Assembly (NCBI RefSeq): GCF_001424755.1
Contig: NZ_LMRF01000002.1
Coordinates: 137,556-201,555, forward strand
DNA: 64,000 bases
Direction of reading: 5' to 3'
From: Marmoricola sp. Leaf446
Lineage (GTDB): Bacteria; Actinomycetota; Actinomycetes; Propionibacteriales; Nocardioidaceae
The position numbers were made by a program, and so were the translations under genes. Under the pieces are notes generated by a model that searched no databases, had not been told where the DNA came from, and was given only the letters and a program-made list of their open reading frames with translations. Below, one piece after another: positions 1 through 64,000 of the stretch; position 1 is the first letter of the stretch; each line of letters begins with the position of its first letter.

Positions 1-4
1 CACC

Positions 5-1561
5 GTGGGCACGACGTCGGCGGTCTTCCTGGCCACCGACGTCCCGCCGGTGGTGTTCGTGGTGATGCCGATGTTCGCCTGGCACGCCTACCGCGGCTCG
101 CTGCGCGGCGCGACGGTGCTGCTCACGGTGGTGGCCGCGATCGGCACCGCCGTCACCGAGCTGGGGCACGGCCCGATCTGGTCGCTGGGCCCGCGCTACG
201 ACCTCGCACCCGAGCTGGTCGACGGGGTGCTGCAGCTGTTCGTCATCGACTGCGCGCTGATCCTCCTCCCGCTGTCCGCGATGGTCACCCAGCAGCGCGC
301 CGCGGCCGCCCGGGCGCGCGCGGAGCGGCAGACCCTCGAGCGGGTCGTCTACTCCGCGGCCGGCACCGCTATCGTGGCGACCGACCGCGCCGGGCTGATC
401 ACGGTGTTCAACCCGCAGGCCGAGGAGGTCTTCGGCCGCCCCGGCGCCGAGGCCATCGGCCGACCCGCCGACCTGCTGTGGTCCACGACCGAGCTGCGCC
501 AGCAGGCCCGGGACCTCGGCACCGACGCCGACGTCCCGAGCCTGTGCCGCGCCGCGGTCGCCTCGGGGGAGCTCGACCGGCTCTGGCACCTCGGGGCCGG
601 CGAGGAGGCCCGGGTGCTGCGGATGATCGTCTCCCCGCTGCCAGACGCCGACGGCGCCGAGACGGGCTACCTGATGACCGCCGAGGACGTCACCGAGCGC
701 GAGGCGGCGCAGCGGGTGCTGGTGCAGACCCTGGAGCACCAGCGCGTGGCCGTCGCCCGGCTGCAGGAGCTGGAGCGGGTCAAGGGCGACTTCGTATCCA
801 CCGTCAGCCACGAGCTGCGGACGCCGATCACCAGCATCATCGGCTACACCGAGGTCCTCGAGGACGGCATGGTCGGTGAGCTGAGCGAGGCCCAGCTCGA
901 CATCGTCGACCGGGTCGACCGCAACGGCCGGCGGCTGCTGCTGCTGGTCGAGGACCTGCTGACGCTCTCCCAGATCGAGACCTCGCGGCTGGAGATCCAG
1001 CCCGAGCCGATCGACCTGCGCGAGGTGCTGCGCGGTGCCCACGACGCGATCTCGGCCACCGTCGGGCAGCGGCTGCTCGACGTCACCCTCACGCTGCCGG
1101 CGGCGCCCGCGCGCCACGACGGCGACCCGCGCCAGCTCGAGCGGATGGTCACCAACCTGCTCACCAACGCGGTCAAGTTCACCCCCGACGGCGGGGAGGT
1201 CCGGATCGGGCTGCGCGCCGAGGGGGGCCAGAGCGTCATCACCGTGGCCGACACCGGCATCGGCATCCCCGAGGCCGAGCAGGAGCAGCTGTTCACCCGG
1301 TTCTTCCGGTCCAGCACCGCCACCGAGCAGGCCATCCCCGGCACCGGCCTGGGGCTCACCATCGCCCGTGCGATCGTCGCGCTGCACGGCGGGACGGTCA
1401 GCATCGCCTCCCGCGACGGGCACGGCACGACGGTGCGGGTGCAGCTGCCGCCCGGCGTGCCGACGGTGGTCGCGGAGCGCGCGCCCGACGTGGCCGCGGG
1501 CGACGTGCCGACCCTCGTCGTGGCACCCGAGCCCGGCGGCGTCGGGACCAGCGTCGCCTGA
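5..1561 (+). CDS. Membrane-bound PAS sensor histidine kinase (5' end probably outside window)
   Basis: Sensor kinase that should autophosphorylate a histidine and pass the phosphate to a response regulator; no regulator gene is visible here. The first ~95 residues hold two or more hydrophobic segments resembling the end of a MASE1-type sensor. A PAS domain spans about 110-235. The HisKA box (SHELRTP) puts the phospho-acceptor at about His269. HATPase motifs follow: NLLTNAVKF (N box), VADTGIGIP (G1) and GTGLGLTIA (G2). The reading frame is open to the window edge and MASE1 proteins usually have more membrane helices, so GTG at 5 is probably internal and the gene incomplete. The input signal cannot be inferred. 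Confidence 0.85.
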   Translation: MGTTSAVFLATDVPPVVFVVMPMFAWHAYRGSLRGATVLLTVVAAIGTAVTELGHGPIWSLGPRYDLAPELVDGVLQLFVIDCALILLPLSAMVTQQRAAAARARAERQTLERVVYSAAGTAIVATDRAGLITVFNPQAEEVFGRPGAEAIGRPADLLWSTTELRQQARDLGTDADVPSLCRAAVASGELDRLWHLGAGEEARVLRMIVSPLPDADGAETGYLMTAEDVTEREAAQRVLVQTLEHQRVAVARLQELERVKGDFVSTVSHELRTPITSIIGYTEVLEDGMVGELSEAQLDIVDRVDRNGRRLLLLVEDLLTLSQIETSRLEIQPEPIDLREVLRGAHDAISATVGQRLLDVTLTLPAAPARHDGDPRQLERMVTNLLTNAVKFTPDGGEVRIGLRAEGGQSVITVADTGIGIPEAEQEQLFTRFFRSSTATEQAIPGTGLGLTIARAIVALHGGTVSIASRDGHGTTVRVQLPPGVPTVVAERAPDVAAGDVPTLVVAPEPGGVGTSVA

Positions 1562-1570
1562 GGCCGGCGG

Positions 1571-2212
1571 CTACTGCGCCAGGCCGTAGAGCCGGTCGCC
1601 GGCATCTCCCAGGCCCGGCACGATGTAGCCGCGCTCGTCCAGCTTCTCGTCCTGCGCGGCGGTCACCACGGTGACCGGCACGTCGACGCCCGCGAGACCG
1701 CGCTCGAGGTTGGCCACGCCCTCGGGGGCGACCAGCAGGCAGATGCAGGTGATGTGGTCCGCGCCGCGGTCGGTGAGGAAGCGGATCGCGGCGGCGAGGG
1801 TGCCGCCGGTGGCCAGCATCGGGTCGAGCACGTAGCACTGGCGGCCGCTCAGGTCGACGGGCAGCCGTTCGGCGTACGTCGAGGCCTCGAGCGTCTCCTC
1901 GTTGCGCACCATGCCCAGGAACCCGACCTCGGCCGTGGGCACCAGCCGCATCATGCCCTCGAGCATGCCGAGGCCGGCGCGCAGGATCGGCACCACCAGC
2001 GGACGCGGCCGGCTGAGCACGACGCCCTCGGTCGGGCCGACCGGGGTGGTGATGTGGGACGGCTCGACGCGGACGTCGCGGGTGGCCTCGTAGGCGAGCA
2101 GCGTCACCAGCTCCTCGGTGAGCCGCCGGAACTCCGGGGAGGCGGTGTCCTGGTCGCGGAGCGTGGTCAGCTTGTGGGAGACCAGCGGGTGGTCCACGAC
2201 GTGCAGGCGCAT
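1571..2212 (-). CDS. upp: Uracil phosphoribosyltransferase
   Basis: Pyrimidine salvage enzyme converting uracil and PRPP to UMP in the cytosol. The 213-residue product has the normal family length. The PRPP-binding loop is seen as [11 protein letters not shown] (about 128-138), and the C-terminal [15 protein letters not shown] segment is the uracil-binding region typical of Upp. The ATG at 2212 gives the usual N-terminus; the frame continues upstream only as out-of-family sequence. It is divergent from the TadA-associated gene, so the ~80-bp interval at 2213-2293 should hold both promoters. Confidence 0.97.
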
Positions 2213-2293
2213 GGCGTCACCGTAGTCGCATCTCGGTGGTCCACCCCCGGCCGCGTCTGACACCATCACGGGTGGAGCGGGAGGCGGTGTCCC

Positions 2294-2827
2294 ATGTCGG
2301 GGACCAGTGACGCAGCGAACGGTGCCGGGGACGGCCGGCCGGACGAGGTCGACGAGGTCGACGTCGCCGTCCTGGCCTACCGCGACGAGGGCGACTGGGT
2401 CGTCGACGAGCTCCCCGACGACGCGCTGGTGAGCGTCGCGGCGCTGGTGGAGGAGCTGCAGCGCTGGACCGACGAGGACGGCAGCGACGGGGGTGCACTG
2501 GCGCTGGTCTCGGTGGCCGAGGACTTCGCCCTGCTGGTGCGGGTGCAGGGCGCCACGACCCGGGTGCTGCTCACCGACGCCAGCGCCGCCACCGAGTGGG
2601 CGCTCGCCCGGTCCGCGACCGAGCACCTCGGCATGCTGGTCGAGGACGACGACGAGACCGCTCCGGCCGGCGACCTCGGCATCGTGGCCGACCTGGGCAT
2701 GCCGGCCAGCGAGCTGGGCGAGCTGCTCGACGACGAGGAGCTCTTCCCCGAGGAGCTGCTCAGCGAGGTCGCCGACGCGGCGGGGTTCGGCGCGGACTTC
2801 GACGACCTGGTCGACCTGGACGACTGA
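2294..2827 (+). CDS. tRNA adenosine deaminase-associated protein
   Basis: Acidic 177-residue protein of the actinobacterial family that sits directly before tadA. Two halves are visible: an N-terminal part ([15 protein letters not shown]), and a C-terminal part with an unusually Asp/Glu-rich tail. Biochemical function is unknown; the name rests on conserved neighbourhood with tadA, which starts 4 bp after this stop codon. A GGGAGG-like ribosome site lies just before the ATG. The acidic tail could mimic nucleic acid or mediate protein contacts, which is speculation. Confidence 0.88.
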
Positions 2828-2830
2828 CCC

Positions 2831-3292
2831 GTGCCGCCGACCGACCGCTGGGCGGGGCCGATGCGCGAGGCGCTCGCCCTGGCCGCCGAGGCCGCGGGGC
2901 GCGACGACGTGCCGGTGGGTGCCGTCGTGGTCGGTCCCGACGGCGAGGTCGTCGGCCGCGGCCACAACGTCCGTGAGCGGGACGCCGACCCGACCGGTCA
3001 CGCCGAGGTGGTGGCGCTGCGCGCGGCCGCGGCCGCCCGGGGCGAGTGGCGGCTCACCGGCTGCACCCTGGTGGTCACGCTGGAGCCCTGCACGATGTGT
3101 GCAGGGGCGGCCGTGCTGTCGCGGGTCGACCGGGTCGTGTTCGCGGCGTACGACGAGAAGGCGGGTGCGGTCGGATCGCTCTGGGACGTCGTACGGGACC
3201 GGCGGCTGAACCACCGGCCCGAGGTCGTGGCCGGCGTGCTGGCCGAGGAGTCGGCCCGGCTGCTCGACCGGTTCTTCGCCGGGCACCGCTGA
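2831..3292 (+). CDS. tadA: tRNA-specific adenosine(34) deaminase
   Basis: Deaminates A34 to inosine in tRNA-Arg(ACG), allowing wobble decoding of CGN codons. The 153-residue protein carries the cytidine/deoxycytidylate deaminase zinc motifs: HAE at 57-59, with Glu59 as proton shuttle, and PCTMC at 86-90. GTG at 2831 fits the 4-bp gap after the upstream TadA-associated gene and gives a standard N-terminus. The two genes very likely form one transcript. The tRNA-Ser gene begins 38 bp downstream. Confidence 0.96.
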
Positions 3293-3330
3293 TTTCAGCC
3301 CCGCCCACCCCGTCCGGTAGCCTTCCCGGC

Positions 3331-3420
3331 GGTGGCGTGTCCGAGCGGCCTAAGGAGAACGCCTCGAAAGCGTTTGTTGGCGCAAGTCAACCGAGGGTTC
3401 AAATCCCTCCGCCACCGCCA
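3331..3420 (+). tRNA. tRNA-Ser(CGA)
   Basis: A 90-nt class II tRNA with encoded CCA. The acceptor stem pairs GGTGGCG with CGCCACC, the anticodon stem pairs AACGC with GCGTT, and the loop CTCGAAA presents anticodon CGA at 3365-3367, reading UCG. A long variable arm follows, and the T arm is GAGGG-TTCAAAT-CCCTC. Its 3' 24 bp (3398-3421) recur at 27051-27074, so it is the integration target of the neighbouring element. The integrated copy keeps an intact tRNA. Confidence 0.97.
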
Positions 3421-3421
3421 G
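3398..3421 (+). repeat. attL: 24-bp direct repeat in the tRNA-Ser 3' end
   Basis: The last 23 bases of the tRNA (T loop, acceptor strand and CCA) plus one following G are repeated exactly at 27051-27074. The bases outside differ (g before and acc after here; t before and tca after at the other copy), so the identity block is 24 bp. This is the usual signature of tyrosine-integrase recombination into a tRNA 3' end. Confidence 0.93.
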
Positions 3422-3424
3422 ACC

Positions 3425-3466
3425 AAACAGCCCCCGACCTGCGGAAACGCAGGTCGGGGGCTGTTT
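3425..3466 (+). terminator. Intrinsic terminator just inside attL
   Basis: A perfect 19-bp inverted repeat (arms 3425-3443 and 3448-3466) with a GAAA loop, ending in GTTTGTCTT. It lies 4 bp inside the element, immediately after the tRNA. It can terminate the tRNA transcript, or stop chromosomal transcription from entering the element. Confidence 0.85.
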
Positions 3467-3476
3467 GTCTTCCCTG

Positions 3477-3495
3477 TCGTGCCATCTACGTGCCA
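3477..3495 (+). repeat. Left-end arm-type repeat (CGTGCCA pair)
   Basis: Two direct copies of CGTGCCA with an 11-bp period (CGTGCCA-N4-CGTGCCA). The same unit occurs twice next to the integrase at 26867-26917. Presence at both ends of the element suggests integrase arm-binding or excisionase-binding sites. Confidence 0.7.
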
Positions 3496-3496
3496 G

Positions 3497-3883
3497 ACGC
3501 ACCCGGCGCACGGGGGCGGCACTGGTCAGTGGACCTCCAACCCGCAGTCTCCCGAGCGACTTCGAGATCGGCCTCCCGGGGGACTGGGGGACTGGGGGAA
3601 GGAGGGAGCGCTTCGGGTCACACGGGGCGTCGCTACGGGCCCGCCCGTGCAGTAGGCAGCTTCGGCGATACTGGCGTGCCTGCGCAGATATCTGAAGCGC
3701 TGCGGACGACTGCGCGATCGGCTCCTAGGGGGACTCGTGGGGAAACGGTCGGGAGGCGCGCAGGGCAGGCTCGTGGCCGTGTCTTCAGCGCGGACGTACG
3801 GCCGATTGTTCAACTCGGATCGTTCATGAGGCAAACTTCGCCCATGACTGGTCTCGCGGCGCTGACAGCGTGAGTCCTAAGCG
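3497..3883. other. Non-coding left end of the element
   Basis: No convincing gene. It contains a run of four G-tracts at 3578-3606, able in principle to form a G-quadruplex on the + strand. It must also hold the promoter of the helicase operon starting at 3884, but no clear -35/-10 pair or Shine-Dalgarno sequence could be assigned. Open frames across it have no recognisable protein content. Confidence 0.5.
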
Positions 3884-6800
3884 ATGAGCGATCGAGTCGA
3901 CTACTTCTTCGAGCGCGGACAACTTGTTCGCGTCGCGTTCGAAGGCGTTCCTGAGTTCGCAGTCGTCCGGTACGCGCTGCCTGGTGAAGAGCCGGGATCT
4001 TGGGACCTTATTTTGGTCGACGACAACGACCGCAGGCACGAGGTGAACCTGTCCGCCGGCGACATCCACACTGTGCGACCGGTCGTCAGCGACGGCCGCG
4101 CGGATTCCGGCCGCGTGCTTGCGGCGATGTGGACCAGGTGGATGGACGCCGCGGCAGCCAACGCCGAGACCAGCGCTATGGCCTCGACACCTTTGAAGCC
4201 GTATGCCCATCAGACCACCGCCGTCTACGGCGCGATGCTTCCGCAGCCGCTGCTTCGGTTCCTGCTTGCTGATGAACCCGGCACCGGAAAGACAATCATG
4301 GCCGGGCTCTACATCCGCGAGATGCAGCGGCTTGGGCTAATACGACGCGCACTTATCGTGTGTCCGGCCAACCTCGCCACAAAGTGGGTCGACGACTTTC
4401 AGCGCCTTCTGGGCGGTGGACTGCGCCAGCTGACATCCGCCACGGTTCGCGAGGACGCGCTGAACTCGAACGACCTGTGGGTCGTCTCCCTCGAGCTCGC
4501 CGCGGTGAACCCCGCGGTGCAGGAAGCTATCCGGCCAGACAAGGCTGGCTGGGACCTGGTCGTGTTCGATGAGGCTCACCGACTCACACCCACCGCGGCC
4601 GGCTTCCACCAAGTCGGGCGACTGCTGGCGAAGAACACGCCAAGGGTGCTGCTCATGACCGCGACCCCGCACAGGGGCAAGGAATGGCTGTTCCGCCACC
4701 TGCTCCACCTGGTGGATCCCGCGATCTACCCGGACCCGGGCAACGACGCGAATGTCCCACTCAACGCTTTGCGCCCGGGACCGATCCACTTCCTGCGCCG
4801 CATGAAGGAAGACCTTGTCGACTACGACGGCAAGACGCGACTTTTCAAGGGCCGCACCGCCCATAATCACAACGTCCCCCTCTCGGCCACCGAGTACGGC
4901 TACTACCAGGCGGCGCTCGACATGGTCGACCGCTACTTCCCACCGATCGCGCAGCCGTTGGCACGAATGGTGTACGGCAAACGGGCCGCATCGACTTTGC
5001 ACGCGCTGGCCGAGACCCTGAAGCGTCGTCAGCGCCACATGGGTGAGATGAGCGAGGCCGAGGCCGCGCTCATCGCCGAGCAGGACGGACAGGGCGACGA
5101 GACCGAGGTCGAGGAGGCCAAGGTCATCCACACTGGCTCAACGTCGACCAAGGCCGAGCGTGCCGCGATAAGGGTCTTGGTTGAGCAGATCGACACCACC
5201 CTTGCCACTCCCAGCTGGCAACCCTCGAAGTGGAGTCGGCTGGTTGATGACTGTCTGACCAAGAACGGCATCCAACCTGACAACTATGAGCAGGCGGTGA
5301 TCTTCACCGAGTACGCCGATTCGGCCGAATGGATCGCCCGCCGCCTTGGGGCGGAGGGCTACACCGCCAAGATCTACTCCGGGCGCCAGAGCAAGCCCGA
5401 TCGCGACGAGGTCCGCAAGGCCTTCATGCGCGGCGAATTCCAAATTATCGTGACTACTGACGCAGGGAACGAAGGCATCGACCTCCAGGCCGCCCACGTC
5501 CTAGTCAACTACGACATCCCTTGGTCGCTGGTCCGCCTCGAGCAGCGGATGGGCCGCATCCACCGCGTCGGCCAGACCCGGGATGTCTTCCTGTACAACC
5601 TGGTAGCCACCGACACACGTGAGGGCGACACTCTCTTCCGGCTGCTAGACAACTTCGTGACCGCAGCCAACGAGCTGCGCGGCCAGATGTTTGACAGCCT
5701 CTCTGCGGTTGCTGAGATCACCGGCGTCGACTACGACAAGTGGCTCTCTGACCTGTACGGCAACGACGAGGTCCGCAAACAGCAGGCCGTCGACGCAGCC
5801 CGTGCGGTCCGGTCTCATGAACTAGCCCGAGTCGCCCGGCAGGTCCGTGACAACGAACGCCGGCTGGCAAGCCAGGTCGACGCCGTAGCCGCTCTGACTC
5901 TTCTGCAGCGCGACTTGTTCGCACGGATCAACCCCGCCATCGTCGAGGCCTACCTCGACCGGCTCGCAGGAGCTGGCGTCGTCCAGTCTTACCCCACCGC
6001 AGCCGGCCCAGGATTTCGACGCATCTCACTCCCCGCAGGAAGGCGACTGCCCAACAGCCTCGGAGGCGGAAACTTCGTCCACATCGCCACCAGCGGTGAG
6101 GCCTTACGCCAGGCAGAGGCGAGCATCGACGTCGGCGACACGACCACACTCGGCCCAGGCGAGGAAGGTTTCACTGACCTCATCGAACTGGCCAATCAGA
6201 CCCTCGCCGAGGACTTGCATCAGTCCGGTGCGGCCGCCGACCCAACGAGCCTCACGCCGTACGACCTATACGCCTACGAGGCGACCATGACCGAGAGCGA
6301 CGGTAAGCGCGCGAGTGTCTGGGCCACTTTGATCAAGGTCGACGACAGCGGCAATGCTCGCGCGGTGCGTTGGGAGACGCTGGCCAACCTGGTCCCCACC
6401 ACTCAGCACGGCACCTTCGCCCATCCGGCGCGAGAAGGCCGCGCGCTCGAGGCGGCTCACGAGGTCGCGGCAGCCACGGTGGCTGAGCACCGGCAGGTTC
6501 GCTCTGACTGGTTCGCCCAAGCCCGCCGCGACCTCACGAACCTCCCGCTCAACCTCACCGAATCTATCGAAGACCGCGACACCCGCGTCGACATGCGGCG
6601 ACGTCTCAAGCAGCAGACGGAAGAGCGGCTCCAGGAGCTGCAGCGCCTCGTCGACGTTCAGCTCACCAGGCCAAATTTGATCGGTCGCATCCGTGTCATC
6701 GCCGCCGCCGACGTCCACGTCAGGGAAGAGATCGACGCGGAGTTCGTTTCCATGCGCCACACCCAGCAGCTTCTCGAGGGTGACGGCTGGGTCGTCGAAG

Positions 6801-7114
6801 ACGTCCACAGCGAGGGCCGCGGGTACGACCTCGAGGCACGCCGCAACAGCCAGGTTCGTCACATCGAGGTGAAGGGCGTAACCGGCAGCGCCGCTAGCGA
6901 CGGCATCCGGATGACCGGCAACGAGGTCCTCATCGCAACTCAGCACCGTATGGAGTATTGGCTCTATGTCATCGACCATTGTGCCGACGGCAAGGGCCGC
7001 TGCTTTGGCGCCTACGCGGACCCCGCCACGCTCTTTTCCAGTGACATGACGGGCGACGCGATCTTCCGTGTGCCAGGTAGTAGCCTTAAAAACGCCCCCG
7101 GAAGTAACGCATGA
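3884..7114 (+). CDS. SNF2-family helicase with C-terminal DUF3883 domain
   Basis: Predicted DNA-translocating ATPase of a defence operon. In this 1076-residue protein, motif I (DEPGTGKT) is near 129-136, DEAH near 228-231, motif III (MTATPHRG) near 258, and the C-terminal helicase block ends in the arginine-finger motif QRMGRIHRVGQ near 554. The last ~130 residues form a DUF3883-like domain with the nuclease-fold signature IEVKGV near 994; whether it cuts DNA is unknown. The stop overlaps the next gene's start (ATGA), indicating translational coupling. DISARM DrmD is a related SNF2 protein, but DrmA and DrmB are absent here. Confidence 0.85.
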   Translation: MSDRVDYFFERGQLVRVAFEGVPEFAVVRYALPGEEPGSWDLILVDDNDRRHEVNLSAGDIHTVRPVVSDGRADSGRVLAAMWTRWMDAAAANAETSAMASTPLKPYAHQTTAVYGAMLPQPLLRFLLADEPGTGKTIMAGLYIREMQRLGLIRRALIVCPANLATKWVDDFQRLLGGGLRQLTSATVREDALNSNDLWVVSLELAAVNPAVQEAIRPDKAGWDLVVFDEAHRLTPTAAGFHQVGRLLAKNTPRVLLMTATPHRGKEWLFRHLLHLVDPAIYPDPGNDANVPLNALRPGPIHFLRRMKEDLVDYDGKTRLFKGRTAHNHNVPLSATEYGYYQAALDMVDRYFPPIAQPLARMVYGKRAASTLHALAETLKRRQRHMGEMSEAEAALIAEQDGQGDETEVEEAKVIHTGSTSTKAERAAIRVLVEQIDTTLATPSWQPSKWSRLVDDCLTKNGIQPDNYEQAVIFTEYADSAEWIARRLGAEGYTAKIYSGRQSKPDRDEVRKAFMRGEFQIIVTTDAGNEGIDLQAAHVLVNYDIPWSLVRLEQRMGRIHRVGQTRDVFLYNLVATDTREGDTLFRLLDNFVTAANELRGQMFDSLSAVAEITGVDYDKWLSDLYGNDEVRKQQAVDAARAVRSHELARVARQVRDNERRLASQVDAVAALTLLQRDLFARINPAIVEAYLDRLAGAGVVQSYPTAAGPGFRRISLPAGRRLPNSLGGGNFVHIATSGEALRQAEASIDVGDTTTLGPGEEGFTDLIELANQTLAEDLHQSGAAADPTSLTPYDLYAYEATMTESDGKRASVWATLIKVDDSGNARAVRWETLANLVPTTQHGTFAHPAREGRALEAAHEVAAATVAEHRQVRSDWFAQARRDLTNLPLNLTESIEDRDTRVDMRRRLKQQTEERLQELQRLVDVQLTRPNLIGRIRVIAAADVHVREEIDAEFVSMRHTQQLLEGDGWVVEDVHSEGRGYDLEARRNSQVRHIEVKGVTGSAASDGIRMTGNEVLIATQHRMEYWLYVIDHCADGKGRCFGAYADPATLFSSDMTGDAIFRVPGSSLKNAPGSNA

Positions 7115-9873
7115 CCCGCATGATTGAGCGCTGGTTCCCTTGTTCCCAAGTGAGCCAACAAAGCGCCAAAGGGTGGGGTTCTGGGGTCGCTGAGGCTGCA
7201 CTGTTCACGTGGTTCGCCAAGCGCCCAACAGCGCAGGCAAAGGCCGCCATTATCTGCAGCCTCCTGCCATGGCCCGATGAGGAGTCAGACCAGGTGCGGC
7301 TCCAGAACCTAGTCGCAGAAGCGATGAAGGGTCGATATGCCGCCTGGGATGCGCTGCGCGCCGAAATCCTAAAGACTCATCCCGGAGGAGTCTCTGTGCT
7401 GGACCCATTCAGCGGCCGGGGAATGATCCCGCTGGAGGCGGCTCGGCTAGGGTTACAGGCCCATGCGATCGACTACAGCCCCGTTGCAATTATCGGGTCC
7501 GAGTTGCTTTCTGACTACATATTCCGTGACTGGTCTGGGGAGCCTCCCCTCTCCTTTGCGAGCACTGAGATAAACGATCAGCTAGACAATACAGTCCCGC
7601 GCCTGCAGTTGGACGTTGCCCGGTTCCTCCGCGAGGTTGGAACCAGGTTTTCGGAGGAAATGGACGAGTTCTATCCCAAGATCAGCAGCGAGTATCCCTG
7701 GGCGTATTTGTGGGCCGTTTCGTTGCCGTGCGTTGAGTGTGGCTACCGTTATCCGTTGTATGGCAACAATGTGCTGCAGCCTGGCTATTGGCGGGGGAGT
7801 GAGCGCAAGGGGGACCGGCGCCTTGACCCGGGGCAATCTTTTTCGATAGAAGCCGACCGTGCCTCGGGCACGTATTCGATCCGCATCCATGATGGCGAGG
7901 CTCGGCAGGCACCGACGCTGTCGCGAGTTGCAGGGCACGGGAAAGCCGCAGTATGCCCATTTTGCGGGCATGTGAGCGACCTAGCCGCGTGTCGAGCTCA
8001 GGCGAATGATGGTCAGGGACGTGATGAACTGCTCCTGGTGGCGGAGCACGACAAGACCCGAGGAAAGGTCTTCCGAGTCGTGACGAACGTCGAATTGGAA
8101 GCGATCGCGGCTGCACGCGACGCCTTGCACAAAGAGAAAGCGTTCGGCAGTTTCCTGCCCGCGGTGCCCAACGAACAGATTGCACCCGGAAACAATAATA
8201 TAATAGGGCCTTCGATCTATGGGGCTAGGACCTACGGTGACCTGTGCAATTCCCGCCAGACTCTGTCCTTCGTGCGCTTGTGTCGTATCCACAACGAGAT
8301 CTACCATGAACTTCTCTTGGCCGGGTTCTCCCATGACTACGCGGCGGCCCTATGTAGTTTTGGGGCAGCTGCAATGGGCCGGAAGATCATGCGATCGACG
8401 CGTGGCGCGCAGTTGCAGGTATATAAGGACGGCAGGCCGACCGGGATCAACAACATTTGGTTAAACGAGACCAGTCTGAGCTTCTCGTTCGACTATGCCG
8501 AGGTCGGTCTAGCCCACGGCGCGGGATCATGGAGTGAGGTGGCTTCGCGAACCGTAAAAGCGCTTGCCAATCTGCTCGAGGGCGCGAGCCGCGGAAGATC
8601 TGTAAATGTGTCTCGGGGAAGCGCCACGGCGCTGCCGATGAGGGACCAGAGCCTCACCGCAGTCGTAACGGACCCGCCGTACGATGAAATGATCCCGTAT
8701 GCGGATGCCTCTGACCTGTATTTCGTTTGGATGCGGCGAGCGCTTTACGCTGCAAAACCGGCGATGGCGGTCAGCGCTGATCCATACGGTGCGCAAGAGA
8801 AGCAGGAAGAGATCATTGTCAAGCGTGTGCGAGGGCTAACGAAGCAGACTGAATTTGTGGAGCACCGAACTCGCGAGCATTACGACGCGCGTCTAACGCT
8901 CGCTTTCAGCGAGATGCGACGGGTCGTCCAGGGGGATGGCGTCGTCACGATCGTATTTGGGCATGGCGAGCCCGAAGTTTGGCAGCGGCTACTGGGGTCA
9001 ATCGAAAGCGCTGGGCTTGTGATGACCGGCTCATGGCCAGCCAATACGGAGGCAGGTGGGCAGCAGGGAAAGGCGAACATTGAGACCACGCTGACGATGG
9101 CTTGTCGACCAGCACCTGCCGGGCGGCCCTCTGGGCGTAAGGGTGCGGTTGAGGCAGAAATCAAGAGCGTGATCGAGGAACGTTATCCGGACTGGGAGCG
9201 CTGGGGGCTAGCTCCAGCGGACATGCTCATGGCAGCGGCAGGTCCCGCCATGGAGGCTGTCGGACGCTACAGCGAGGTGCTCGACGCAAAGGGCGAGCGT
9301 GTTGACATTGCGACTTTCCTGCCGCTCGCTAGAGCTGCCGTTCAGGACGCGATGGCCGTCGAGATCAACCATCAGCCGCTTGAGACCTTCGATGCGCGGA
9401 CCCGGTTTGCCCTTTGGTGGGTTCGCTTATATGGCCGTCAGGTCCAAGCAAAATCGGAACTGCGTTGGCAGGCTCTCGCCTCATCACTTGATCTCGACGC
9501 CGTGCGTGACCTAGTTCCCGACGCGGATAAGGGGGTTCGGTTCATGTACGCAAGCAAATTTCAGGGCAAGCTGACGGCCGAGTCGGCAGTTATCGACGTG
9601 GCGCTAGCCCTCGCGGCTGCGTCGGAAGACGGCCTCGAGTCCATGGGAGAGGTAATGGTCGCTGCCAAGCGCCATCCTGAGGACTCATATCTTTGGGCTG
9701 CAATCCAGTTCCTTGCTGACAGGTTGCCTGACAACGATCCCGATTCCGTTTCCTATACCAGGGTGCTGCGAACGAGGACGGGGATAAGCAACGCCGCAGA
9801 GACAGTGGCTGCAACCAACTTCCAGACATCCCGCGAGCAGCGCGAGGATGATTTGCAGTTGAGGTTGCTTTGA
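7111..9873 (+). CDS. DUF1156 adenine-specific DNA methyltransferase-like protein
   Basis: Second gene of the defence operon, 920 residues. A class I methyltransferase core is visible: motif I (LDPFSGRG, about 96-104) and motif IV DPPY (about 521-525), the latter typical of N6-adenine or N4-cytosine methylases. Between them lie zinc-ribbon cysteine pairs (CVEC near 207, CPFC near 281). This layout matches the COG1743/DUF1156 family, members of which are labelled anti-phage-associated in current family collections (recalled, not searched). Codon use is markedly less GC-biased than in the flanking genes. It probably marks self DNA or modifies targets for the helicase and ATPase. Confidence 0.85.
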   Translation: MTRMIERWFPCSQVSQQSAKGWGSGVAEAALFTWFAKRPTAQAKAAIICSLLPWPDEESDQVRLQNLVAEAMKGRYAAWDALRAEILKTHPGGVSVLDPFSGRGMIPLEAARLGLQAHAIDYSPVAIIGSELLSDYIFRDWSGEPPLSFASTEINDQLDNTVPRLQLDVARFLREVGTRFSEEMDEFYPKISSEYPWAYLWAVSLPCVECGYRYPLYGNNVLQPGYWRGSERKGDRRLDPGQSFSIEADRASGTYSIRIHDGEARQAPTLSRVAGHGKAAVCPFCGHVSDLAACRAQANDGQGRDELLLVAEHDKTRGKVFRVVTNVELEAIAAARDALHKEKAFGSFLPAVPNEQIAPGNNNIIGPSIYGARTYGDLCNSRQTLSFVRLCRIHNEIYHELLLAGFSHDYAAALCSFGAAAMGRKIMRSTRGAQLQVYKDGRPTGINNIWLNETSLSFSFDYAEVGLAHGAGSWSEVASRTVKALANLLEGASRGRSVNVSRGSATALPMRDQSLTAVVTDPPYDEMIPYADASDLYFVWMRRALYAAKPAMAVSADPYGAQEKQEEIIVKRVRGLTKQTEFVEHRTREHYDARLTLAFSEMRRVVQGDGVVTIVFGHGEPEVWQRLLGSIESAGLVMTGSWPANTEAGGQQGKANIETTLTMACRPAPAGRPSGRKGAVEAEIKSVIEERYPDWERWGLAPADMLMAAAGPAMEAVGRYSEVLDAKGERVDIATFLPLARAAVQDAMAVEINHQPLETFDARTRFALWWVRLYGRQVQAKSELRWQALASSLDLDAVRDLVPDADKGVRFMYASKFQGKLTAESAVIDVALALAAASEDGLESMGEVMVAAKRHPEDSYLWAAIQFLADRLPDNDPDSVSYTRVLRTRTGISNAAETVAATNFQTSREQREDDLQLRLL

Positions 9874-9943
9874 GCCAATCGATCGCATTCGCAGTTCGAA
9901 GCCCCCAAGGTTGGCAGCACCTCAACGTTCCAGGAGGACGGCA

Positions 9944-12943
9944 GTGAACATTAACGTGACTCCGTGGTGGAAGGCGCTGAAGATCCGCCGAGAGATACTC
10001 AACGCGTCCGGCCAAATCGACGACGTCCAGATGTCTCTGTTCCGCGCTGTTCACGGCACGGGTGCCGATCGACCGGAGTACGCCGATGCGACGTACTACG
10101 GCGACATCACCCACCCCACCGAAAGACTCATTGACCTCCTTACCGAGATCGCAGTGCGGATCGGCGGTGGTGACGACTACCTCAAGGCCCGCGCCGTCAC
10201 GCGCCTAGACCAAGGCATGGGCGGCGGCAAGTCGCACGCTTGCATCGGTGCCTTCCACCTCGCCGCGCATCCGGACGCACTACTCGGTACTGAGCTCGGC
10301 CAGCAAGTAGCCGCGCGTGCCAAAGCGAAGACCGGCAAAGTGATCGCCGGTGACCTCCACCGGCCGCATGTCGTTGTGCTGCCCTGCGACAACATGACTC
10401 CCGGTGCCGGCGTCCAGGAGCTCGACGGGCCAGCCGTCAGCCTCTACGAAAGGTTCCTATGGCGCCTGTTCTCCAAGGACTACTCGCTCTACGAGCGATA
10501 CCAGCCTTTCTGGAGCGACAAGCACAAGATCGCCGAGGCCTTACGGGCCGTCAACCGTCCGATCTTGATCATCGTTGACGAGGTCCTCGATTACATCGGC
10601 AACGGTCTGGACGGCACCATCAAGCCGGATATCGCCGCCCAGGATATGGCGTTCCTGCGCGCCCTGCTCGACGTTGTCAACGACGTCCCGCACACCGCGA
10701 TGCTCATGGTCATGATCGCTTCGGACACAGACAAGACCGCCATCTCGCGAGCGGCCCGGGAGCGGCGCGACGATCTCAACAGCCTGCTCGAGCGCAACGG
10801 GACTCCGGCCACCGTGACCGAGGTAGGCGACTTCGCCGATATCCTCCGGCGGCGTCTCTTCGACTCAGAGCCTGCCATGGAGGTTCTCGCGGCGACTGCA
10901 AAGCTCTTTGACCCTGTGCTCGCGGACAAGGCCTGGGGGAAGTACGTCTGGGACTCGACCGGAGCTGACTGGCGCCGTCAGTGGTCGAGGGACGTCGCAG
11001 CCTGCTATCCGTTCCACCCGTTGCTAATGAGCGTGGCGAAGGAAGAATGGAGCAAGGTCACAGGCTTCCAACGAGTTCGCTCGACCATTCGGATTTTTGC
11101 GGCGACGGTTTATGCGCAGCAGCAGCGCGGCATGGCAGGAGAGTGGGTGCCAGCGCTTATCGGACCCGGCGACCTTCCGCTCTCTGACAGTGCTGTCCGA
11201 GAGGCCATTCTTGGCAGCGGCCTGGTTGAGGACGACCGAACCATCGCGAACTATCGCAGCCTGGCAGAGATCGAGGTTGTCAACCACGACGGGAGCAGCG
11301 GGACCGCCCGGCGGCAAGACCTAGACCGTCCCCGGGTCCTTTGGGCCGATAACAATCCGAGGGCGGCCGAGCGCGCTGCGACTTTCATCTTCCTAGCCAG
11401 CATTGTCGGCACTCTGCGCCCCGGTCGCGGCCGCGGCGCAAGCGCACCGGAGGTCAAGGCCGCCACGAGCGTCCCAGACACCAACTACACCGTTACCGAC
11501 GCTGACACGGTCGTTGAGGAGCTGGTAAACCCTGACCGCGGCTTGAGTGCGCTGGACATCATCCCGGGCCAGGGGAATAACAAGCCGGCACGGTACTTTC
11601 TCTCCACCCGACTCACGCACCGGATGTTGGTCAACAACATCAAGCGGACCATCACCGAGACGGAACGCAATACGGTGATCGCGGATTTCGCTCAGAAACT
11701 CGCCAGCAGCGGCCCCTTCCGTGACCTGAAATTCGTCTCCGCCGACCTCGGCCGGCGTCCGACTGATGTCCTCTCGACCGCTGGCATCGATACTGCTTTC
11801 ACCACGCGACTTGTCATCCTTGACCCTGCCCAATTCAGCCTCCGCAACGGGATGGAAGCCTCGACCCTGGAAGCCCTAGAGGTCGCCATGGGACTCGGCC
11901 AAGGTGCCCAACAACTTCCGATGCAATGGGCCAGCAGCGCGGTATTCGCAGTGGTCAACACCCAGCGCCGCAGCCTCGTGCGCGGGGTCGCCACCGAGTA
12001 CCTCGCCCGGCAGAAGGCGCTCGCGGCACCCGAAGTTCAGGCCGACGAGGAATTGAAGAACACCGGCACCACAGAGTTGCGCGGCGCCAAGGAACAGTTA
12101 GAGAAGGCGATCAAGCGGGCGTACCAGCATGTCGCCTACCTCGCCCAGCCTGACCCTGACGGCGAGCGGTATCTGGACCAGCTGACGTTCGACGATGACA
12201 ACTTCACAGCCCTGGACGGCACGATCGTGTGGAAGGGCCTGGCGCGCCGCGACAAGGTCCTCGACTCTGGGCAGTTCAATGCCAAGGCCCTACAGCACAA
12301 CCTGCGCGATCAAGATTACGGCCGTACCCTGTCCGACATCCGCGCGTCGTTCTACAACGCCCCGCGGCTTCCGCTGCTCTACAACGGTGACCGAGACCTG
12401 CAGCAGGCGATCTACGACGCAGTCGATGATGGTGCGCTGAGCATCCTCGACGGGTCCGGGTCGGGTGTTGCGGTCACCGCTCCTAACCAGGTGAATCTGA
12501 CCAGCGCGGGTCTGCGGTTGGCTAAACCGCAGCTGGCCACCTGCCCCAAGTGCGGTCAGTCAGCCCACGAAGGACCTTGTGTTGGCAGCGAATCCGGTGA
12601 CACCAACAACGGCGGAGCAAACTTCCCGAGCAACCATGGCGGAGGAGGGACGTCTACCTCGGGCGGCAGTGGGTCGAGCAGTTCGGCATCGAGCGACGAG
12701 CAGGCAATACTGCCGGCCACGGAAAAGCAGGTCGCTTTCTCCTTCACCAGCAATCTCCTGGCGAGCGCGGACGGCGCCGACGGCTTTGCGGCGCTGTTCC
12801 GGTCGTTCTACATGGCCCTGGATGAACGGCAGATTAGCTACCTCCAAGGCGCCCTTCAGTTGGTCGTGGAGGCCGAAGCGGCCGAATCGATTCAGGAGAA
12901 GCTGAACGATCTCGGCATTACCGGGACGATAAAGGACCTGTGA
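9944..12943 (+). CDS. DUF499 AAA-type ATPase of the defence operon
   Basis: Large predicted ATPase, 999 residues from the GTG at 9944. That start is chosen because AGGAGG at 9932-9937 is 6 bp away. The Walker A motif GMGGGKSH is near residue 91, and a Walker B-like stretch (ILIIVDEVLDYIG) is near 210. A four-Cys zinc-knuckle-like segment (CPKCG...GPC) lies near 866-880, followed by a Gly/Ser-rich linker and a short C-terminal domain. This matches COG1483/DUF499, a family repeatedly found with DUF1156 methylases in defence islands. The spacing from the upstream gene (70 bp) still fits one operon. Confidence 0.85.
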   Translation: MNINVTPWWKALKIRREILNASGQIDDVQMSLFRAVHGTGADRPEYADATYYGDITHPTERLIDLLTEIAVRIGGGDDYLKARAVTRLDQGMGGGKSHACIGAFHLAAHPDALLGTELGQQVAARAKAKTGKVIAGDLHRPHVVVLPCDNMTPGAGVQELDGPAVSLYERFLWRLFSKDYSLYERYQPFWSDKHKIAEALRAVNRPILIIVDEVLDYIGNGLDGTIKPDIAAQDMAFLRALLDVVNDVPHTAMLMVMIASDTDKTAISRAARERRDDLNSLLERNGTPATVTEVGDFADILRRRLFDSEPAMEVLAATAKLFDPVLADKAWGKYVWDSTGADWRRQWSRDVAACYPFHPLLMSVAKEEWSKVTGFQRVRSTIRIFAATVYAQQQRGMAGEWVPALIGPGDLPLSDSAVREAILGSGLVEDDRTIANYRSLAEIEVVNHDGSSGTARRQDLDRPRVLWADNNPRAAERAATFIFLASIVGTLRPGRGRGASAPEVKAATSVPDTNYTVTDADTVVEELVNPDRGLSALDIIPGQGNNKPARYFLSTRLTHRMLVNNIKRTITETERNTVIADFAQKLASSGPFRDLKFVSADLGRRPTDVLSTAGIDTAFTTRLVILDPAQFSLRNGMEASTLEALEVAMGLGQGAQQLPMQWASSAVFAVVNTQRRSLVRGVATEYLARQKALAAPEVQADEELKNTGTTELRGAKEQLEKAIKRAYQHVAYLAQPDPDGERYLDQLTFDDDNFTALDGTIVWKGLARRDKVLDSGQFNAKALQHNLRDQDYGRTLSDIRASFYNAPRLPLLYNGDRDLQQAIYDAVDDGALSILDGSGSGVAVTAPNQVNLTSAGLRLAKPQLATCPKCGQSAHEGPCVGSESGDTNNGGANFPSNHGGGGTSTSGGSGSSSSASSDEQAILPATEKQVAFSFTSNLLASADGADGFAALFRSFYMALDERQISYLQGALQLVVEAEAAESIQEKLNDLGITGTIKDL

Positions 12944-13472
12944 TTGACCCGGGGCCAGCGACGAGCAAGGCTGCTTCTCTGAGCTCGGTAGAGCGAGCGT
13001 GTTCCGATGGGGTGGGCGGCGACCGTCTTGAGCACATCCTTCCTAGCTCTCGCAGCGCCAGCACCTAACGGCAGGACGGAAGGCATCGACGCTAGAGAGT
13101 TACTCGACCCCGACTGGCTTGGCGCAGAGACAACGCCTGAAGGCGTTCGCAAAGTCGTACGCGGAGGGTTTGATCCCGGAAAGCAGGGAACGGCCACGTG
13201 CCCGACGACAGTGGTGTCGCTGTAGTAGGTGCGTGGCATCGCGCCGGAGGTCTGCATGGAAAGCCTCCGGGCTGCTCCACCCTGAGGGTTGAACTCAGCA
13301 GCAGAGGTCCTCGGCTCACACCTTGTCGTGACGACTGTTGACGACTTCCGAAACCACACTGGCCGCGCGCTCGCTGTCCCTCCAAATCAAGCGGCACGCA
13401 TGCTACGAAGGTCCGTAGATCGGTCCGCCCTCTGGGCGGGCCGAACGTCATTTCAAGGCTAGTTGACGACGA
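12944..13472. other. Gap with a possible decayed coding remnant and relaxase upstream region
   Basis: A GTG at 12940-12942 overlaps the DUF499 stop in the manner of a coupled fourth gene, but its frame closes after about 44 codons. Another frame (about 13068-13225) then reads plausible protein (LDPDWLGAETTPEGVRKV). This may be a truncated, frameshifted gene. The remainder up to the relaxase includes an imperfect hairpin at 13422-13443 (GGTCCGCCC / GGGCGGGCC). It is a candidate for oriT because oriT commonly lies beside the relaxase gene, but no nic consensus is recognised. Confidence 0.35.
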
Positions 13473-16181
13473 GTGACGGCGGTGAGGCGACGGGTGCATG
13501 GCGGTGTGAAGTTCTACCGCGGCTCGGCCGGTGCCGCGCGCTCCTACGTGGAGGCTGACCGCTCGCGGGCCGACGACTACTACCTCGCCGAGGGCAGCGG
13601 GGTCGCGGAGCGGTACGTCGCCTCGGTAGACCCCGGGGGAGGTGCACCAACCTGTACCGGCGCGAGCGCTGGGGCCATGGACGGTGACGCCTACGAACGA
13701 TGGGTCGGCGGATATGACCTCGCTTCCGGAGAGCCGAAGGGCCGGCTGCGCACGGACGCCAACGCGCTGCGGTTCGTCGAGGTCGTCGTCAACGGCCCGA
13801 AGACCTGGTCGCTCGTCGCCACCCTCCATCCCGAGATCGCCGCGGCGTACGACGCGGCGCAGGACCGTGCCGCGACAGAGATCATCGGGTGGCTGGCCGA
13901 GCATGCGACCACCCGGGTCGGTCCACGAGGTCGGCAGGTGCAGGTCCCGGTCGAGCAGCTCGAGGCTGCGGTGGTGCGGCACTACACCTCCCGGGCCGGG
14001 GACCCGCACCGTCATCTGCACCTGCAGGTCAATGCCCGGGTGTTCGCGGCCGGTCGGTGGCGGGGGCTGCACTCGGTGGGTGTGGTGGACAGCATCGAGG
14101 CGATCAATGGGATCGGCCACGCCGCCGTCATGTGCGACGCGGAGTTCCGGGACGCGCTCGCCGCGCACGGTTACAGCCTTGACCCCGAGACGGGCGAGGT
14201 GGTCCAGCTCGCCCGGTACGTCGGGGCGTTCAGCGCACGGGCATCGCAGATCACCCGGAACATCGACCGCTACGAGGCCGCCTGGCGTGCCGAGCACCCC
14301 GACGAGGAACCTGGCCCGCGATTACGTCGCGGTTGGGACCGGCGCGCCTGGGCGCAGGCGCGACCCGACAAGGTCGTCCCGACCAATGGCGCCCAGCTCG
14401 CCGGCCGGTGGCGCGACGAGCTGGCCGACATGGGATTCACCCCACCGCTCCGCACTGCTGGACATGGCGCGCGTCTGGGGACGGCGATCGGTCGGATCAA
14501 CCGCGATGCGGTGATCGACCTGGTCCTCACCCGGTTGGGCGCCCGGCGGTCTGCTTGGAATGGCGCTGACGTCCGCGGCGAGGTCGAGCGGATCGTCGCC
14601 GCCGTGGACGTCGTCACCCCGCCATCGGTACGCCGCGAGCTGGTCGAGGACCTGACCAGTCGCACCATTGAGTCGTGCGTGCCGCTGCTGGCCGGCGACG
14701 ACGTCCCCGAACATGTCCGGGTCCTCACCTCCCGCAACGTCCTCGGTGTCGAGGCCGACCTGGTCGACCGCCTCGCGGCCCGTGCCGAACACCCGACAGT
14801 CGCGCAGTGGCTGGGCCCGGTGGCCGCGCAGCAGCGGGGCCTGGTCGACGCGCAACGAGAGGTTGCCATTGCCCTGGCCGGCACCGGAAAGCTGTTGGTG
14901 ATCGAGGGCGCGGCGGGAGCCGGCAAGACAACCACCCTCGCCGCGGCACGTGAGCTGCTCGACCTGCAGTCGCGGCGACTGGTCGTCGTGACCCCCACCC
15001 TGAAGGCCGCAAGGGTCGTCCAAGACCAGGTCGGCGCCGACGCGTTCTCTGCGGCCTGGCTGGTCCATCAGCATGGCTACCGGTGGGACGACAACGGCCG
15101 CCGGACCCGCGAGCCCGTCGGTCGCGAGCACGTCGACGCCAGGGCCCGGTTGCTGCCTAAAGACATGTTGCTGGTTGATGAGGCGGGGATGCTCGATCAG
15201 GACATCGCTACGGCGTTGCTCACCATCGCCGACGAGACCGGGGCTCGGGTTGCGTTCGTGGGTGACCGGCATCAGCTCCCGGCGGTTGGCCGTGGCGGCG
15301 TACTGGACCACGCCGCCCGCTGGGCACCACCCGAAGCGTGTCTGACGTTGGAGAGCGTCCACCGGTTCACCGACGCGACCTACGCCGACCTGACCCTCCT
15401 CATGCGGCGTGGTGTGCGCAGTGGCGAGGTCTTCGACGCCCTCGTCGACCGGGGTCAGATCGTCGTGCACCCCACCGACGTCGAACGCCTCCACGCCCTC
15501 ACCACCTGTCATGCAGCGGACGGGTTGATCGTCGCGGACACCCGCGAACGAGTCGCCGCCCTGAACGCCGCCATCCGTGACCACCGGCTCACCACTGACC
15601 CCACCACCTCGCTCACCACCGCCGCCGGTGAGCAGGTAGGGATCGGGGACCGGATCGCCACCCGCCACAACGACCGCGCTCTCGGGGTCGCGAACCGCGA
15701 CACCTGGACCGTCAGCCGCCTCTCCGGCGACGGGGCCCTGGCCGTGACCGGCCGCAACGGCGACCGGGTCCTGCCCGCGAGCTATGTGCGCGAGCATGTC
15801 GAGCTCGCCTACGCCACCACGGTGCACGGCGCTCAGGGCGAGACCGTCGACCAGGCCCACCTGCTTGTCGGCGAGACCACCGGTGCGGCCGCGGCGTACG
15901 TCGGCATGACCCGCGGCCGCCACCGCAACACCGCCCACGTCGTCGCCGAGAGTCTCATCGACGCACGCGCGCAGTGGATCGATGCCTTCAACCGCTACCG
16001 GGCCGACCTCGGCCCCGGGCACGCCGCCCAGACCGCTGCCGACGACGTCGAACGCTACGGCCCCCAGCTCCTAGCCAAGACGGTCCGCCAGCGCCATCAA
16101 CTCGAACCCGCCATGTCCGCAACCCACCGGGACGGCCTCTACGCCCGACCTGCCCGTCGCTCGCCAGGGATCGGCTTCTGA
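13473..16181 (+). CDS. MobF-family conjugative relaxase (TrwC/TraA-like)
   Basis: A 902-residue relaxase-helicase that would nick oriT and guide the strand during transfer. The N-terminal TrwC domain holds the three-histidine metal motif HYTSRAGDPHRHLH near 170-183, with candidate catalytic tyrosines near 15, 25 and 37-38. The C-terminal half is a RecD-like helicase with Walker A GAAGAGKTT near 478 and DEAGM near 569. It is somewhat short for TraA-type proteins. The true start could be GTG 13473 or 13506. No coupling protein or secretion genes accompany it, so mobilisation would need a helper element. Confidence 0.88.
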   Translation: MTAVRRRVHGGVKFYRGSAGAARSYVEADRSRADDYYLAEGSGVAERYVASVDPGGGAPTCTGASAGAMDGDAYERWVGGYDLASGEPKGRLRTDANALRFVEVVVNGPKTWSLVATLHPEIAAAYDAAQDRAATEIIGWLAEHATTRVGPRGRQVQVPVEQLEAAVVRHYTSRAGDPHRHLHLQVNARVFAAGRWRGLHSVGVVDSIEAINGIGHAAVMCDAEFRDALAAHGYSLDPETGEVVQLARYVGAFSARASQITRNIDRYEAAWRAEHPDEEPGPRLRRGWDRRAWAQARPDKVVPTNGAQLAGRWRDELADMGFTPPLRTAGHGARLGTAIGRINRDAVIDLVLTRLGARRSAWNGADVRGEVERIVAAVDVVTPPSVRRELVEDLTSRTIESCVPLLAGDDVPEHVRVLTSRNVLGVEADLVDRLAARAEHPTVAQWLGPVAAQQRGLVDAQREVAIALAGTGKLLVIEGAAGAGKTTTLAAARELLDLQSRRLVVVTPTLKAARVVQDQVGADAFSAAWLVHQHGYRWDDNGRRTREPVGREHVDARARLLPKDMLLVDEAGMLDQDIATALLTIADETGARVAFVGDRHQLPAVGRGGVLDHAARWAPPEACLTLESVHRFTDATYADLTLLMRRGVRSGEVFDALVDRGQIVVHPTDVERLHALTTCHAADGLIVADTRERVAALNAAIRDHRLTTDPTTSLTTAAGEQVGIGDRIATRHNDRALGVANRDTWTVSRLSGDGALAVTGRNGDRVLPASYVREHVELAYATTVHGAQGETVDQAHLLVGETTGAAAAYVGMTRGRHRNTAHVVAESLIDARAQWIDAFNRYRADLGPGHAAQTAADDVERYGPQLLAKTVRQRHQLEPAMSATHRDGLYARPARRSPGIGF

Positions 16182-16369
16182 CATGCGTTGACGAGTTCAC
16201 CCGAGGGCGTCCACTCAGGCTCCTCAGTGCGCCTGTTCACCACGGGGACAGGTGCCGACGTACGAGGAAGAGCACGGACATGGACCACCGACATCACCCC
16301 GCGCGTCCCCATCGCCCGGTCGTAAGTGACCGAGAGGACACCTCCCGACGAGCGAAGAAGGACAAGCAG

Positions 16370-16606
16370 ATGGACCCGATCCAGATCCCCCGCGACTGGG
16401 ACGACCGAGGCCTGATCACCTTCGAGGAGTTCTGCGACCTCATCCGCATCCCACAGCGCACCGTGCGTGACTGGCGCAGACGAGGCGTCGGCCCCCGGTG
16501 GGCACGCTTCAACGGCTGCGGTCGCCTCTACATCACCGTCGCCGAAGCCCGCCGCTTCCTCACCTCCGCGGCACCCACCACACGCAGGGAGCGGACCAAT
16601 GGCTGA
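16370..16606 (+). CDS. Small HTH protein, excisionase-like
   Basis: A 78-residue protein with a MerR/Xis-like helix-turn-helix (TFEEFCDLIRIPQRTVRDWRRRG) and a GRLYITVAEARRFL wing. ATG 16370 is preferred because AAGGA lies 7 bp upstream. It is probably a recombination directionality factor or regulator of the element. It overlaps the next HTH gene by 8 bp. Small HTH genes of this type often accompany relaxase and integrase genes in actinobacterial integrative elements. Confidence 0.65.
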   Translation: MDPIQIPRDWDDRGLITFEEFCDLIRIPQRTVRDWRRRGVGPRWARFNGCGRLYITVAEARRFLTSAAPTTRRERTNG

Positions 16607-16793
16607 GAAGACCCTGCCGACCTACCTCAGCCTCGACGAGGCCGCCAAGGTCATGTCCCTGTCGGTGAAGACCATCCGCCGTCGCATCGCCGACGGCACC
16701 ATCCCCGCCTACCAGTGCGGCCGACGCCCCATCCGCATCCGCCTCGACGAGCTCGAAGCCGCACTCCGCCGCATCCCCTCGGCCCGGTGGTGA
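16599..16793 (+). CDS. Excisionase-family DNA-binding protein
   Basis: A 64-residue protein almost entirely made of a Xis/MerR-type DNA-binding domain (YLSLDEAAKVMSLSVKTIRRRIADGTIPAYQCGRRPIRIRLDEL read as a family pattern). It starts inside the previous gene, indicating coupled translation. The likely role is binding the att arms to promote excision by the integrase, or repressing the element's genes. Which of the two small HTH proteins is the true Xis cannot be told from sequence. Confidence 0.75.
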   Translation: MAEKTLPTYLSLDEAAKVMSLSVKTIRRRIADGTIPAYQCGRRPIRIRLDELEAALRRIPSARW

Positions 16794-16876
16794 GCGTGTC
16801 GCAAGAGGATCGGGCGCGGCACGGAAAGCATGGTGACGCCAGTCCGTAGCGCCGGTGCACGCACGCTCCCTTTACA

Positions 16877-16898
16877 GATAATGTCCCTGAGGGGGACA
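16877..16898 (+). promoter_or_regulatory. -10 box and operator-like inverted repeat before the AbiEi-like gene
   Basis: GATAAT at 16877-16882 is a good -10 hexamer. It runs straight into TGTCCC-N5-GGGACA (16882-16898), a perfect 6-bp inverted repeat covering the expected transcription start. That arrangement suits autorepression by the HTH protein encoded just downstream. The RNA leader before GTG 16908 would be only about 20 nt. Confidence 0.5.
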
Positions 16899-16907
16899 AT
16901 AACTGTT

Positions 16908-17582
16908 GTGGCATCGATTGACATCATCACGACGAAAGAGGTCGCCCACCTCCTCGGCGTCACGACCAAGACCGTCTTCCGACTCATCGAGTCGGGTGAC
17001 CTGACGCGCGCTGCCCGTGGACTCGTGGACCGCGCCTCCGTCGAGCGCTACCTCGCCAACCGGCAGGGTGGACGCACGCGGGTGTGGTCCGAGCACACCG
17101 CCTGGGGTGCCCTCGCCCTGCTGTCGGGCCTCACCGCCGACTGGCTCGGATCCGTTCAGACCTCGCGGCTGCGCTCGACGCTGCGAAGCATTGACACCGA
17201 GGACCTGATTGTTCGGCTTCGTGACCGTGCCACCGTCCACACCTACACCGGTCACCGCAGCGTCATCACCCGGTTGAGCGCCGACGACCGTCTCGTCGTC
17301 GTGGACACCACCGTGCTCGGCCAGGTCGCCGACACCACCCAGGTCAACGCCTACCTCGACCCCGCCCACCTCGCCACGATCGTCGGCAGCCTCGGCCTCA
17401 AGCAAGCAGCCGACGGGAGGATGACGCTGCGCGTGACGACCTTCGACATCGATCGAGTACGCCGGATTGCCAACCACGGAACGGCACTGGCCTCCGTCGA
17501 CGCCGCTACCTCCCTGGACCCGCGAACCCGTGGGCTGGGGGAGCGGACCCTTGCCGACAGCTCGACGAGGCTGACTGCTTGA
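16908..17582 (+). CDS. HTH protein resembling an AbiEi-type antitoxin
   Basis: A 224-residue protein from GTG 16908; an in-frame start further upstream would lie within the promoter. An N-terminal Xis/MerR-like HTH (TTKEVAHLLGVTTKTVFRLIESGDL) is followed by an arginine- and valine-rich domain of unknown fold. The TTG at 17579-17581 overlaps its stop and opens a frame resembling a nucleotidyltransferase of the AbiEii class. Adjacent HTH and AbiEii genes form type IV toxin-antitoxin or abortive-infection modules, so an antitoxin role is inferred from context. The partner is broken (next entry). Confidence 0.55.
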   Translation: MASIDIITTKEVAHLLGVTTKTVFRLIESGDLTRAARGLVDRASVERYLANRQGGRTRVWSEHTAWGALALLSGLTADWLGSVQTSRLRSTLRSIDTEDLIVRLRDRATVHTYTGHRSVITRLSADDRLVVVDTTVLGQVADTTQVNAYLDPAHLATIVGSLGLKQAADGRMTLRVTTFDIDRVRRIANHGTALASVDAATSLDPRTRGLGERTLADSSTRLTA

Positions 17583-17870
17583 ACGACCGCCCCGTCATCG
17601 ACGTCCCGGCCGCAGTTGGCGGCTGGCCTGCTCCGTGGCCCAACGTCGCCGGTCTGCCGGCGTTCTGCCCTCAGACAGCTGGACGCTCGTCAGTGGCCTG
17701 ATGACCCAGGTGCACACCGTCCACTACGGCATCGGCGTGGTCCGACCCACCAACGGCGTCGACATTGTCCTCCACCTCCAGACGTCCCGGCCCGCACCGC
17801 CATCACCCTGGAGTCGCTCGGCTACCGCCTGCGTCCATTCGCCATGGTTCGGGCGTCATGTTGCCCGTTG
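17579..17870 (+). pseudogene. Decayed AbiEii-like nucleotidyltransferase
   Basis: Recognisable nucleotidyltransferase-like protein is spread over three frames. It starts from TTG 17579 (NDRPVIDVPAAVGGWP), shifts near 17655-17668 to DSWTLVSGLMTQVHTVHYG...RPTNGVDIVLHL, and shifts again near 17785 to ARTAITLESLGYRLRPF. The block SGLM...RPTN.VDIVL is the nucleotide-binding region of AbiEii-like proteins. The rest of the expected ~250-300 residues is missing; the opposing gene's stop is at 17896. A functional toxin is therefore unlikely. Confidence 0.65.
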
Positions 17871-17895
17871 CCATCCGCATCCTCCGGATCTGCGA

Positions 17896-19209
17896 TCAGG
17901 AGGCGCGTGCCGGGAGCACGAGAAGTGTTCCGTCCTCGCGCTTCTCGATGTCGATGACGACGTCGACATTCGAACCAGCGACGCCGGGGTCGAGGGCACG
18001 CAACCGGTACGACGCATCGAGGAGGCTGTCGACCTGCCTACGGGTCATCATCTTGTCTATGAGCCGTTTGGGGGTGCGGAGTTCGATCGCCGACAACCGT
18101 CGGAGGACGTGCTCGATACGGCCTTCTAGGTCGTTGATCCGCTGCTGATCCTCGCGGAGGCTTCTGGCGAAGTTCTCGAATGGGTTCTCCTGGTCGCCTT
18201 GGCCGGCTTCCACGCCCTGCAGGACGATCACTCGACGCTTGAGAGCGACGGCGAGCGCTGCCATTTCAAGATGGGCGCGGAATTCCCCGCCGTCTCTGGC
18301 AATACCGGGGAACGCCGCTTCTAGCTCTGTTACGTCGACATGGTCGTCCTTGAGGACTGCATCGAGCCCGTCTTCCCACTTCTTCACGCGGGCCCGGGCG
18401 CGCTGCGTGGCGATGCTGATCGCATGGACAGCCGAGTCCAAACCCAGGGATGCTCCGACCCTGCCGCGGTCCAGGAGAAGTGCCGTTGCCTTGTCGATGG
18501 CGTCGCTGCAGCCATCGAGCTCACTGCGCTCAGACTCCAACTGGTCGTCGTGGAGTTTCTCAAGGAGCTCCGTGATGTTCTCGATGGCTCTCTGCCGCTC
18601 GTGATCTGCATATGCACTCGCCCCCACGGCAACCGCCATGAGCACGAGCGGAGCGGCGACGGTCATGGCGGTGCCGGCCGCTGCCGTGCCCGCAGCGGCT
18701 CCGACAGCCGTGCCCGTTGCCCCGGCGGCTGCTGTCTCGACGGGAACGAACGTGGCCTTCGCAGCTACAACGCTCTTGCCAGTGCTTGCGACCAGGTCGC
18801 CGTAGACGCCGCCGTCGACCACCTTTGACGCCATCGGCTTCACGAGGCCTCTACCGAACTCTGCGGCCACTTTGTCAGGCACGTGCATTCGGTACAGCAC
18901 TTCGCCGGACTCAACGACCCGAGTGACGGCGGGGACCTTCGACGAGTTGGCGACGAGGCGCGAGATCTCTTGCGCAAGTGGGCTCGTCGCGCCGAGAGGG
19001 AGCCCGCTGGTCCGATCACGCTTGACCGGGAGCGGATGAGCTTCCAACGTGACCAGCGGCGCCAACGCAAATGCGGCCAGCGCCGAGCGCAGTTCCGACA
19101 GACGTTGAGGCGTTAGTCCGCCCTCGTCGGGAATCGCGGGAACGCCAGTCGAACCCTCAGTCGTGGACAGGGTCCACAGCGGCACTACCGTGCCGTCAAA
19201 GTCGCTCAT
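17896..19209 (-). CDS. Unknown protein with central hydrophobic Ala/Gly hairpin and coiled coil
   Basis: A 437-residue protein of unrecognised family. The order seen is: a soluble N-terminal ~110 residues; an amphipathic stretch (about 105-157); a hydrophobic Ala/Gly-rich segment at about 159-200, long enough for a helical hairpin; then charged helices likely to form coiled coils (about 204-260 and 340-385); and a C-terminal DVVIDIEKREDGTLLVLP strand. The architecture recalls membrane-inserting effectors, but no family motif supports that. It has its own ribosome site (GAGGAGACC) and lies among defence genes, so a defence role is only guilt by association. Confidence 0.6.
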   Translation of the reverse strand: MSDFDGTVVPLWTLSTTEGSTGVPAIPDEGGLTPQRLSELRSALAAFALAPLVTLEAHPLPVKRDRTSGLPLGATSPLAQEISRLVANSSKVPAVTRVVESGEVLYRMHVPDKVAAEFGRGLVKPMASKVVDGGVYGDLVASTGKSVVAAKATFVPVETAAAGATGTAVGAAAGTAAAGTAMTVAAPLVLMAVAVGASAYADHERQRAIENITELLEKLHDDQLESERSELDGCSDAIDKATALLLDRGRVGASLGLDSAVHAISIATQRARARVKKWEDGLDAVLKDDHVDVTELEAAFPGIARDGGEFRAHLEMAALAVALKRRVIVLQGVEAGQGDQENPFENFARSLREDQQRINDLEGRIEHVLRRLSAIELRTPKRLIDKMMTRRQVDSLLDASYRLRALDPGVAGSNVDVVIDIEKREDGTLLVLPARAS

Positions 19210-19544
19210 TGGTCTCCTCGCTCAGAATCCACACAGTATCGGCCGAAGCCGACAATCTAGGTGGGGCAACGGGGCTCCTCCCGAGCTCGGGTCGTCCGAG
19301 CCGGCGGTGTGACCCGCTCACTCGAGCGCACACCAGCGATGCCTGCGTGACTGTGATCAGTTCTTGTTGTGTCCGACCGATCGCGCGTGAAGCACTTCCT
19401 TCCAATACGACTCCCATAGCCGGCACCGATGGGGCATACCCGATCGCTTGGACAACGGGCCAAGACGTCAGCGTGCGCGTGAGGGGCGCGCCGACAGCGC
19501 CGGGAATGCCGCACCGAACTCAGAGCCGGGAGGCTGACGTCTGG
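19210..19544. other. Intergenic gap, no gene seen
   Basis: Lies upstream of the hydrophobic-hairpin gene (minus strand) and downstream of the RusA-like gene (minus strand). It should carry the promoter of the former. Short open frames have no recognisable content, and no repeats or hairpins stood out. Confidence 0.4.
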
Positions 19545-19910
19545 TCACTCAGCGTCTGTCTCGATCAGCCAGACCTCGATGCGAGCGCCCGGCACCTCGC
19601 CGGGCCTTGGCTGGCGTTTGACGGCTCGGATCTCGTCCACCTGGTCATCGGCTGGCTGCGGCGTACCGCGCCACTGACGGAGGCCAAAGACTCCCTCCAT
19701 GGCGTCCAGCGTGGGCTTCAGGAGATTGTCCAAGTCCCACACCTCGCTCACCCGGCGAGCTTCTCCCAACCGAAACTCCAGATAGACGGCAAAGCGTCCG
19801 CTCTGTGGGGAACATCCGGAGTCGGCCACGGCGCGGCGGACTGCCTCCTTCCACGACTTCTCGCCTGCCGTTGCGAAAGTTGCCGGACGGGAGGTCACGT
19901 CTAACGTCAC
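19545..19910 (-). CDS. RusA-like endodeoxyribonuclease family protein
   Basis: A 121-residue protein with the RusA signature DLDNLLKPTLDAMEG followed by ADDQVDEIRAVKR, containing the acidic residues that bind metal in Holliday-junction resolvases of this fold. GTG 19910 gives a standard N-terminus (VTLDVTSRP); longer in-frame starts exist but add non-conserved sequence. RusA genes usually travel with prophages or plasmids, so this may be a relic or a working resolvase of the element. A divergent small membrane protein gene starts at 20073. Confidence 0.65.
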   Translation of the reverse strand: MTLDVTSRPATFATAGEKSWKEAVRRAVADSGCSPQSGRFAVYLEFRLGEARRVSEVWDLDNLLKPTLDAMEGVFGLRQWRGTPQPADDQVDEIRAVKRQPRPGEVPGARIEVWLIETDAE

Positions 19911-20072
19911 CAGATGCCGTCGGGCCACCGACCCACTGTGACCCCGGCAAGTGGGGAGCAGCAAGCCCCAAGTTTGGTTGTGCCTGGGCTGGCGGCCGGG
20001 GGCACGCGGCGGCGTAACTCTGTAGAGGGCGTGGTTTCCCTGATCCCAGGCGAACTGACTACCGTCTCCTTC

Positions 20073-20543
20073 ATGTCGGCTGGGATCTTCGCCATCGTCG
20101 GAGTCGCACTCGGCTCTGCCCTCGGCTACTTCGGCCAGCGGCTGATGGCCGGACGTGCCGAGGAGTTTGCGAGGAGAGAACGCCTCAGGCGGGAGCGAAT
20201 GGACGCCTACAGCGCCTTCGCGGCAAGCGCCATGGAGGCACGCCGCGCCCAAATCAACCGTTGGTACCAACGTAGAGACGCGGGATCAGCAAGTTCCGAG
20301 TACGACGAGGCGAAGGCCGAGTCGTACCTGGGGCGCTCTGCTGCGTGGCGCGAACGGTACAGGGTCCAGCTGGTTGCTGACGACGAAGGTTTGAGCGGGC
20401 TTGCGGAGGCGGCGGTCAAGTCACTTAGGTCAATCCCAAAAGCCGAGACAAAGTCGGGCATGGAGCAGAGCGCAAAAGAGACACGGAGCTTGATCGAGCG
20501 CTTCGTGACAGATGCCGCAGCACAATTGTCTTCCCACGACTGA
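20073..20543 (+). CDS. Small membrane-anchored hypothetical protein
   Basis: A 156-residue protein with one N-terminal membrane helix (FAIVGVALGSALGYFGQRL, about 5-23) followed by a highly charged, Arg/Glu-rich helical cytoplasmic region likely to form a coiled coil. Similar single-helix proteins are frequent orphans in actinobacterial accessory DNA, and no function is assigned. ATG 20073 is chosen because it places the helix at the N-terminus; an in-frame extension upstream is not conserved-looking. Confidence 0.55.
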   Translation: MSAGIFAIVGVALGSALGYFGQRLMAGRAEEFARRERLRRERMDAYSAFAASAMEARRAQINRWYQRRDAGSASSEYDEAKAESYLGRSAAWRERYRVQLVADDEGLSGLAEAAVKSLRSIPKAETKSGMEQSAKETRSLIERFVTDAAAQLSSHD

Positions 20544-20801
20544 TCGCGGCCGCGACGGCGCCCTGAAGCGGCGGAATGGCGCATCGCAAGCTGCTGCTGG
20601 CGACGCCCCACCGAATGCTCAACTAGAGATCCGTCTGAGAAAAGCTTGATGTCGCCTTCGTAGATCCCCTGCGGCCGCGGCAATGCCGTGCCCGAAGCAG
20701 CCGACCCGCTCTACTGAGGTGTGCATCTGAACCCGGGACCGGAGGCAGTACACGAATCCGATCTTCCGACGGTGAGCTGTCACGTTGCCTAGGCTCTTGA
20801 C

Positions 20802-23243
20802 GTGGACACCAACGTACGGACGCCCCAGGAAGTTTTCTACCTGCCGCAGCACCTTGTCGTACCGCTGTTCCAGCGTCCATACGTGTGGACCGAGACAGAC
20901 CAATGGCTCCCGCTTTGGAGCGACGTCGTCCGGATGGCCGAGCTGCGACTCAAGGAGCCGCACACGTCGGCTCGGCACTTTCTCGGCGCGGTCGTGCTGC
21001 AGGCCGGCATCCCGATCGTCGGCACGGTGCCTACCTGGAACGTAATCGACGGTCAGCAACGGATCACGACATTGCAGGTGCTGACGGACGCCGCGGCGCT
21101 GGTCTTCGAAAGCCGGGGGATCGACCCGCTCGCACAGCAGCTGGGCGACCTCACGCACAACCGACCGCACTTCGGTAACGAGGGTCGGTCGCGCAAACTG
21201 GTGCACACGAATCGGGACGGCGCTGCCTTCGCCGAGGTGATGGAGGCGGAGCCGCCGGTCGACTACGCCGCGCTGTCGCACTCGGGCGCCCTTATTACGA
21301 GGGCCCACGCGTTTTTTGCCGACCAGATTGTCCGGTGGCTCGATGAGGACAGCGACGCTGACGGCGCGGTGGAACAAAGGGCCACGGCGTTGACGGGCGT
21401 CATCGCGCAGGGCCTGCAGCTGGTCGTGATCGACCTGAAGGCTGACGAGAACTCCCAAGAGATCTTCGAGACTCTCAACGCGCGTGGCACGCCACTGACC
21501 GCGGCGGATCTCATCAAGAACTTCGTCTTCCAAAAGCTGGATGGCGAGGGCGGAGACGTGGCGAAGGCATACGCCGAGGACTGGCCCTTCGAAACGCCGT
21601 TCTGGGAGGCGGAAGTCAGCGTTGGTCGCTACCTCATCAGCCGCGGCTCACTCTTCCTCTCGCAGTGGCTCCAGTCGCGGGTCGGTGAGGAGATCGGCCC
21701 GCGTCAGACCTTCATCCGGTTCAAGCATCACGTCGACCACGAGGCCGGTTCTTCGATGAGCGAGCTCTTGCAGATCATCAAGAAGCAGGCTGGGGCCTAT
21801 GCGTCCTGGCAGATCAACGCCGATGACACGACGCGCGCGTTGACGGTGCCAGAGAGAGCCTTCTACCGAATGCAGGCCGCCGGTGTTGAGCTCCTAAAGC
21901 CCATCGTGATCTGGCTGCACGACCCCTCGCTCGACATCCCCGCCGCCACGGCCGACAAGGTCACCGAGATGGTCGAGTCGTGGGTCGTACGCCGACAAAT
22001 CCTGCGGCTCACGTCCGCTAACCTAGGCCGAACGGTGGCTGAGATCGTCAGAGCGTTCCGCACCTCGCCGTCCAACGGGTTGGCAGCGCAAGTCCAGGAC
22101 TACCTGACCGCGCTAAACGCATCCTCGAACTACTGGCCCGGTGACGACGAAATCCGTCGGCACCTGGCAGACGAGCAGGCTTACCGCCGCTATCCCCGGG
22201 CCCGGCTTCGGATGTTTCTGGAGACCGTCGAGGATCAGCTACGCGCGACCCACCAATCGCCCAGTGTGCCGCGCAACGGGTTCCCGATCGAGCACATCCT
22301 TCCCCAGTCGTGGCAGCAGCATTGGCCGGTCGACGGGCTTGAGAAGGAGGTGGAGCGGGGCGAGCACGTGCACCGGCTCGGCAACTTGACGCTGCTCACG
22401 ACTAGCCTCAACAGCGCGGTCTCGAACGGTGCGTGGTCCACCAAGCGCTCCAAGCTCGACAGCGCCGACGTCTTCCTTCTTAATCGCGCGGTCAAGCATG
22501 TCGACGAGTGGAACGAGGCCAGCATTGATGAGCGCAGCGCTGTCATGACAGAGGCTCTCTTGGCAGCCTGGCCCGTACCTGCAGGCCACATCGGCGCCGT
22601 CGCTGACAACGTCCCAGCGGCCGAGAAGTGGGTGGAGATCAAACACCTGCTCGCCGCTGGTCTGCTTGCTCCCGGATCGGTGCTGACCGCACGGCCGGGC
22701 AACTGGGCGACGGTGACGGCGACGGTCACACCGACTGGGCTGCTTGAGGTGAAAGGCCGTGTCTACGAGTCGCCATCGGCAGCAGGATCGGCGGTGCGTG
22801 GCGGCAGCACCAACGGGTGGAAGTTCTGGCGTCTTGAGGACGGCCGCTTCCTCTCAGACGTACGCGCCTCGCTGCGCGGGGAGAAGCCTGCTCCGCGCAA
22901 GAGCGGTTTCGACTGGGCTCCTATGCACGCAATCCTCGAGTCGCTACCAATCGGTCATTGGACGTCGTACACCGAGCTCGCGGACGCAATCGGTACGGCG
23001 CCGCAGCCTTTGGGCAACCACATCACCACGTGCCCCCACTGCGCTAACGCGTGGCGAGTTCTGACCTGGGACGGCCGGACCGCACCGCATTTCACCTGGA
23101 CCGACCCGGAAGACAAGCGCGATCCCCAAGCCCTGCTCCTCGCCGATGGAGTCCGCCTAATTGACGGCAAGGCTGACCCGGCCCAGATGCTGCGCAGCGA
23201 CCAACTCGCCGGCTTTGCCGAACGACCCATCGCAAACGTCTGA
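20802..23243 (+). CDS. GmrSD-type protein (DUF262-DUF1524) with RAMA-like and MGMT/ATL-like C-terminus
   Basis: An 813-residue single-chain relative of GmrSD, the type IV restriction system that attacks modified phage DNA. The N-terminal DUF262 domain has DGQQR at 83-87 (NTP-binding region). The DUF1524 HNH-like nuclease shows EHILPQ near 496 and RLGNLTLL near 526. A segment near 620-680 (GSVLTARPG...GWKFWRL) resembles RAMA/DUF4357 reader domains. The final part near 705-765 (IGHWTSYTELADAIG...NAWRVLTWDG) resembles the DNA-binding domain of alkylguanine methyltransferases, but with no Cys in the PCHR position, as in alkyltransferase-like proteins. Start is GTG 20802. Confidence 0.82.
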   Translation: MDTNVRTPQEVFYLPQHLVVPLFQRPYVWTETDQWLPLWSDVVRMAELRLKEPHTSARHFLGAVVLQAGIPIVGTVPTWNVIDGQQRITTLQVLTDAAALVFESRGIDPLAQQLGDLTHNRPHFGNEGRSRKLVHTNRDGAAFAEVMEAEPPVDYAALSHSGALITRAHAFFADQIVRWLDEDSDADGAVEQRATALTGVIAQGLQLVVIDLKADENSQEIFETLNARGTPLTAADLIKNFVFQKLDGEGGDVAKAYAEDWPFETPFWEAEVSVGRYLISRGSLFLSQWLQSRVGEEIGPRQTFIRFKHHVDHEAGSSMSELLQIIKKQAGAYASWQINADDTTRALTVPERAFYRMQAAGVELLKPIVIWLHDPSLDIPAATADKVTEMVESWVVRRQILRLTSANLGRTVAEIVRAFRTSPSNGLAAQVQDYLTALNASSNYWPGDDEIRRHLADEQAYRRYPRARLRMFLETVEDQLRATHQSPSVPRNGFPIEHILPQSWQQHWPVDGLEKEVERGEHVHRLGNLTLLTTSLNSAVSNGAWSTKRSKLDSADVFLLNRAVKHVDEWNEASIDERSAVMTEALLAAWPVPAGHIGAVADNVPAAEKWVEIKHLLAAGLLAPGSVLTARPGNWATVTATVTPTGLLEVKGRVYESPSAAGSAVRGGSTNGWKFWRLEDGRFLSDVRASLRGEKPAPRKSGFDWAPMHAILESLPIGHWTSYTELADAIGTAPQPLGNHITTCPHCANAWRVLTWDGRTAPHFTWTDPEDKRDPQALLLADGVRLIDGKADPAQMLRSDQLAGFAERPIANV

Positions 23244-23585
23244 GTGCATCGTGTTCGGTTGGCGCCCGGCTGACGGCTGAGAGTTGGATTTCTGTGGCTT
23301 GGCCACTCCAGGTTGCCGCGGTCTGAATCGCGCCAATTGCCCAGGTCCTGATGCGAGCCTGGGACCGGCGGTATCGTCCCCTCCACCCGTCAACCCGCAG
23401 GAAACACCAGAACGGTGGATCAACTCGCCGGCTACCTGGACGCGCCCGCAGAGTGGCACATCAGGGCAGGTTTCATGGGTCAAAGCGGCGATATGGTGCG
23501 CCTAGGCGCGGGGGCCGAACGGACACGGCGGGCGGAGCCGGTGACACACACTGGAGCGGGACCAACGCAGACGGAACGGATCCCG
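23244..23585. other. Gap upstream of a hypothetical gene
   Basis: No independent gene is supported. An in-frame GTG at 23415 could extend the next gene by 57 codons, but the added sequence is compositionally odd and unlike a conserved N-terminus. It probably holds that gene's promoter. No clear hairpin was found. Confidence 0.4.
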
Positions 23586-24413
23586 ATGAGCGACTTCTCA
23601 GCCGAACAGATTCGCGCAGGCGTTGCGCTGCAAAGCATGCGCGATACGTACCCGGACCTGGACCGGTGGCGTGCAAGATCTGCGCAGATCGAGGAGCCGC
23701 AGACCGGCAGTGAACTATATGGGGATGCGCAGATATGGCCCGGCTTCGCGCCGCACCAAGTGGCACGGGTCGCCCTAGTCTCGGCCGTCCAACACCTCAA
23801 CCTGGTTCGGGCTTCTGTAGAAGCGAAGGAACTCTTCCCGATCGCCATGCCGACCGCACTCAGGGGCGCACTGCTCGGAGCGGCCAGGGGCGTCTGGCTA
23901 CTAGCGCCAGACCTACGTCACGACCGACAACAGAGAGGACTGCGAACGGTCCACGAAGTCCACCGTCGATACCTCCAGTATCTGGAATCCAATCCTCCAG
24001 GCGTCGAAGCCGCCGAACTCGCCACCGCGATAGATCAAGTCAGACGTCGTCGCGATGCCGTCCGCCATCTTTGGTCAGCTTCGTCGGACTTGACGGCGTC
24101 CCAGGCTCCAACAGAGACGACCATCGTTGACACAGCAGCTGAAGTGGTTTTTCAAGACGCGCTCCAGCAGGATTCCATCAAAGGCATGTGGCGGACGCAT
24201 AGTGGCGACGCTCACGGACTCCCTTGGCCTATTTTCACCCGCTCGTCGACGCAGGCCGTGCCCGCGGGACGGGTTGTCGGATATCCCGACCGCATGGCTG
24301 AGTACACCTCTGGCGGAGACCTATGGGAGATCTCTGAGTCCTTTAGTGCGTGCTACCGGCTTGCTCGCCGCGGGTGGAGTCTGTTCGATCGGCGTTGCGA
24401 GAGCGCAGCATGA
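23586..24413 (+). CDS. Hypothetical actinobacterial accessory protein
   Basis: A 275-residue soluble protein of unrecognised family. It has long helical stretches (VARVALVSAVQHLNLVRASVEAKEL; a central Arg-rich helix), ends with GGDLWEISESFSACYRLARRGWSLFDRR, and contains no visible catalytic motif. The helical, His/Arg-rich pattern is similar to proteins annotated only as hypothetical near tRNA-integrated elements. Start ATG 23586 has a weak GGAACGGA ribosome site. It lies between the GmrSD-like gene and the CBS-domain gene, so participation in defence is possible but unsupported. Confidence 0.5.
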   Translation: MSDFSAEQIRAGVALQSMRDTYPDLDRWRARSAQIEEPQTGSELYGDAQIWPGFAPHQVARVALVSAVQHLNLVRASVEAKELFPIAMPTALRGALLGAARGVWLLAPDLRHDRQQRGLRTVHEVHRRYLQYLESNPPGVEAAELATAIDQVRRRRDAVRHLWSASSDLTASQAPTETTIVDTAAEVVFQDALQQDSIKGMWRTHSGDAHGLPWPIFTRSSTQAVPAGRVVGYPDRMAEYTSGGDLWEISESFSACYRLARRGWSLFDRRCESAA

Positions 24414-24609
24414 CTTGAATCGCGGATCAAGGCGGTTGGACACTGGCCGCTGTCTCGGCTGGATAGACGCCCCGGCCGCAGCAACGACGGCGATCGAATC
24501 GGCCGCGGCACTCGGCGTCGCTAGGGACCCGCAACGAGCGGCATTCGCCTGTCGCCGCAATGCCAAAGCGGCTCCGTCGAGGCGACGACTCTCGTCAACA
24601 GCCGGTGAT

Positions 24610-25482
24610 TTAGCGGAAGTTGAGGGACCGATACAAAGCGTCGAGGTCAGCGGGAACGGCGATGGCGGTCGGTGGCTCTTCGAGGGTGCCGCCGGGTGAA
24701 AAAATGACGGCGTTGGCGGGATGGTCGAGGTTTGCAAGCAGGTCGATCACTTCAAGGGCGGTGAGGTCCAACCGTGCCGGAACGACGTTGCTCTCCGCTT
24801 CTTGGTGCCGATGCACAAACGCGACTGACTCACTGACAGCTTCGCCATCGAAGTCGTCAAACTGTTGGGAAATCCAGCGGGCTATCGTGTTGGCAGTGAG
24901 CAAACCTAGATAAAGATCCCCGTCGTAAATGGGGAGTTGCGAGTAGTCGTGATCGCGCACGTGAACAAGCGCCACGCTGATGGGGTCTTGAAGGCCCACC
25001 ACAGCCGGAGCCGGCGGGTCGACAGGGCCGTAAATGGCCTCAAGGGCGAGCGGTGGGCTCAGGAGAAGGTCACGAATCTGCTCGATTTGTTCAAGCGTGT
25101 CTGGGCGAGGATCGGCGATCGGAAGACCGTTCTGGTAACGGCCATGGCTGATGGCATTGCGAAGGCGCGCGAACGTCTCGAGGGCTGTCTTGTGACGCGC
25201 AGGTAGCCGATGCTGTGAGGCGTAGTCGTCCAGCATGGACTTGAACGACGCTCTTGGCGACGCTGCCAAAGCGTCTCGTAGGTGGTTCTCGATGTCGTTG
25301 AAGACGGCGATGAACCGCGCGGCTGAAGTCACAGTTCTCACGGTATCGAGTGAACTCGGTGCCGCCAGGCCGAGCCACTGGGTGGCGCCAGTTCCGGCGG
25401 TAGGACTCAGGCCAGCCCCGCACATGAGGTTGCCGACGTTGGGTGACAGCGGCACAGTGCGGCAGACCTCCTGGTAGGTCAT
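24610..25482 (-). CDS. CBS-domain protein with N-terminal helical (HEPN/RiboL-PSP-like) region
   Basis: Up to 290 residues. The second half contains CBS-type repeats (HDYSQLPIYDGDLYLGLLTANTIARWIS), which usually bind adenine nucleotides. The first half has an all-helical segment (FNDIENHLRDAL...ALETFARLRNAISHG) in which the RNAISHG motif resembles the RxxxxH signature of HEPN-like domains seen in RNA-targeting defence proteins. GTG starts at 25332 or 25341 fit the conserved part better than 25482 and would give about 240 residues. A nucleotide-sensing role is inferred, and the HEPN assignment is tentative. Confidence 0.6.
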   Translation of the reverse strand: MTYQEVCRTVPLSPNVGNLMCGAGLSPTAGTGATQWLGLAAPSSLDTVRTVTSAARFIAVFNDIENHLRDALAASPRASFKSMLDDYASQHRLPARHKTALETFARLRNAISHGRYQNGLPIADPRPDTLEQIEQIRDLLLSPPLALEAIYGPVDPPAPAVVGLQDPISVALVHVRDHDYSQLPIYDGDLYLGLLTANTIARWISQQFDDFDGEAVSESVAFVHRHQEAESNVVPARLDLTALEVIDLLANLDHPANAVIFSPGGTLEEPPTAIAVPADLDALYRSLNFR

Positions 25483-25587
25483 AGGAGCACAACGCCCGGT
25501 GACGGCCCGTCGGTCCTCGGTATGGCTCGTCCGTAGTTCTCTAAGCTCAGTGGTCGGGTTTGTCGGACCGGGGCCATATCGACGGGA

Positions 25588-26850
25588 TCAGCCCCTCCCT
25601 CGGGTGCCTCGGGCAGAGAGCCGGCGACCCAGCTCGCGGTCGCGCTCGAGGCGGGAGTGCTGGTACCGCATGGCCATGCTCGGCGTGGAGTGGCCGAGCC
25701 GATGCATGAGCTCGGCCAGGCTCGCGCCCTCTTCGCCTGCCCAGCTCGCACCGGTGTGCCGGAGGTCGTGCAGGTCAAGATCGGAGCGACCGGCGACTCG
25801 CCTCGCCTCACGCCATCCGAAGCCCGGCCTGATCACGTCACCCTGAGGGTTGAGCACGGCCGCCCGTCCATTGAGTGTCGCCTCGGGCAGCTGTGCCTGA
25901 GGATCGCGGCGCGAGGGGAAGAGCAGTCCATCGGACCCGGGAGCCGCGAAGCGAGTCAGATGGTCCTCGACGGTTGACAGAAGGAACTCGGGGATCGAGA
26001 CCGATCGGACTCCAGCCTCCGTCTTCGGGGCGCCGACCACGTTCGCGGTGAGCAGGCCAGAAGCCGGATCAGCCACTCGGGCGCGGACGACACCGCGGCT
26101 GATGTTCACCCAACCCAACGGTTCGCCTGCGCCGTCGGTGCCGAGCATGAGGTCGCCGCGTCGGAGCTCTCGGAGCTCCCCAGAACGCAGTGCGCACCAC
26201 GTGGCAAGCAGGAGGAGCAGACGGAGCCGTTCGGGCATGGCCTCGACCATGGCGCCCAGCTCATCGAGGCTTGCCGGCCGCAAGTTCTTTCGGCCGTGCC
26301 GCGCGCCAGCCCCGCGCAGCTGTGCCGGGTTCTTGCTCAGCAGCTCGTCCTCGTCGACCGCCGTGTTCAGGATCGTGCGAACGGTCGTGTAGGCGTGTGC
26401 CTTGGCTGCCGGTCCAGCCGTCAGACCCTCGTGCCACTCCCGAACCGCTACCCGGGTGATCTCGTCGAGCGGAGTGTTGCCGAAGGTCGGATAGACATGG
26501 ACCCGAAGACTGGACCGGTACTTGTCCCGAGTCGATGGCCGCAGCGGTTCCCCCCGGCTGTTGCGGCGGTTGTGGATCCACCGCTCCGCATACGACTCGA
26601 ACGTCGGCAGTCGCCTCGCCTCCTCCTCCCTGCGCGCTTCCTCGAGTCGCACCTTCGGCGCCTTCCACACCTCGGGCTCGATGAGCAGCCGCCGCTCGGA
26701 GTGCAGCCAGGCCTCTGCATCGATGCGGGAGGAGAACGTGACGGGCGCGGCCACCAGGTCGCCCGACGGACTCGCGTAACGCGCTTGGAAGCTCCCGCTG
26801 GGCAGCCGCCGGATGCTGCCGAAGCCCCGCTTCTCGGTCCGCCGTGCCAT
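25588..26850 (-). CDS. int: Tyrosine recombinase / integrase of the element
   Basis: A 420-residue site-specific recombinase that would catalyse integration at tRNA-Ser. It has an N-terminal arm-binding-like domain, a SAM-like core-binding domain, and a catalytic domain with Arg222 (CALRSGEL), Lys near 276, HDLR (His361, Arg364), His387 (HRLGHS) and the nucleophile Tyr396 (AMRYQHS). ATG 26850 (MARRTEKRGFG) is preferred over 26907: the 19 extra residues would be a translation of the CGTGCCA repeats, which look like binding sites, and GGCGG precedes 26850. The gene reads away from attR, 200 bp inside it. Confidence 0.93.
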   Translation of the reverse strand: MARRTEKRGFGSIRRLPSGSFQARYASPSGDLVAAPVTFSSRIDAEAWLHSERRLLIEPEVWKAPKVRLEEARREEEARRLPTFESYAERWIHNRRNSRGEPLRPSTRDKYRSSLRVHVYPTFGNTPLDEITRVAVREWHEGLTAGPAAKAHAYTTVRTILNTAVDEDELLSKNPAQLRGAGARHGRKNLRPASLDELGAMVEAMPERLRLLLLLATWCALRSGELRELRRGDLMLGTDGAGEPLGWVNISRGVVRARVADPASGLLTANVVGAPKTEAGVRSVSIPEFLLSTVEDHLTRFAAPGSDGLLFPSRRDPQAQLPEATLNGRAAVLNPQGDVIRPGFGWREARRVAGRSDLDLHDLRHTGASWAGEEGASLAELMHRLGHSTPSMAMRYQHSRLERDRELGRRLSARGTRGRG

Positions 26851-26940
26851 CGAAATCGCCGCCATTTCGTGCCATCTACGTGCCAGATGACTCGAGTTTC
26901 GTGCCATCTACGTGCCATATCGAAGGCTACATCTGGCACG
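26843..26940. repeat. Cluster of CGTGCCA arm-type repeats upstream of the integrase
   Basis: Direct CGTGCCA copies start at 26843, 26868, 26879, 26900 and 26911, and an inverted copy (TGGCACG) lies at 26934-26940. Two 19-bp doublets (26867-26885 and 26899-26917) are identical to the left-end repeat at 3477-3495. Spacings of 11 and 32 bp put the copies on roughly the same helix face. They overlap the integrase start, so integrase or Xis binding there could also control int expression. Confidence 0.72.
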
Positions 26941-27050
26941 GCCTGACCACTGACATCCGACGGGGCGACCTATATCGTTGCAGGTCAGGGGATTACAAAG
27001 TCCAAATCTGGCCACTTCTGACCAAGTGACGGAGGGGCGGTCACGGAACT

Positions 27051-27074
27051 TTCAAATCCCTCCGCCACCGCCAG
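27051..27074 (+). repeat. attR: second copy of the 24-bp tRNA-Ser 3' end
   Basis: Exact duplicate of 3398-3421 without the rest of the tRNA. It marks the right boundary of the element; sequence after it returns to high-GC chromosomal genes. Confidence 0.93.
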
Positions 27075-27082
27075 TCAGATGT

Positions 27083-27109
27083 GACCCGGGTCCCGTGTGG
27101 GCCCGGGTC
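27083..27109 (+). terminator. Displaced original tRNA-Ser terminator
   Basis: GACCCGGG / CCCGGGTC perfect 8-bp arms (27083-27090 and 27102-27109), with an inner CCC/GGG extension, lie 8 bp after attR. The position matches where the terminator of the tRNA would have stood before integration. There is no strong T-tract, as is common in GC-rich actinobacteria. Confidence 0.55.
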
Positions 27110-27179
27110 CTCTGCGTCGCGGGCTCGTGTGGGTGAGACGCCCCGCGGGCGGCTGGGGGCGGTGTTCCATACTCGCCGG

Positions 27180-27617
27180 ATGGACGACGGACTCGCGGCC
27201 GCCCATCCCCGGCTCGTGATGACCGTGACGCACACGTGGCAGTGGGGCCTGGTGACGATCTCCGACCCGCACGCCCTCGAGCCGCCCCGCGGGGAGGGCC
27301 GGGTCGTGGCCGACGGCCACTGGGTGGTGCTGCACGTCGCGCACGCCCAGGACACGTCGGCGGTCGAGGTGGGGGCGACGGTGCACGTGGAGGTGCGCGA
27401 CGCCCCGCACCCGCGCACCGCCCGGCGGGTGCTCTACGACCACGTGCTGCTGACTCCCCGCGGGGCGGTCGCGATCGGCGACGCCGAGCACGAGGTGGTC
27501 GTGCCCGCGCACCCCGAGCGGACGGCGGTGCGGGTCAGCATGCGCGCCGGGGACGACCCCGACCGGCTCACCGACGTCTGGGTGGAGCTGGCGCCCGACC
27601 CGTACGCCGACCGCTGA
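27180..27617 (+). CDS. Hypothetical protein, beta-rich
   Basis: A 145-residue protein of unknown function, made mainly of short beta-strand-like segments (VTHTWQWGLVTISDP, GRVVADGHWVVLHVAHAQD, GATVHVEVRDAP) with no signal peptide or membrane helix. ATG 27180 gives a compact N-terminus. It is the first chromosomal gene after the element, in codon use typical of the host, and is convergent with the DUF305 lipoprotein gene. Confidence 0.6.
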   Translation: MDDGLAAAHPRLVMTVTHTWQWGLVTISDPHALEPPRGEGRVVADGHWVVLHVAHAQDTSAVEVGATVHVEVRDAPHPRTARRVLYDHVLLTPRGAVAIGDAEHEVVVPAHPERTAVRVSMRAGDDPDRLTDVWVELAPDPYADR

Positions 27618-27638
27618 CCCGCCGCCGCGGCAGCGGCC

Positions 27639-28196
27639 TCAGCCCTGGTCGAGCAGCTCCTCCATCTCGGCGATCTCGGCCCGCTGGGTGCGCTCGACCT
27701 CCTCCGCGAGGGCGACGGCGGCGTCGTAGGTGCCGTCGGCCTGCTCGGCCCGGGCCATCTCGACCGCACCCTGGTGGTGCTCGACCATGAGCTCGAGCCA
27801 GAGCCGGTCGAACTCCGCGCCGCTCGCGTCGTCGAGTCGCTGCATCTCGGCCTCGGACATCATCCCGTCCATCCCCTCCATGTCGCCCATGCCGGCCATC
27901 CCGCCGGAGGTGTCGGGCACGTCCTCGCCCCACTCCTCCAGCCAGCCGGTCATGGTCTCGATCTCGGGGTCCTGGGCGGCGCGGATCTCCTCGGCCAGGC
28001 GGCGCACGTCGGGGTCACGGCTGGTGTCGAGGGCCTGGTCGGCCATCTCCACCGCCTGGGCGTGGTGCGGGACCATCTGCTGGGCGAAGCGGACGTCCGC
28101 CTCGTCGTGGTCGCTGCCGCCGCAGGCGGCGAGCAGCAGCAGGGACGCCGCTGCGAGCGCGCGGGTCAGCGTGGTGGTGCGGGCGTGCTGGGACAT
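27639..28196 (-). CDS. DUF305 family lipoprotein
   Basis: Exported lipoprotein of 185 residues with a hydrophobic signal and lipobox LLAAC (Cys25). The two DUF305 repeats each carry a His-His motif (MVPHHAQAVEMA near 41-52 and MVEHHQGAVEMA near 137-148), separated by a Met/Gly-rich linker (GGMAGMGDMEGMDGMM) reminiscent of metal-binding segments. DUF305 proteins are often linked to copper or other metal handling, though function is unproven. The DUF6153 gene lies just upstream on the same strand (77 bp), and the two may be co-transcribed. Confidence 0.88.
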   Translation of the reverse strand: MSQHARTTTLTRALAAASLLLLAACGGSDHDEADVRFAQQMVPHHAQAVEMADQALDTSRDPDVRRLAEEIRAAQDPEIETMTGWLEEWGEDVPDTSGGMAGMGDMEGMDGMMSEAEMQRLDDASGAEFDRLWLELMVEHHQGAVEMARAEQADGTYDAAVALAEEVERTQRAEIAEMEELLDQG

Positions 28197-28272
28197 GGGG
28201 TTCCTCCGTCGGGTGGGCGTGCTGGGGGCAGGGGGTCGCGCCCGACCGGGTGAGGGTCGGGGCGCGGTCTGC

Positions 28273-28701
28273 TCAGCAGCGCAGGACGCAGAGGCGGGAC
28301 AGGTCGGGCGGGTCGGGGTCGCGGGCCGGCGGCGCCCTGGTCGACGCGACGACCGCGGTCCGGTCGGGCCGGAGCAGCGGCCGGTCGCGGCGCAGCGCGA
28401 GCAGGCCGATGAGGCCGAGGAGGAGCACCGCGAGGCACAGCCCGGCGCTGGTGGCCGCCTCGTCCGAGGCGGGCGGGGCGAGCGGGGTGGCGGGCGTGAG
28501 CACGTCGGTGACGACGGCGACAGCCTGTTGGGGCTGGTCGACGTGGTGGCCGGCCCCGTGCCCCGCCGCCGTGCTCCCGGTGGGCTCGGCGCCGTGGTGG
28601 CCGGCCGCGCCGTGGGCCGAGAGGCCGTGCATGGCGAGCAGGCCCAGCAGGGCGAGCAGCAGCAGTGCCGCGCGGGCGCCCGGGTGCGTCGTCCTGCTCA
28701 C
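28273..28701 (-). CDS. DUF6153-like small membrane protein
   Basis: A 142-residue protein from GTG 28701. It has an N-terminal membrane helix (ARAALLLLALLGLLAMHGL), a His-rich extracytoplasmic loop (GHHGAEPTGSTAAGHGAGHHVD), a second helix (LCLAVLLLGLIGLLAL) and an Arg/Pro-rich tail ending in a CVLRC motif. This layout matches the actinobacterial DUF6153 family, commonly adjacent to DUF305 genes. The His-rich loop and Cys tail suggest metal binding, as inference. Confidence 0.75.
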   Translation of the reverse strand: MSRTTHPGARAALLLLALLGLLAMHGLSAHGAAGHHGAEPTGSTAAGHGAGHHVDQPQQAVAVVTDVLTPATPLAPPASDEAATSAGLCLAVLLLGLIGLLALRRDRPLLRPDRTAVVASTRAPPARDPDPPDLSRLCVLRC

Positions 28702-28755
28702 GACTCCGAGGGTAGCCAGCCGCCGTGGCTTGGCGGGGCGGAGCAGGATCGGGGC

Positions 28756-29244
28756 ATGCGCAAGGAGCAGCGCCGGGTCGAGCCCGGGCCCGGTCAGGAG
28801 TCGGTGTGGGACTACCCGAGGCCGCCGGCGCTGGTGCGCTCGGACCGTCGGGTCGTCGTACGACGGGAGGGGCAGCCGGTCGTGGACAGCACGCGCTGCT
28901 TCCGGGTGCTCGAGACCAGCCACCCGCCGACCTGGTACGTCGATCCCGCCGACGTCGTGGACGGCGCCCTGACCCCGTCACGGGCCCGCTCGACGTGGTG
29001 CGAGTGGAAGGGCGCGGCGACCTACTGGGACGTGCTCGGCCTCGAGGCCGCCGCCTGGTCCTACGAGGACCCGACGCCGGGCTTCGCCGACCTCCGGGGC
29101 TTCGTGACCTTCTACCCCTCGCGGCTGGAGTGCCTGGTCGACGACGAGCGGGTGCGGCCGCAGGAGGGCGGCTTCTACGGCGGCTGGGTGACCGACGACG
29201 TCGTCGGCCCCTTCAAGGGAGCCCCGGGCACGCTCGGCTGGTAG
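28756..29244 (+). CDS. DUF427 domain-containing protein
   Basis: A 162-residue protein of the DUF427 family. The pattern RVVVRREGQPVVDSTRCFRVLETSHPPTWYV...WCEWKGAATYWDV...WSYEDP is diagnostic. The fold is a small beta barrel; the biochemical role is unknown. ATG 28756 lies within the interval that would hold the divergent promoter for the DUF6153 gene. No operon partner is apparent; the following gene is on the opposite strand. Confidence 0.9.
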   Translation: MRKEQRRVEPGPGQESVWDYPRPPALVRSDRRVVVRREGQPVVDSTRCFRVLETSHPPTWYVDPADVVDGALTPSRARSTWCEWKGAATYWDVLGLEAAAWSYEDPTPGFADLRGFVTFYPSRLECLVDDERVRPQEGGFYGGWVTDDVVGPFKGAPGTLGW

Positions 29245-29256
29245 GTCCCGCCGACC

Positions 29257-29652
29257 TCAGTGCCGCTCCTCCAGCCCGACCGCCTCGCGCAGCCGTCGCG
29301 TGGCCTCCTGGAGCTCGGGGTCGCGCGCGGCGGAGGACTCCATCAGCGAGGCCAGCGCTTCGGCGAGCACGTTGAGCTTCTCCTGCGAGGCCTCCTCCGA
29401 GCGTCGGCCGGCGTTCTCCAGCAGCACCAGCAGCAGCAGCGACACCACGCTGGCGACGGTGTGGATCGCGACCTGCCACTCCTTGAGGTTGGGCCACAGC
29501 GGGGCGCTGGCGCCCCAGGCCAGCACGACGACGAGGCAGACCACGAAGAACGGGGCGCGGCTGACCTGCATGTAGGTCGCCTCGACGAACCGCTCGAAGG
29601 TCGACCGTCCGTCGGTGCTGTGGCGGTCCGAGGCCGCGTCGTTGCGTTCCAT
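29257..29652 (-). CDS. Low-affinity iron permease family membrane protein
   Basis: A 131-residue protein of the small bacterial branch of the low-affinity iron permease family (PF04120-like). It has two membrane helices (FFVVCLVVVLAWGASAPLW and VAIHTVASVVSLLLLVLLENAG, about 35-85) and a C-terminal charged helix (EASQEKLNVLAEALASL). Despite the family name, iron transport has not been shown for such short bacterial members. It is divergent from the nucleotidyltransferase gene. Confidence 0.82.
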   Translation of the reverse strand: MERNDAASDRHSTDGRSTFERFVEATYMQVSRAPFFVVCLVVVLAWGASAPLWPNLKEWQVAIHTVASVVSLLLLVLLENAGRRSEEASQEKLNVLAEALASLMESSAARDPELQEATRRLREAVGLEERH

Positions 29653-29714
29653 GACCGCAGGCTAGGGCCCCCGCCCCTTCCAGCATGCGGACACGACGGT
29701 GCGAGGATCACCCG

Positions 29715-30959
29715 ATGAACCCCCTCCAGCGTCTCAAGACGCTCGCGATCATCCAGGCCGGCGGCGCGGGCGGCCGGATGGACGTCCTGACCGCGGAGCG
29801 GGCCAAGCCGGCGCTGCCGTTCGCCGGCAGCTACCAGCTGCTCGACTTCCCGCTGTCCAACCTCGTCAACTCCGGGGTGGACGACGTGTGGCTCTCGGTG
29901 TCCTACCAGGCCGAGTCGCTGGAGGAGCAGGTCCGCAACGGCCGGCCGTGGGACCTCGACCGCACCCGGGGCGGGCTGCGCCTGCTGATGCCGCGCGAGG
30001 GCAACGGCTCGCTCGACGAGGAGGGCTTCGCCCAGGGCAACGCCGACGAGCTGTTCCGGCTGCGCGACGACCTGCGCCGCGCCGCCCCCGACGTGGTGCT
30101 GGTGATGAGCGCCGACCACGTCTACCGCTTCGACCTCGGCGAGCTCGTCGCCACCCACCTGGACAAGGGGGCCGAGCTGACGATGCTCGTCACCGACCTC
30201 GCCGAGGTGTACGGCGAGGACCCGGCCGACCACGCGGTCGTGACCAGCAACCGGCTGGGTCGGGTGACCGGGTTCGCCTACAAGCCCGAGGAGCCCGACG
30301 GCTCGGTCGTCGTGTGCGAGGTGTTCGCCTACGACCCCGTCGTGCTCGTCGAGGTGCTCGAGGAGCTCCACCGCGAGCTGTCGCAGGCCGACTCCGAGCG
30401 TCCCGCGGGCGATTCCGGGCTGGGTGACTTCGGCGACCTGCTGGTGCCGCGGCTCGTCGAGCGCGGCAAGGTCTACTCCCACCGGCTCGACGGCTACTGG
30501 CGCGACCTGGGCCAGCCCCACCACTACCTCAACGCCCACCTCGAGCTGCTCGAGGGCGACACCGGGCTCTTCGACCCGGCCTGGCCGGTGCTGACCCAGC
30601 ACCCCGAACGCACGCCGGCCTTCATCGCCTCGGGCGCGGTGGTCTCCGACAGCATGCTCAGCGCGGGCAGCAAGGTGCACGGCACCGTGACCCGCAGCGT
30701 GATCGGCCCCGACGTGGTCGTCGAGGACGGTGCCGAGGTGGTCGAGAGCGTGGTGTCCGCCGGGTCGGTGGTCCGGTCCGGTGCCCGCGTCCTGCGCACC
30801 CTGGTCGACACCGCCTGCGAGGTGGGTCGCGGCGCCACCGTCGGCAGCGCCGACACCGCCCTCGACGACGCCGACGCGATCACCATCCTGGGTCGCGACG
30901 TCGTCGTCGGGAGCGACGTCGAGGCCGGCTCCCGGGTGCCCCCGGGCGGCGTCGTCTGA
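29715..30959 (+). CDS. GlgC-like sugar-phosphate nucleotidyltransferase
   Basis: A 414-residue enzyme of the glucose-1-phosphate adenylyltransferase family: an N-terminal nucleotidyltransferase domain (QAGGAGGRMDVLTAERAKPALPF) and a C-terminal left-handed beta-helix with hexapeptide repeats (about 310-410). The nucleotide loop deviates from the canonical GGxGTRLxPLT, having RMDVLT, so it may be a paralogue with altered substrate rather than the main ADP-glucose synthase. Conserved DFPLSN, SADHVYRFD and YWRDLGQ motifs remain. No glycogen gene is adjacent. Confidence 0.85.
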   Translation: MNPLQRLKTLAIIQAGGAGGRMDVLTAERAKPALPFAGSYQLLDFPLSNLVNSGVDDVWLSVSYQAESLEEQVRNGRPWDLDRTRGGLRLLMPREGNGSLDEEGFAQGNADELFRLRDDLRRAAPDVVLVMSADHVYRFDLGELVATHLDKGAELTMLVTDLAEVYGEDPADHAVVTSNRLGRVTGFAYKPEEPDGSVVVCEVFAYDPVVLVEVLEELHRELSQADSERPAGDSGLGDFGDLLVPRLVERGKVYSHRLDGYWRDLGQPHHYLNAHLELLEGDTGLFDPAWPVLTQHPERTPAFIASGAVVSDSMLSAGSKVHGTVTRSVIGPDVVVEDGAEVVESVVSAGSVVRSGARVLRTLVDTACEVGRGATVGSADTALDDADAITILGRDVVVGSDVEAGSRVPPGGVV

Positions 30960-30975
30960 GCCGCTCCCGACGGCG

Positions 30976-32046
30976 TCAGCGCCAGGTGCCGCGCGCGTGT
31001 TGCGGCGGCCAGGGCGCCTCGTCGACCGGCACGCCCAGCTCGTGGGCGGCGCGCAGCGGCCAGGACGGCTCGCGGATCGCGGCCCGGGCGAGCAGCACGA
31101 CGTCGGCCTCGCCGTTCGAGAGGACCTTCTCGGCCTGGGCCGGCTCGGTGATCAGCCCGACCGCGCCGGTGGGCACGCCCGCGGAGCGGACGCCGGCCGA
31201 CAGCGGCACCTGGTAGCCCGGCTCCACCGGGATCGACGCCGCGGCGTTGCCGCCCGAGGAGACGTCGACCAGGTCGACGCCGCGCTCGCGCAGCAGGCCC
31301 GCGAGCCGAGTGCTCTGCTCGAGGTCCCAGCCGCCGTCGAGCCAGTCGGTGGCCGAGATCCGCACCAGCAGCGGCATCCCCTCGGGGATCGCGGCGCGCA
31401 CCGCGTCGGTGGTCTCGAGCAGCAGCCGGGCCCGTCCCTCGAAGTCGCCGCCCCACGCGTCGTCGCGGTGGTTGGACAGCGGCGAGAGGAACTCGTGGAA
31501 CAGGTAGCCGTGGGCGGCGTGCAGCTCGACGGTGTCGAACCCGACCTCGACGGCCCGCCGGGCGGCGGTGGCGAAGGCCTCGACGACGTCCGCGATCTCC
31601 CGGGCGTCGAGCGCGGTCGGGGCGGCGTACCCCTCGAAGGGGACGGGCGAGGGCCCGCGGCTGGTCCAACCGCCCTCGGCCGCCGGGACGGTCCCCTCGG
31701 ACCCGGCCCAGGGGCGGTAGGTCGAGGCCTTGCGGCCGGCGTGCGCGAGCTGGACGCCGATCGCGGCGCCCTGGGTGTGCACGAAGTCGACGACGCGCCG
31801 CCACGCCTGCGCCTGCTCGTCGTTCCACAGCCCGGCGTCCTCGGGGCTGATCCGGCCCTCGGGCACGACGGCGGCCGCCTCGGTCAGCAGCAGCCCGAAG
31901 CCACCGCTGGCGCGGGCGCCGAGGTTGACGAGGTGCCAGTCGTGCGGGACGCCGTCGGTCGCGGAGTACTGGCACATCGGCGCCAACCAGACGCGGTTGC
32001 GCACGGTCAGGTCACGCAACGTGATCGGCTCGAAGAGCGCGGGCAC
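30976..32046 (-). CDS. NADH:flavin oxidoreductase, Old Yellow Enzyme (YqjM-like)
   Basis: A 356-residue FMN enzyme that reduces activated alkenes using NAD(P)H. YqjM-type signatures are APMCQYSA (Cys contacting the flavin), QLAHAGRKAS, HAAHGYLFHEFLSP (His pair that binds the substrate carbonyl) and DVSSGGN with a C-terminal phosphate-binding segment. GTG 32046 has AGGAGG a few bases upstream. It is divergent from the amidohydrolase gene; the ~170-bp interval carries both promoters. Confidence 0.92.
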   Translation of the reverse strand: MPALFEPITLRDLTVRNRVWLAPMCQYSATDGVPHDWHLVNLGARASGGFGLLLTEAAAVVPEGRISPEDAGLWNDEQAQAWRRVVDFVHTQGAAIGVQLAHAGRKASTYRPWAGSEGTVPAAEGGWTSRGPSPVPFEGYAAPTALDAREIADVVEAFATAARRAVEVGFDTVELHAAHGYLFHEFLSPLSNHRDDAWGGDFEGRARLLLETTDAVRAAIPEGMPLLVRISATDWLDGGWDLEQSTRLAGLLRERGVDLVDVSSGGNAAASIPVEPGYQVPLSAGVRSAGVPTGAVGLITEPAQAEKVLSNGEADVVLLARAAIREPSWPLRAAHELGVPVDEAPWPPQHARGTWR

Positions 32047-32167
32047 GGGTCCTCCTGGAGGGGTTGCGGGTCGTGGGACAGTCATGAGGCGTACGACGGG
32101 CCACAACCCTCGGCGCGGAGCCGCTGTTCCTCCGGACCGGTGAGACCCGCCCCACCCGCGTCTCAAA

Positions 32168-32207
32168 TACGATAATGTCACTGCACTTACTACGTTTGGA
32201 AGGAGGT
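32168..32207 (+). promoter_or_regulatory. AT-rich -10 region and strong ribosome site before the amidohydrolase gene
   Basis: A short AT-rich island (TACGAT / GATAAT at 32168-32176) in otherwise GC-rich DNA is a plausible -10 box. AAGGAGGT near 32200-32207 is a near-perfect Shine-Dalgarno sequence 7 bp before ATG 32215. No convincing -35 could be assigned. Confidence 0.45.
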
Positions 32208-32214
32208 CAACGTC

Positions 32215-33180
32215 ATGCCAGACCACCACACCACCGGCGCGGTCGACGTCCACCAGCACCTGTGGACCGACGAGCTCGTCGACCGGCTGCGCGCGCGCAG
32301 CCGGGCCCCCTACCTGCGGGGCTGGACCCTGCATCTCGAGGGGGAGCCGCCCTTCGAGGTGGACCCCACCCACCACGACGTCGCGACGCGCGTCGCGACC
32401 GACACCGACGCGGGGGTGGTCACGGCGTGCGTGGGCCTCTCCTCCCCGCTCGGCATCGAGCGTCTCGGCGGACCCGCCTCCCGGCTCCTGCTCGACGCCT
32501 GGCACCGCGGCGCCCGCGACCTGCCCGACCACTTCCGGGCCTGGGCCTCGGTCCCCGCGGTCGACGACGGAGCTCCCGACGTCGACGGGCTCTCCGCGCT
32601 GCTCGCCGAGGACCGCTTCGTCGGGCTGCAGCTGCCCGCGAGCGACCTGGCGACGCCGTACGGCTGGGAGGCGCACGCCCCGCTGCTCCGCGCCGCCGAG
32701 CTCGCCGACGCGCCGGTGCTCGTGCACCCCGGGCCCGAGCCGCGCCACGTGCTGCCGGGCCGGCTGCCCGACTGGTGGGCGCCGGTCGTCGGCTACACCG
32801 CGCAGCTGCAGGCGGCGTACTGGGCCTGGCACGCCGTCTCGGGCCGGGCGCTGTTCCCGAGCCTGCGCGTCGTGTTCGTGGCGGGCGCCGGGCTGGCGCC
32901 GCTGCTGACCGAGCGGCACCTGCTGCGCGGTGGCGAGCGCGAGGCGCTCGACCCGCTGCTCTACGCCGAGACCTCCGGGCTCGGCGTCCGGGCGCTGGAG
33001 TCGGTGGTGCGGGTGCTCGGGGTCGACGCCCTGGTGCTCGGCAGCGACCGGCCCTACGGCGAGCCGCTCACAGCATTGCTCGGCGACGCCGCCACGCACG
33101 CCGTCCGGGTGGCCAACCCGCGGCGCCTGCTGGGCCTGCCCGTGGCGGGGGGTGAGCGGTCGTGGCCGGCAGCGAGCTGA
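32215..33180 (+). CDS. Amidohydrolase family (metal-dependent hydrolase) protein
   Basis: A 321-residue TIM-barrel hydrolase of the amidohydrolase-2 type. Metal-binding motifs are DVHQHLW (about 11-17) and VLVHPG (about 163-168), with LGSDRPYG near 280 supplying the late Asp. Substrate is unknown. It overlaps the cysteine dioxygenase gene by 19 bp, so the two are translated from one mRNA and a role in sulfur or amino-acid catabolism is likely by context. Confidence 0.85.
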   Translation: MPDHHTTGAVDVHQHLWTDELVDRLRARSRAPYLRGWTLHLEGEPPFEVDPTHHDVATRVATDTDAGVVTACVGLSSPLGIERLGGPASRLLLDAWHRGARDLPDHFRAWASVPAVDDGAPDVDGLSALLAEDRFVGLQLPASDLATPYGWEAHAPLLRAAELADAPVLVHPGPEPRHVLPGRLPDWWAPVVGYTAQLQAAYWAWHAVSGRALFPSLRVVFVAGAGLAPLLTERHLLRGGEREALDPLLYAETSGLGVRALESVVRVLGVDALVLGSDRPYGEPLTALLGDAATHAVRVANPRRLLGLPVAGGERSWPAAS

Positions 33181-33770
33181 GCACCGAGGCGCGCGACCTC
33201 GGACCGGAGCGTGCCACCGGGGTCCCCGCCGAGCGCGCCGCGCCGCTAGCGTCCTACGACGACGACCTGCGGGTCGCCGACCTGCCCGACCGCGACCTCA
33301 CCGAGGGCGAGCTCGAGGCCCTGGCCGCGAGCATCGCCCAGCAGCCCGCGCTGTGGCGCCACCTGGTGGCGTTCGGCGGTGACGAGCCGGGGGAGCGCGA
33401 GCGGGTCTACGCCTCGCTGCACCGCGACGCCCACGTCGACGTCTGGCTGCTGTGCTGGACGCCCGAGAACGACACCGGGTGGCACGACCACGACGTGTCC
33501 TCGGGCGCCGTCGCGGTCGTCGAGGGCGAGCTGGTGGAGAACAACCTGACCCTGCTGCACGGCGCGCGGGAGACCCGCGTCGGCGCGGGGTCGGTGTTCT
33601 CCTTCGGGCCCGACCACATCCACCGGCTCAACGGCGCGGTGCACGGGTCGGTCAGCGTGCACGCCTACAGCCCGCCGCTGTGGCGGATGGGCCAGTACGC
33701 CGTCAACGACGCCGGCGTGCTGCGCCGGGTCTCGCTGTCCTACGCCGACGAGCTGAGACCGCTCGACTAG
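33162..33770 (+). CDS. Cysteine dioxygenase
   Basis: A 202-residue cupin enzyme oxidising L-cysteine to cysteine sulfinate with a non-haem iron. The iron ligands are visible in TGWHDHD (two His near 107-109) and the later DHIHRLN (His near 149). Bacterial type I CDOs have this length. The gene begins with GTG inside the end of the amidohydrolase gene. Pairing with an amidohydrolase recurs in actinobacteria (recalled) and could reflect a shared thiol-catabolism step. Confidence 0.9.
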   Translation: MAGSELSTEARDLGPERATGVPAERAAPLASYDDDLRVADLPDRDLTEGELEALAASIAQQPALWRHLVAFGGDEPGERERVYASLHRDAHVDVWLLCWTPENDTGWHDHDVSSGAVAVVEGELVENNLTLLHGARETRVGAGSVFSFGPDHIHRLNGAVHGSVSVHAYSPPLWRMGQYAVNDAGVLRRVSLSYADELRPLD

Positions 33771-33796
33771 GGGGTCGTGCCCCTACGATCACCGGC

Positions 33797-34822
33797 ATGA
33801 CCCCCCGTGCCGCCGGCGGCCAGCGGCCGCCCTCGATGGCCGACGTGGCCGCCCTGGCCGGGGTGTCGCACCAGACCGTCTCGCGGGTGCTCAACGACCA
33901 CGCGCTGGTGCGCCCGGAGACCCGTGAGCGGGTGCAGGTCGCGATGCAGCAGCTGGGCTACCGGCGCAACGCCGCGGCCCGGGCCCTGGCCACCAACCGC
34001 TCGGGCCTGATCGGGCTGGTCGCGGCCCACCTCGGGCTGCACGGCCCGGGGATGATCTCGGTGGCGGTGCAGGACGCGGCCCACGCCGCGGGGTACGCCG
34101 TCGCGCAGGTCGGGCTCGCCGAGCTCGACGAGCGGTCGCTGCGGCGCGACGTCGACCGCCTGCTCGACCAGGCCGTCGAGGCGGTCGTGGTCGCGGTGGC
34201 CCAGCGTGCCGCGCTCGACACCGTCGCCGCCCTCGACCTCCCGGTCCCGGTGGTGCTGGTGCAGGGCGTCGTGCCGGGCCAGCCGATGGCGGCCGGCATC
34301 GACCAGGGCACGGGCGGGCGGCTGGCCACCGGCCACCTGCTCGACGTGGTGGACCGACGGGGTGCGGTGGCGCACGTCGCGGGCCCCGAGGACTGGGTCG
34401 AGGCGCAGATGCGGCGCGAGGGCTGGCGCGCCGAGCTGGAGGCGCGCGGCGTCGCGCCCGGACCGCTGCTCGAGGGCGACTGGTCGGCGCGCAGCGGCTA
34501 CGAGGCCGGGCTCCGGCTGGCCGCCGACCCCGACGTCGCCGGGGTCTTCGTCGGCAACGACGCGATGGCCCTCGGGCTGCTCCGCGCGCTGCACGAGCAG
34601 GGGCGACGGGTGCCCGAGGACGTGGCCGTCGTGGGCTTCGACGACGCCCCGGAGTCGGCGTACGCCTGGCCGCCGCTGTCCACCGTGCGCCAGGACTTCG
34701 CGGCGCTGGGCCGCCGGGCCGTCGACCTCGCGGTGCGCACCCTCGACGGCGAGGTCGGCGCCACCGTGCCGCTCGTGCCGCCCGAGCTGGTGGTGCGCAC
34801 CTCCAGCACCCCGACGGGCTGA
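33797..34822 (+). CDS. LacI-family transcriptional regulator (first copy)
   Basis: A 341-residue repressor: an N-terminal HTH (MADVAALAGVSHQTVSRVLND, about 14-34), hinge helix (AARALATNRSG) and periplasmic-binding-like sensor domain. It precedes aldose 1-epimerase by 28 bp and lies upstream of the arabinose operon. It is a clear paralogue of the regulator at 40989: both share VPEDV.VVGFDD.PESAY and the end of the sensor domain. The likely ligand is a pentose or related sugar. Confidence 0.92.
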   Translation: MTPRAAGGQRPPSMADVAALAGVSHQTVSRVLNDHALVRPETRERVQVAMQQLGYRRNAAARALATNRSGLIGLVAAHLGLHGPGMISVAVQDAAHAAGYAVAQVGLAELDERSLRRDVDRLLDQAVEAVVVAVAQRAALDTVAALDLPVPVVLVQGVVPGQPMAAGIDQGTGGRLATGHLLDVVDRRGAVAHVAGPEDWVEAQMRREGWRAELEARGVAPGPLLEGDWSARSGYEAGLRLAADPDVAGVFVGNDAMALGLLRALHEQGRRVPEDVAVVGFDDAPESAYAWPPLSTVRQDFAALGRRAVDLAVRTLDGEVGATVPLVPPELVVRTSSTPTG

Positions 34823-34850
34823 GGCCGCCGCGCGCGACTAGCGTGCGCGC

Positions 34851-35903
34851 ATGGCCGACTCGCGCGCGTTCCCCTTCGGCAGCTCGCCCCACGGCGAGGT
34901 CACCCGCCTCGTCGTCGGCAGCGCCCCCGGCCCGGTGCTGGAGCTGCTCGACCTCGGCGCCACGGTGCACCGGCTCTGGGTGACCGGCGGGGACGGCGTA
35001 CGACGCGACGTGGTGCTGAGCCACCCCGACCCCGGGTCGCTGCTGGCCTCGACGTCCTACCTCGGCGGCACCATCGGCCGCTACGCCAACCGCATCGCCC
35101 ACGGCCGCTTCGACGTCGACGGCCGGACCGTGCAGCTCGGCACCAACGACCGGGGCCACTCGCTGCACTCCGGCCCCGAGGGGTTCGACGTGCGGCTCTG
35201 GACCGTCGAGGAACAGGGTGAGGACCACGTGGAGCTCAGCCTGGTCAGCCCCGACGGCGACCAGGGCTTCCCCGGCGAGCTGCGCGTGCGCGCCCGGTTC
35301 ACCGTCACCGCCGACGCGGTGGAGCTCGAGCTCGGCGCCACCACCGACGCCCCCACGCCGGTGTGCCTGACCAGCCACGCCTACCTCAACCTCGACGGCG
35401 AGGGGTCCGGCACCATCGACGGCCAGTGGCTGGCGGTCGCCGGAGCGGCGTACGTCGAGATCGACGCCACCGGCATCCCCGTGCCCGGCCCGCCCGCCCC
35501 TGTCGAGGGCACGCCCTTCGACCTGCGCGAGCCACGCCGGCTGGGGTCCGTCGTGCGGCTGGACCACCCGCAGCTGCGCGACGCCGGCGGCATCGACCAC
35601 AACTACGTCCTCGACCCCGGCGAGGGCGTGCGACCCGTGGCGTGGCTGACCTCGCCCGCCACCCGCACCCGGCTGGTGCTGTCCTCGGACCAGCCCGGGC
35701 TGCAGGTCTACACCGGCAACGGCCTCGACGGCTCCGAGCCCTCCTCGGCCGGCGGCTGGCACCGCCAGGGCGACGGCCTCGCCCTGGAGCCCCAGGTCTT
35801 CCCCGACACCCCCCACCGCCCCGACTTCGGCGACGCCACCCTCCGCCCCGGCGAGACCTACCGCTCCACCCTCCGGTGGGCGTTCGAGTCGCTGGGGGAG
35901 TGA
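34851..35903 (+). CDS. galM: Aldose 1-epimerase (mutarotase)
   Basis: A 350-residue galactose-mutarotase-like beta-sandwich enzyme interconverting alpha and beta anomers. Catalytic His is seen in TSHAYLNLDG and catalytic Glu in LALEPQVFPDTPHRP; GRYANRIAHGRF and GIDHNYVLD are family motifs. It follows the LacI gene closely, as a likely two-gene operon. Next to the arabinose system, it probably supplies the correct sugar anomer for uptake or isomerisation. Confidence 0.93.
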   Translation: MADSRAFPFGSSPHGEVTRLVVGSAPGPVLELLDLGATVHRLWVTGGDGVRRDVVLSHPDPGSLLASTSYLGGTIGRYANRIAHGRFDVDGRTVQLGTNDRGHSLHSGPEGFDVRLWTVEEQGEDHVELSLVSPDGDQGFPGELRVRARFTVTADAVELELGATTDAPTPVCLTSHAYLNLDGEGSGTIDGQWLAVAGAAYVEIDATGIPVPGPPAPVEGTPFDLREPRRLGSVVRLDHPQLRDAGGIDHNYVLDPGEGVRPVAWLTSPATRTRLVLSSDQPGLQVYTGNGLDGSEPSSAGGWHRQGDGLALEPQVFPDTPHRPDFGDATLRPGETYRSTLRWAFESLGE

Positions 35904-36206
35904 GCGGCGGGGCGCCGGCGCTGATCACCCGGACGTCCGGGTAATCCGTCGCTGGACGTCTGTTGCGAAGGCTGCCGAGTAGCCGAGAAGGACGTCCAGT
36001 CGCGTCGTACGCCGCCCGCCAGCCGCCGACCCGCCCGGTTTGTCCCGCTCTGGTTGTGAGCGCTCACAATTGAACCGGCAACCGTCACCGCGCAGGTCAG
36101 AAAGTCATGCGAAGGTGCTTGACGTCGGTTGATGTTAACGCTCACACTCGACGCAGTGACGTCAGTCACAGGAGCGACCTGGCTCCGAGACCGAGAGGAC
36201 CTTGCA
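35904..36206. other. Regulatory interval before the arabinose operon
   Basis: No gene. It contains a perfect 16-bp palindrome built on GGACGTCC (35927-35942) and a 9-bp inverted repeat CTGGACGTC / GACGTCCAG (35952-35960 and 35991-35999), which may end the galM transcript. Two LacI-type operators follow (separate entry), then a GAGAGGA ribosome site before GTG 36207. Confidence 0.6.
36054..36146 (+). promoter_or_regulatory. Two LacI-type operators of the arabinose operon
   Basis: TTGTGAGCGCTCACAA (36054-36069) is a perfect 16-bp palindrome with the LacI/GalR CGCTCACA half-site. A second, less symmetric site, TGTTAACGCTCACA, lies at 36133-36146, 78 bp further on. Both share the CGCTCACA half. 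They sit upstream of the binding-protein gene and should be bound by one or both LacI proteins encoded at 33797 and 40989. Confidence 0.8.
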
Positions 36207-37214
36207 GTGCTGAAGAAGAGCTTGGTCGCCACCTGCGCGATCACCCTGGGCGCCGTCACGCTCACCGCCTGCGGCAGCTCCGAGTCGGGGGGCAGCGGCT
36301 CCGGCGGCTCCGGCGGCTCCGACGGCGGGCTGACGATGGGCTTCGCCCAGGTCGGCGCCGAGAGCGGCTGGCGCACCGCCAACACCAAGTCGATCCAGGA
36401 CACCGCGAAGTCCGAGGGCGTCGACCTGAAGTTCTCCGACGCCCAGCAGAAGCAGGAGAACCAGATCAAGGCGATCCGCTCCTACATCCAGCAGAAGGTC
36501 GACGTCATCGCCTTCAGCCCGGTCGTGGAGACCGGCTGGGACACGGTGCTGCTCGAGGCCAAGCGCGCCAAGATCCCGGTGATCCTCACCGACCGCTCGG
36601 TCGACTCCAAGGACGACTCCCTCTACGAGACCTTCCTCGGCTCCGACTTCGTCCAGGAGGGCGAGAAGGCCGGCGACTGGCTGGTCGAGAACGCCGGCGA
36701 GTCCGACGTCGACGGTGACGGCAGCATCAAGGTCGTGGAGCTCGAGGGCACCACCGGCGCCGCGCCGGCGATCGACCGCAAGGAGGGCTTCGGCTCGAAG
36801 ATCGCCGCCGACGACTCCATCGAGGTCGTGGCCTCGCAGACCGGTGACTTCACCCGCGACGGCGGCAAGAAGGTGATGGAGACCTTCCTGAAGTCCGAGA
36901 AGGGCATCGACGTCGTCTACGCCCACAACGACGACATGGGCCTGGGCGCCATCGAGGCCATCAAGGCCGCCGGTATGAAGCCCGGCACCGACATCAAGAT
37001 CATCACCGTCGACGCGGTCAAGGACGGCATGACCGCCCTGTCGAAGGGCGAGATCAACTTCATCGTCGAGTGCAACCCGCTGCTCGGCCCCCAGCTGATG
37101 GACCTCGCCAAGAAGGTCGTCGACGGCGAGGAGGTCCCCAAGCGCGTCGTCACCGAGGAGACCACCTTCGACCAGGAGCAGGCCGCCGAGGTCCTCGACC
37201 AGCGCCAGTACTGA
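36207..37214 (+). CDS. Sugar ABC transporter substrate-binding lipoprotein (YtfQ-like)
   Basis: A 335-residue exported lipoprotein with a signal peptide and lipobox LTAC (Cys22), then a Gly/Ser linker and a ribose/galactofuranose-binding-type domain (GFAQVGAESGWRTANTKSIQ; VVYAHNDDMGLGAIEAIKAAG). GTG 36207 places the signal sequence at the N-terminus. YtfQ relatives bind furanose forms of galactose or arabinose; with araBDA in the same operon, L-arabinose is the most likely ligand. It is the first gene of the operon, after the LacI operators. Confidence 0.92.
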   Translation: MLKKSLVATCAITLGAVTLTACGSSESGGSGSGGSGGSDGGLTMGFAQVGAESGWRTANTKSIQDTAKSEGVDLKFSDAQQKQENQIKAIRSYIQQKVDVIAFSPVVETGWDTVLLEAKRAKIPVILTDRSVDSKDDSLYETFLGSDFVQEGEKAGDWLVENAGESDVDGDGSIKVVELEGTTGAAPAIDRKEGFGSKIAADDSIEVVASQTGDFTRDGGKKVMETFLKSEKGIDVVYAHNDDMGLGAIEAIKAAGMKPGTDIKIITVDAVKDGMTALSKGEINFIVECNPLLGPQLMDLAKKVVDGEEVPKRVVTEETTFDQEQAAEVLDQRQY

Positions 37215-37224
37215 TCCACCCGGC

Positions 37225-37257
37225 CGGGACCCGGCTCCCCCTCGGAGCCGGGTCCCG
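37225..37257 (+). terminator. Hairpin between binding-protein and ATPase genes
   Basis: A perfect 14-bp stem (37225-37238 and 37244-37257) with a 5-nt loop, 11 bp after the binding-protein stop and 34 bp before the ATPase start. There is no T-tract, so it may act as a partial terminator or as a 3' stabiliser. Such hairpins raise the level of binding protein relative to the membrane components in many ABC operons. Confidence 0.6.
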
Positions 37258-37290
37258 CGCCCGTCGTGCAGCAGCCGCGAGAGGAACCCG

Positions 37291-38934
37291 ATGAGCCAGA
37301 CCCAGACCCCCGCCGCCGTGGGCAGCGGCACCCCCGCCCCGGCGCGCGAGGTCGCGCCCGTGGCGGGCCGTCCCGCCGCGGCTCCCGTGGTGGAGATGCA
37401 AGGCATCAGCATCGCCTTCGGCGGCGTGCCCGCCCTCGACGACGTGGCGCTGCGCCTCTACCCCGGCGAGGTCCACGCCCTGATGGGCGAGAACGGCGCC
37501 GGCAAGTCGACGCTGATCAAGGCGCTGACCGGGGTGTACGCCGTGGACGCCGGCACCATCGTCGTCGACGGCCGCGAGGAGTCGTTCACCTCCCCGGCGG
37601 CCTCCCAGGCCGCGGGCATCAGCACCGTCTACCAAGAGGTCAACCTCTGCACCAACCTGACCGTGGCCGAGAACATGCTGCTCGGCCGCGAGCCCCGTCG
37701 CTTCGGCGGCATCCACACCAGGGCGATGAACCGCCGCGCCCGCGCCACGCTCGACCGCCTGGGCCTCGACATCGACCCGGCCTCGGTGCTCGGCCGCCAC
37801 CCGATCGCGGTGCAGCAGCTGGTCGCCATCGCCCGCGCCGTCGACGTCGAGGCCCGTGTCCTCATCCTCGACGAGCCCACCTCCAGCCTCGACGCCGACG
37901 AGGTGGCCCGGCTGTTCACGGTGATGCGCACGCTGCGCGACCAGGGCACCGCGATCGTCTTCGTCTCCCACTTCCTCGACCAGGTCTTCGAGATCAGCGA
38001 CCGGCTCACGGTGCTGCGCAACGGCCGCCTCGTCGGCGAGCGGATGGTCGCCGAGACCAGCCAGCTCGAGCTGGTGAAGCTGATGCTGGGCCGCGAGCTG
38101 GCCACGCTCGAGGAGCTCGACCGCGAGGTCGCCGAGACCGACCTCGTCGACCGCACCGCCACCCCCGTGCTCCAGGTGCTCGGCCTGGGCCGCAAGGGCT
38201 CGCTGCAGGCCACCGACCTGTCGGTCTACGAGGGCGAGGTGGTCGGCGTGGCCGGCCTGCTCGGCTCGGGCCGCACCGAGCTGGCCCGGCTGCTCTTCGG
38301 CGCCGACACCGCCGACACCGGCGAGATCGAGGTGCACGGCACCAGCCGCCGCTTCCGCTCGCCACGGCACGCCATCGACCGCCGGCTCGCGTTCAGCAGC
38401 GAGAACCGCCGCGCCGAGGGCGTCATCGAGGACCTCTCGGTCGCCGACAACATGCTGCTCGCGATGCAGGCCTCCCGGGGCTGGCTGCGACCCATCCCGG
38501 CCGCGCAGCGCCAGGCCCTGGTCTCCAAGTACGTCGAGGCGCTCGACATCCGCCCGGCGAACCCCGACGCCACCATGCGCAACCTCTCGGGAGGAAACCA
38601 GCAGAAGGTGCTGCTCGCCCGCTGGCTGCTCACCGAGCCCGAGCTGCTCGTGCTCGACGAGCCCACCCGCGGCATCGACGTCGGCGCCAAGGCACAGATC
38701 CAGCAGCTCGTCGCCGACCTCGCCCGCCGCGGCATGGCCGTGGTCTTCATCTCCGCCGAGCTCGAGGAGGTGCTGCGCCTCTCCGACCGGCTGGTGGTGA
38801 TGCGCGAGCGCCGCAAGATCGACGAGCGGCTCAACGACGACGTCTCCGTGAGCGACGTGCTCGAGCTCATCGCCGGCCAGGAGCGTCCGACCGACCAGGA
38901 GCGTCCGACCCCCCAGGAGGCCCCCCGTGGCTGA
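37291..38934 (+). CDS. Sugar ABC transporter ATP-binding protein (tandem ATPase, YtfR-like)
   Basis: A 547-residue double ATPase powering pentose import. In the first half, Walker A is GENGAGKSTLIK (about 66-77) and Walker B LILDEPTSSLD. The second half has the usual degenerate Walker A (LLGSGRTELARLLFG) and an intact LSGGNQQKVLLARWL signature plus LVLDEPTRGIDVG. Each half therefore has only part of the motif set, as is normal for the RbsA/YtfR/AraG class. It overlaps the following permease gene by 8 bp. Confidence 0.94.
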   Translation: MSQTQTPAAVGSGTPAPAREVAPVAGRPAAAPVVEMQGISIAFGGVPALDDVALRLYPGEVHALMGENGAGKSTLIKALTGVYAVDAGTIVVDGREESFTSPAASQAAGISTVYQEVNLCTNLTVAENMLLGREPRRFGGIHTRAMNRRARATLDRLGLDIDPASVLGRHPIAVQQLVAIARAVDVEARVLILDEPTSSLDADEVARLFTVMRTLRDQGTAIVFVSHFLDQVFEISDRLTVLRNGRLVGERMVAETSQLELVKLMLGRELATLEELDREVAETDLVDRTATPVLQVLGLGRKGSLQATDLSVYEGEVVGVAGLLGSGRTELARLLFGADTADTGEIEVHGTSRRFRSPRHAIDRRLAFSSENRRAEGVIEDLSVADNMLLAMQASRGWLRPIPAAQRQALVSKYVEALDIRPANPDATMRNLSGGNQQKVLLARWLLTEPELLVLDEPTRGIDVGAKAQIQQLVADLARRGMAVVFISAELEEVLRLSDRLVVMRERRKIDERLNDDVSVSDVLELIAGQERPTDQERPTPQEAPRG

Positions 38935-39976
38935 GACCCCCGCCCGTCTGGCGCTGCTCCGGCGCCACCCGCTGCTGTGGCCCGTCGTCGCCCTGGTCGC
39001 GCTGCTCGCGATCAACGTGGTCGCCAACCCCGGCTTCCTGTCGCTGCGGATGCAGGACGGCCACCTCTACGGCAACCTCGTCGACATCGCCCGCAACGGC
39101 GCCCCGGTGCTGCTCGTGGCCCTCGGCATGACGCTGGTCATCGCCACCCGCGGCATCGACCTCTCCGTCGGCGCCGTCGCCGCGATCTCCGGCGCGGTCG
39201 CCTGCGTCTACATCGCCGGCGCCCCCGACGGCGGCAGCGTCGGCACCGCGATCGTGGCCTGCTCGCTCGCCCTGGCGACCTGCGTCGCGCTGGGCCTGTG
39301 GAACGGCTTCCTCGTGTCGGTCCTGGGCATCCAGCCGATCATCGCCACGCTGGTGCTGATGACCGCCGGCCGCGGCCTGGCCATGCTCGTCACCGACGGC
39401 CAGATCACCACCGTCAACAACAGCACCTTCGCGGGCCTCGGCGTCGGCTTCGTCGCCACGCTGCCGATCGCGATCCTGGTCGCCCTGGGCGTCTTCGCGC
39501 TCACCGCGCTCGTGGTGCGGCGTACGGCGCTCGGGATGCTCATCGAGGCGGTCGGCATCAACCCCGAGGCCAGCCGGCTCGCCGGGGTCCGCGCCCGCAC
39601 CATCATCTGGACGGTCTACGTCTTCGCCGCCCTGTGCGCCGGCCTGGCCGGGCTGATGATCGCCGGCAACACCAGCGCCGCCGACGCCAACAACGCCGGC
39701 CTGTGGATCGAGCTCGACGCGATCCTGGCCGTCGTCATCGGCGGCACCTCGCTCGCCGGCGGCCGGTTCTCGCTGGCCGGCACGCTCGTGGGTGCGCTGT
39801 TCATCCAGACCCTCGCCACCACGATCCCCAACCTGGGGATCCCGGCGCAGACCAACTACCTGTTCAAGGCCGTCGTGGTGATCCTCGTCTGCCTGCTGCA
39901 GTCGCCGCGCGTCCGGCACGCCCTGCGCGTACGCCGCCGCACCCTCCCCATGACCGCGAAGGCAGGTGTGGCATGA
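38927..39976 (+). CDS. Sugar ABC transporter permease 1 (YtfT-like)
   Basis: A 349-residue inner-membrane permease of the RbsC/YtfT class with eight or more hydrophobic helices. The family motifs LGMTLVIATRGIDLSVGAVAAISGA and AVVIGGTSLAGGRFSLAGTLVGA are clear. GTG 38927 overlaps the ATPase gene, and its TGA is overlapped by the next permease start (ATGA). It should pair with that second permease as a heterodimeric channel. Confidence 0.93.
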   Translation: MAETPARLALLRRHPLLWPVVALVALLAINVVANPGFLSLRMQDGHLYGNLVDIARNGAPVLLVALGMTLVIATRGIDLSVGAVAAISGAVACVYIAGAPDGGSVGTAIVACSLALATCVALGLWNGFLVSVLGIQPIIATLVLMTAGRGLAMLVTDGQITTVNNSTFAGLGVGFVATLPIAILVALGVFALTALVVRRTALGMLIEAVGINPEASRLAGVRARTIIWTVYVFAALCAGLAGLMIAGNTSAADANNAGLWIELDAILAVVIGGTSLAGGRFSLAGTLVGALFIQTLATTIPNLGIPAQTNYLFKAVVVILVCLLQSPRVRHALRVRRRTLPMTAKAGVA

Positions 39977-40992
39977 GCGCCGCGACCACCACCCCCTCCG
40001 GCACGACCGGACCCACCACCTGGGAGCGCCTGCGCGGCTGGTCCCCGCCCTCGCAGTACCTCCCCGTGATCGCCACCGCGGTCGTCTTCGTCAGCCTCTT
40101 CGGCGCCGGCGGGGTCCGCTACGAGGGCTTCGCCACCCCCGAGGTGGCCCTCAACCTGCTGGTCGACAACGCCTTCCTGATCGTGCTCGCGGTCGGGATG
40201 ACCTTCGTCATCCTCACCGGCGGCATCGACCTCTCGGTCGGCTCCGTGGTGGCGCTGTCGACCATGATCGCCGCGCGCACCCTCGAGGCGGGCTGGGCGC
40301 CCGGTCTGGCCGTCGCCGCAGTGCTACTCACCGGCACCGTGCTCGGGCTGCTGATGGGCCTGGTCATCCACTACTTCGACATCCAGCCCTTCATCGCGAC
40401 GCTCGCCGGCATGTTCCTGGCCCGCGGGCTGTGCTACCTGATCGGCGTCGAGTCGATCCCGATCCGCGACGAGACCTTCTTCTCCGTCGCCGCCGCGTCG
40501 GTGCCGCTGCCGGGCGGCTACAGCACCACCCCGACCGCGCTGGTGGCGCTCGGCACGGTCGTCGTCGCCGCCTGGGTGCTGCACCGCACCCGGTTCGGGC
40601 GCACGGTCTACGCCATCGGCGGCAGCCAGTCGTCGGCGCTGCTGATGGGTCTGCGGGTCGCCTCCACCAAGGTCGGCGTCTACGCCATCAGCGGCTTCTG
40701 CGCCTCGCTCGCCGGGCTGCTGTTCTCGCTCTACATGCTCTCGGGCTACAGCCTCCACGCCGTCGGCATGGAGCTGGACGCGATCGCCGCGGTGGTCATC
40801 GGCGGCACCCTGCTCACCGGCGGCCGCGGCCTGGTGGTGGGCTCGTTGCTCGGCGTGCTGGTGCTCGGGACCATCCAGACCTTCATCTCCTTCGACGGCA
40901 CGCTGAGCTCGTGGTGGACCAAGATCACCATCGGCGTGCTGCTGCTCCTCTTCGTCGTCGTCCAGCGCCTCATCACCAGGCGCCAGCCGTGA
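39973..40992 (+). CDS. Sugar ABC transporter permease 2 (YjfF-like)
   Basis: A 339-residue permease, second half of the channel. It has the same class motifs: VGMTFVILTGGIDLSVGSVVALS and AVVIGGTLLTGGRGLVVGSLLG. YtfT/YjfF pairs are characteristic of furanose-sugar importers. ATG 39973 overlaps the preceding stop by 4 bp, and its own stop overlaps the GTG of the LacI regulator gene, making transport and regulation one translationally coupled unit. Confidence 0.93.
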   Translation: MSAATTTPSGTTGPTTWERLRGWSPPSQYLPVIATAVVFVSLFGAGGVRYEGFATPEVALNLLVDNAFLIVLAVGMTFVILTGGIDLSVGSVVALSTMIAARTLEAGWAPGLAVAAVLLTGTVLGLLMGLVIHYFDIQPFIATLAGMFLARGLCYLIGVESIPIRDETFFSVAAASVPLPGGYSTTPTALVALGTVVVAAWVLHRTRFGRTVYAIGGSQSSALLMGLRVASTKVGVYAISGFCASLAGLLFSLYMLSGYSLHAVGMELDAIAAVVIGGTLLTGGRGLVVGSLLGVLVLGTIQTFISFDGTLSSWWTKITIGVLLLLFVVVQRLITRRQP

Positions 40993-42095
40993 CCGGCACC
41001 GTCCCGGCCCCCGGACCGGGGGTCGCAGCCGCCCCGCGCCCGGAGCCGGAGCGGTCGCCGGTGATGGCCGACGTCGCCCGCCTGGCCGGCGTCTCGCTGC
41101 AGACCGTCTCGCGCGTCGTCAACGGCGCCCCCCACCTGCGGCCCGCGACGCGCGCCCGGGTCGAGGAGGCCATCCGACAGCTGGGCTACCGGCCCAACGT
41201 CGCTGCCCGCGCCCTGGTCACGCGGCGCTCGGCCACCCTCGGGGTGATCGGCACCAAGAGCGAGTTCTGGGGACCCGCGGCCATCCACCGCTCGGTGCAG
41301 ACCGCCGCCCGCGAGGCGGGCTACTTCGTCAGCGCCATCGACCTGCCCGAGGTGACCCGTCGCGACGTCACCGAGGCGGTCGAGCGGCTGCGCGACCAGC
41401 GGGTCGAGGGCATCGTGCTGATCGCCGCCAACGACGAGGCGCTCGAGGCGGTCCGGGCCCAGGAGACCGGCGCGCTGCCGGTCGTGGTCGTCGAGGGCGA
41501 CCTGTCCCGGGCCCGGCTCACCGCCGGCGTCGACAACCACCTCGGTGCCGTGCTCGCCACCGAGCACCTGCTGGGGCTCGGACACACCCGGATCCAGCAC
41601 GTCGCCGGGCCCGCCGAGTGGACCGAGGCGCGCGAGCGGCTCGCCGGCTGGCGCACCGCCCTCGGTGTCGGCGGGCTGCGTCCGCCCGACCCGCTGGTCG
41701 GCGACTGGAGCGCGGCGAGCGGCCACGCGGCCGGCGTACGCCTTGCGGGGATGCGCGACGTCACGGCCGTCTTCGTCGCCAACGACCACATGGCCATCGG
41801 CCTGCTCCGCGCCCTCCACGAGGCCGGCGTGCGGGTGCCCGAGGACGTCAGCGTCGTCGGCTTCGACGACCTGCCGGAGTCGGCGTACCTCATCCCGCCG
41901 CTCACCACCGTCCACCAGGACTTCCCCGCCATCGGCCGCCGCGCCATCGAGGTGCTGCAGAGCGCCGTCGAGGACGGCCGCGCGCCCGGCTCCCACCAGC
42001 TCGACGACCGGGTCGGCAAGCTCCTCCGCCCCACGCTCGTCGTACGCCGCTCCACCGGCGCGCCCCGCCGCACCCCCGTCGAGAGGACCCCATGA
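40989..42095 (+). CDS. LacI-family regulator of the arabinose operon
   Basis: A 368-residue repressor with HTH VMADVARLAGVSLQTVSRVVNG (about 25-46) after a Pro-rich N-terminal tail, and a sugar-binding sensor domain. It lies between the permease and ribulokinase genes with 4-bp overlaps on both sides, so it is made from the operon it probably represses through the sites at 36054 and 36133. It is unlike GntR-type AraR of Bacillus or AraC of enteric bacteria. Paralogue of the regulator at 33797. Confidence 0.93.
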   Translation: MTGTVPAPGPGVAAAPRPEPERSPVMADVARLAGVSLQTVSRVVNGAPHLRPATRARVEEAIRQLGYRPNVAARALVTRRSATLGVIGTKSEFWGPAAIHRSVQTAAREAGYFVSAIDLPEVTRRDVTEAVERLRDQRVEGIVLIAANDEALEAVRAQETGALPVVVVEGDLSRARLTAGVDNHLGAVLATEHLLGLGHTRIQHVAGPAEWTEARERLAGWRTALGVGGLRPPDPLVGDWSAASGHAAGVRLAGMRDVTAVFVANDHMAIGLLRALHEAGVRVPEDVSVVGFDDLPESAYLIPPLTTVHQDFPAIGRRAIEVLQSAVEDGRAPGSHQLDDRVGKLLRPTLVVRRSTGAPRRTPVERTP

Positions 42096-43885
42096 GCACC
42101 GCACCGCACGCCTCCGAGGCCGCTCCGCAGGACACCTACGTCGTCGGCGTCGACTACGGCACCCTCTCGGGCCGGGCCCTGGTGGTGCGGGTCGGCGACG
42201 GCGCCGAGCTGGGCAGCGCCGTCACGGCGTACCCCCACGCGGTGCTCGAGCAGACGCTGCCCTCGGGCCGGCCGCTCCCGCCCGACTGGGCGCTGCAGGT
42301 GCCCGAGGACTACCGGCACGTGCTGCGGACCGCCGTCCCGGCCGCGCTCGCCGAGGCCGGTGTCGACCCTGCCCGGGTCGTGGGCATCGCCACCGACTTC
42401 ACCGCCTGCACGATGGTCCCGACGCTGGCCGACGGCACCCCGCTCTCGGAGGTGCCCGGGCTGGAGGACCGGCCCCACGCCTACGTCAAGCTGTGGAAGC
42501 ACCACGCCGCCCAGCCGCAGGCCGACCGCATCAATCGGCTCGCCGAGGAGCGCGGCGAGGCCTGGCTGCCGCGCTACGGCGGGCTGATCTCCTCGGAGTG
42601 GGAGTTCGCCAAGGGCCTGCAGCTGTTCGAGGAGGACCGCGAGCTCTACGACCGCACCGAGCACTGGGTCGAGGCCGCCGACTGGATCGTGTGGCAGCTG
42701 TGCGGCACCTACGTCCGCAACGCCTGCACCGCGGGCTACAAGGGCATCTACCAGGACGGCACCTACCCGACCCCGGACTTCCTGGGCGCCCTGGCCCCGG
42801 GGTTCGAGGCCTTCGTCGCCGACAAGGTCGAGCACCCGATCGGCGAGCTGGGCACGCGCGCCGGCGGACTCACCGCCGAGGCGGCCGCCTGGACCGGGCT
42901 GCCCGAGGGCATCGCCGTCGCGGTCGGCAACGTCGACGCCCACGTCACCGCCCCGGCCGCCCAGGCCACCGAGCCCGGCCAGATGGTCGCGATCATGGGC
43001 ACCTCGACGTGCCACGTCATGAGCTCCGACGTGCTCCGGGAGGTGCCCGGCATGTGCGGGGTCGTCGACGGCGGCATCGTCGCCGGCCGCTACGGCTACG
43101 AGGCGGGCCAGAGCGGGGTCGGCGACATCTTCGGGTGGTTCGTCGAGAACAGCGTGCCGGCGTCGTACGCCGAGGCGGCGCGCGCGGCGGGCGAGTCGGT
43201 CCACGAGCTGCTGACCCGGCTGGCCTCGGCCCAGCAGGTGGGCGAGCACGGACTGGTGGCGCTCGACTGGCACAGCGGCAACCGCTCGGTGCTGGTCGAC
43301 CACGAGCTGTCGGGCACGGTCGTCGGCCTGACGCTCGGCACCCGGCCTGAGGACGTCTACCGCGCCCTGCTCGAGGCCACGGCCTTCGGCACCCGCGTCA
43401 TCGTGGAGACCTTCCGCGATGCCGGGGTGCCCGTCGAGGAGCTCGTCATCGCGGGCGGGCTGTCCAAGAACCACCTCCTGATGCAGGTCTACGCGGACGT
43501 GCTGCGGTTGCCGCTCTCGCTCATCGGCTCGGCGCAGGGCCCGGCGCTGGGCTCGGCCATCCACGCCGCCGTCGCCGCCGGCGCCTACGACGACGTCACG
43601 GCGGCCGCCGCCCGGATGGGCCGGGTGCAGCGCGACGCCTTCGTGCCCGACGAGGCCGCCGCCCGGCGCTACGACCGGCTGTTCGCGGAGTACGTCGCCC
43701 TGCACGACCACTTCGGCCGCGACTCCGGCGCCATGCGCCGGCTGCGTGCCCTGCGCCGCGAGGCGCGCTCCGTCGACCTGGGAGCGACGGAGCCGCCGAG
43801 CGGCGCCCCCACCGCGCCACCCACCGCGCCATCCACCGCGTCGTCCGCCGGCGCGACCGACCGGCTGGAAGGGGCTCACGCGTGA
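42092..43885 (+). CDS. araB: Ribulokinase
   Basis: Phosphorylates L-ribulose to L-ribulose 5-phosphate. A 597-residue FGGY-family kinase with N-terminal VVGVDYGTLSGRALVV (phosphate loop), GIATDFTACTMVP, IMGTSTCHVM and C-terminal VIAGGLSKNHLLMQVYADVL (adenosine motif). It is slightly longer than usual because of a Thr/Pro/Ala-rich, apparently disordered tail of about 40 residues. The coupled ATGA start follows the regulator; the araD start (GTGA) overlaps its stop. Confidence 0.96.
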   Translation: MSTAPHASEAAPQDTYVVGVDYGTLSGRALVVRVGDGAELGSAVTAYPHAVLEQTLPSGRPLPPDWALQVPEDYRHVLRTAVPAALAEAGVDPARVVGIATDFTACTMVPTLADGTPLSEVPGLEDRPHAYVKLWKHHAAQPQADRINRLAEERGEAWLPRYGGLISSEWEFAKGLQLFEEDRELYDRTEHWVEAADWIVWQLCGTYVRNACTAGYKGIYQDGTYPTPDFLGALAPGFEAFVADKVEHPIGELGTRAGGLTAEAAAWTGLPEGIAVAVGNVDAHVTAPAAQATEPGQMVAIMGTSTCHVMSSDVLREVPGMCGVVDGGIVAGRYGYEAGQSGVGDIFGWFVENSVPASYAEAARAAGESVHELLTRLASAQQVGEHGLVALDWHSGNRSVLVDHELSGTVVGLTLGTRPEDVYRALLEATAFGTRVIVETFRDAGVPVEELVIAGGLSKNHLLMQVYADVLRLPLSLIGSAQGPALGSAIHAAVAAGAYDDVTAAAARMGRVQRDAFVPDEAAARRYDRLFAEYVALHDHFGRDSGAMRRLRALRREARSVDLGATEPPSGAPTAPPTAPSTASSAGATDRLEGAHA

Positions 43886-44562
43886 CCGCCGTGTCCGACG
43901 TCCGCACCACCATCGGCGCCCTGCGCCGCGAGGTGTGCGCCCTGCACGCCGAGCTGACCCGCTACCGGCTGGTGGTGTGGACGGCCGGCAACGTCTCCGC
44001 GCGCGTGCCCGGCCAGGACCTGCTGGTGATCAAGCCCAGCGGGGTCTCGTACGACGACCTGACGCCGGAGAACATGGTGGTCTGCGACCTCGAGGGCCGC
44101 GTCGTCGACGGCGAGCACGCCCCGTCCTCCGACACCGAGGCGCAGGCCTACGTCTACCGCCACCTGCCGCACGTCGGCGGCGTGGTCCACACCCACTCGA
44201 CCTACGCCACGGCGTGGGCCGCCCGCGCCGAGCCGGTGCCGTGCGTGCTGACCATGGGCGCCGACGAGTTCGGCGGCGAGATCCCCGTCGGCCCGTTCGC
44301 CGTCATCGGCGACGACTCGATCGGTCGCGGCATCGTCGAGACGCTCCGCGACAGCCGGTCGCCGGCGGTGCTGATGCAGAACCACGGCGTCTTCTCGATC
44401 GGCAAGGACGCCCGGGCGGCCGTCAAGGCCGCCGTGATGTGCGAGGACGTCGCCCGCACCGTGCACGTCGCCCGCCAGCTCGGCCAGCCGGTGCCGATCG
44501 CCCAGGACCGGGTCGACCAGCTCTTCGACCGCTACCAGAACGTCTACGGCCAGCCCGGCTGA
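43882..44562 (+). CDS. araD: L-ribulose-5-phosphate 4-epimerase
   Basis: Converts L-ribulose 5-phosphate to D-xylulose 5-phosphate, feeding the pentose phosphate pathway. A 226-residue class II aldolase-fold enzyme with zinc ligands HTHSTYATAWA (His95 and His97) and NHGVFSIG (His near 170), substrate motifs GNVSAR and KPSGVSYDDL, and catalytic Asp in PSSDTEAQAYVYR. GTG start coupled to araB. About 70 bp separate it from araA. Confidence 0.96.
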   Translation: MTAVSDVRTTIGALRREVCALHAELTRYRLVVWTAGNVSARVPGQDLLVIKPSGVSYDDLTPENMVVCDLEGRVVDGEHAPSSDTEAQAYVYRHLPHVGGVVHTHSTYATAWAARAEPVPCVLTMGADEFGGEIPVGPFAVIGDDSIGRGIVETLRDSRSPAVLMQNHGVFSIGKDARAAVKAAVMCEDVARTVHVARQLGQPVPIAQDRVDQLFDRYQNVYGQPG

Positions 44563-44634
44563 CCTGCGAGCCCCCGTGATCCACCCCGTGATCCATCCCG
44601 CTCCCCACCCCCTCCCCGAGAACGAGGCACCCGC

Positions 44635-46134
44635 ATGACGCGTCCGACCCCCCAGATCTGGTTCCTCACCGGGAGCCAGGCGCTCTACGGTCCCGAGACG
44701 CTCGACCAGGTCGCGAGCCAGTCGCAGCAGATCGTCGGCCGCCTCGCCGCCGACGGCCTGCCCGCCGAGGTGGTCTGGAAGCCGGTGCTGCTCGACGCCG
44801 TGTCGATCCACCGCCAGATGCTGGAGGCCAACGCCTCCGACGACTGCGTCGGCGTCGTGGTGTGGATGCACACCTTCTCCCCGGCCAAGATGTGGATCGC
44901 CGGGCTCGACGCGCTGGCCAAACCGCTGCTGCACCTGCACACCCAGGCCGGCGTCGCGCTGCCGTGGTCGACCATCGACATGGACTTCATGAACCTCAAC
45001 CAGGCCGCCCACGGCGACCGCGAGTTCGGCTACATGCAGTCGCGCCTCGGCGTCCCCCGCAAGACGGTCGCCGGCCACGTCGAGTCGCCGTCGGTGCGCC
45101 ACCGGATCGAGTGCTGGGTGCGGGCCGCCCTGGGCCGCCACGAGCTCCGCGGTCTGCGCCTCGCGCGCTTCGGCGACAACATGCGCGACGTCGCCGTCAC
45201 CGAGGGCGACAAGGTCGAGGCGCAGCACCGCTTCGGCGTCTCGGTCAACACCTACGGCGTCACCGAGCTGGTCGAGGTCGTCGACGACGTTGCGGACGAC
45301 GAGGTCGACAAGCTGGTCGTGGAGTACGCCGACACCTACCGCGTCGCCCCCGAGCTGCTCGCCGGCGGCGACCGCCACGAGTCGCTGCGCTACGGCGCCC
45401 GCATCGAGCTGGGCCTGCGGGCCTTCCTGACCGACGGCGGCTTCGGCGCCTTCACCACCAACTTCGAGGACCTCGGCGGACTGCGGCAGCTGCCCGGCCT
45501 GGCGGTGCAGCGGCTCATGGCCGACGGCTACGGCTTCGGCGGCGAGGGCGACTGGAAGACCTCGGTGCTGCTGCGCGGCGCCAAGACGATGGCCGCGGGG
45601 ATGCCCGGCGGCACGTCCTTCATGGAGGACTACACCTACCACCTGGTCGAGGGCGAGCAGAAGATCCTCGGCGCCCACATGCTCGAGGTCTGCCCGTCGC
45701 TGACCGCCGACACCCCCTCGCTCGAGATCCACCCGCTGTCCATCGGCGGTCGCGAGGACCCGGTGCGGCTGCGCTTCACCGCCGACCCGGGCCCCGGCGT
45801 CGTCGTCGGCATCTCCGACCTGGGCGACCGCTTCCGGCTGACCCTCAACGAGATCGACGTGGTCGAGCCCGACGAGGCGCTGCCCCACCTGCCCGTCGCC
45901 TGCGCCGTGTGGGAGCCGCACCCCTCGCTCGCCACCTCGGCCGAGTCGTGGCTCACCGCCGGCGGCCCGCACCACACCGTGCTCTCCACCGCGCTGGACA
46001 CCGAGATCCTCGACGACTTCGCCGAGATGACCCGCACCGAGCTGGTCGTCATCGACGAGCACACCACCACGCGGTCCTTCCGTGACGGGCTGCGCTGGAA
46101 CGCGGCCTACCACCGGCTCGCCCGGGGACTCTGA
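44635..46134 (+). CDS. araA: L-arabinose isomerase
   Basis: Isomerises L-arabinose to L-ribulose, the first catabolic step, using Mn2+. The 499-residue product has the normal length. Motifs include [42 protein letters not shown], and the metal and active-site region [16 protein letters not shown]...[10 protein letters not shown] with [10 protein letters not shown]. It is the last gene of the operon and is followed by an inverted repeat at 46166-46197. The 44573-44600 upstream stretch contains a short tandem CCCGTGATCCA repeat of no known role. Confidence 0.97.
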
Positions 46135-46165
46135 GACCGGGGGCCCGGGGCTCTCGGTCCTCCGA

Positions 46166-46197
46166 CCCGCGCGCGTCCGGCTCGCCGAGCGCGCGGG
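46166..46197. terminator. Bidirectional terminator-like hairpin
   Basis: CCCGCGCGC / GCGCGCGGG perfect 9-bp arms (46166-46174 and 46189-46197) between convergent araA and the DUF222/HNH gene. It has no T-tract on either side. The placement suits termination of both transcripts. Confidence 0.55.
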
Positions 46198-46214
46198 CGC
46201 GACGGGGCCGCGGC

Positions 46215-47459
46215 TCATCGCCGACCGACCAACGCGAACACCACCGACCCGTCGGGTCGCCACGAGTGGCGGAACCGGTGGTCGTGGATGCGGCGGTGGT
46301 GCCAGTGGCACAACGGCACCGCGTCGGCCAGGTCGGTGGTGCCGCCGGTCGACCACGCGGTGCGGTGGTGGAGCTCGCACCAGGCGGTGGGTCGGTCGCA
46401 CCCGTCCGCTGCGCAGTGCCGGTGGACGGCGGCGACGGCGGTGCGCTGGGTGTCGTTGAACAGCCGGGACGACCGACCCAGGTCGAGGACCCGGGAGGCG
46501 CCACCGAGGGTCTTGCCCCACACCGCCGGCAGGAGGTGGGCGTTGCAGGCCAGGCGTCGGGCCTGGCCGGCCGAGATCGGCTGGTCGGTGTCGAGGCCGG
46601 CGGTGCGCAGTGCTCCGCGGAGGAGCGTGACGTCCATGGTGACGACGACCTGGGCGCTGGTGGTGCCGGTGAGGTGCTCGGTGGGCAGGTGCTCGAGGAG
46701 GGTGGCGAGGGCGATGCCGCGGGCGTGCTCGGGGCTGGTGTGCTCGGTCCCGCGCACCCGTCGGGGTGCCGCCAGGGCCTCGACGGCCTTCTTCAGCATC
46801 GCCGCCTGCAGGTGCGGAAGCGTGAAGCGGCCGGTGACCGTGCCGTCGCCGTTGTCGTGGAAGGAGAGTGCGGTCGCGGCGTACGCCCGGTCCTCCTCGG
46901 CGGCCACCTGGGCGTCCTCCTCGGCATCGACCGCCTGCTGGTCGGGCTCGACCTCGGCGAGCACCCGGCGGGCGTGGCGCCGCAGCTGGTCGGGGGAGTA
47001 GCGCTGGGCGTCGACGACCAGGCGTCGCTCGCAGGCGGCTCGCTGGTCCGTAGTGAGCCGGCCGGGCAGCGTGGCCAGCGCGGCGGTGATGACGGCGGCG
47101 TGGGCGGTGGAGACGTCCCCCGCCTCGAGGGCGCGGGCGGTGTCGCCGTGGGGCTCAGCACCGAGCGCGACGGCGAGCCGCGTCTCGCGGGCGGCGTCGA
47201 CGGTCGACGTGCGGGACTCGCGTGCCGCCCACGCGGCGGTCGTGGGGAGCCCGCGTGCGGCGGCGGTCTGCTGCGCCTCTGCCGCGCCGAGCACCTTGAG
47301 CCGCACCGCGGCCAGCCGTCGTTGGGCCCGCTCCACGCCCTGCAGTGCCGTGGTCGGGTCGGTCACGGGCGAGGTGATGGCCAGCAGCCGGTCGAGGCAG
47401 TCCTCGAGCCGCGCCAGCTCCTCGAGCACGGGCTCGGACAGGGTGGTCGCGGTGGTCAT
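46215..47459 (-). CDS. DUF222 / HNH endonuclease protein (13E12-repeat family)
   Basis: A 414-residue member of the actinobacterial 13E12 family: an N-terminal DUF222 helical domain (about 15-300) and a C-terminal HNH nuclease with CDRPTAWCELHHRTAWSTGG...LCHWHHRRIH. HNH residues and zinc-binding Cys look intact. The start ATG at 47459 has a near-consensus SOS box 14 bp upstream. Members are multicopy in related genomes and some are LexA-controlled in mycobacteria. The DNA target is unknown. Confidence 0.92.
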   Translation of the reverse strand: MTTATTLSEPVLEELARLEDCLDRLLAITSPVTDPTTALQGVERAQRRLAAVRLKVLGAAEAQQTAAARGLPTTAAWAARESRTSTVDAARETRLAVALGAEPHGDTARALEAGDVSTAHAAVITAALATLPGRLTTDQRAACERRLVVDAQRYSPDQLRRHARRVLAEVEPDQQAVDAEEDAQVAAEEDRAYAATALSFHDNGDGTVTGRFTLPHLQAAMLKKAVEALAAPRRVRGTEHTSPEHARGIALATLLEHLPTEHLTGTTSAQVVVTMDVTLLRGALRTAGLDTDQPISAGQARRLACNAHLLPAVWGKTLGGASRVLDLGRSSRLFNDTQRTAVAAVHRHCAADGCDRPTAWCELHHRTAWSTGGTTDLADAVPLCHWHHRRIHDHRFRHSWRPDGSVVFALVGRR

Positions 47460-47472
47460 GTGATCACTTTAT

Positions 47473-47488
47473 TCGAACACCTGTACGA
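47473..47488. promoter_or_regulatory. SOS (LexA) box before the DUF222/HNH gene
   Basis: TCGAAC-ACCT-GTACGA matches the actinobacterial LexA consensus TCGAAC-N4-GTTCGA at 11 of 12 specified positions. It lies 14 bp from the start codon of the minus-strand nuclease gene, so LexA binding would block transcription. A further CGAAC half-site partly overlaps its right side. Confidence 0.7.
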
Positions 47489-47524
47489 ACACCAGACCTG
47501 CTCCCGATATGTGGATCGACGACC

Positions 47525-47971
47525 TCAGCCGATCCGCTCGGCCAGCGAGACGATCACTCCCTCCGGTCCACGCACGTAGGCCATCAACCACACGTCCTCG
47601 TGCTGGCCGATGCCCCCGACGAGGCCGTAGCCCTCGCCCGCGAGGCGGCCGACGGTGGCGTGCAGGTCCTCGACCTCGAAGCAGACGTTGCGCAGCCCGG
47701 TGCGGGTCGCCATCGCCCCCGGGTCGTCGGGCTGGTGGTCGGGCCGCTCGAAGGTGGACAGCTCGAGCGCCGTGCCCCCGCCGGGCGGGCGCAGCATGGC
47801 GATCTCGGTGCGCGCGTCGGGGATGCCGATGACGGTGTCGAGGAACTCCCCCTCCACGGACATCCGCCCCTCGAGCTCCAGCCCGAGGCCGGTGAAGAAC
47901 GCGATCGCGCGGTCGAGGTCGGCGACGGCCACGCCGACGTGGTCGAACCGGATGGTGGTCATGGCCGCCAT
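47525..47971 (-). CDS. VOC-family (glyoxalase/bleomycin-resistance fold) protein
   Basis: A 148-residue single VOC domain with paired beta-alpha-beta-beta-beta modules: FDHVGVAVADLDRAIAFFTGLGLEL (metal His near 10), TALELSTFE (Glu), LRNVCFEVEDLHATVGRL (second module) and YVRGPEGVIVSLAERIG (final Glu region). The family includes lactoylglutathione lyase, dioxygenases and epimerases; substrate cannot be told. A shorter start at MTTIRFDHV (47962) is equally likely. Confidence 0.88.
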   Translation of the reverse strand: MAAMTTIRFDHVGVAVADLDRAIAFFTGLGLELEGRMSVEGEFLDTVIGIPDARTEIAMLRPPGGGTALELSTFERPDHQPDDPGAMATRTGLRNVCFEVEDLHATVGRLAGEGYGLVGGIGQHEDVWLMAYVRGPEGVIVSLAERIG

Positions 47972-48021
47972 GATCCACCGACGGGGTGACCTGGGGCGAT
48001 GTGTCTGAGACCCTTCTCGAC

Positions 48022-48318
48022 ATGTCGGACATCTACGTGCCGCCCGGGCGGCTGCGCGCGTTCGCGGGGGAGTGTCGCGAGGCCGCCGACGCGCTGGGTC
48101 GGATCGACGGCGGGTCGATCGGCAGCGGCGTACGCGGTGACCTGCCGTCGACGCGCACCGCCGAGGCCGTGTCGACCGCCGGCCCCGACGTCGAGGGCGC
48201 GATGGAGGTGCTGGCGCAGCGGCTGCAGGAGATGGCCGACGTCGCGGACGGCACCCAGGACGACTACGAGGCCACCGAGGACGACATCGTCACGGGCTTC
48301 GGGGCGATGAGCCGGTGA
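48022..48318 (+). CDS. EspC/DUF2580-like small helical protein (type VII secretion-associated)
   Basis: A 98-residue protein with two helices flanking a disordered turn: LRAFAGECREAADALGRI and VEGAMEVLAQRLQEMADVADGTQDDYEATEDDI. The length, helical hairpin and Y-x3-D/E-type end (YEATED) resemble EspC/DUF2580 or WXG100-like partners exported by type VII systems. There is no signal peptide. ATG 48022 is chosen; GTG 47986 in the same frame is possible. It lies 7 bp before the long partner gene. Confidence 0.65.
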   Translation: MSDIYVPPGRLRAFAGECREAADALGRIDGGSIGSGVRGDLPSTRTAEAVSTAGPDVEGAMEVLAQRLQEMADVADGTQDDYEATEDDIVTGFGAMSR

Positions 48319-48325
48319 GCGCGCG

Positions 48326-50017
48326 ATGACCCACACCCTGTCGTCCGTACGCCGCTGGCGCCCCGCCGGTCTCACGGCCGCCGCCGACGCCGTCGGCGAG
48401 CGGACGGAGGAGCTCAGCGTCCAGCTGCGTCGCCACGAGCGGAGCCTGGAGGAGCTGGTCGTGGAGTGGGAGGGCCGGGCCGCGCGGGCGGCGGAGGCCC
48501 GGGTGCGCACCGAGCTGGCCTTCGGGCGCCGGCTGCGGGCCCGCCTCGAGGACGTCGAGCAGGCGATCCGCGACGGCGTACCCCGGCTGCAGTCGGCCCG
48601 CAGCACCCTCCTGGGGAAGGTCGACGCAGCGGTGGCCGACGGGTTCGCGGTCGCCGACGACTGGATGGTGACCGACTCCCGCACCGTGCCCGCGGACGAG
48701 GTCGACGCCCGCCAGGCCGAGCTCGACGCCCACGCCGAGGCCATCAGCGACGCGCTGGGCACGCTGTCGACCGAGGACGCGCAGGTGGCGCACGCGATCG
48801 ACTCCGCCCTGGACGAGCTGCGCGCGACCAGCGCCGACGTGGACGCCGGGCTGGAGTACTCCCCGCCCACGAGCACCACCGGGATGAGCCAGCAGCAGGT
48901 GACCGCGCTGCTCGCGTCGCGCGACTTCCAGCGGTGGATGGCCGCCCATCCCGACGCCGCCAAGGAGCTGCTCGACCAGGCCGTGGACGCCGGGACGCTG
49001 TCGGCCCAGGGCAAGCCCTACCGCGACTTCCTGGAGGGCTACTGGCAGGACGAGGCGCTGGAGGCGGCCGGCATCGACGGCGGCGCCTGGGACCCCGCGG
49101 CGGGCGCCTCGGCCAACAGCGGCACCATCACCTCGGTCTACGACTACTACGGCCAGCTGTTCCTCGACCACCCCGACCTGCAGTGGGCGGGCATGGCCAA
49201 CCTGATCGGCCCGAGCTTCGCCGCCGGGTTCTACGACCTCGACATGATCCGCGACCTCGCGCAGGGGGTGGACGGTGCGATCCCCTCGATCCCCAACGCG
49301 CCCGGCGACTGGGACGACGACGCCCGCGAGATGCTGGAGACGCTGCGCGACCTGCCCGACTCCGAGGTGCAGTACTACGAGCAGACGCTGCTGTCGATGC
49401 AGAAGGAGATCTTCCTCGACCAGGCCTCGATGCACGAGGCCTACCTGCTCGGCGGCACCGACGAGACCGACCGGATGCAGGCCGCCGGCCTGATGGACGG
49501 ACGCACCGGCACGGCGTGGCACGACATCGCCAGCGGTGACCCCACCCGGGTCGAGCAGGGCAACGAGGCGCTGCTCCAGCGCGAGCAGTTCGACATCATC
49601 GCCGACGACTACGACCGGATGCGCGATCGTCCCGGCACCGGTGAGGCGATGACCTGGATGACGACCCTCGTCGGGGCGCCGTCGATCCCCGGCGCGCAGG
49701 GGTACGCCGACGTCTTCCCCGAGGTCATCGACCTCAAGACCCCCGGCCAGGTCGGTCCGTTCCACGTGCCGCAGGCCGACCTCGGCGACGTGGTCACCCC
49801 GTTGCCGGACGGCAACATCGCCGACCGCTACGACCGGTGGGACCTGATCACCCAGGACACGCTCCCGGCCTACCAGGAGCTGCTGCACGACGACCCCGAC
49901 CGGTTGCGCGAGCTGGTGGGGAGCGACTTCGACGGCCGCGTCGACGACTACCGCCTGATCGGTCGTACGCCGGGCATCCTCTCCGACCTCGCCACCGACT
50001 GGCAGTACCGCCGATGA
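48326..50017 (+). CDS. Putative type VII-exported protein with helical N-terminus and unknown C-terminal domain
   Basis: A 563-residue protein with no signal peptide or membrane helix. The first ~200 residues are long helices rich in Arg, Glu and Ala (LXG/WXG-like coiled coil: ERTEELSVQLRRHERSLEELVVEWEGRAARAA). A linker (PPTSTTGMSQQQ) leads to a globular domain with YYGQLFLDHPDLQWAGMANLIGPSFAAGFYDL, and HEAYLLGG...AWHDIASGDPTRVEQGNEALLQREQFDIIADDYDRM. The second half faintly recalls DUF2515-type domains, but no catalytic motif is certain. The stop overlaps the lipoprotein start (ATGA). Confidence 0.65.
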   Translation: MTHTLSSVRRWRPAGLTAAADAVGERTEELSVQLRRHERSLEELVVEWEGRAARAAEARVRTELAFGRRLRARLEDVEQAIRDGVPRLQSARSTLLGKVDAAVADGFAVADDWMVTDSRTVPADEVDARQAELDAHAEAISDALGTLSTEDAQVAHAIDSALDELRATSADVDAGLEYSPPTSTTGMSQQQVTALLASRDFQRWMAAHPDAAKELLDQAVDAGTLSAQGKPYRDFLEGYWQDEALEAAGIDGGAWDPAAGASANSGTITSVYDYYGQLFLDHPDLQWAGMANLIGPSFAAGFYDLDMIRDLAQGVDGAIPSIPNAPGDWDDDAREMLETLRDLPDSEVQYYEQTLLSMQKEIFLDQASMHEAYLLGGTDETDRMQAAGLMDGRTGTAWHDIASGDPTRVEQGNEALLQREQFDIIADDYDRMRDRPGTGEAMTWMTTLVGAPSIPGAQGYADVFPEVIDLKTPGQVGPFHVPQADLGDVVTPLPDGNIADRYDRWDLITQDTLPAYQELLHDDPDRLRELVGSDFDGRVDDYRLIGRTPGILSDLATDWQYRR

Positions 50018-50700
50018 GCCCCCGTCCCGCCCGGCGCCGCGTCGTGGCCGCCGGCCTGGTCCTGGCCGTGGCCGTGGCCGCTGCCCTGGGCGGCTGCTCG
50101 ACCAGCGAGGACCCCGACCCCGACCGCAGAGACGAGGCCACCGTGAGCAACTCCCCGCTCGACCGCGAGGGCGTGCAGCAGATCGAGGAGTCGGGCAGCG
50201 CCCGCTTCGACCTCCGCGACCTCACCCTGACCAGGTCGGACGTCGGTCTGCCCGAGAACCGGATGGGACCGATCGTCGGACGACCCGGCGGCCGCGAGAT
50301 CGACCTGGTGCTGCGCGCCCCGGAGGGCGAGGAGCGCGTCGCGACCTCGACCTTCTCGGCCACCTTCTTCAGCAGCGCCGACACCGCCGACGCCGTCACG
50401 TGGTTCGAGTCCTACGACACCGAGGCCGACGGCCTGGCCGCCCTCGACGAGGCGGTCGAGCGGTGGGGGCTGCCGCGCGAGGCGGTCGCCACCTGGCGCG
50501 AGGCCCTCACCGGCGACGGCGAGCAGGAGGTCAGCCTCACGCCGGGCGTCTCGCCCAGCGGCTTCGTCACCCAGGTGACGGCGCGGGGCGAGAAGGGCGC
50601 CGGGCAGACCCACCAGTGGACGGTGCTGCTCGACCCGCGCTACTACGAGGACGGCGCGCTGGAGCGGATCCGCGAGACCGGGAAGCTGCCGACGGGCTGA
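50014..50700 (+). CDS. Lipoprotein coupled to the putative type VII substrate
   Basis: A 228-residue exported lipoprotein: a twin-Arg-like basic N-terminus (RPARRR), a hydrophobic helix, and lipobox LGGC with Cys28. The mature part is beta-rich and acidic, with a helical middle (TADAVTWFESYDTEADGLAALDEAVERWGLPREAVATWREAL). Translational coupling to the preceding gene suggests the pair works together. An immunity lipoprotein or cell-surface anchor are both possible; neither is shown. Confidence 0.75.
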   Translation: MSPRPARRRVVAAGLVLAVAVAAALGGCSTSEDPDPDRRDEATVSNSPLDREGVQQIEESGSARFDLRDLTLTRSDVGLPENRMGPIVGRPGGREIDLVLRAPEGEERVATSTFSATFFSSADTADAVTWFESYDTEADGLAALDEAVERWGLPREAVATWREALTGDGEQEVSLTPGVSPSGFVTQVTARGEKGAGQTHQWTVLLDPRYYEDGALERIRETGKLPTG

Positions 50701-50768
50701 GGCGCGGGCTGTCCAGAACCAGGTCGTACGCCGCCGCGCGAGACGCTGCGAGTCCTACTGTGGCGAGC

Positions 50769-52685
50769 ATGAGCTCCACGACCGGGCGAGCCGGTGGGCC
50801 GATGCTGGTCCTGGGGGCACTCGGGGTCGTCTTCGGCGACATCGGGACCAGCCCGCTCTACGCGTTCACCACGGTGCTCGCCGACGGCTCGAAGGGGCCG
50901 GCGCGGCTGACGCCGGAGCTGGTCTACGGGATGACCTCGACGGTGATCTGGTCGATGACGCTGGTGGTCTCGCTGCTCTACGTCCGGCTGCTGCTGCGTG
51001 CCGACAACGACGGCGAGGGCGGCTTGCTGGCGCTGCTGGCCCTGCTCCGTCGTACGTCGGGCCGGGGGAGCCGGCTCGCCGTGCTCAGCGTCGTCGCCGC
51101 GACCGGCGCCGCGATGTTCCTCGGCGACAGCGTGATCACCCCCGCCATCTCGGTGCTGTCCGCGGCGGAGGGGCTCGAGGTCAGCGACCCCGGCCTGGCG
51201 GCGTACGTCGTCCCGATGGCGCTCGTCGTCTTGGCCGCGCTGTTCCTCGTGCAGCAGCTCGGCTCGGGCAGCATCGGCCGTTTCTTCGGGCCGGTGATGG
51301 TGCTGTGGTTCGCCTCGCTGACCGTGCTCGGCGCGATCTCGATCGCCCACCACCCGGCGGTGCTGCAGGCGCTGAGCCCCCACTGGATCGTGCTCTTCGT
51401 GGCGTCCGAGCCGCTCACCGCGTTCCTCTCGCTGGGCGCCGTGGTGCTGGCCTTCACCGGCGCCGAGGCGCTCTACGCCGACCTCGGCCACTTCGGCCGC
51501 CTCGCCATCGCCCGGGCCTGGACCTTCGTGGTCCTCCCCGCGCTCGTGGTCGCCTACCTCGGTCAGGCCGCGGCCGTCGCGGCGGACCCGTCGGCGGCCG
51601 CCAACCCGTTCTACGCGATCGTGCCGGGCTGGCTGACGCTGCCGATGGTCGTGCTGGCCACCCTGGCCACGATCATCGCCTCCCAGGCGGTCATCTCCGG
51701 GGCGTTCACCGTGGTGCAGCAGGCCTCGCGGCTGGGGCTGCTGCCGACCGTGCACGTGCGGCACACCTCCGAGGAGCAGGCGGGCCGGATCTACGTGCCG
51801 GTGGTCAACTGGCTGATCGCGGCAGCCGTGCTCGCGCTGGTGGTGCTGTTCGGCAGCTCGGCCGCGCTGGCCTCGGCGTACGGACTCGCGGTGACGCTGA
51901 CCGTCACGGTCACCTCCACGATGTACCTCGCGCTGCGCACGCGGCAGGCCCGCGCGTCCGGCGGCGGCTGGCGGGCGAGCCGGGTGGCGGCGGGCCTGGT
52001 GCTCGCGCTCGTGCTGGTGTTCCTGGCCGCCAACGTGCCCAAGGTCGCGAGCGGCGGCTGGCTGCCGCTGGGCATCGGCGTCGTGCTCGTCCTGGTGATG
52101 ACGACCTGGTCGCGGGGGCGGCGCACCATCGACGAGCGCCGCCGGTCGGAGGCCAAGCCGCTGCGCGACCTGCTGGCCGAGCTGTCCGCGCCGGGCTGCG
52201 AGGTCGCCCGGGTGCCGGGCGCGGCGGTGTTCTTCAGCCGCGACCCCGAGGTGACGCCGGTGGCGCTGAGCACGATGGCCGAGCAGGTGCACACCCTGCA
52301 CCGCGTCGTGCTGCTGCTCACCGTCGCGACGGTCGACCGGCCGCGGGTCCCGGCCGAGGACCGGCTCGAGCTGGACCACCTCGGCGACGGGCACGACGGG
52401 GTGTGTGCGGCTACGGCCACCTTCGGGTACGCCGACCGCGTCGACCTCCCCCGGCTGCTGACCGACGCGGTGGCGCTGGCCGACGGCGAGCTCGACGGCC
52501 TCGACCCCGACACCACGATGTTCTTCGTCTCCGACCCGGTCGTGGTCTTCGACCGCCGGGCGTCGATGCCGCGGTGGCGACAGCGGGTCTACCTCGCGAT
52601 CGACCGGGTGACCCCCGACGCGGTCGACCTCTTCCGGCTGCCCTCGGAGCGCACCGTGGTGATCGGGCGCCAGGTCTCGCTCTGA
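50769..52685 (+). CDS. kup: Kup-type potassium uptake transporter
   Basis: A 638-residue K+/H+ symporter of the KUP/HAK family. Signatures are LGVVFGDIGTSPLYAF near the start, NDGEGGLLALLALL, and FLGDSVITPAISVLSAAEGLE. About twelve membrane helices occupy the first ~440 residues, followed by a cytoplasmic C-terminal domain (HTLHRVVLLLTVATVDRPRVP...FFVSDPVVV). The 68-bp upstream gap is too short for a ydaO-type c-di-AMP riboswitch, and none was seen. Confidence 0.95.
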   Translation: MSSTTGRAGGPMLVLGALGVVFGDIGTSPLYAFTTVLADGSKGPARLTPELVYGMTSTVIWSMTLVVSLLYVRLLLRADNDGEGGLLALLALLRRTSGRGSRLAVLSVVAATGAAMFLGDSVITPAISVLSAAEGLEVSDPGLAAYVVPMALVVLAALFLVQQLGSGSIGRFFGPVMVLWFASLTVLGAISIAHHPAVLQALSPHWIVLFVASEPLTAFLSLGAVVLAFTGAEALYADLGHFGRLAIARAWTFVVLPALVVAYLGQAAAVAADPSAAANPFYAIVPGWLTLPMVVLATLATIIASQAVISGAFTVVQQASRLGLLPTVHVRHTSEEQAGRIYVPVVNWLIAAAVLALVVLFGSSAALASAYGLAVTLTVTVTSTMYLALRTRQARASGGGWRASRVAAGLVLALVLVFLAANVPKVASGGWLPLGIGVVLVLVMTTWSRGRRTIDERRRSEAKPLRDLLAELSAPGCEVARVPGAAVFFSRDPEVTPVALSTMAEQVHTLHRVVLLLTVATVDRPRVPAEDRLELDHLGDGHDGVCAATATFGYADRVDLPRLLTDAVALADGELDGLDPDTTMFFVSDPVVVFDRRASMPRWRQRVYLAIDRVTPDAVDLFRLPSERTVVIGRQVSL

Positions 52686-52747
52686 GGTCGGCGTCCTGTA
52701 GGAACGTCGGGGACGCCGGGACCGGCGCCGGGACGAGGAGGACGACG

Positions 52748-53740
52748 ATGGAGAAGCGCACGCTGGGACGCACCGGACGAGAGGTGTCGGTCGTCGGGCT
52801 CGGCACCTGGCAGCTGGGCGCCGACTGGGGCGAGGTCAGCGAGGCCGACGCCCGTGAGGTGCTCGAGGCCTCGGCCGCGGCGGGCGTGACGTTCTACGAC
52901 ACCGCCGACGTCTACGGCGACGGCCGCAGCGAGCGGGTCGTCGGCCGCTTCCTCGCCGACCACGCGGGCGAGGGGTTCACCGTCGCCACCAAGATGGGTC
53001 GCCGCGCCGAGCAGCTGCCGGAGAACTACTCGGCCGCGAACTTCCGGGCGTGGATCGACCGGTCGCGCAACAATCTGGGCGTCGACACCGTCGACCTCGT
53101 GCAGCTGCACTGCCCGCCGAGCGCCACCATCGAGGACGACGCGACCTACGACGCGCTCGACGCCCTCGTCGAGGACGGCTCGGTCGCGGCGTACGGCGTG
53201 AGCGTGGAGACCGTCGACCAGGCGCTCGCCGCCATCGCCCGCCCCCACGTCGCGAGCATCCAGGTCATCCTCAACGCGCTGCGGCTCAAGCCGCTGGAGC
53301 GGGTGCTGCCCGCCGCCCAGGAGGCCGGGGTCGGGATCATCGCGCGGGTGCCGCTGGCCTCGGGCCTGCTCTCGGGGAAGTACGACGCGAGCACCACCTT
53401 CGCCGCCGACGACCACCGCAGCTACAACCGCGACGGCAGCGCGTTCGACGTCGGCGAGACCTTCTCCGGCGTGCCGTACGACGTCGGCCTGGCCGCCGCC
53501 GCCGACTTCGGTGCGCTCGTCCGCGACCTGCCCGGCGAGGTCACCTCCGCCCAGGCCGCGATCGCGTGGATCTGGCAGCAGCCCGGTGTCAGCACCGTCA
53601 TCCCCGGGGCCCGCAACAGCGAGCAGGCCCGCTCCAACGCGGCCGCCGGCGACGTCGCGCCCCTGGGCGAGGCGTTCCTGGCCGGGGTCCGCGACCTCTA
53701 CGACGCCCGGGTGCGAGAGCTGGTCCACCACCGCTGGTGA
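52748..53740 (+). CDS. Aldo/keto reductase
   Basis: A 330-residue NADPH-dependent oxidoreductase of the AKR superfamily. Asp/Tyr catalytic residues are seen in FYDTADVYGDGRSERVVG, Lys in FTVATKMGR and His in DLVQLHCPPS. The cofactor-binding tail is QPGVSTVIPGARNSEQARSN. GGACGAGGAGGACG upstream supplies the ribosome site for ATG 52748. Substrate unknown; the gene stands alone between kup and the tetR-MFS pair. Confidence 0.93.
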   Translation: MEKRTLGRTGREVSVVGLGTWQLGADWGEVSEADAREVLEASAAAGVTFYDTADVYGDGRSERVVGRFLADHAGEGFTVATKMGRRAEQLPENYSAANFRAWIDRSRNNLGVDTVDLVQLHCPPSATIEDDATYDALDALVEDGSVAAYGVSVETVDQALAAIARPHVASIQVILNALRLKPLERVLPAAQEAGVGIIARVPLASGLLSGKYDASTTFAADDHRSYNRDGSAFDVGETFSGVPYDVGLAAAADFGALVRDLPGEVTSAQAAIAWIWQQPGVSTVIPGARNSEQARSNAAAGDVAPLGEAFLAGVRDLYDARVRELVHHRW

Positions 53741-53771
53741 CCAGGTGACCGCGTCGAGTTGAGACACCAGC

Positions 53772-53805
53772 GTCTCGTGTGAGACAGTTGTGTCTCACAC
53801 GAGAC
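53772..53805. promoter_or_regulatory. TetR operator palindrome
   Basis: Perfect 15-bp arms (53772-53786 and 53791-53805) around a GTTG spacer, ending 11 bp before the tetR start codon. An additional GAGAC-N6-GTCTC half-site pair lies just left of it (53761-53776). The extent and symmetry point to autoregulation by the TetR protein and control of the downstream exporter. Confidence 0.82.
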
Positions 53806-53816
53806 GGAGGTGTCGC

Positions 53817-54392
53817 ATGTCGACGCGCGAGGAGATCCTGGGTGCCGCCCAGCGGCGGCTCAACCTCGACCCGACCAGCTCGATGGCCGACATCGCGGCC
53901 GCGGCCGGGATCGGGCGGGCCACCCTGCACCGGCACTTCTCCGGTCGCGAGGACCTGCTGGTCGAGATCGGCACCCGCTCGCTCGACCGCTGGGAGCAGC
54001 GGCTCGACGCCGCCCGGGTGGGCGACGTGTGCACCAGCGAGGACGCGGCGCGGCTGCGCGAGACCCTGGTGACCCTGCTCGGGCAGTATCTCGAGGACTC
54101 CGACGACTTCGGCTTCGCGCTCACCGACCAGTTTGTGCTGGCCGAGCCCACCCTCACCGCGCGGGGCGAGGCGCTCGCCGAGCGCGAGATCGAGCTCTTC
54201 GCCGCGGCCCAGGCCGCCGGCGTGCTGCGCGACGACGTCAGCCCCCGCTGGCTCTCCCAGGCCTGCTACGGCCTGCTCGTCGCCGCCCGCGACGCCCTGC
54301 GCGCGGGGGACGTGCCCCGGCGCGACCTCGACGCCGTCGTCTCCTCCTTCTTCCTCCACGGAGCCGCCGCTCCGGGAAAGCCCGTCCGATGA
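53817..54392 (+). CDS. TetR-family transcriptional regulator
   Basis: A 191-residue repressor with an N-terminal HTH (SMADIAAAAGIGRATLHRHFSGREDLL, about 22-48) and an all-helical ligand-binding C-terminal domain. ATG 53817 follows GGAGG by 6 bp. The overlapping ATGA couples it to an MFS exporter, the classical arrangement in which the exported compound is the inducer. Confidence 0.93.
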   Translation: MSTREEILGAAQRRLNLDPTSSMADIAAAAGIGRATLHRHFSGREDLLVEIGTRSLDRWEQRLDAARVGDVCTSEDAARLRETLVTLLGQYLEDSDDFGFALTDQFVLAEPTLTARGEALAEREIELFAAAQAAGVLRDDVSPRWLSQACYGLLVAARDALRAGDVPRRDLDAVVSSFFLHGAAAPGKPVR

Positions 54393-55885
54393 CCACCACG
54401 CCCCTCACCCGTCCCACCGCCCCCGCGACGCCGGGCCACCCCCGTCGCTGGGCGGGCCTCGCCGTGCTCGCCGCCAGCCTGCTCGTCGTCGTGATGGACA
54501 TGACCGTCCTCAACGTCGCCCTGCCCGCGCTCGCGGCCGAGACCGGCGCCAGCGCGTTGCAGCAGCTGTGGATCGTCGACGCCTACCCGCTCGTGCTCGC
54601 GGGCCTGCTCGTGCCGGTCACCGCGCTGGCCGACCGGGTCGGCCGCAAGCGGATGCTGCTGACCGGCTTCGCGATCTTCGCGGTCGCCTCGACCGTGGTG
54701 CTCTGGGTCGACACCGCCGGGACCGTGATCGCGCTGCGCGTCGCGCTCGGCCTGGGCGGAGCGATGATCATGCCCTCGACGCTGTCCCTGATCCGCACCC
54801 TCTTCCCCGACCCGCAGGAGCGGGCCTACGCCCTCGGCCTGTGGGCGGCGATGGCCTCCCTCGGTGCGGCCGTCGGCCCGGTCGTCGGTGGCGCCCTGCT
54901 CGAGGTCTGGAGCTGGCACGCGGCCTTCCTCGTCAACGTGCCGCTCATGCTCGTCGCGATCGCGGCCGGCCTCTGGCTGCTGCCCGAGAGCCGCTCCGAG
55001 CGGCCCGGTCGCATCGACCTCCCCGGTGTCGTGCTGACCGTCGGCGGCATGGTCGCGCTGGTCTATGGCGTCAAGGAGCTGGGCAAGGTCGGCCTCGGCC
55101 CGGTCCCGGTCGGAGGCGTCCTGCTCGGTGCCCTCCTGCTCACCGTGTTCGTACGCCGGAGCCTGGGCCAGACCGACCCGATGCTGGCCGTCTCGCTGTT
55201 CCGGCTGCCGCTCTTCCGCGCCGGCGTCGTCGCCGCGCTCGCCAGCAGCATCACCATGATGGCGCTGCTCTTCGTCGGCTCGCAGTGGCTCCAGCTGGTC
55301 CAGGGGTGGGGCCCGCTGCTCGCCGGCGTCGCCCTGCTGCCGCTGGCCGTGAGCGGCCTGGTCGCCTCGCCGCTGGCGCCCGCGATCGCGTCGCGCTTCG
55401 GCGCCCGGCGCGCCGTGGTGCTCGGGCTGCTGCTGCTCGCCGCCGGTCCGCTGGTGCTGTTCCTCACGCCGCGCCCGATGCCCTACCTGTGGGTGGCGGT
55501 GGCGCTGACCCTGGTCGGTCTCGGCACCGGGGCCCTGGCCCTGGCCTCGGCGCTGATCGTCGGGAGCGCCCCGCAGCACCAGGTCGGCTCGGCGGCCGCG
55601 GTCGAGGAGATCTGCTACGAGCTCGGCGCGGTGCTGAGCATCAGCGTGCTCGGCGGCCTGACGGCGGCGCTCTACCGCGGTGGCCTGCCCGGGTCGGCGT
55701 CCGCGGACGCCCGGGAGTCCCTGGCGCTCGCGCTCGACACCCCCGTCGCGGCGGCGGCGCAGGCGGCGTACACCGATGCCTTCGCCTGGGTCGGCCTCGC
55801 CGGCGCCCTGCTGATGCTGGTCGCCGCGTGGCTGGTGCACCGGCTGCTCCCCGCCGACCTGGACCTCGCCGAGCTCGAGCACTGA
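54389..55885 (+). CDS. MFS drug-efflux transporter (DHA2/QacA-EmrB-like)
   Basis: A 498-residue, about 14-helix major facilitator exporter. Motifs are VVVMDMTVLNVALPAL (motif D1), LADRVGRKRMLLTG (motif A), LGLGGAMIMPSTLSLIR and AAMASLGAAVGPVVGGALLE (motif C, antiporter signature). It should use the proton gradient to export cationic or hydrophobic compounds. It is expressed with the upstream TetR gene from the palindrome-controlled promoter. Confidence 0.94.
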   Translation: MTTTPLTRPTAPATPGHPRRWAGLAVLAASLLVVVMDMTVLNVALPALAAETGASALQQLWIVDAYPLVLAGLLVPVTALADRVGRKRMLLTGFAIFAVASTVVLWVDTAGTVIALRVALGLGGAMIMPSTLSLIRTLFPDPQERAYALGLWAAMASLGAAVGPVVGGALLEVWSWHAAFLVNVPLMLVAIAAGLWLLPESRSERPGRIDLPGVVLTVGGMVALVYGVKELGKVGLGPVPVGGVLLGALLLTVFVRRSLGQTDPMLAVSLFRLPLFRAGVVAALASSITMMALLFVGSQWLQLVQGWGPLLAGVALLPLAVSGLVASPLAPAIASRFGARRAVVLGLLLLAAGPLVLFLTPRPMPYLWVAVALTLVGLGTGALALASALIVGSAPQHQVGSAAAVEEICYELGAVLSISVLGGLTAALYRGGLPGSASADARESLALALDTPVAAAAQAAYTDAFAWVGLAGALLMLVAAWLVHRLLPADLDLAELEH

Positions 55886-55919
55886 GCACCTCGGCGGGCC
55901 CGACTGGCAGCATGGCCCG

Positions 55920-56785
<866 letters not shown>

Positions 56786-56789
<4 letters not shown>

Positions 56790-58216
56790 GCCTCCTCGAC
56801 CGCCACCTCGCCTTCCTCCAGGCGCTGCGCGACGCCGGGCTCCCGGTCGCGCTGTCCGAGGGGCTGGACGCCGTGCGCGCCATCGAGGCGCTCGGGCTGC
56901 ACGAGCGCGAGACGCTGCGGGCGGCGTACTCCGCCACGCTCCTGACCCGCCAGTCCCACCGCCCCTCCTTCGACCAGGTCTTCGACCTCTACTGGCCGGC
57001 GGTCGTGGGGGACGGGTACTCCGAGACGAAAAGCACCACCGAGGGGGGTCCTGATGGTGCTTTTCGTCTCGGACTACCCGAGGACCCCGCCCACCCGGAG
57101 CACCCCACCCCCCTCGACGACGGGCCGCAGGCGCTGGCCGACTTCCGGGAGGCGCTGGCGACCGCGATGGCGCTGGGCGACCCCGACGCGCTGGCGGTGC
57201 TGGCGAGGGAGGGGGTGCAGCGGTTCGGCCGGATCCGGGGCCGCGGTCCGGGGGAGCAGCGCTGGTCGGCGTACAACGTCAGCAACCGGGTCTCGCCCGG
57301 CGAGCTGGTGGCGAAGGCCCTCGCCGGCATCGGCATGAGCGACCCGGACGAGGACCCGTCGCTGCGCCGGCTCGTGGAGGCGCAGGCGCGGGCGTTCGAG
57401 GACCTCGTCGAGGCAGAGGTACGCCGCCGCGCGGCCGAGGTCCGCGGCCCGCAGCACGTCGCCCGCCACACCGTGCGCCAGGCCGTGGAGCAGATCGACT
57501 TCGGCTCGGCCCGTCGCGCCGACCTCGAGCTGATGCGCCGCGAGGTCCAGCCGCTGGCCCGGCGGCTCGCGACGCGGCTCAACCGCGAGCAGCACCAGCG
57601 CCACCGCGGGCCGCTCGACTTCCGCCGCACCGTGCGGGCCTCGATGAGCAGCGGCGGCGTGCCCCTGGAGACCCACCACCGCCCACGCCGACCGGGTCGG
57701 CCCGACCTCGTCGTGCTGTGCGACGTCAGCGGCTCGGTGGCCGGGTTCGCCGGCTTCACGCTGATGCTGGTCTTCGCGCTGCGCGAGCAGTTCAACCGGG
57801 TGCGGGCCTTCACCTTCGTCGACGAGGTCCACGAGGTGACCGACCGCTTCGTCCCCGGCGCCGACCCCGCGACCGTGCTGGCCGACCTCGCGGCGAGCGC
57901 GCGGCACGCGAGCCTGTGGGGCCGCACCAGCTACGGCCGGGCCTTCACCCGCTTCGCCGAGCAGCACCCCGACGCGCTCACCCCCCGCACCAACCTGCTC
58001 GTCCTCGGCGACGCCCGCTCCAACCACGGCGACCTCGCGCTGCCCGTCTTCCGCGACCTGGTCCACGCCGCCCGGCACACCTGGTGGCTCAACCCCGAGC
58101 ACGTCCGCAACTGGGACACCGGCGACTCGGCCGCGAGCGAGTACGGCCGGATCGCGGCCATGGTCGAGTGCCGCAACCTCACCCAGCTCGCGGAGTTCGT
58201 GCACGACCTGGCCTGA
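56786..58216 (+). CDS. VWA-domain protein (CoxE-like) with an in-frame palindromic insert
   Basis: A 476-residue partner of the MoxR ATPase. The C-terminal VWA domain has the MIDAS motif LCDVSGSV (about 311-318), and GRTSYGRAF supplies the conserved Thr. The first ~280 residues are helical and Arg-rich, as in CoxE/DUF58-like partners. Residues about 78-96 are encoded by a perfect 19-bp inverted repeat with a 16-nt loop (57020-57073) that keeps the frame open, reading SETKSTTEGGPDGAFRLGL. This looks like an inserted palindrome rather than ancestral sequence. Confidence 0.88.
57020..57073. repeat. 19-bp perfect inverted repeat inside the VWA gene
   Basis: Arms at 57020-57038 and 57055-57073 are exact reverse complements, with AT-richer content (GACGAAAAGCACC) than the surrounding codons and a 16-nt loop. 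The total span of 54 bp is a multiple of three, so the gene frame is preserved. Confidence 0.9.
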
Positions 58217-58311
58217 GGCGTCCGCACCTCGGCCCGACGACCGCGCGCAGGACCCTGCCCGAGTAGAGTTGTCGCTTCCCCGGGCAGGATCAGGTCGATG
58301 GAGGCACCGCG

Positions 58312-60444
58312 TTGAGCAGTGACGTGGCCGCGCGCGAAGTCGCGCACGAGCAGGCGTACGTCGACACCGTCTACGCGCAGCTCGAGAAGGCGGCGGCCTC
58401 GGCCCAGGAGCTGGCCAAGGAGGGCCTCGAGCGGGGGCGCATCGGCAACGAGGGCGGCCTCGTCGAGCGGGACGCCATGGTCTACCAGGCGGCCCGCCGG
58501 ATGGCCACGCTCGACGCCGCCCACGAGGGTCTCGTCTTCGGCCGGCTCGACCTGCGCCCCGAGCGCGACGTCCCCCCGCGCTACATCGGCCGGATCGGGC
58601 TGCGCGACGACGACTACGACACCCTGCTCATCGACTGGCGGGCGCCGGCGGCCGCGGTGTTCTACCAGGCCACCCAGCACGACCCCCAGGGCGTCGTACG
58701 TCGGCGCATCCTCCGCTCGCGCGGGGTGACCGTGCTCGGCGTCGAGGACGACCTGCTCGACGCCGAGGCCGAGACCGACCTCGAGATCGTCGGCGAGGGC
58801 GCGCTGCTGGCGCAGCTGTCCCGGGCCCGCGACCGGTCGATGCACTCCATCGTCGCCACCATCCAGGCCGAGCAGGACAAGGCGATCCGGGCCCCCCAGA
58901 AGGGCGTCGTGTCGATCTCCGGCGGCCCGGGCACCGGCAAGACGGTCGTGGCGCTGCACCGCGCGGCCTACCTCCTCTACGCCGACCGGCGCCGCTACGA
59001 GCGCGGCGGCGTGCTCGTCGTGGGCCCGTCCGGGGTGTTCATGCGCTACATCGAGCGGGTGCTGCCCTCGCTCGGAGAGACCGCCGTGGCGCTGCGCTCG
59101 CTCGGCGAGGTCGTCGACGGCGTCAAGGCCTCGCGGCGCGACGACCCGGCCGTCGCCGAGGTCAAGGGGTCCGCGTCGATGGCCGAGGTGCTCCGTCGTA
59201 CGGCGCGCCAGGCGGTGCCGGACGGACCCGGCGAGTACCGCGTGTTCTACCGCGACGACAACCTCGTCCTCGGCCGTCGCGAGCTCGGCGCGATCCGCCG
59301 CCAGCTGCTCTCGATGGGGCTGCGCAACCGCTCCACGACCAAGGTCGCCTCCACGCTGATCGACGCGCTCTGGCGGCAGGTGCGCTCCGAGCGCGGCCGC
59401 GAGCGGACCAAGGAGGACTTCTCCGAGGAGATCCGCACCCGCGACGACTTCCTCGAGTTCGCCGCCGCCTGGTGGCCGGTGCTCGACGCCCCGACCGTGC
59501 TCGGCTGGCTGCGCGACCCCGACCTGCTCGCCCGCGTCAGCGAGGGCGTGCTCGACGACGAGGCCGTCCGCGTGCTGGCCAAGTCGTGGGGCGAGACGCT
59601 CAGCGTCGAGGACGTCGCGCTGCTCGACGAGCTGCGCTACATGCTCGGCGACCCGCCGCTGGTCAACACCGGCTCGGTCGACGACGAGTGGCTCAGCGCC
59701 GAGGACTCCTCGCTCGTCGAGGTGACCACCGCCTCCGACCGGGAGTACGCCGGCCCCCGCGGCTGGACCCCGCCCACCCACCGCGTCGAGGACGACGGCT
59801 TCGCCCACGTGCTCGTCGACGAGGCGCAGGACCTCACCCCGATGCAGTGGCGGATGCTCGGTCGCCGCGGCCGCACCGCCACCTGGACCATCGTCGGCGA
59901 CGCCGCCCAGTCGTCGTGGCCGGTGCCCGCCGAGGCCCGCCGCGCCCGCGCCGAGGCGCTCGGCGACAAGCAGGTCCACGAGTTCCACCTCTCGACCAAC
60001 TACCGCAACTCCTCGGAGATCTACGACTTCGCCGCGGCGTACGCCGAGCGGGTCGGCCTCGACGCCGACCTGCCCGACGCCGTCCGCTCGACCGGCGTCG
60101 CGCCCGCCGAGCTGGTGGTCGACGACCTCGAGGCCGCCGTCCACCAGCACCTCACCGAGCTGGCCGGCTCGCTCGAGGGCACCGTCGGCATCGTCGTGCC
60201 CGTCGCCCGCCTCGGCGAGGTGACCCGCTGGGTGTCCTCGTGGGAGGAGTTCGCCGCCGAGACCGGCACCCCGGAGTCGCGGATCGTGGTGCTCCCGGGG
60301 CTGGACACCAAGGGCCTGGAGTTCGACGGCATCGTCGTCGTGCAGCCCCAGGAGATCGAGGACGAGGCCCCCACCGGCCGCGCCACCCTCTACGTCGTCT
60401 ACACCCGCGCCACCCAGCGCATGGTCACCCTCACCACCCCCTGA
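58312..60444 (+). CDS. helD: HelD-type UvrD/Rep-like ATPase (RNA polymerase recycling motor)
   Basis: A 710-residue superfamily 1 ATPase. It has an N-terminal coiled coil (HEQAYVDTVYAQLEKAAASAQELAKEGLER, about 8-40), the pattern that reaches into RNA polymerase in HelD proteins. Walker A GGPGTGKTVVALHRAAYLLY lies near 203-222, DEAQDLTPMQWRML near 503 and LDTKGLEFDGIVVVQP near 665. Actinobacterial HelD dissociates stalled RNA polymerase and can protect it from rifamycins. TTG start at 58312 is assigned because the coiled coil begins there; an upstream ATG in another frame does not fit. Confidence 0.88.
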   Translation: MSSDVAAREVAHEQAYVDTVYAQLEKAAASAQELAKEGLERGRIGNEGGLVERDAMVYQAARRMATLDAAHEGLVFGRLDLRPERDVPPRYIGRIGLRDDDYDTLLIDWRAPAAAVFYQATQHDPQGVVRRRILRSRGVTVLGVEDDLLDAEAETDLEIVGEGALLAQLSRARDRSMHSIVATIQAEQDKAIRAPQKGVVSISGGPGTGKTVVALHRAAYLLYADRRRYERGGVLVVGPSGVFMRYIERVLPSLGETAVALRSLGEVVDGVKASRRDDPAVAEVKGSASMAEVLRRTARQAVPDGPGEYRVFYRDDNLVLGRRELGAIRRQLLSMGLRNRSTTKVASTLIDALWRQVRSERGRERTKEDFSEEIRTRDDFLEFAAAWWPVLDAPTVLGWLRDPDLLARVSEGVLDDEAVRVLAKSWGETLSVEDVALLDELRYMLGDPPLVNTGSVDDEWLSAEDSSLVEVTTASDREYAGPRGWTPPTHRVEDDGFAHVLVDEAQDLTPMQWRMLGRRGRTATWTIVGDAAQSSWPVPAEARRARAEALGDKQVHEFHLSTNYRNSSEIYDFAAAYAERVGLDADLPDAVRSTGVAPAELVVDDLEAAVHQHLTELAGSLEGTVGIVVPVARLGEVTRWVSSWEEFAAETGTPESRIVVLPGLDTKGLEFDGIVVVQPQEIEDEAPTGRATLYVVYTRATQRMVTLTTP

Positions 60445-60499
60445 CCCGGCCCTGGACTCAGCACGGGTGCCCGGTCGGCGTACGGGTAGCGTTCGGGCC

Positions 60500-62392
60500 A
60501 TGCCTGCCCCGCTCGACGCCCGGTCCGCTCTCGAGGAGCTGATGGGGCACGAGGCGTGGGCCGTCGTGCGGCTGCGCGACTCGCCGACGGTCACCCTCGT
60601 CGGCGGTCCGGTGAGCCACCTCGAGACGTTGCGCGACATCCCGCTCGAGGAGGGGGTCCCCGAGGCCGGGCGCCGCTTCGACCGCCTGGTGGCGGTGCCG
60701 TTCCGGCAGGTCGCCGAGCGCGGGTTCGTGGCGCACGACGACGGGGCTCCGCTGGCCGTGGTCGACATCGCGACCGAGCGCGAGGTCCCGCTGGAGGAGC
60801 TGCTGGCGGAGCTGCCCGAGGTCGACCTGGCGTACGACGACACCGGCGGCTTCGAGACCAGCGACGCCGACTACGCCGCGGTCGTCGAGCAGATCATCCG
60901 CGACGAGATCGGCCGGGGCGAGGGGGCCAACCTCGTGGTCGGCCGCCACTACCGCGCCAAGCTGAAGGACTGGGACTCCCGCCAGGCGCTCGGCGTGCTG
61001 GCGCGGCTGCTCACCCGCGAGCGCGGCGCCTACTGGACCTACTGCTTCTGGACCGGCGAGCGGTTCCTGATCGGCGCCTCGCCCGAGCGGCACGTCAGCG
61101 TGCACGGCGGCGACGTGCGGATGAACCCCATCTCGGGCACCTTCCGGCTGCGCGGCCACGAGCGGGCGGAGCTGAAGCCGCGGCTGCTGGACTTCCTCGC
61201 CGACGAGAAGGAGGTGTTCGAGCTCTTCATGGTCGTCGACGAGGAGCTGAAGATGATGTGCGACATCTGCCACGAGGGTGGCCAGGTGCTCGGACCGTTC
61301 CTCAAGCCCATGACGCACCTCGTGCACACCGAGTACCTCCTGGCCGGCCGCACGCGCTCCGACGTGCGCGACGTGCTGCGCGACACGATGTTCGCCGCCA
61401 CCGTCACCGGTGCCCCCGTGGAGAACGCCTGCCGGCTGATCCACCGCTACGAGTCCGAGGGGCGCGGCTACTACGCCGGCGCGCTCGCGCTGCTCGGCCG
61501 CGACGAGCAGGGCGCCCCCACCGCCGACAGCCCGATCGTGATCCGCACCGCCGACGTCAGCGCCGACGGGCACCTCAAGGTCACCGCCGGGGCGACGCTG
61601 GTGCGCGACTCCGAGCCCGACTACGAGGTCGCCGAGACCCACGCCAAGGCCGGCGGCATCCTGTCGGCCTTCGGGCTTGCCCCCGGCGCGACCGCGGCGC
61701 CCACCGACGTCGCCGACCTGATCGCCGACGAGGACGTCCTGATCGCGCTCGGCTCGCGCAACCAGCGGCTCGCGAAGTTCTGGCTCACCGACCAGTCCGG
61801 CGCCGACGCCGCCCCCTCGCTGCAGGGGCGGAAGATCGTCATCCTCCACGGCGAGGACGACTTCGTGAACATGCTCGCCCACGTGTTCTCCGTGATCGGG
61901 ATGGACTCGACCGTCGTGCGCCACGAGGAGTACGCCGCCGGCGCGTTCGACGGTGCCGACCTCGTGGTCGTCGGTCCCGGACCGGGCGACCCGCGCCAGC
62001 ACGACCACCCCAAGATCGCGGCGTACCGGACCGCGGTCGGCGACCTGCTGGAGGCCGAGCAGCCCTTCCTCGCGGTCTGCCTCGGCCACCAGGTGCTGTG
62101 CGACGTGCTCGGGCTCGACCTGGCCTTCAAGGACATCGTCTTCCAGGGCACGCAGTCGCGCGTCGAGCTCGACGGCCGCACCGAGCCGGTCGGGTTCTAC
62201 AACACCTTCGTGGCCCGGGCGGGCGACACGCTGCCGACCGGCGTACGCGTGCAGGCCGACGCCGCGACCGGCGACGTGCACCAGGTCGAGGGCCCGCACT
62301 TCCGCGGCGTCCAGTTCCACGCCGAGTCGATCCTCACCGAGAACGGCTTCGCCCTGCTCCGCCGGCTGCTGCTCGACCTGCTCGACGGCTGA
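60500..62392 (+). CDS. Phenazine-type anthranilate/ADIC synthase (TrpE-TrpG fusion, PhzE-like)
   Basis: A 630-residue fused enzyme: an N-terminal chorismate-utilising domain (ASPERHVSVHGGDVRMNPISGTFR; FELFMVVDEELKMMCDICHEGG; YYAGALALL) and a C-terminal class I glutaminase with Cys in AVCLGHQVL and His-Glu in FHAESILTENG. PhzE makes 2-amino-2-deoxyisochorismate for phenazines. Here it stands alone with no phzB, D, F or G neighbours, so it may feed another pathway or act as an anthranilate synthase. ATG 60500 gives a standard N-terminus. Confidence 0.88.
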   Translation: MPAPLDARSALEELMGHEAWAVVRLRDSPTVTLVGGPVSHLETLRDIPLEEGVPEAGRRFDRLVAVPFRQVAERGFVAHDDGAPLAVVDIATEREVPLEELLAELPEVDLAYDDTGGFETSDADYAAVVEQIIRDEIGRGEGANLVVGRHYRAKLKDWDSRQALGVLARLLTRERGAYWTYCFWTGERFLIGASPERHVSVHGGDVRMNPISGTFRLRGHERAELKPRLLDFLADEKEVFELFMVVDEELKMMCDICHEGGQVLGPFLKPMTHLVHTEYLLAGRTRSDVRDVLRDTMFAATVTGAPVENACRLIHRYESEGRGYYAGALALLGRDEQGAPTADSPIVIRTADVSADGHLKVTAGATLVRDSEPDYEVAETHAKAGGILSAFGLAPGATAAPTDVADLIADEDVLIALGSRNQRLAKFWLTDQSGADAAPSLQGRKIVILHGEDDFVNMLAHVFSVIGMDSTVVRHEEYAAGAFDGADLVVVGPGPGDPRQHDHPKIAAYRTAVGDLLEAEQPFLAVCLGHQVLCDVLGLDLAFKDIVFQGTQSRVELDGRTEPVGFYNTFVARAGDTLPTGVRVQADAATGDVHQVEGPHFRGVQFHAESILTENGFALLRRLLLDLLDG

Positions 62393-62422
62393 GGGGCGGG
62401 TCCCTGGGCCCGGTCCGACGTT

Positions 62423-62520
62423 CGTAGACGCGCGGACACAAGTCCTGGTCGGTGTCCGGTTGCTCCCGCTCTGCCCGCGTGTCGCGACCGGCTGCCCGAA
62501 CTTGTGTCCGCGCGTCTACG
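62423..62520. repeat. Long intergenic inverted repeat
   Basis: Perfect 21-bp arms (62423-62443 and 62500-62520) with a 56-nt loop, immediately after the PhzE-like gene. The arms contain GACGCGCGGACACAAG. This could form a large hairpin or be a small palindromic mobile unit. It is separate from the terminator that follows. Confidence 0.85.
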
Positions 62521-62541
62521 TGATCGCGCCGACGTGCGCCG

Positions 62542-62613
62542 ACGGCCCCGCCAGGGGGGAGGAACGCCCGAGCTCTCGGGTTCTCGGGCGCTCCACCGCC
62601 GTGGCGGGGCCGT
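62542..62613. terminator. Nested bidirectional terminator between convergent genes
   Basis: Outer arms ACGGCCCCGCCA / TGGCGGGGCCGT (62542-62553 and 62602-62613) enclose inner arms CGCCCGAG / CTCGGGCG (62565-62572 and 62583-62590). It ends 10 bp from the stop of the protease gene and serves both converging transcripts. T-tracts are absent. Confidence 0.65.
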
Positions 62614-62623
62614 GCGGGGTGGG

Positions 62624-63988
62624 TCAGGAGGCCGGGGTGCCGGCGTCCGAGCCCAGGTCGGCCTGGGTGGTGGCCGTCCTGCCGTCGCGGACGTAGGTGA
62701 TGGTGACGTCGTCGCCGGGGCGGTGGCCGCGGATGGTGGCCACGAGCGACTCGGACCCGTCGATGACCTCGTCGTCGACCTTGGTGATGACGTCGCCGTT
62801 GCGGAGGCCGGCGGAGTCGGCCGCGCCGCCGTTCTCGACCTCGCTGACCAGGGCGCCCTGGCTGGGCTGACCGGTCTGGCCGCCCTGGCCGTCCTGACCG
62901 GTGTCGCCGACCGAGACGCCCAGCCGGGCGTGGGTCGGGGTCTCGCCGTCGATGATCTGGTTGACGATCGGGAGCACCTCGTCCATCGGGATCGCGAAGC
63001 CGAGCCCGATCGAGCCGCCCTGCCCGCCGCTGAGGCTGCTGCTGCTCGAGGTGCGGATCGAGGAGTTGATGCCGACCACGCGACCGGAGAGGTCGACCAG
63101 CGGCCCGCCGGAGTTGCCGGGGTTGATGGCCGCGTCGGTCTGGATCGCGGGGTACGTCGTGGACTGGCTCTGCTGGGAGGTCTCGTCGGTGCCGACCGAG
63201 ACCGGTCGGTTGAGCGCGGAGACGATGCCCGAGGTGACCGTGGCGTTGAGGCCGAACGGCGAGCCGATCGCGACCACGGACTGGCCGACCCTGAGGTCGC
63301 CGGACTTGCCGATCGCCGCGGGGGTGAGGTCGGTGGCGCCCCGGGCCTTGATCACCGCGATGTCGACCAGGGGGTCGGTGCCCACGACGGTGGCCTGGAG
63401 CGTGGTGCCGTCGTTGAGGCTCACGGAGATGTCGCCACCCTCGCCGGCACCGGCGACCACGTGGTTGTTGGTGAGGATCTCGCCGTCCTTGCTCAGCACG
63501 ATGCCCGAGCCCGAGCCCGCTCCCTGGGAGCTGCTCACGTTGACCTTGACGACCGAGGGGAGCACGGCCGAGGACACCTTCTCGACGGTGCCATCCTCGA
63601 CGACGGCGGTCTTGGTCGCCTCGACCCCGCCGCTGCTGGTCGACCCGGCCACGCCGTCGTCGGTGACCGCGTCGTACAGCGCCGCCCCGCCGACACCGGC
63701 GCCGCCGCCGACGAGGAGGGCGCCCACGAGGAGGGCCGCGGCGTACTTGCGGCCACGTGCCCGCGGGGGCACGGTCGCCAGCGCCGGGGAGGTGTAGGGG
63801 TCCTGCGGGGGCGGCGGGTAGGAGCCCTGCCAGATCGGGGGCTCGGAGTAGCCGCGCTGGCCCTGGGGGGCGCCGGTGGGCTGGTAGGGCGGCAGCGGGC
63901 GGGTGTGCTCGTCGTCGGCCCGGGGAGTGCGGGGACCCTCGGGCCCGGAGGGCTGGTAGGGGTCCTGGGGCGGGTTCTGCTCGGTCAT
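62624..63988 (-). CDS. HtrA/DegP-type membrane-anchored serine protease
   Basis: A 454-residue envelope quality-control protease: a Pro/Gln-rich cytoplasmic N-terminus (about 1-75), one membrane helix (YAAALLVGALLVGGGAGVGGAAL, about 79-102), and a trypsin-like domain with the triad His (TNNHVVAGAG), Asp (DPLVDIAVIKA) and Ser (NPGNSGGPLVD). A C-terminal PDZ domain (ARLGVSVGD...GAADSAGLRNGDVITKVDDE) follows. The proline-rich tail is typical of actinobacterial HtrA proteins. The ATG at 63988 leaves the gene complete just inside the window edge; its promoter is outside. Confidence 0.95.
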   Translation of the reverse strand: MTEQNPPQDPYQPSGPEGPRTPRADDEHTRPLPPYQPTGAPQGQRGYSEPPIWQGSYPPPPQDPYTSPALATVPPRARGRKYAAALLVGALLVGGGAGVGGAALYDAVTDDGVAGSTSSGGVEATKTAVVEDGTVEKVSSAVLPSVVKVNVSSSQGAGSGSGIVLSKDGEILTNNHVVAGAGEGGDISVSLNDGTTLQATVVGTDPLVDIAVIKARGATDLTPAAIGKSGDLRVGQSVVAIGSPFGLNATVTSGIVSALNRPVSVGTDETSQQSQSTTYPAIQTDAAINPGNSGGPLVDLSGRVVGINSSIRTSSSSSLSGGQGGSIGLGFAIPMDEVLPIVNQIIDGETPTHARLGVSVGDTGQDGQGGQTGQPSQGALVSEVENGGAADSAGLRNGDVITKVDDEVIDGSESLVATIRGHRPGDDVTITYVRDGRTATTQADLGSDAGTPAS

Positions 63989-64000
63989 GGCTCCAGTCTG

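Follow-up and report, generated by a model that had tools for sequence, protein, structure and literature searches.

A deep, mostly actinobacterial lineage of Hma/Type-1 BREX-related operons with a methylase exchanged between constant partners

The operon and its relatives

The window, as we call the whole 64,000-nucleotide stretch of Marmoricola sp. Leaf446 DNA that we analysed, carries three adjacent genes on one strand whose best PADLOC matches are HmaA, HmaB and HmaC. hmaA (3884..7114, 1076 aa) encodes a RapA-like SNF2 translocase with a predicted C-terminal DUF3883/NOV_C PD-(D/E)XK nuclease domain, hmaB (7111..9873, 920 aa) a DNA methylase, probably of adenine, which we propose to be the specificity subunit, and hmaC (9944..12943, 999 aa, likely GTG start) a DUF499 AAA+ ATPase that is BrxC/ORC-like. 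The open reading frames 3884-7114, 7111-9873 and 9911-12943 all lie on the plus strand at exactly these coordinates without an internal stop codon, and the first two share 4 nt (7111-7114), in agreement with an earlier note on this DNA that had described a closely spaced, overlapping three-gene operon. The listed start of hmaC is a TTG at 9911 (1010 aa); the alternative GTG at 9944 (999 aa) is probably the true start because homologues start there and an AGGAGG lies 6 bases upstream.

Relatives were found by their DUF499 gene, giving 67 loci: 60 from a contig profile scan with a DUF499 alignment, six plasmid loci and the window. The 60 scanned loci are actinobacterial in 57 cases, the exceptions being L076, L084 and L097. 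All three genes are complete in 55 of the 67 loci; the other 12 were dropped from paired comparisons owing to contig ends, IS insertions, split frames or gene parts that were not found. Every one of the 55 complete loci has the order A-B-C on one strand, and the estimated A/B junction is -4 nt in 35 of them. Thus, the gene set is not a chance neighbourhood. The neighbourhood statistics that the earlier note had proposed also bear on what lies around it: among 1881 flanking ORFs of at least 120 aa, from flanks cut by contig ends, no clustered family occurs in more than 6 of the 55 loci, and the widest-spread cluster (6 of 55) is that of the window's relaxase.

Some relatives are broken. On a Rhodococcus plasmid (L034), hmaA and hmaB are interrupted by IS256-family insertions; on another (L037), a part of hmaC alone lies beside an IS256-like element; and frames are split in L061 and L072. 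By analogy with these, the operon of the window could be decayed or a silent cargo of its island, a reading made very unlikely by its three full-length genes, in which all tested catalytic residues are present, as the earlier note had judged from the translocase, methylase and ATPase motifs.

The tRNA-Ser island

The operon is carried by an island at tRNA-Ser(CGA) (3331..3420, plus strand), its integration target. The 3' end of the tRNA gene forms a 23-nt attL core (3398..3420, plus), of which the attR core (27051..27073, plus) is an exact copy. A search for direct repeats of at least 30 nt as att site found none, and a shorter pattern search found the 23-nt pair; the searched 25-mer did not occur by chance in any of 100 shuffled versions of the window, and in the whole genome a 25-base probe that overlaps the att core had only these two sites, with up to 3 mismatches allowed. 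When joined, the flanks of the island aligned in one piece, through the junction, with a contiguous stretch of a sister genome, at 88% (95% and 93% for the separate flanks). Thus, 3421-27073 is a 23.65-kb insertion, and the site is empty in the sister species.

Downstream of the operon, the island encodes a TrwC/MobF-type relaxase-helicase (13473..16181, plus; PF08751, 1.2e-52), two excisionase-like HTH proteins (15974..16606, plus, and 16830-17582; phrog_66, 1.6e-6 and 7.9e-7), a GmrSD-type IV restriction enzyme with a RAMA domain (20802..23243, plus; PF03235, 1e-31; PF07510, 1e-28; PF18755, 9.6e-17), an ORF of 332 aa (23415-24413) with no Pfam or PADLOC match at E<=0.001 and, adjoining attR, a tyrosine integrase (25588..26907, minus; PF00589, 8.8e-12). 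The fusion of GmrSD_N, GmrSD_C and RAMA, a modified-base reader domain, is the island's second defence gene. The same cluster has another member, a DUF262 gene, downstream of the operon in L036, a Rhodococcus plasmid locus. BREX is reportedly paired with a type IV enzyme, and the pairing of an operon that would attack unmarked DNA with a GmrSD-RAMA enzyme that would attack modified DNA recalls this arrangement.

Domains of the three proteins

In HmaA, Pfam detects SNF2, Helicase_C and NOV_C (PF13020, or DUF3883; 4.9e-16, above cut-off) and no HKD domain at E<=0.001; after HmaA itself, the next-best PADLOC helicase models are DrmD and BrxH. A small N-terminal beta-barrel is predicted in the position of a Tudor domain (residues 14-66, 3923..4081, plus; strands 14-17, 25-33, 40-45, 51-56 and 64-66). 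The NOV_C domain (6740..6988, plus) has a predicted helix-strand-strand-strand-helix-strand order and contains the putative nuclease residues E953, D982, E995 and K997, all intact in the window and kept in 56, 57, 55 and 57 of 58 helicases, respectively (D982, E995 and K997 jointly in 55 of 58). Because the VIA-align fold list spans mainly HmaA residues 94-664, the PD-(D/E)XK membership of NOV_C rests on Pfam, the motif, the secondary-structure order and print. The suggestion that the nuclease function might reside in DUF3883 thus gains from the PF13020 match, the conserved residues and the secondary-structure order: this domain is most likely the nuclease of the operon, as is already in print. 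The site is degenerate in 3 of the 58 helicases, so that cutting by HmaA would not be universal.

The motifs of HmaB run in the order motif I (DPFSGRG, residues 98-104), insert, DPPY (521-524), the insert being a TRD with a 4-cysteine zinc finger. DPPY is present in 63 of 63 homologues, as are the zinc-ribbon cysteines C207, C210, C282 and C285. From the motifs and the identity profile, we set the approximate limits of an exchangeable target-recognition segment, which carries the zinc ribbon, at about residues 140-505 (7528..8625, plus). Because of the DPPY motif, we read HmaB as an amino-methylase, probably of adenine; the PADLOC model for HmaB is that of an adenine methylase, and PMC8565338 calls HmaB an m5C enzyme. 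The methylase proposed by the earlier note therefore stands, with a weaker DUF1156 label. In Pfam, which returned the other two proposed profiles, PF13020 and DUF499 (3.9e-16), DUF1156 had no match in HmaB at E<=0.001, while UPF0020 scored above cut-off and N6_N4_Mtase just below; the label rests on a partial match to NCBIfam DUF1156_antiphage (81.9 bits for a cut-off of 1000) and on four plasmid homologues (58-61% identical) that NCBI names DUF1156 proteins.

HmaC is the large AAA ATPase of the DUF499 family that had been predicted (PF04465, above cut-off). A phmmer search of PDB sequences gave nothing at E<=1, and its likeness to BrxC was reached by fold comparison alone, in a list that spans mainly residues 18-471. 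Its predicted model has two helices and no strands at residues 940-1010. In the hypervariable linker and tail, mean identity among 20 close members is 0.19-0.40 over residues 881-960. A zinc knuckle close to the C-terminus (C878, C881, C890) was rejected as a general feature, cysteine being found at 881 in 24 of 63 proteins and at 890 in 24 of 63. Pfam finds no HEPN_Swt1 domain in the window's HmaC; an N-terminal HEPN_Swt1 is present in 3 of 3 canonical bacterial DUF499 proteins scanned (L125, L127, L129), in a search that covered one archaeal protein as well and left out the shorter L141 and L142. Because HEPN is present in 1370 of 2446 Type-1 taxa and absent from the rest (PMC12839542), its absence alone does not set the lineage apart.

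Comparison with known systems

The Hma system, published in 2021, is an operon of three genes (helicase, methylase and ATPase) occurring in 26 phyla (PMC8565338). A 2026 survey renamed the DUF499-centred systems BREX-related (BR) and distinguished three types (PMC12839542): (i) Type-1 has three genes only, and in 1921 taxa (79%) its helicase bears a fused PD-(D/E)XK nuclease; (ii) Type-2 adds DUF3780 and an HKD nuclease (phospholipase-D helicase); and (iii) Type-3 has PglZ and, in most cases, an inactive STAND ATPase. According to the same survey, antiphage activity is confirmed for a relative. The annotated Type-2 loci in our comparison (L143, L144, L145) have the gene set published for that type.

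The operon shares with Type-1 BR the three-gene core, the SNF2 helicase fused to PD-(D/E)XK, the methylase with a zinc-ribbon TRD insert and the lack of DUF3780 and PglZ. A reduced Type-2 locus was rejected, since Pfam finds neither DUF3780 nor HKD/phospholipase-D in the operon genes and scanned neighbours, HmaA having NOV_C instead. Type-3 BR and BREX were rejected as well: the window's genome has no PglZ (0 of 1; control PglZ matches in 2 of 14) and, unlike BREX with its BrxC, PglX/BrxX and PglZ, it has no BrxC-type DUF6079 and the nuclease is fused to the helicase. With DISARM, the operon has in common that DrmD is among the next-best helicase models for HmaA, but the score is far too low, at 217 against an NCBIfam DrmD cut-off of 610, and on this helicase score DISARM was set aside.

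Since DUF3780 and HKD/phospholipase-D mark Type-2 and PglZ marks Type-3, the parts that the earlier note had missed (DUF3780, a phospholipase-D protein, a helicase) belong to another type. The three genes are a complete Hma/Type-1 BR set, not a reduced larger locus. Of the note's "incompletely described" system, what survives is a very divergent lineage with an unsettled mechanism, not an incomplete gene set. Thus judged by gene content, the operon looks like a complete bacterial immune system of the Hma/Type-1 BREX-related kind.

Depth of the lineage

The window shares with the Hma of PADLOC the same three genes in one operon, each with its Hma counterpart as best match, but differs widely in score. 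Its HmaA reaches 297 bits against 1436 for a canonical actinobacterial HmaA (L127), and its HmaC 106 bits against 899, 911 and 1132 for canonical proteins and 287 for a non-canonical haloarchaeal DUF499 protein. The best stretches are significant but partial (HmaC 29-671 of 941, HmaB 312-827 of 967, HmaA in three pieces), and canonical HmaA (L127) and HmaC (L127, L129, L125) match near end to end. Such very low scores against current models mean that defence surveys may miss or mis-assign the lineage.

In BLAST, HmaC scores at most 115 bits (25%) against canonical Type-1 rows, and the canonical L146 scores 88-103 against three Type-2 rows. By these scores, the distance of this deep, mostly actinobacterial lineage from canonical Hma is comparable to that of Type-2. 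The lineage is also in the minority: a DUF499 match was found in 35 of 396 sampled genomes of the phylum, 3 of them of the lineage by score (own genome included), and in 32 of 394 genomes of the class, 2 of them of the lineage. No close HmaB was found in 23 other genomes of the same genus, where the best is 28-30% identical. HmaC has matches on 119 plasmid records, of which the six closest are 62-76% identical and the other 24 of the best 30 are 21-26% identical.

Trees were built from a DUF499 sample of 20 lineage members, 16 annotated references, 12 of 29 phylum loci as canonical rows and 1 of 3 BrxC loci, and the careful tree, of 42 rows, left out six lineage members and BrxC. In the careful tree, the lineage is one clade (100/100) with a stem of 2.23 changes per column; a second clade (97/90) holds canonical Type-1 together with similar rows from the phylum, and a third (100/100) holds Type-2; the branch joining the lineage and Type-1 against Type-2 and others has 85/57. 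Quick searches with SH-aLRT only gave a lineage clade at 100 for both other proteins, sister to Type-1 at 99 in the helicase tree, with flagged long branches (Type-2 L144, L128, Type-1 L141), and at 82 in the methylase tree. Rooting the DUF499 tree on BrxC gave one very long branch (5.48) and an unresolved base. The trees are thus compatible with two positions of the lineage, as sister to Type-1 or standing alone. What sets the operon apart from Type-1 BR is that the DUF499 protein, the helicase and the methylase of its lineage each form a deep separate clade in the samples used; a C-terminal RRM is not visible in its HmaC model.

The haloarchaeal DUF499 proteins in the sample (L128, L137) group with cyanobacterial ones, apart from Type-1 and Type-2 (97/87), and at their loci DUF499 is separated from DUF1156 by a small gene (L128:12273-12890, L137:12327-12947), which is DUF7680 in L128.

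Exchange of the methylase

Do the three genes evolve together? Over the 1485 pairs of the 55 complete loci, which are not independent of each other, the identities of HmaA and HmaC correlate at r=0.99, and those of HmaA and the HmaB recognition region (residues 140-505) at r=0.70. In 376 close pairs, all 120-residue windows of HmaA and HmaC track overall divergence (r 0.77-0.94), and so does the HmaC tail at 841-961 (r 0.90) at a mean identity of 0.43; HmaB windows over residues 1-660 track it poorly (r 0.32-0.60), later ones at 0.56-0.80.

Single pairs are more telling. In Mycolicibacterium L048/L051, HmaA is 96% and HmaC 97% identical, with a recognition region at 40%; DNA identity is mostly 0.82-0.94 in hmaA, falls to 0.5-0.8 inside hmaB and is about 0.9 again in hmaC. 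In four further pairs, the background DNA identity of about 0.8-0.9 gives way to a drop in the 5' part of hmaB, all five sliding comparisons having been picked for low recognition identity from 39 pairs with a helicase identity of at least 0.88. Among these 39, the recognition region is at most 0.61 identical in 13 and at least 0.73 in 26, so that near kin share it more often than not and exchange is no general pattern among them. In some pairs, L048/L051 included, the difference extends over the whole hmaB gene, beyond the recognition part. The helicase, ATPase and recognition region are 0.95, 0.92 and 0.60 identical in the pair L092/L089, and 0.89, 0.84 and 0.43 in L043/L050. The latter two loci, with their different recognition regions, are on contigs of one assembly, Nonomuraea harbinensis CGMCC 4.7106.

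Could the recognition region simply diverge fast, under diversifying selection and not by recombination, and so say nothing on which subunit reads the site? Recognition regions do evolve fast, TRDs being reported to diverge rapidly (PMC12839542), and the pairs are phylogenetically related, 26 of the 39 closest sharing the region. This account is nevertheless very unlikely. Against it stand the sharp edges of the drop in the five chosen pairs, with DNA identity of about 0.8-0.9 to either side, and the finding that one recognition type (at least 70% identity) can recur on distant A/C backgrounds although sister loci have different ones. Grouping at 70% identity gives 26 recognition types, against 13 HmaA groups and 15 HmaC groups. 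On a quick A+C tree built from the window and its closer relatives (27 of the 55 complete loci), recognition types I and II alternate, switching four times when the possible minimum is one. The sharp boundaries and the A+C tree are stronger evidence for exchange than the pair correlations, and taken together these comparisons argue that HmaB is repeatedly exchanged while HmaA and HmaC evolve together.

A side branch with a degenerate nuclease

The three loci whose HmaA has lost nuclease residues, L071, L074 and L077, belong to one clade and have lost them each differently. They alone of the 55 loci also carry one cluster, a protein of roughly 1000 aa encoded tail-to-tail with hmaC. By cluster and Pfam NACHT, this is a NACHT/STAND-type gene (L071:12942-15938, L074:12909-15932, L077:13014-15938, all minus), NACHT scoring above cut-off in L071 and L077 and below it in L074. 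Its N-terminus is Trypsin_2 in L074 and a different domain in L071 and L077, which has no Pfam match and looks like an Mrr-type nuclease by eye. Since relatives of the protein are on 46 plasmid records, the co-occurrence may be one capture event in one clade. That a NACHT/STAND gene with its own N-terminal effector may replace the dead HmaA nuclease is a lead.

Discussion

What is the mechanism of discrimination between self and non-self? We think it probable that the operon is a self-contained, R-M-like Hma/Type-1 BR defence in which HmaB is the sole reader of the motif and HmaA translocates and cuts. HmaB would methylate adenine in a specific motif of host DNA and be the only subunit to read that motif. 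At an unmethylated motif, it would serve as docking subunit for HmaC and HmaA; HmaC, as a BrxC/ORC-like AAA+ protein, would probably assemble the complex on DNA, and the RapA-like HmaA would translocate along DNA and cut with its C-terminal PD-(D/E)XK domain (DUF3883), to the detriment of phage.

The simplest reading of the exchanges is that motif specificity is lacking in HmaA and HmaC themselves and comes from HmaB. Since HmaA and HmaC remain near-identical around an exchanged HmaB, we infer that HmaB sets what is protected and what is attacked, so that marking and restriction would both owe their specificity to the methylase, in parallel to PglX in BREX. Engineering of PglX showed it to be the specificity factor for both the marks and phage targeting (PMC11341690; PMC11842806). 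In the literature searched, we found no statement that the methylase sets specificity in Hma/BR.

According to PMC12839542, part of invader recognition resides in the hypervariable C-terminal RRM of DUF499 and in the inactive REase of the helicase. HmaB might only protect host DNA, with methylation as a brake, and the C-terminal domain of HmaC together with HmaA might respond to a different signal, for instance DNA ends, replication or phage factors. The hypervariable linker and tail of HmaC would fit such a role, as would the finding that BREX restricts through inhibition of phage DNA replication (PMC13326643). We consider it unlikely: HmaC tails follow phylogeny (r=0.90), which lowers the likelihood of a sensing role for the tail, while HmaB is exchanged between backgrounds, and HmaA and HmaC, if they read the mark in its sequence context, should change with HmaB and do not.

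With HmaB as the reader, a comparison with classical restriction suggests itself. In Type I and Type III R-M, the specificity module (HsdS, Mod) is swapped by recombination and the motor-nuclease is conserved. The operon would share with these one recombining specificity module beside a conserved motor-nuclease; it would differ by its additional BrxC/ORC-like AAA+ ATPase and by a methylase and a motor that appear to be of other families.

The operon is thus of a known kind in a new deep variant, what is new being the deep lineage, the methylase exchange and the tRNA-Ser island. Tentatively, and with real doubt about the whole, we can go further: this would be a fourth deep DUF499 lineage, mostly of Actinomycetota, in which hmaB or its segment acts as a plug-in cassette that retargets restriction and modification together by recombination, and in one sub-lineage of which a NACHT/STAND gene may replace the dead HmaA nuclease.

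Self/non-self discrimination by Hma/BR is open in print, PMC12839542 proposing several sensing modules. The natural exchanges single out the methylase, and L092/L089 and L043/L050 are ready-made pairs that make the question testable. If our reading is true, the specificity of a restriction system in actinobacteria could be steered through its methylase, which would offer a natural handle.
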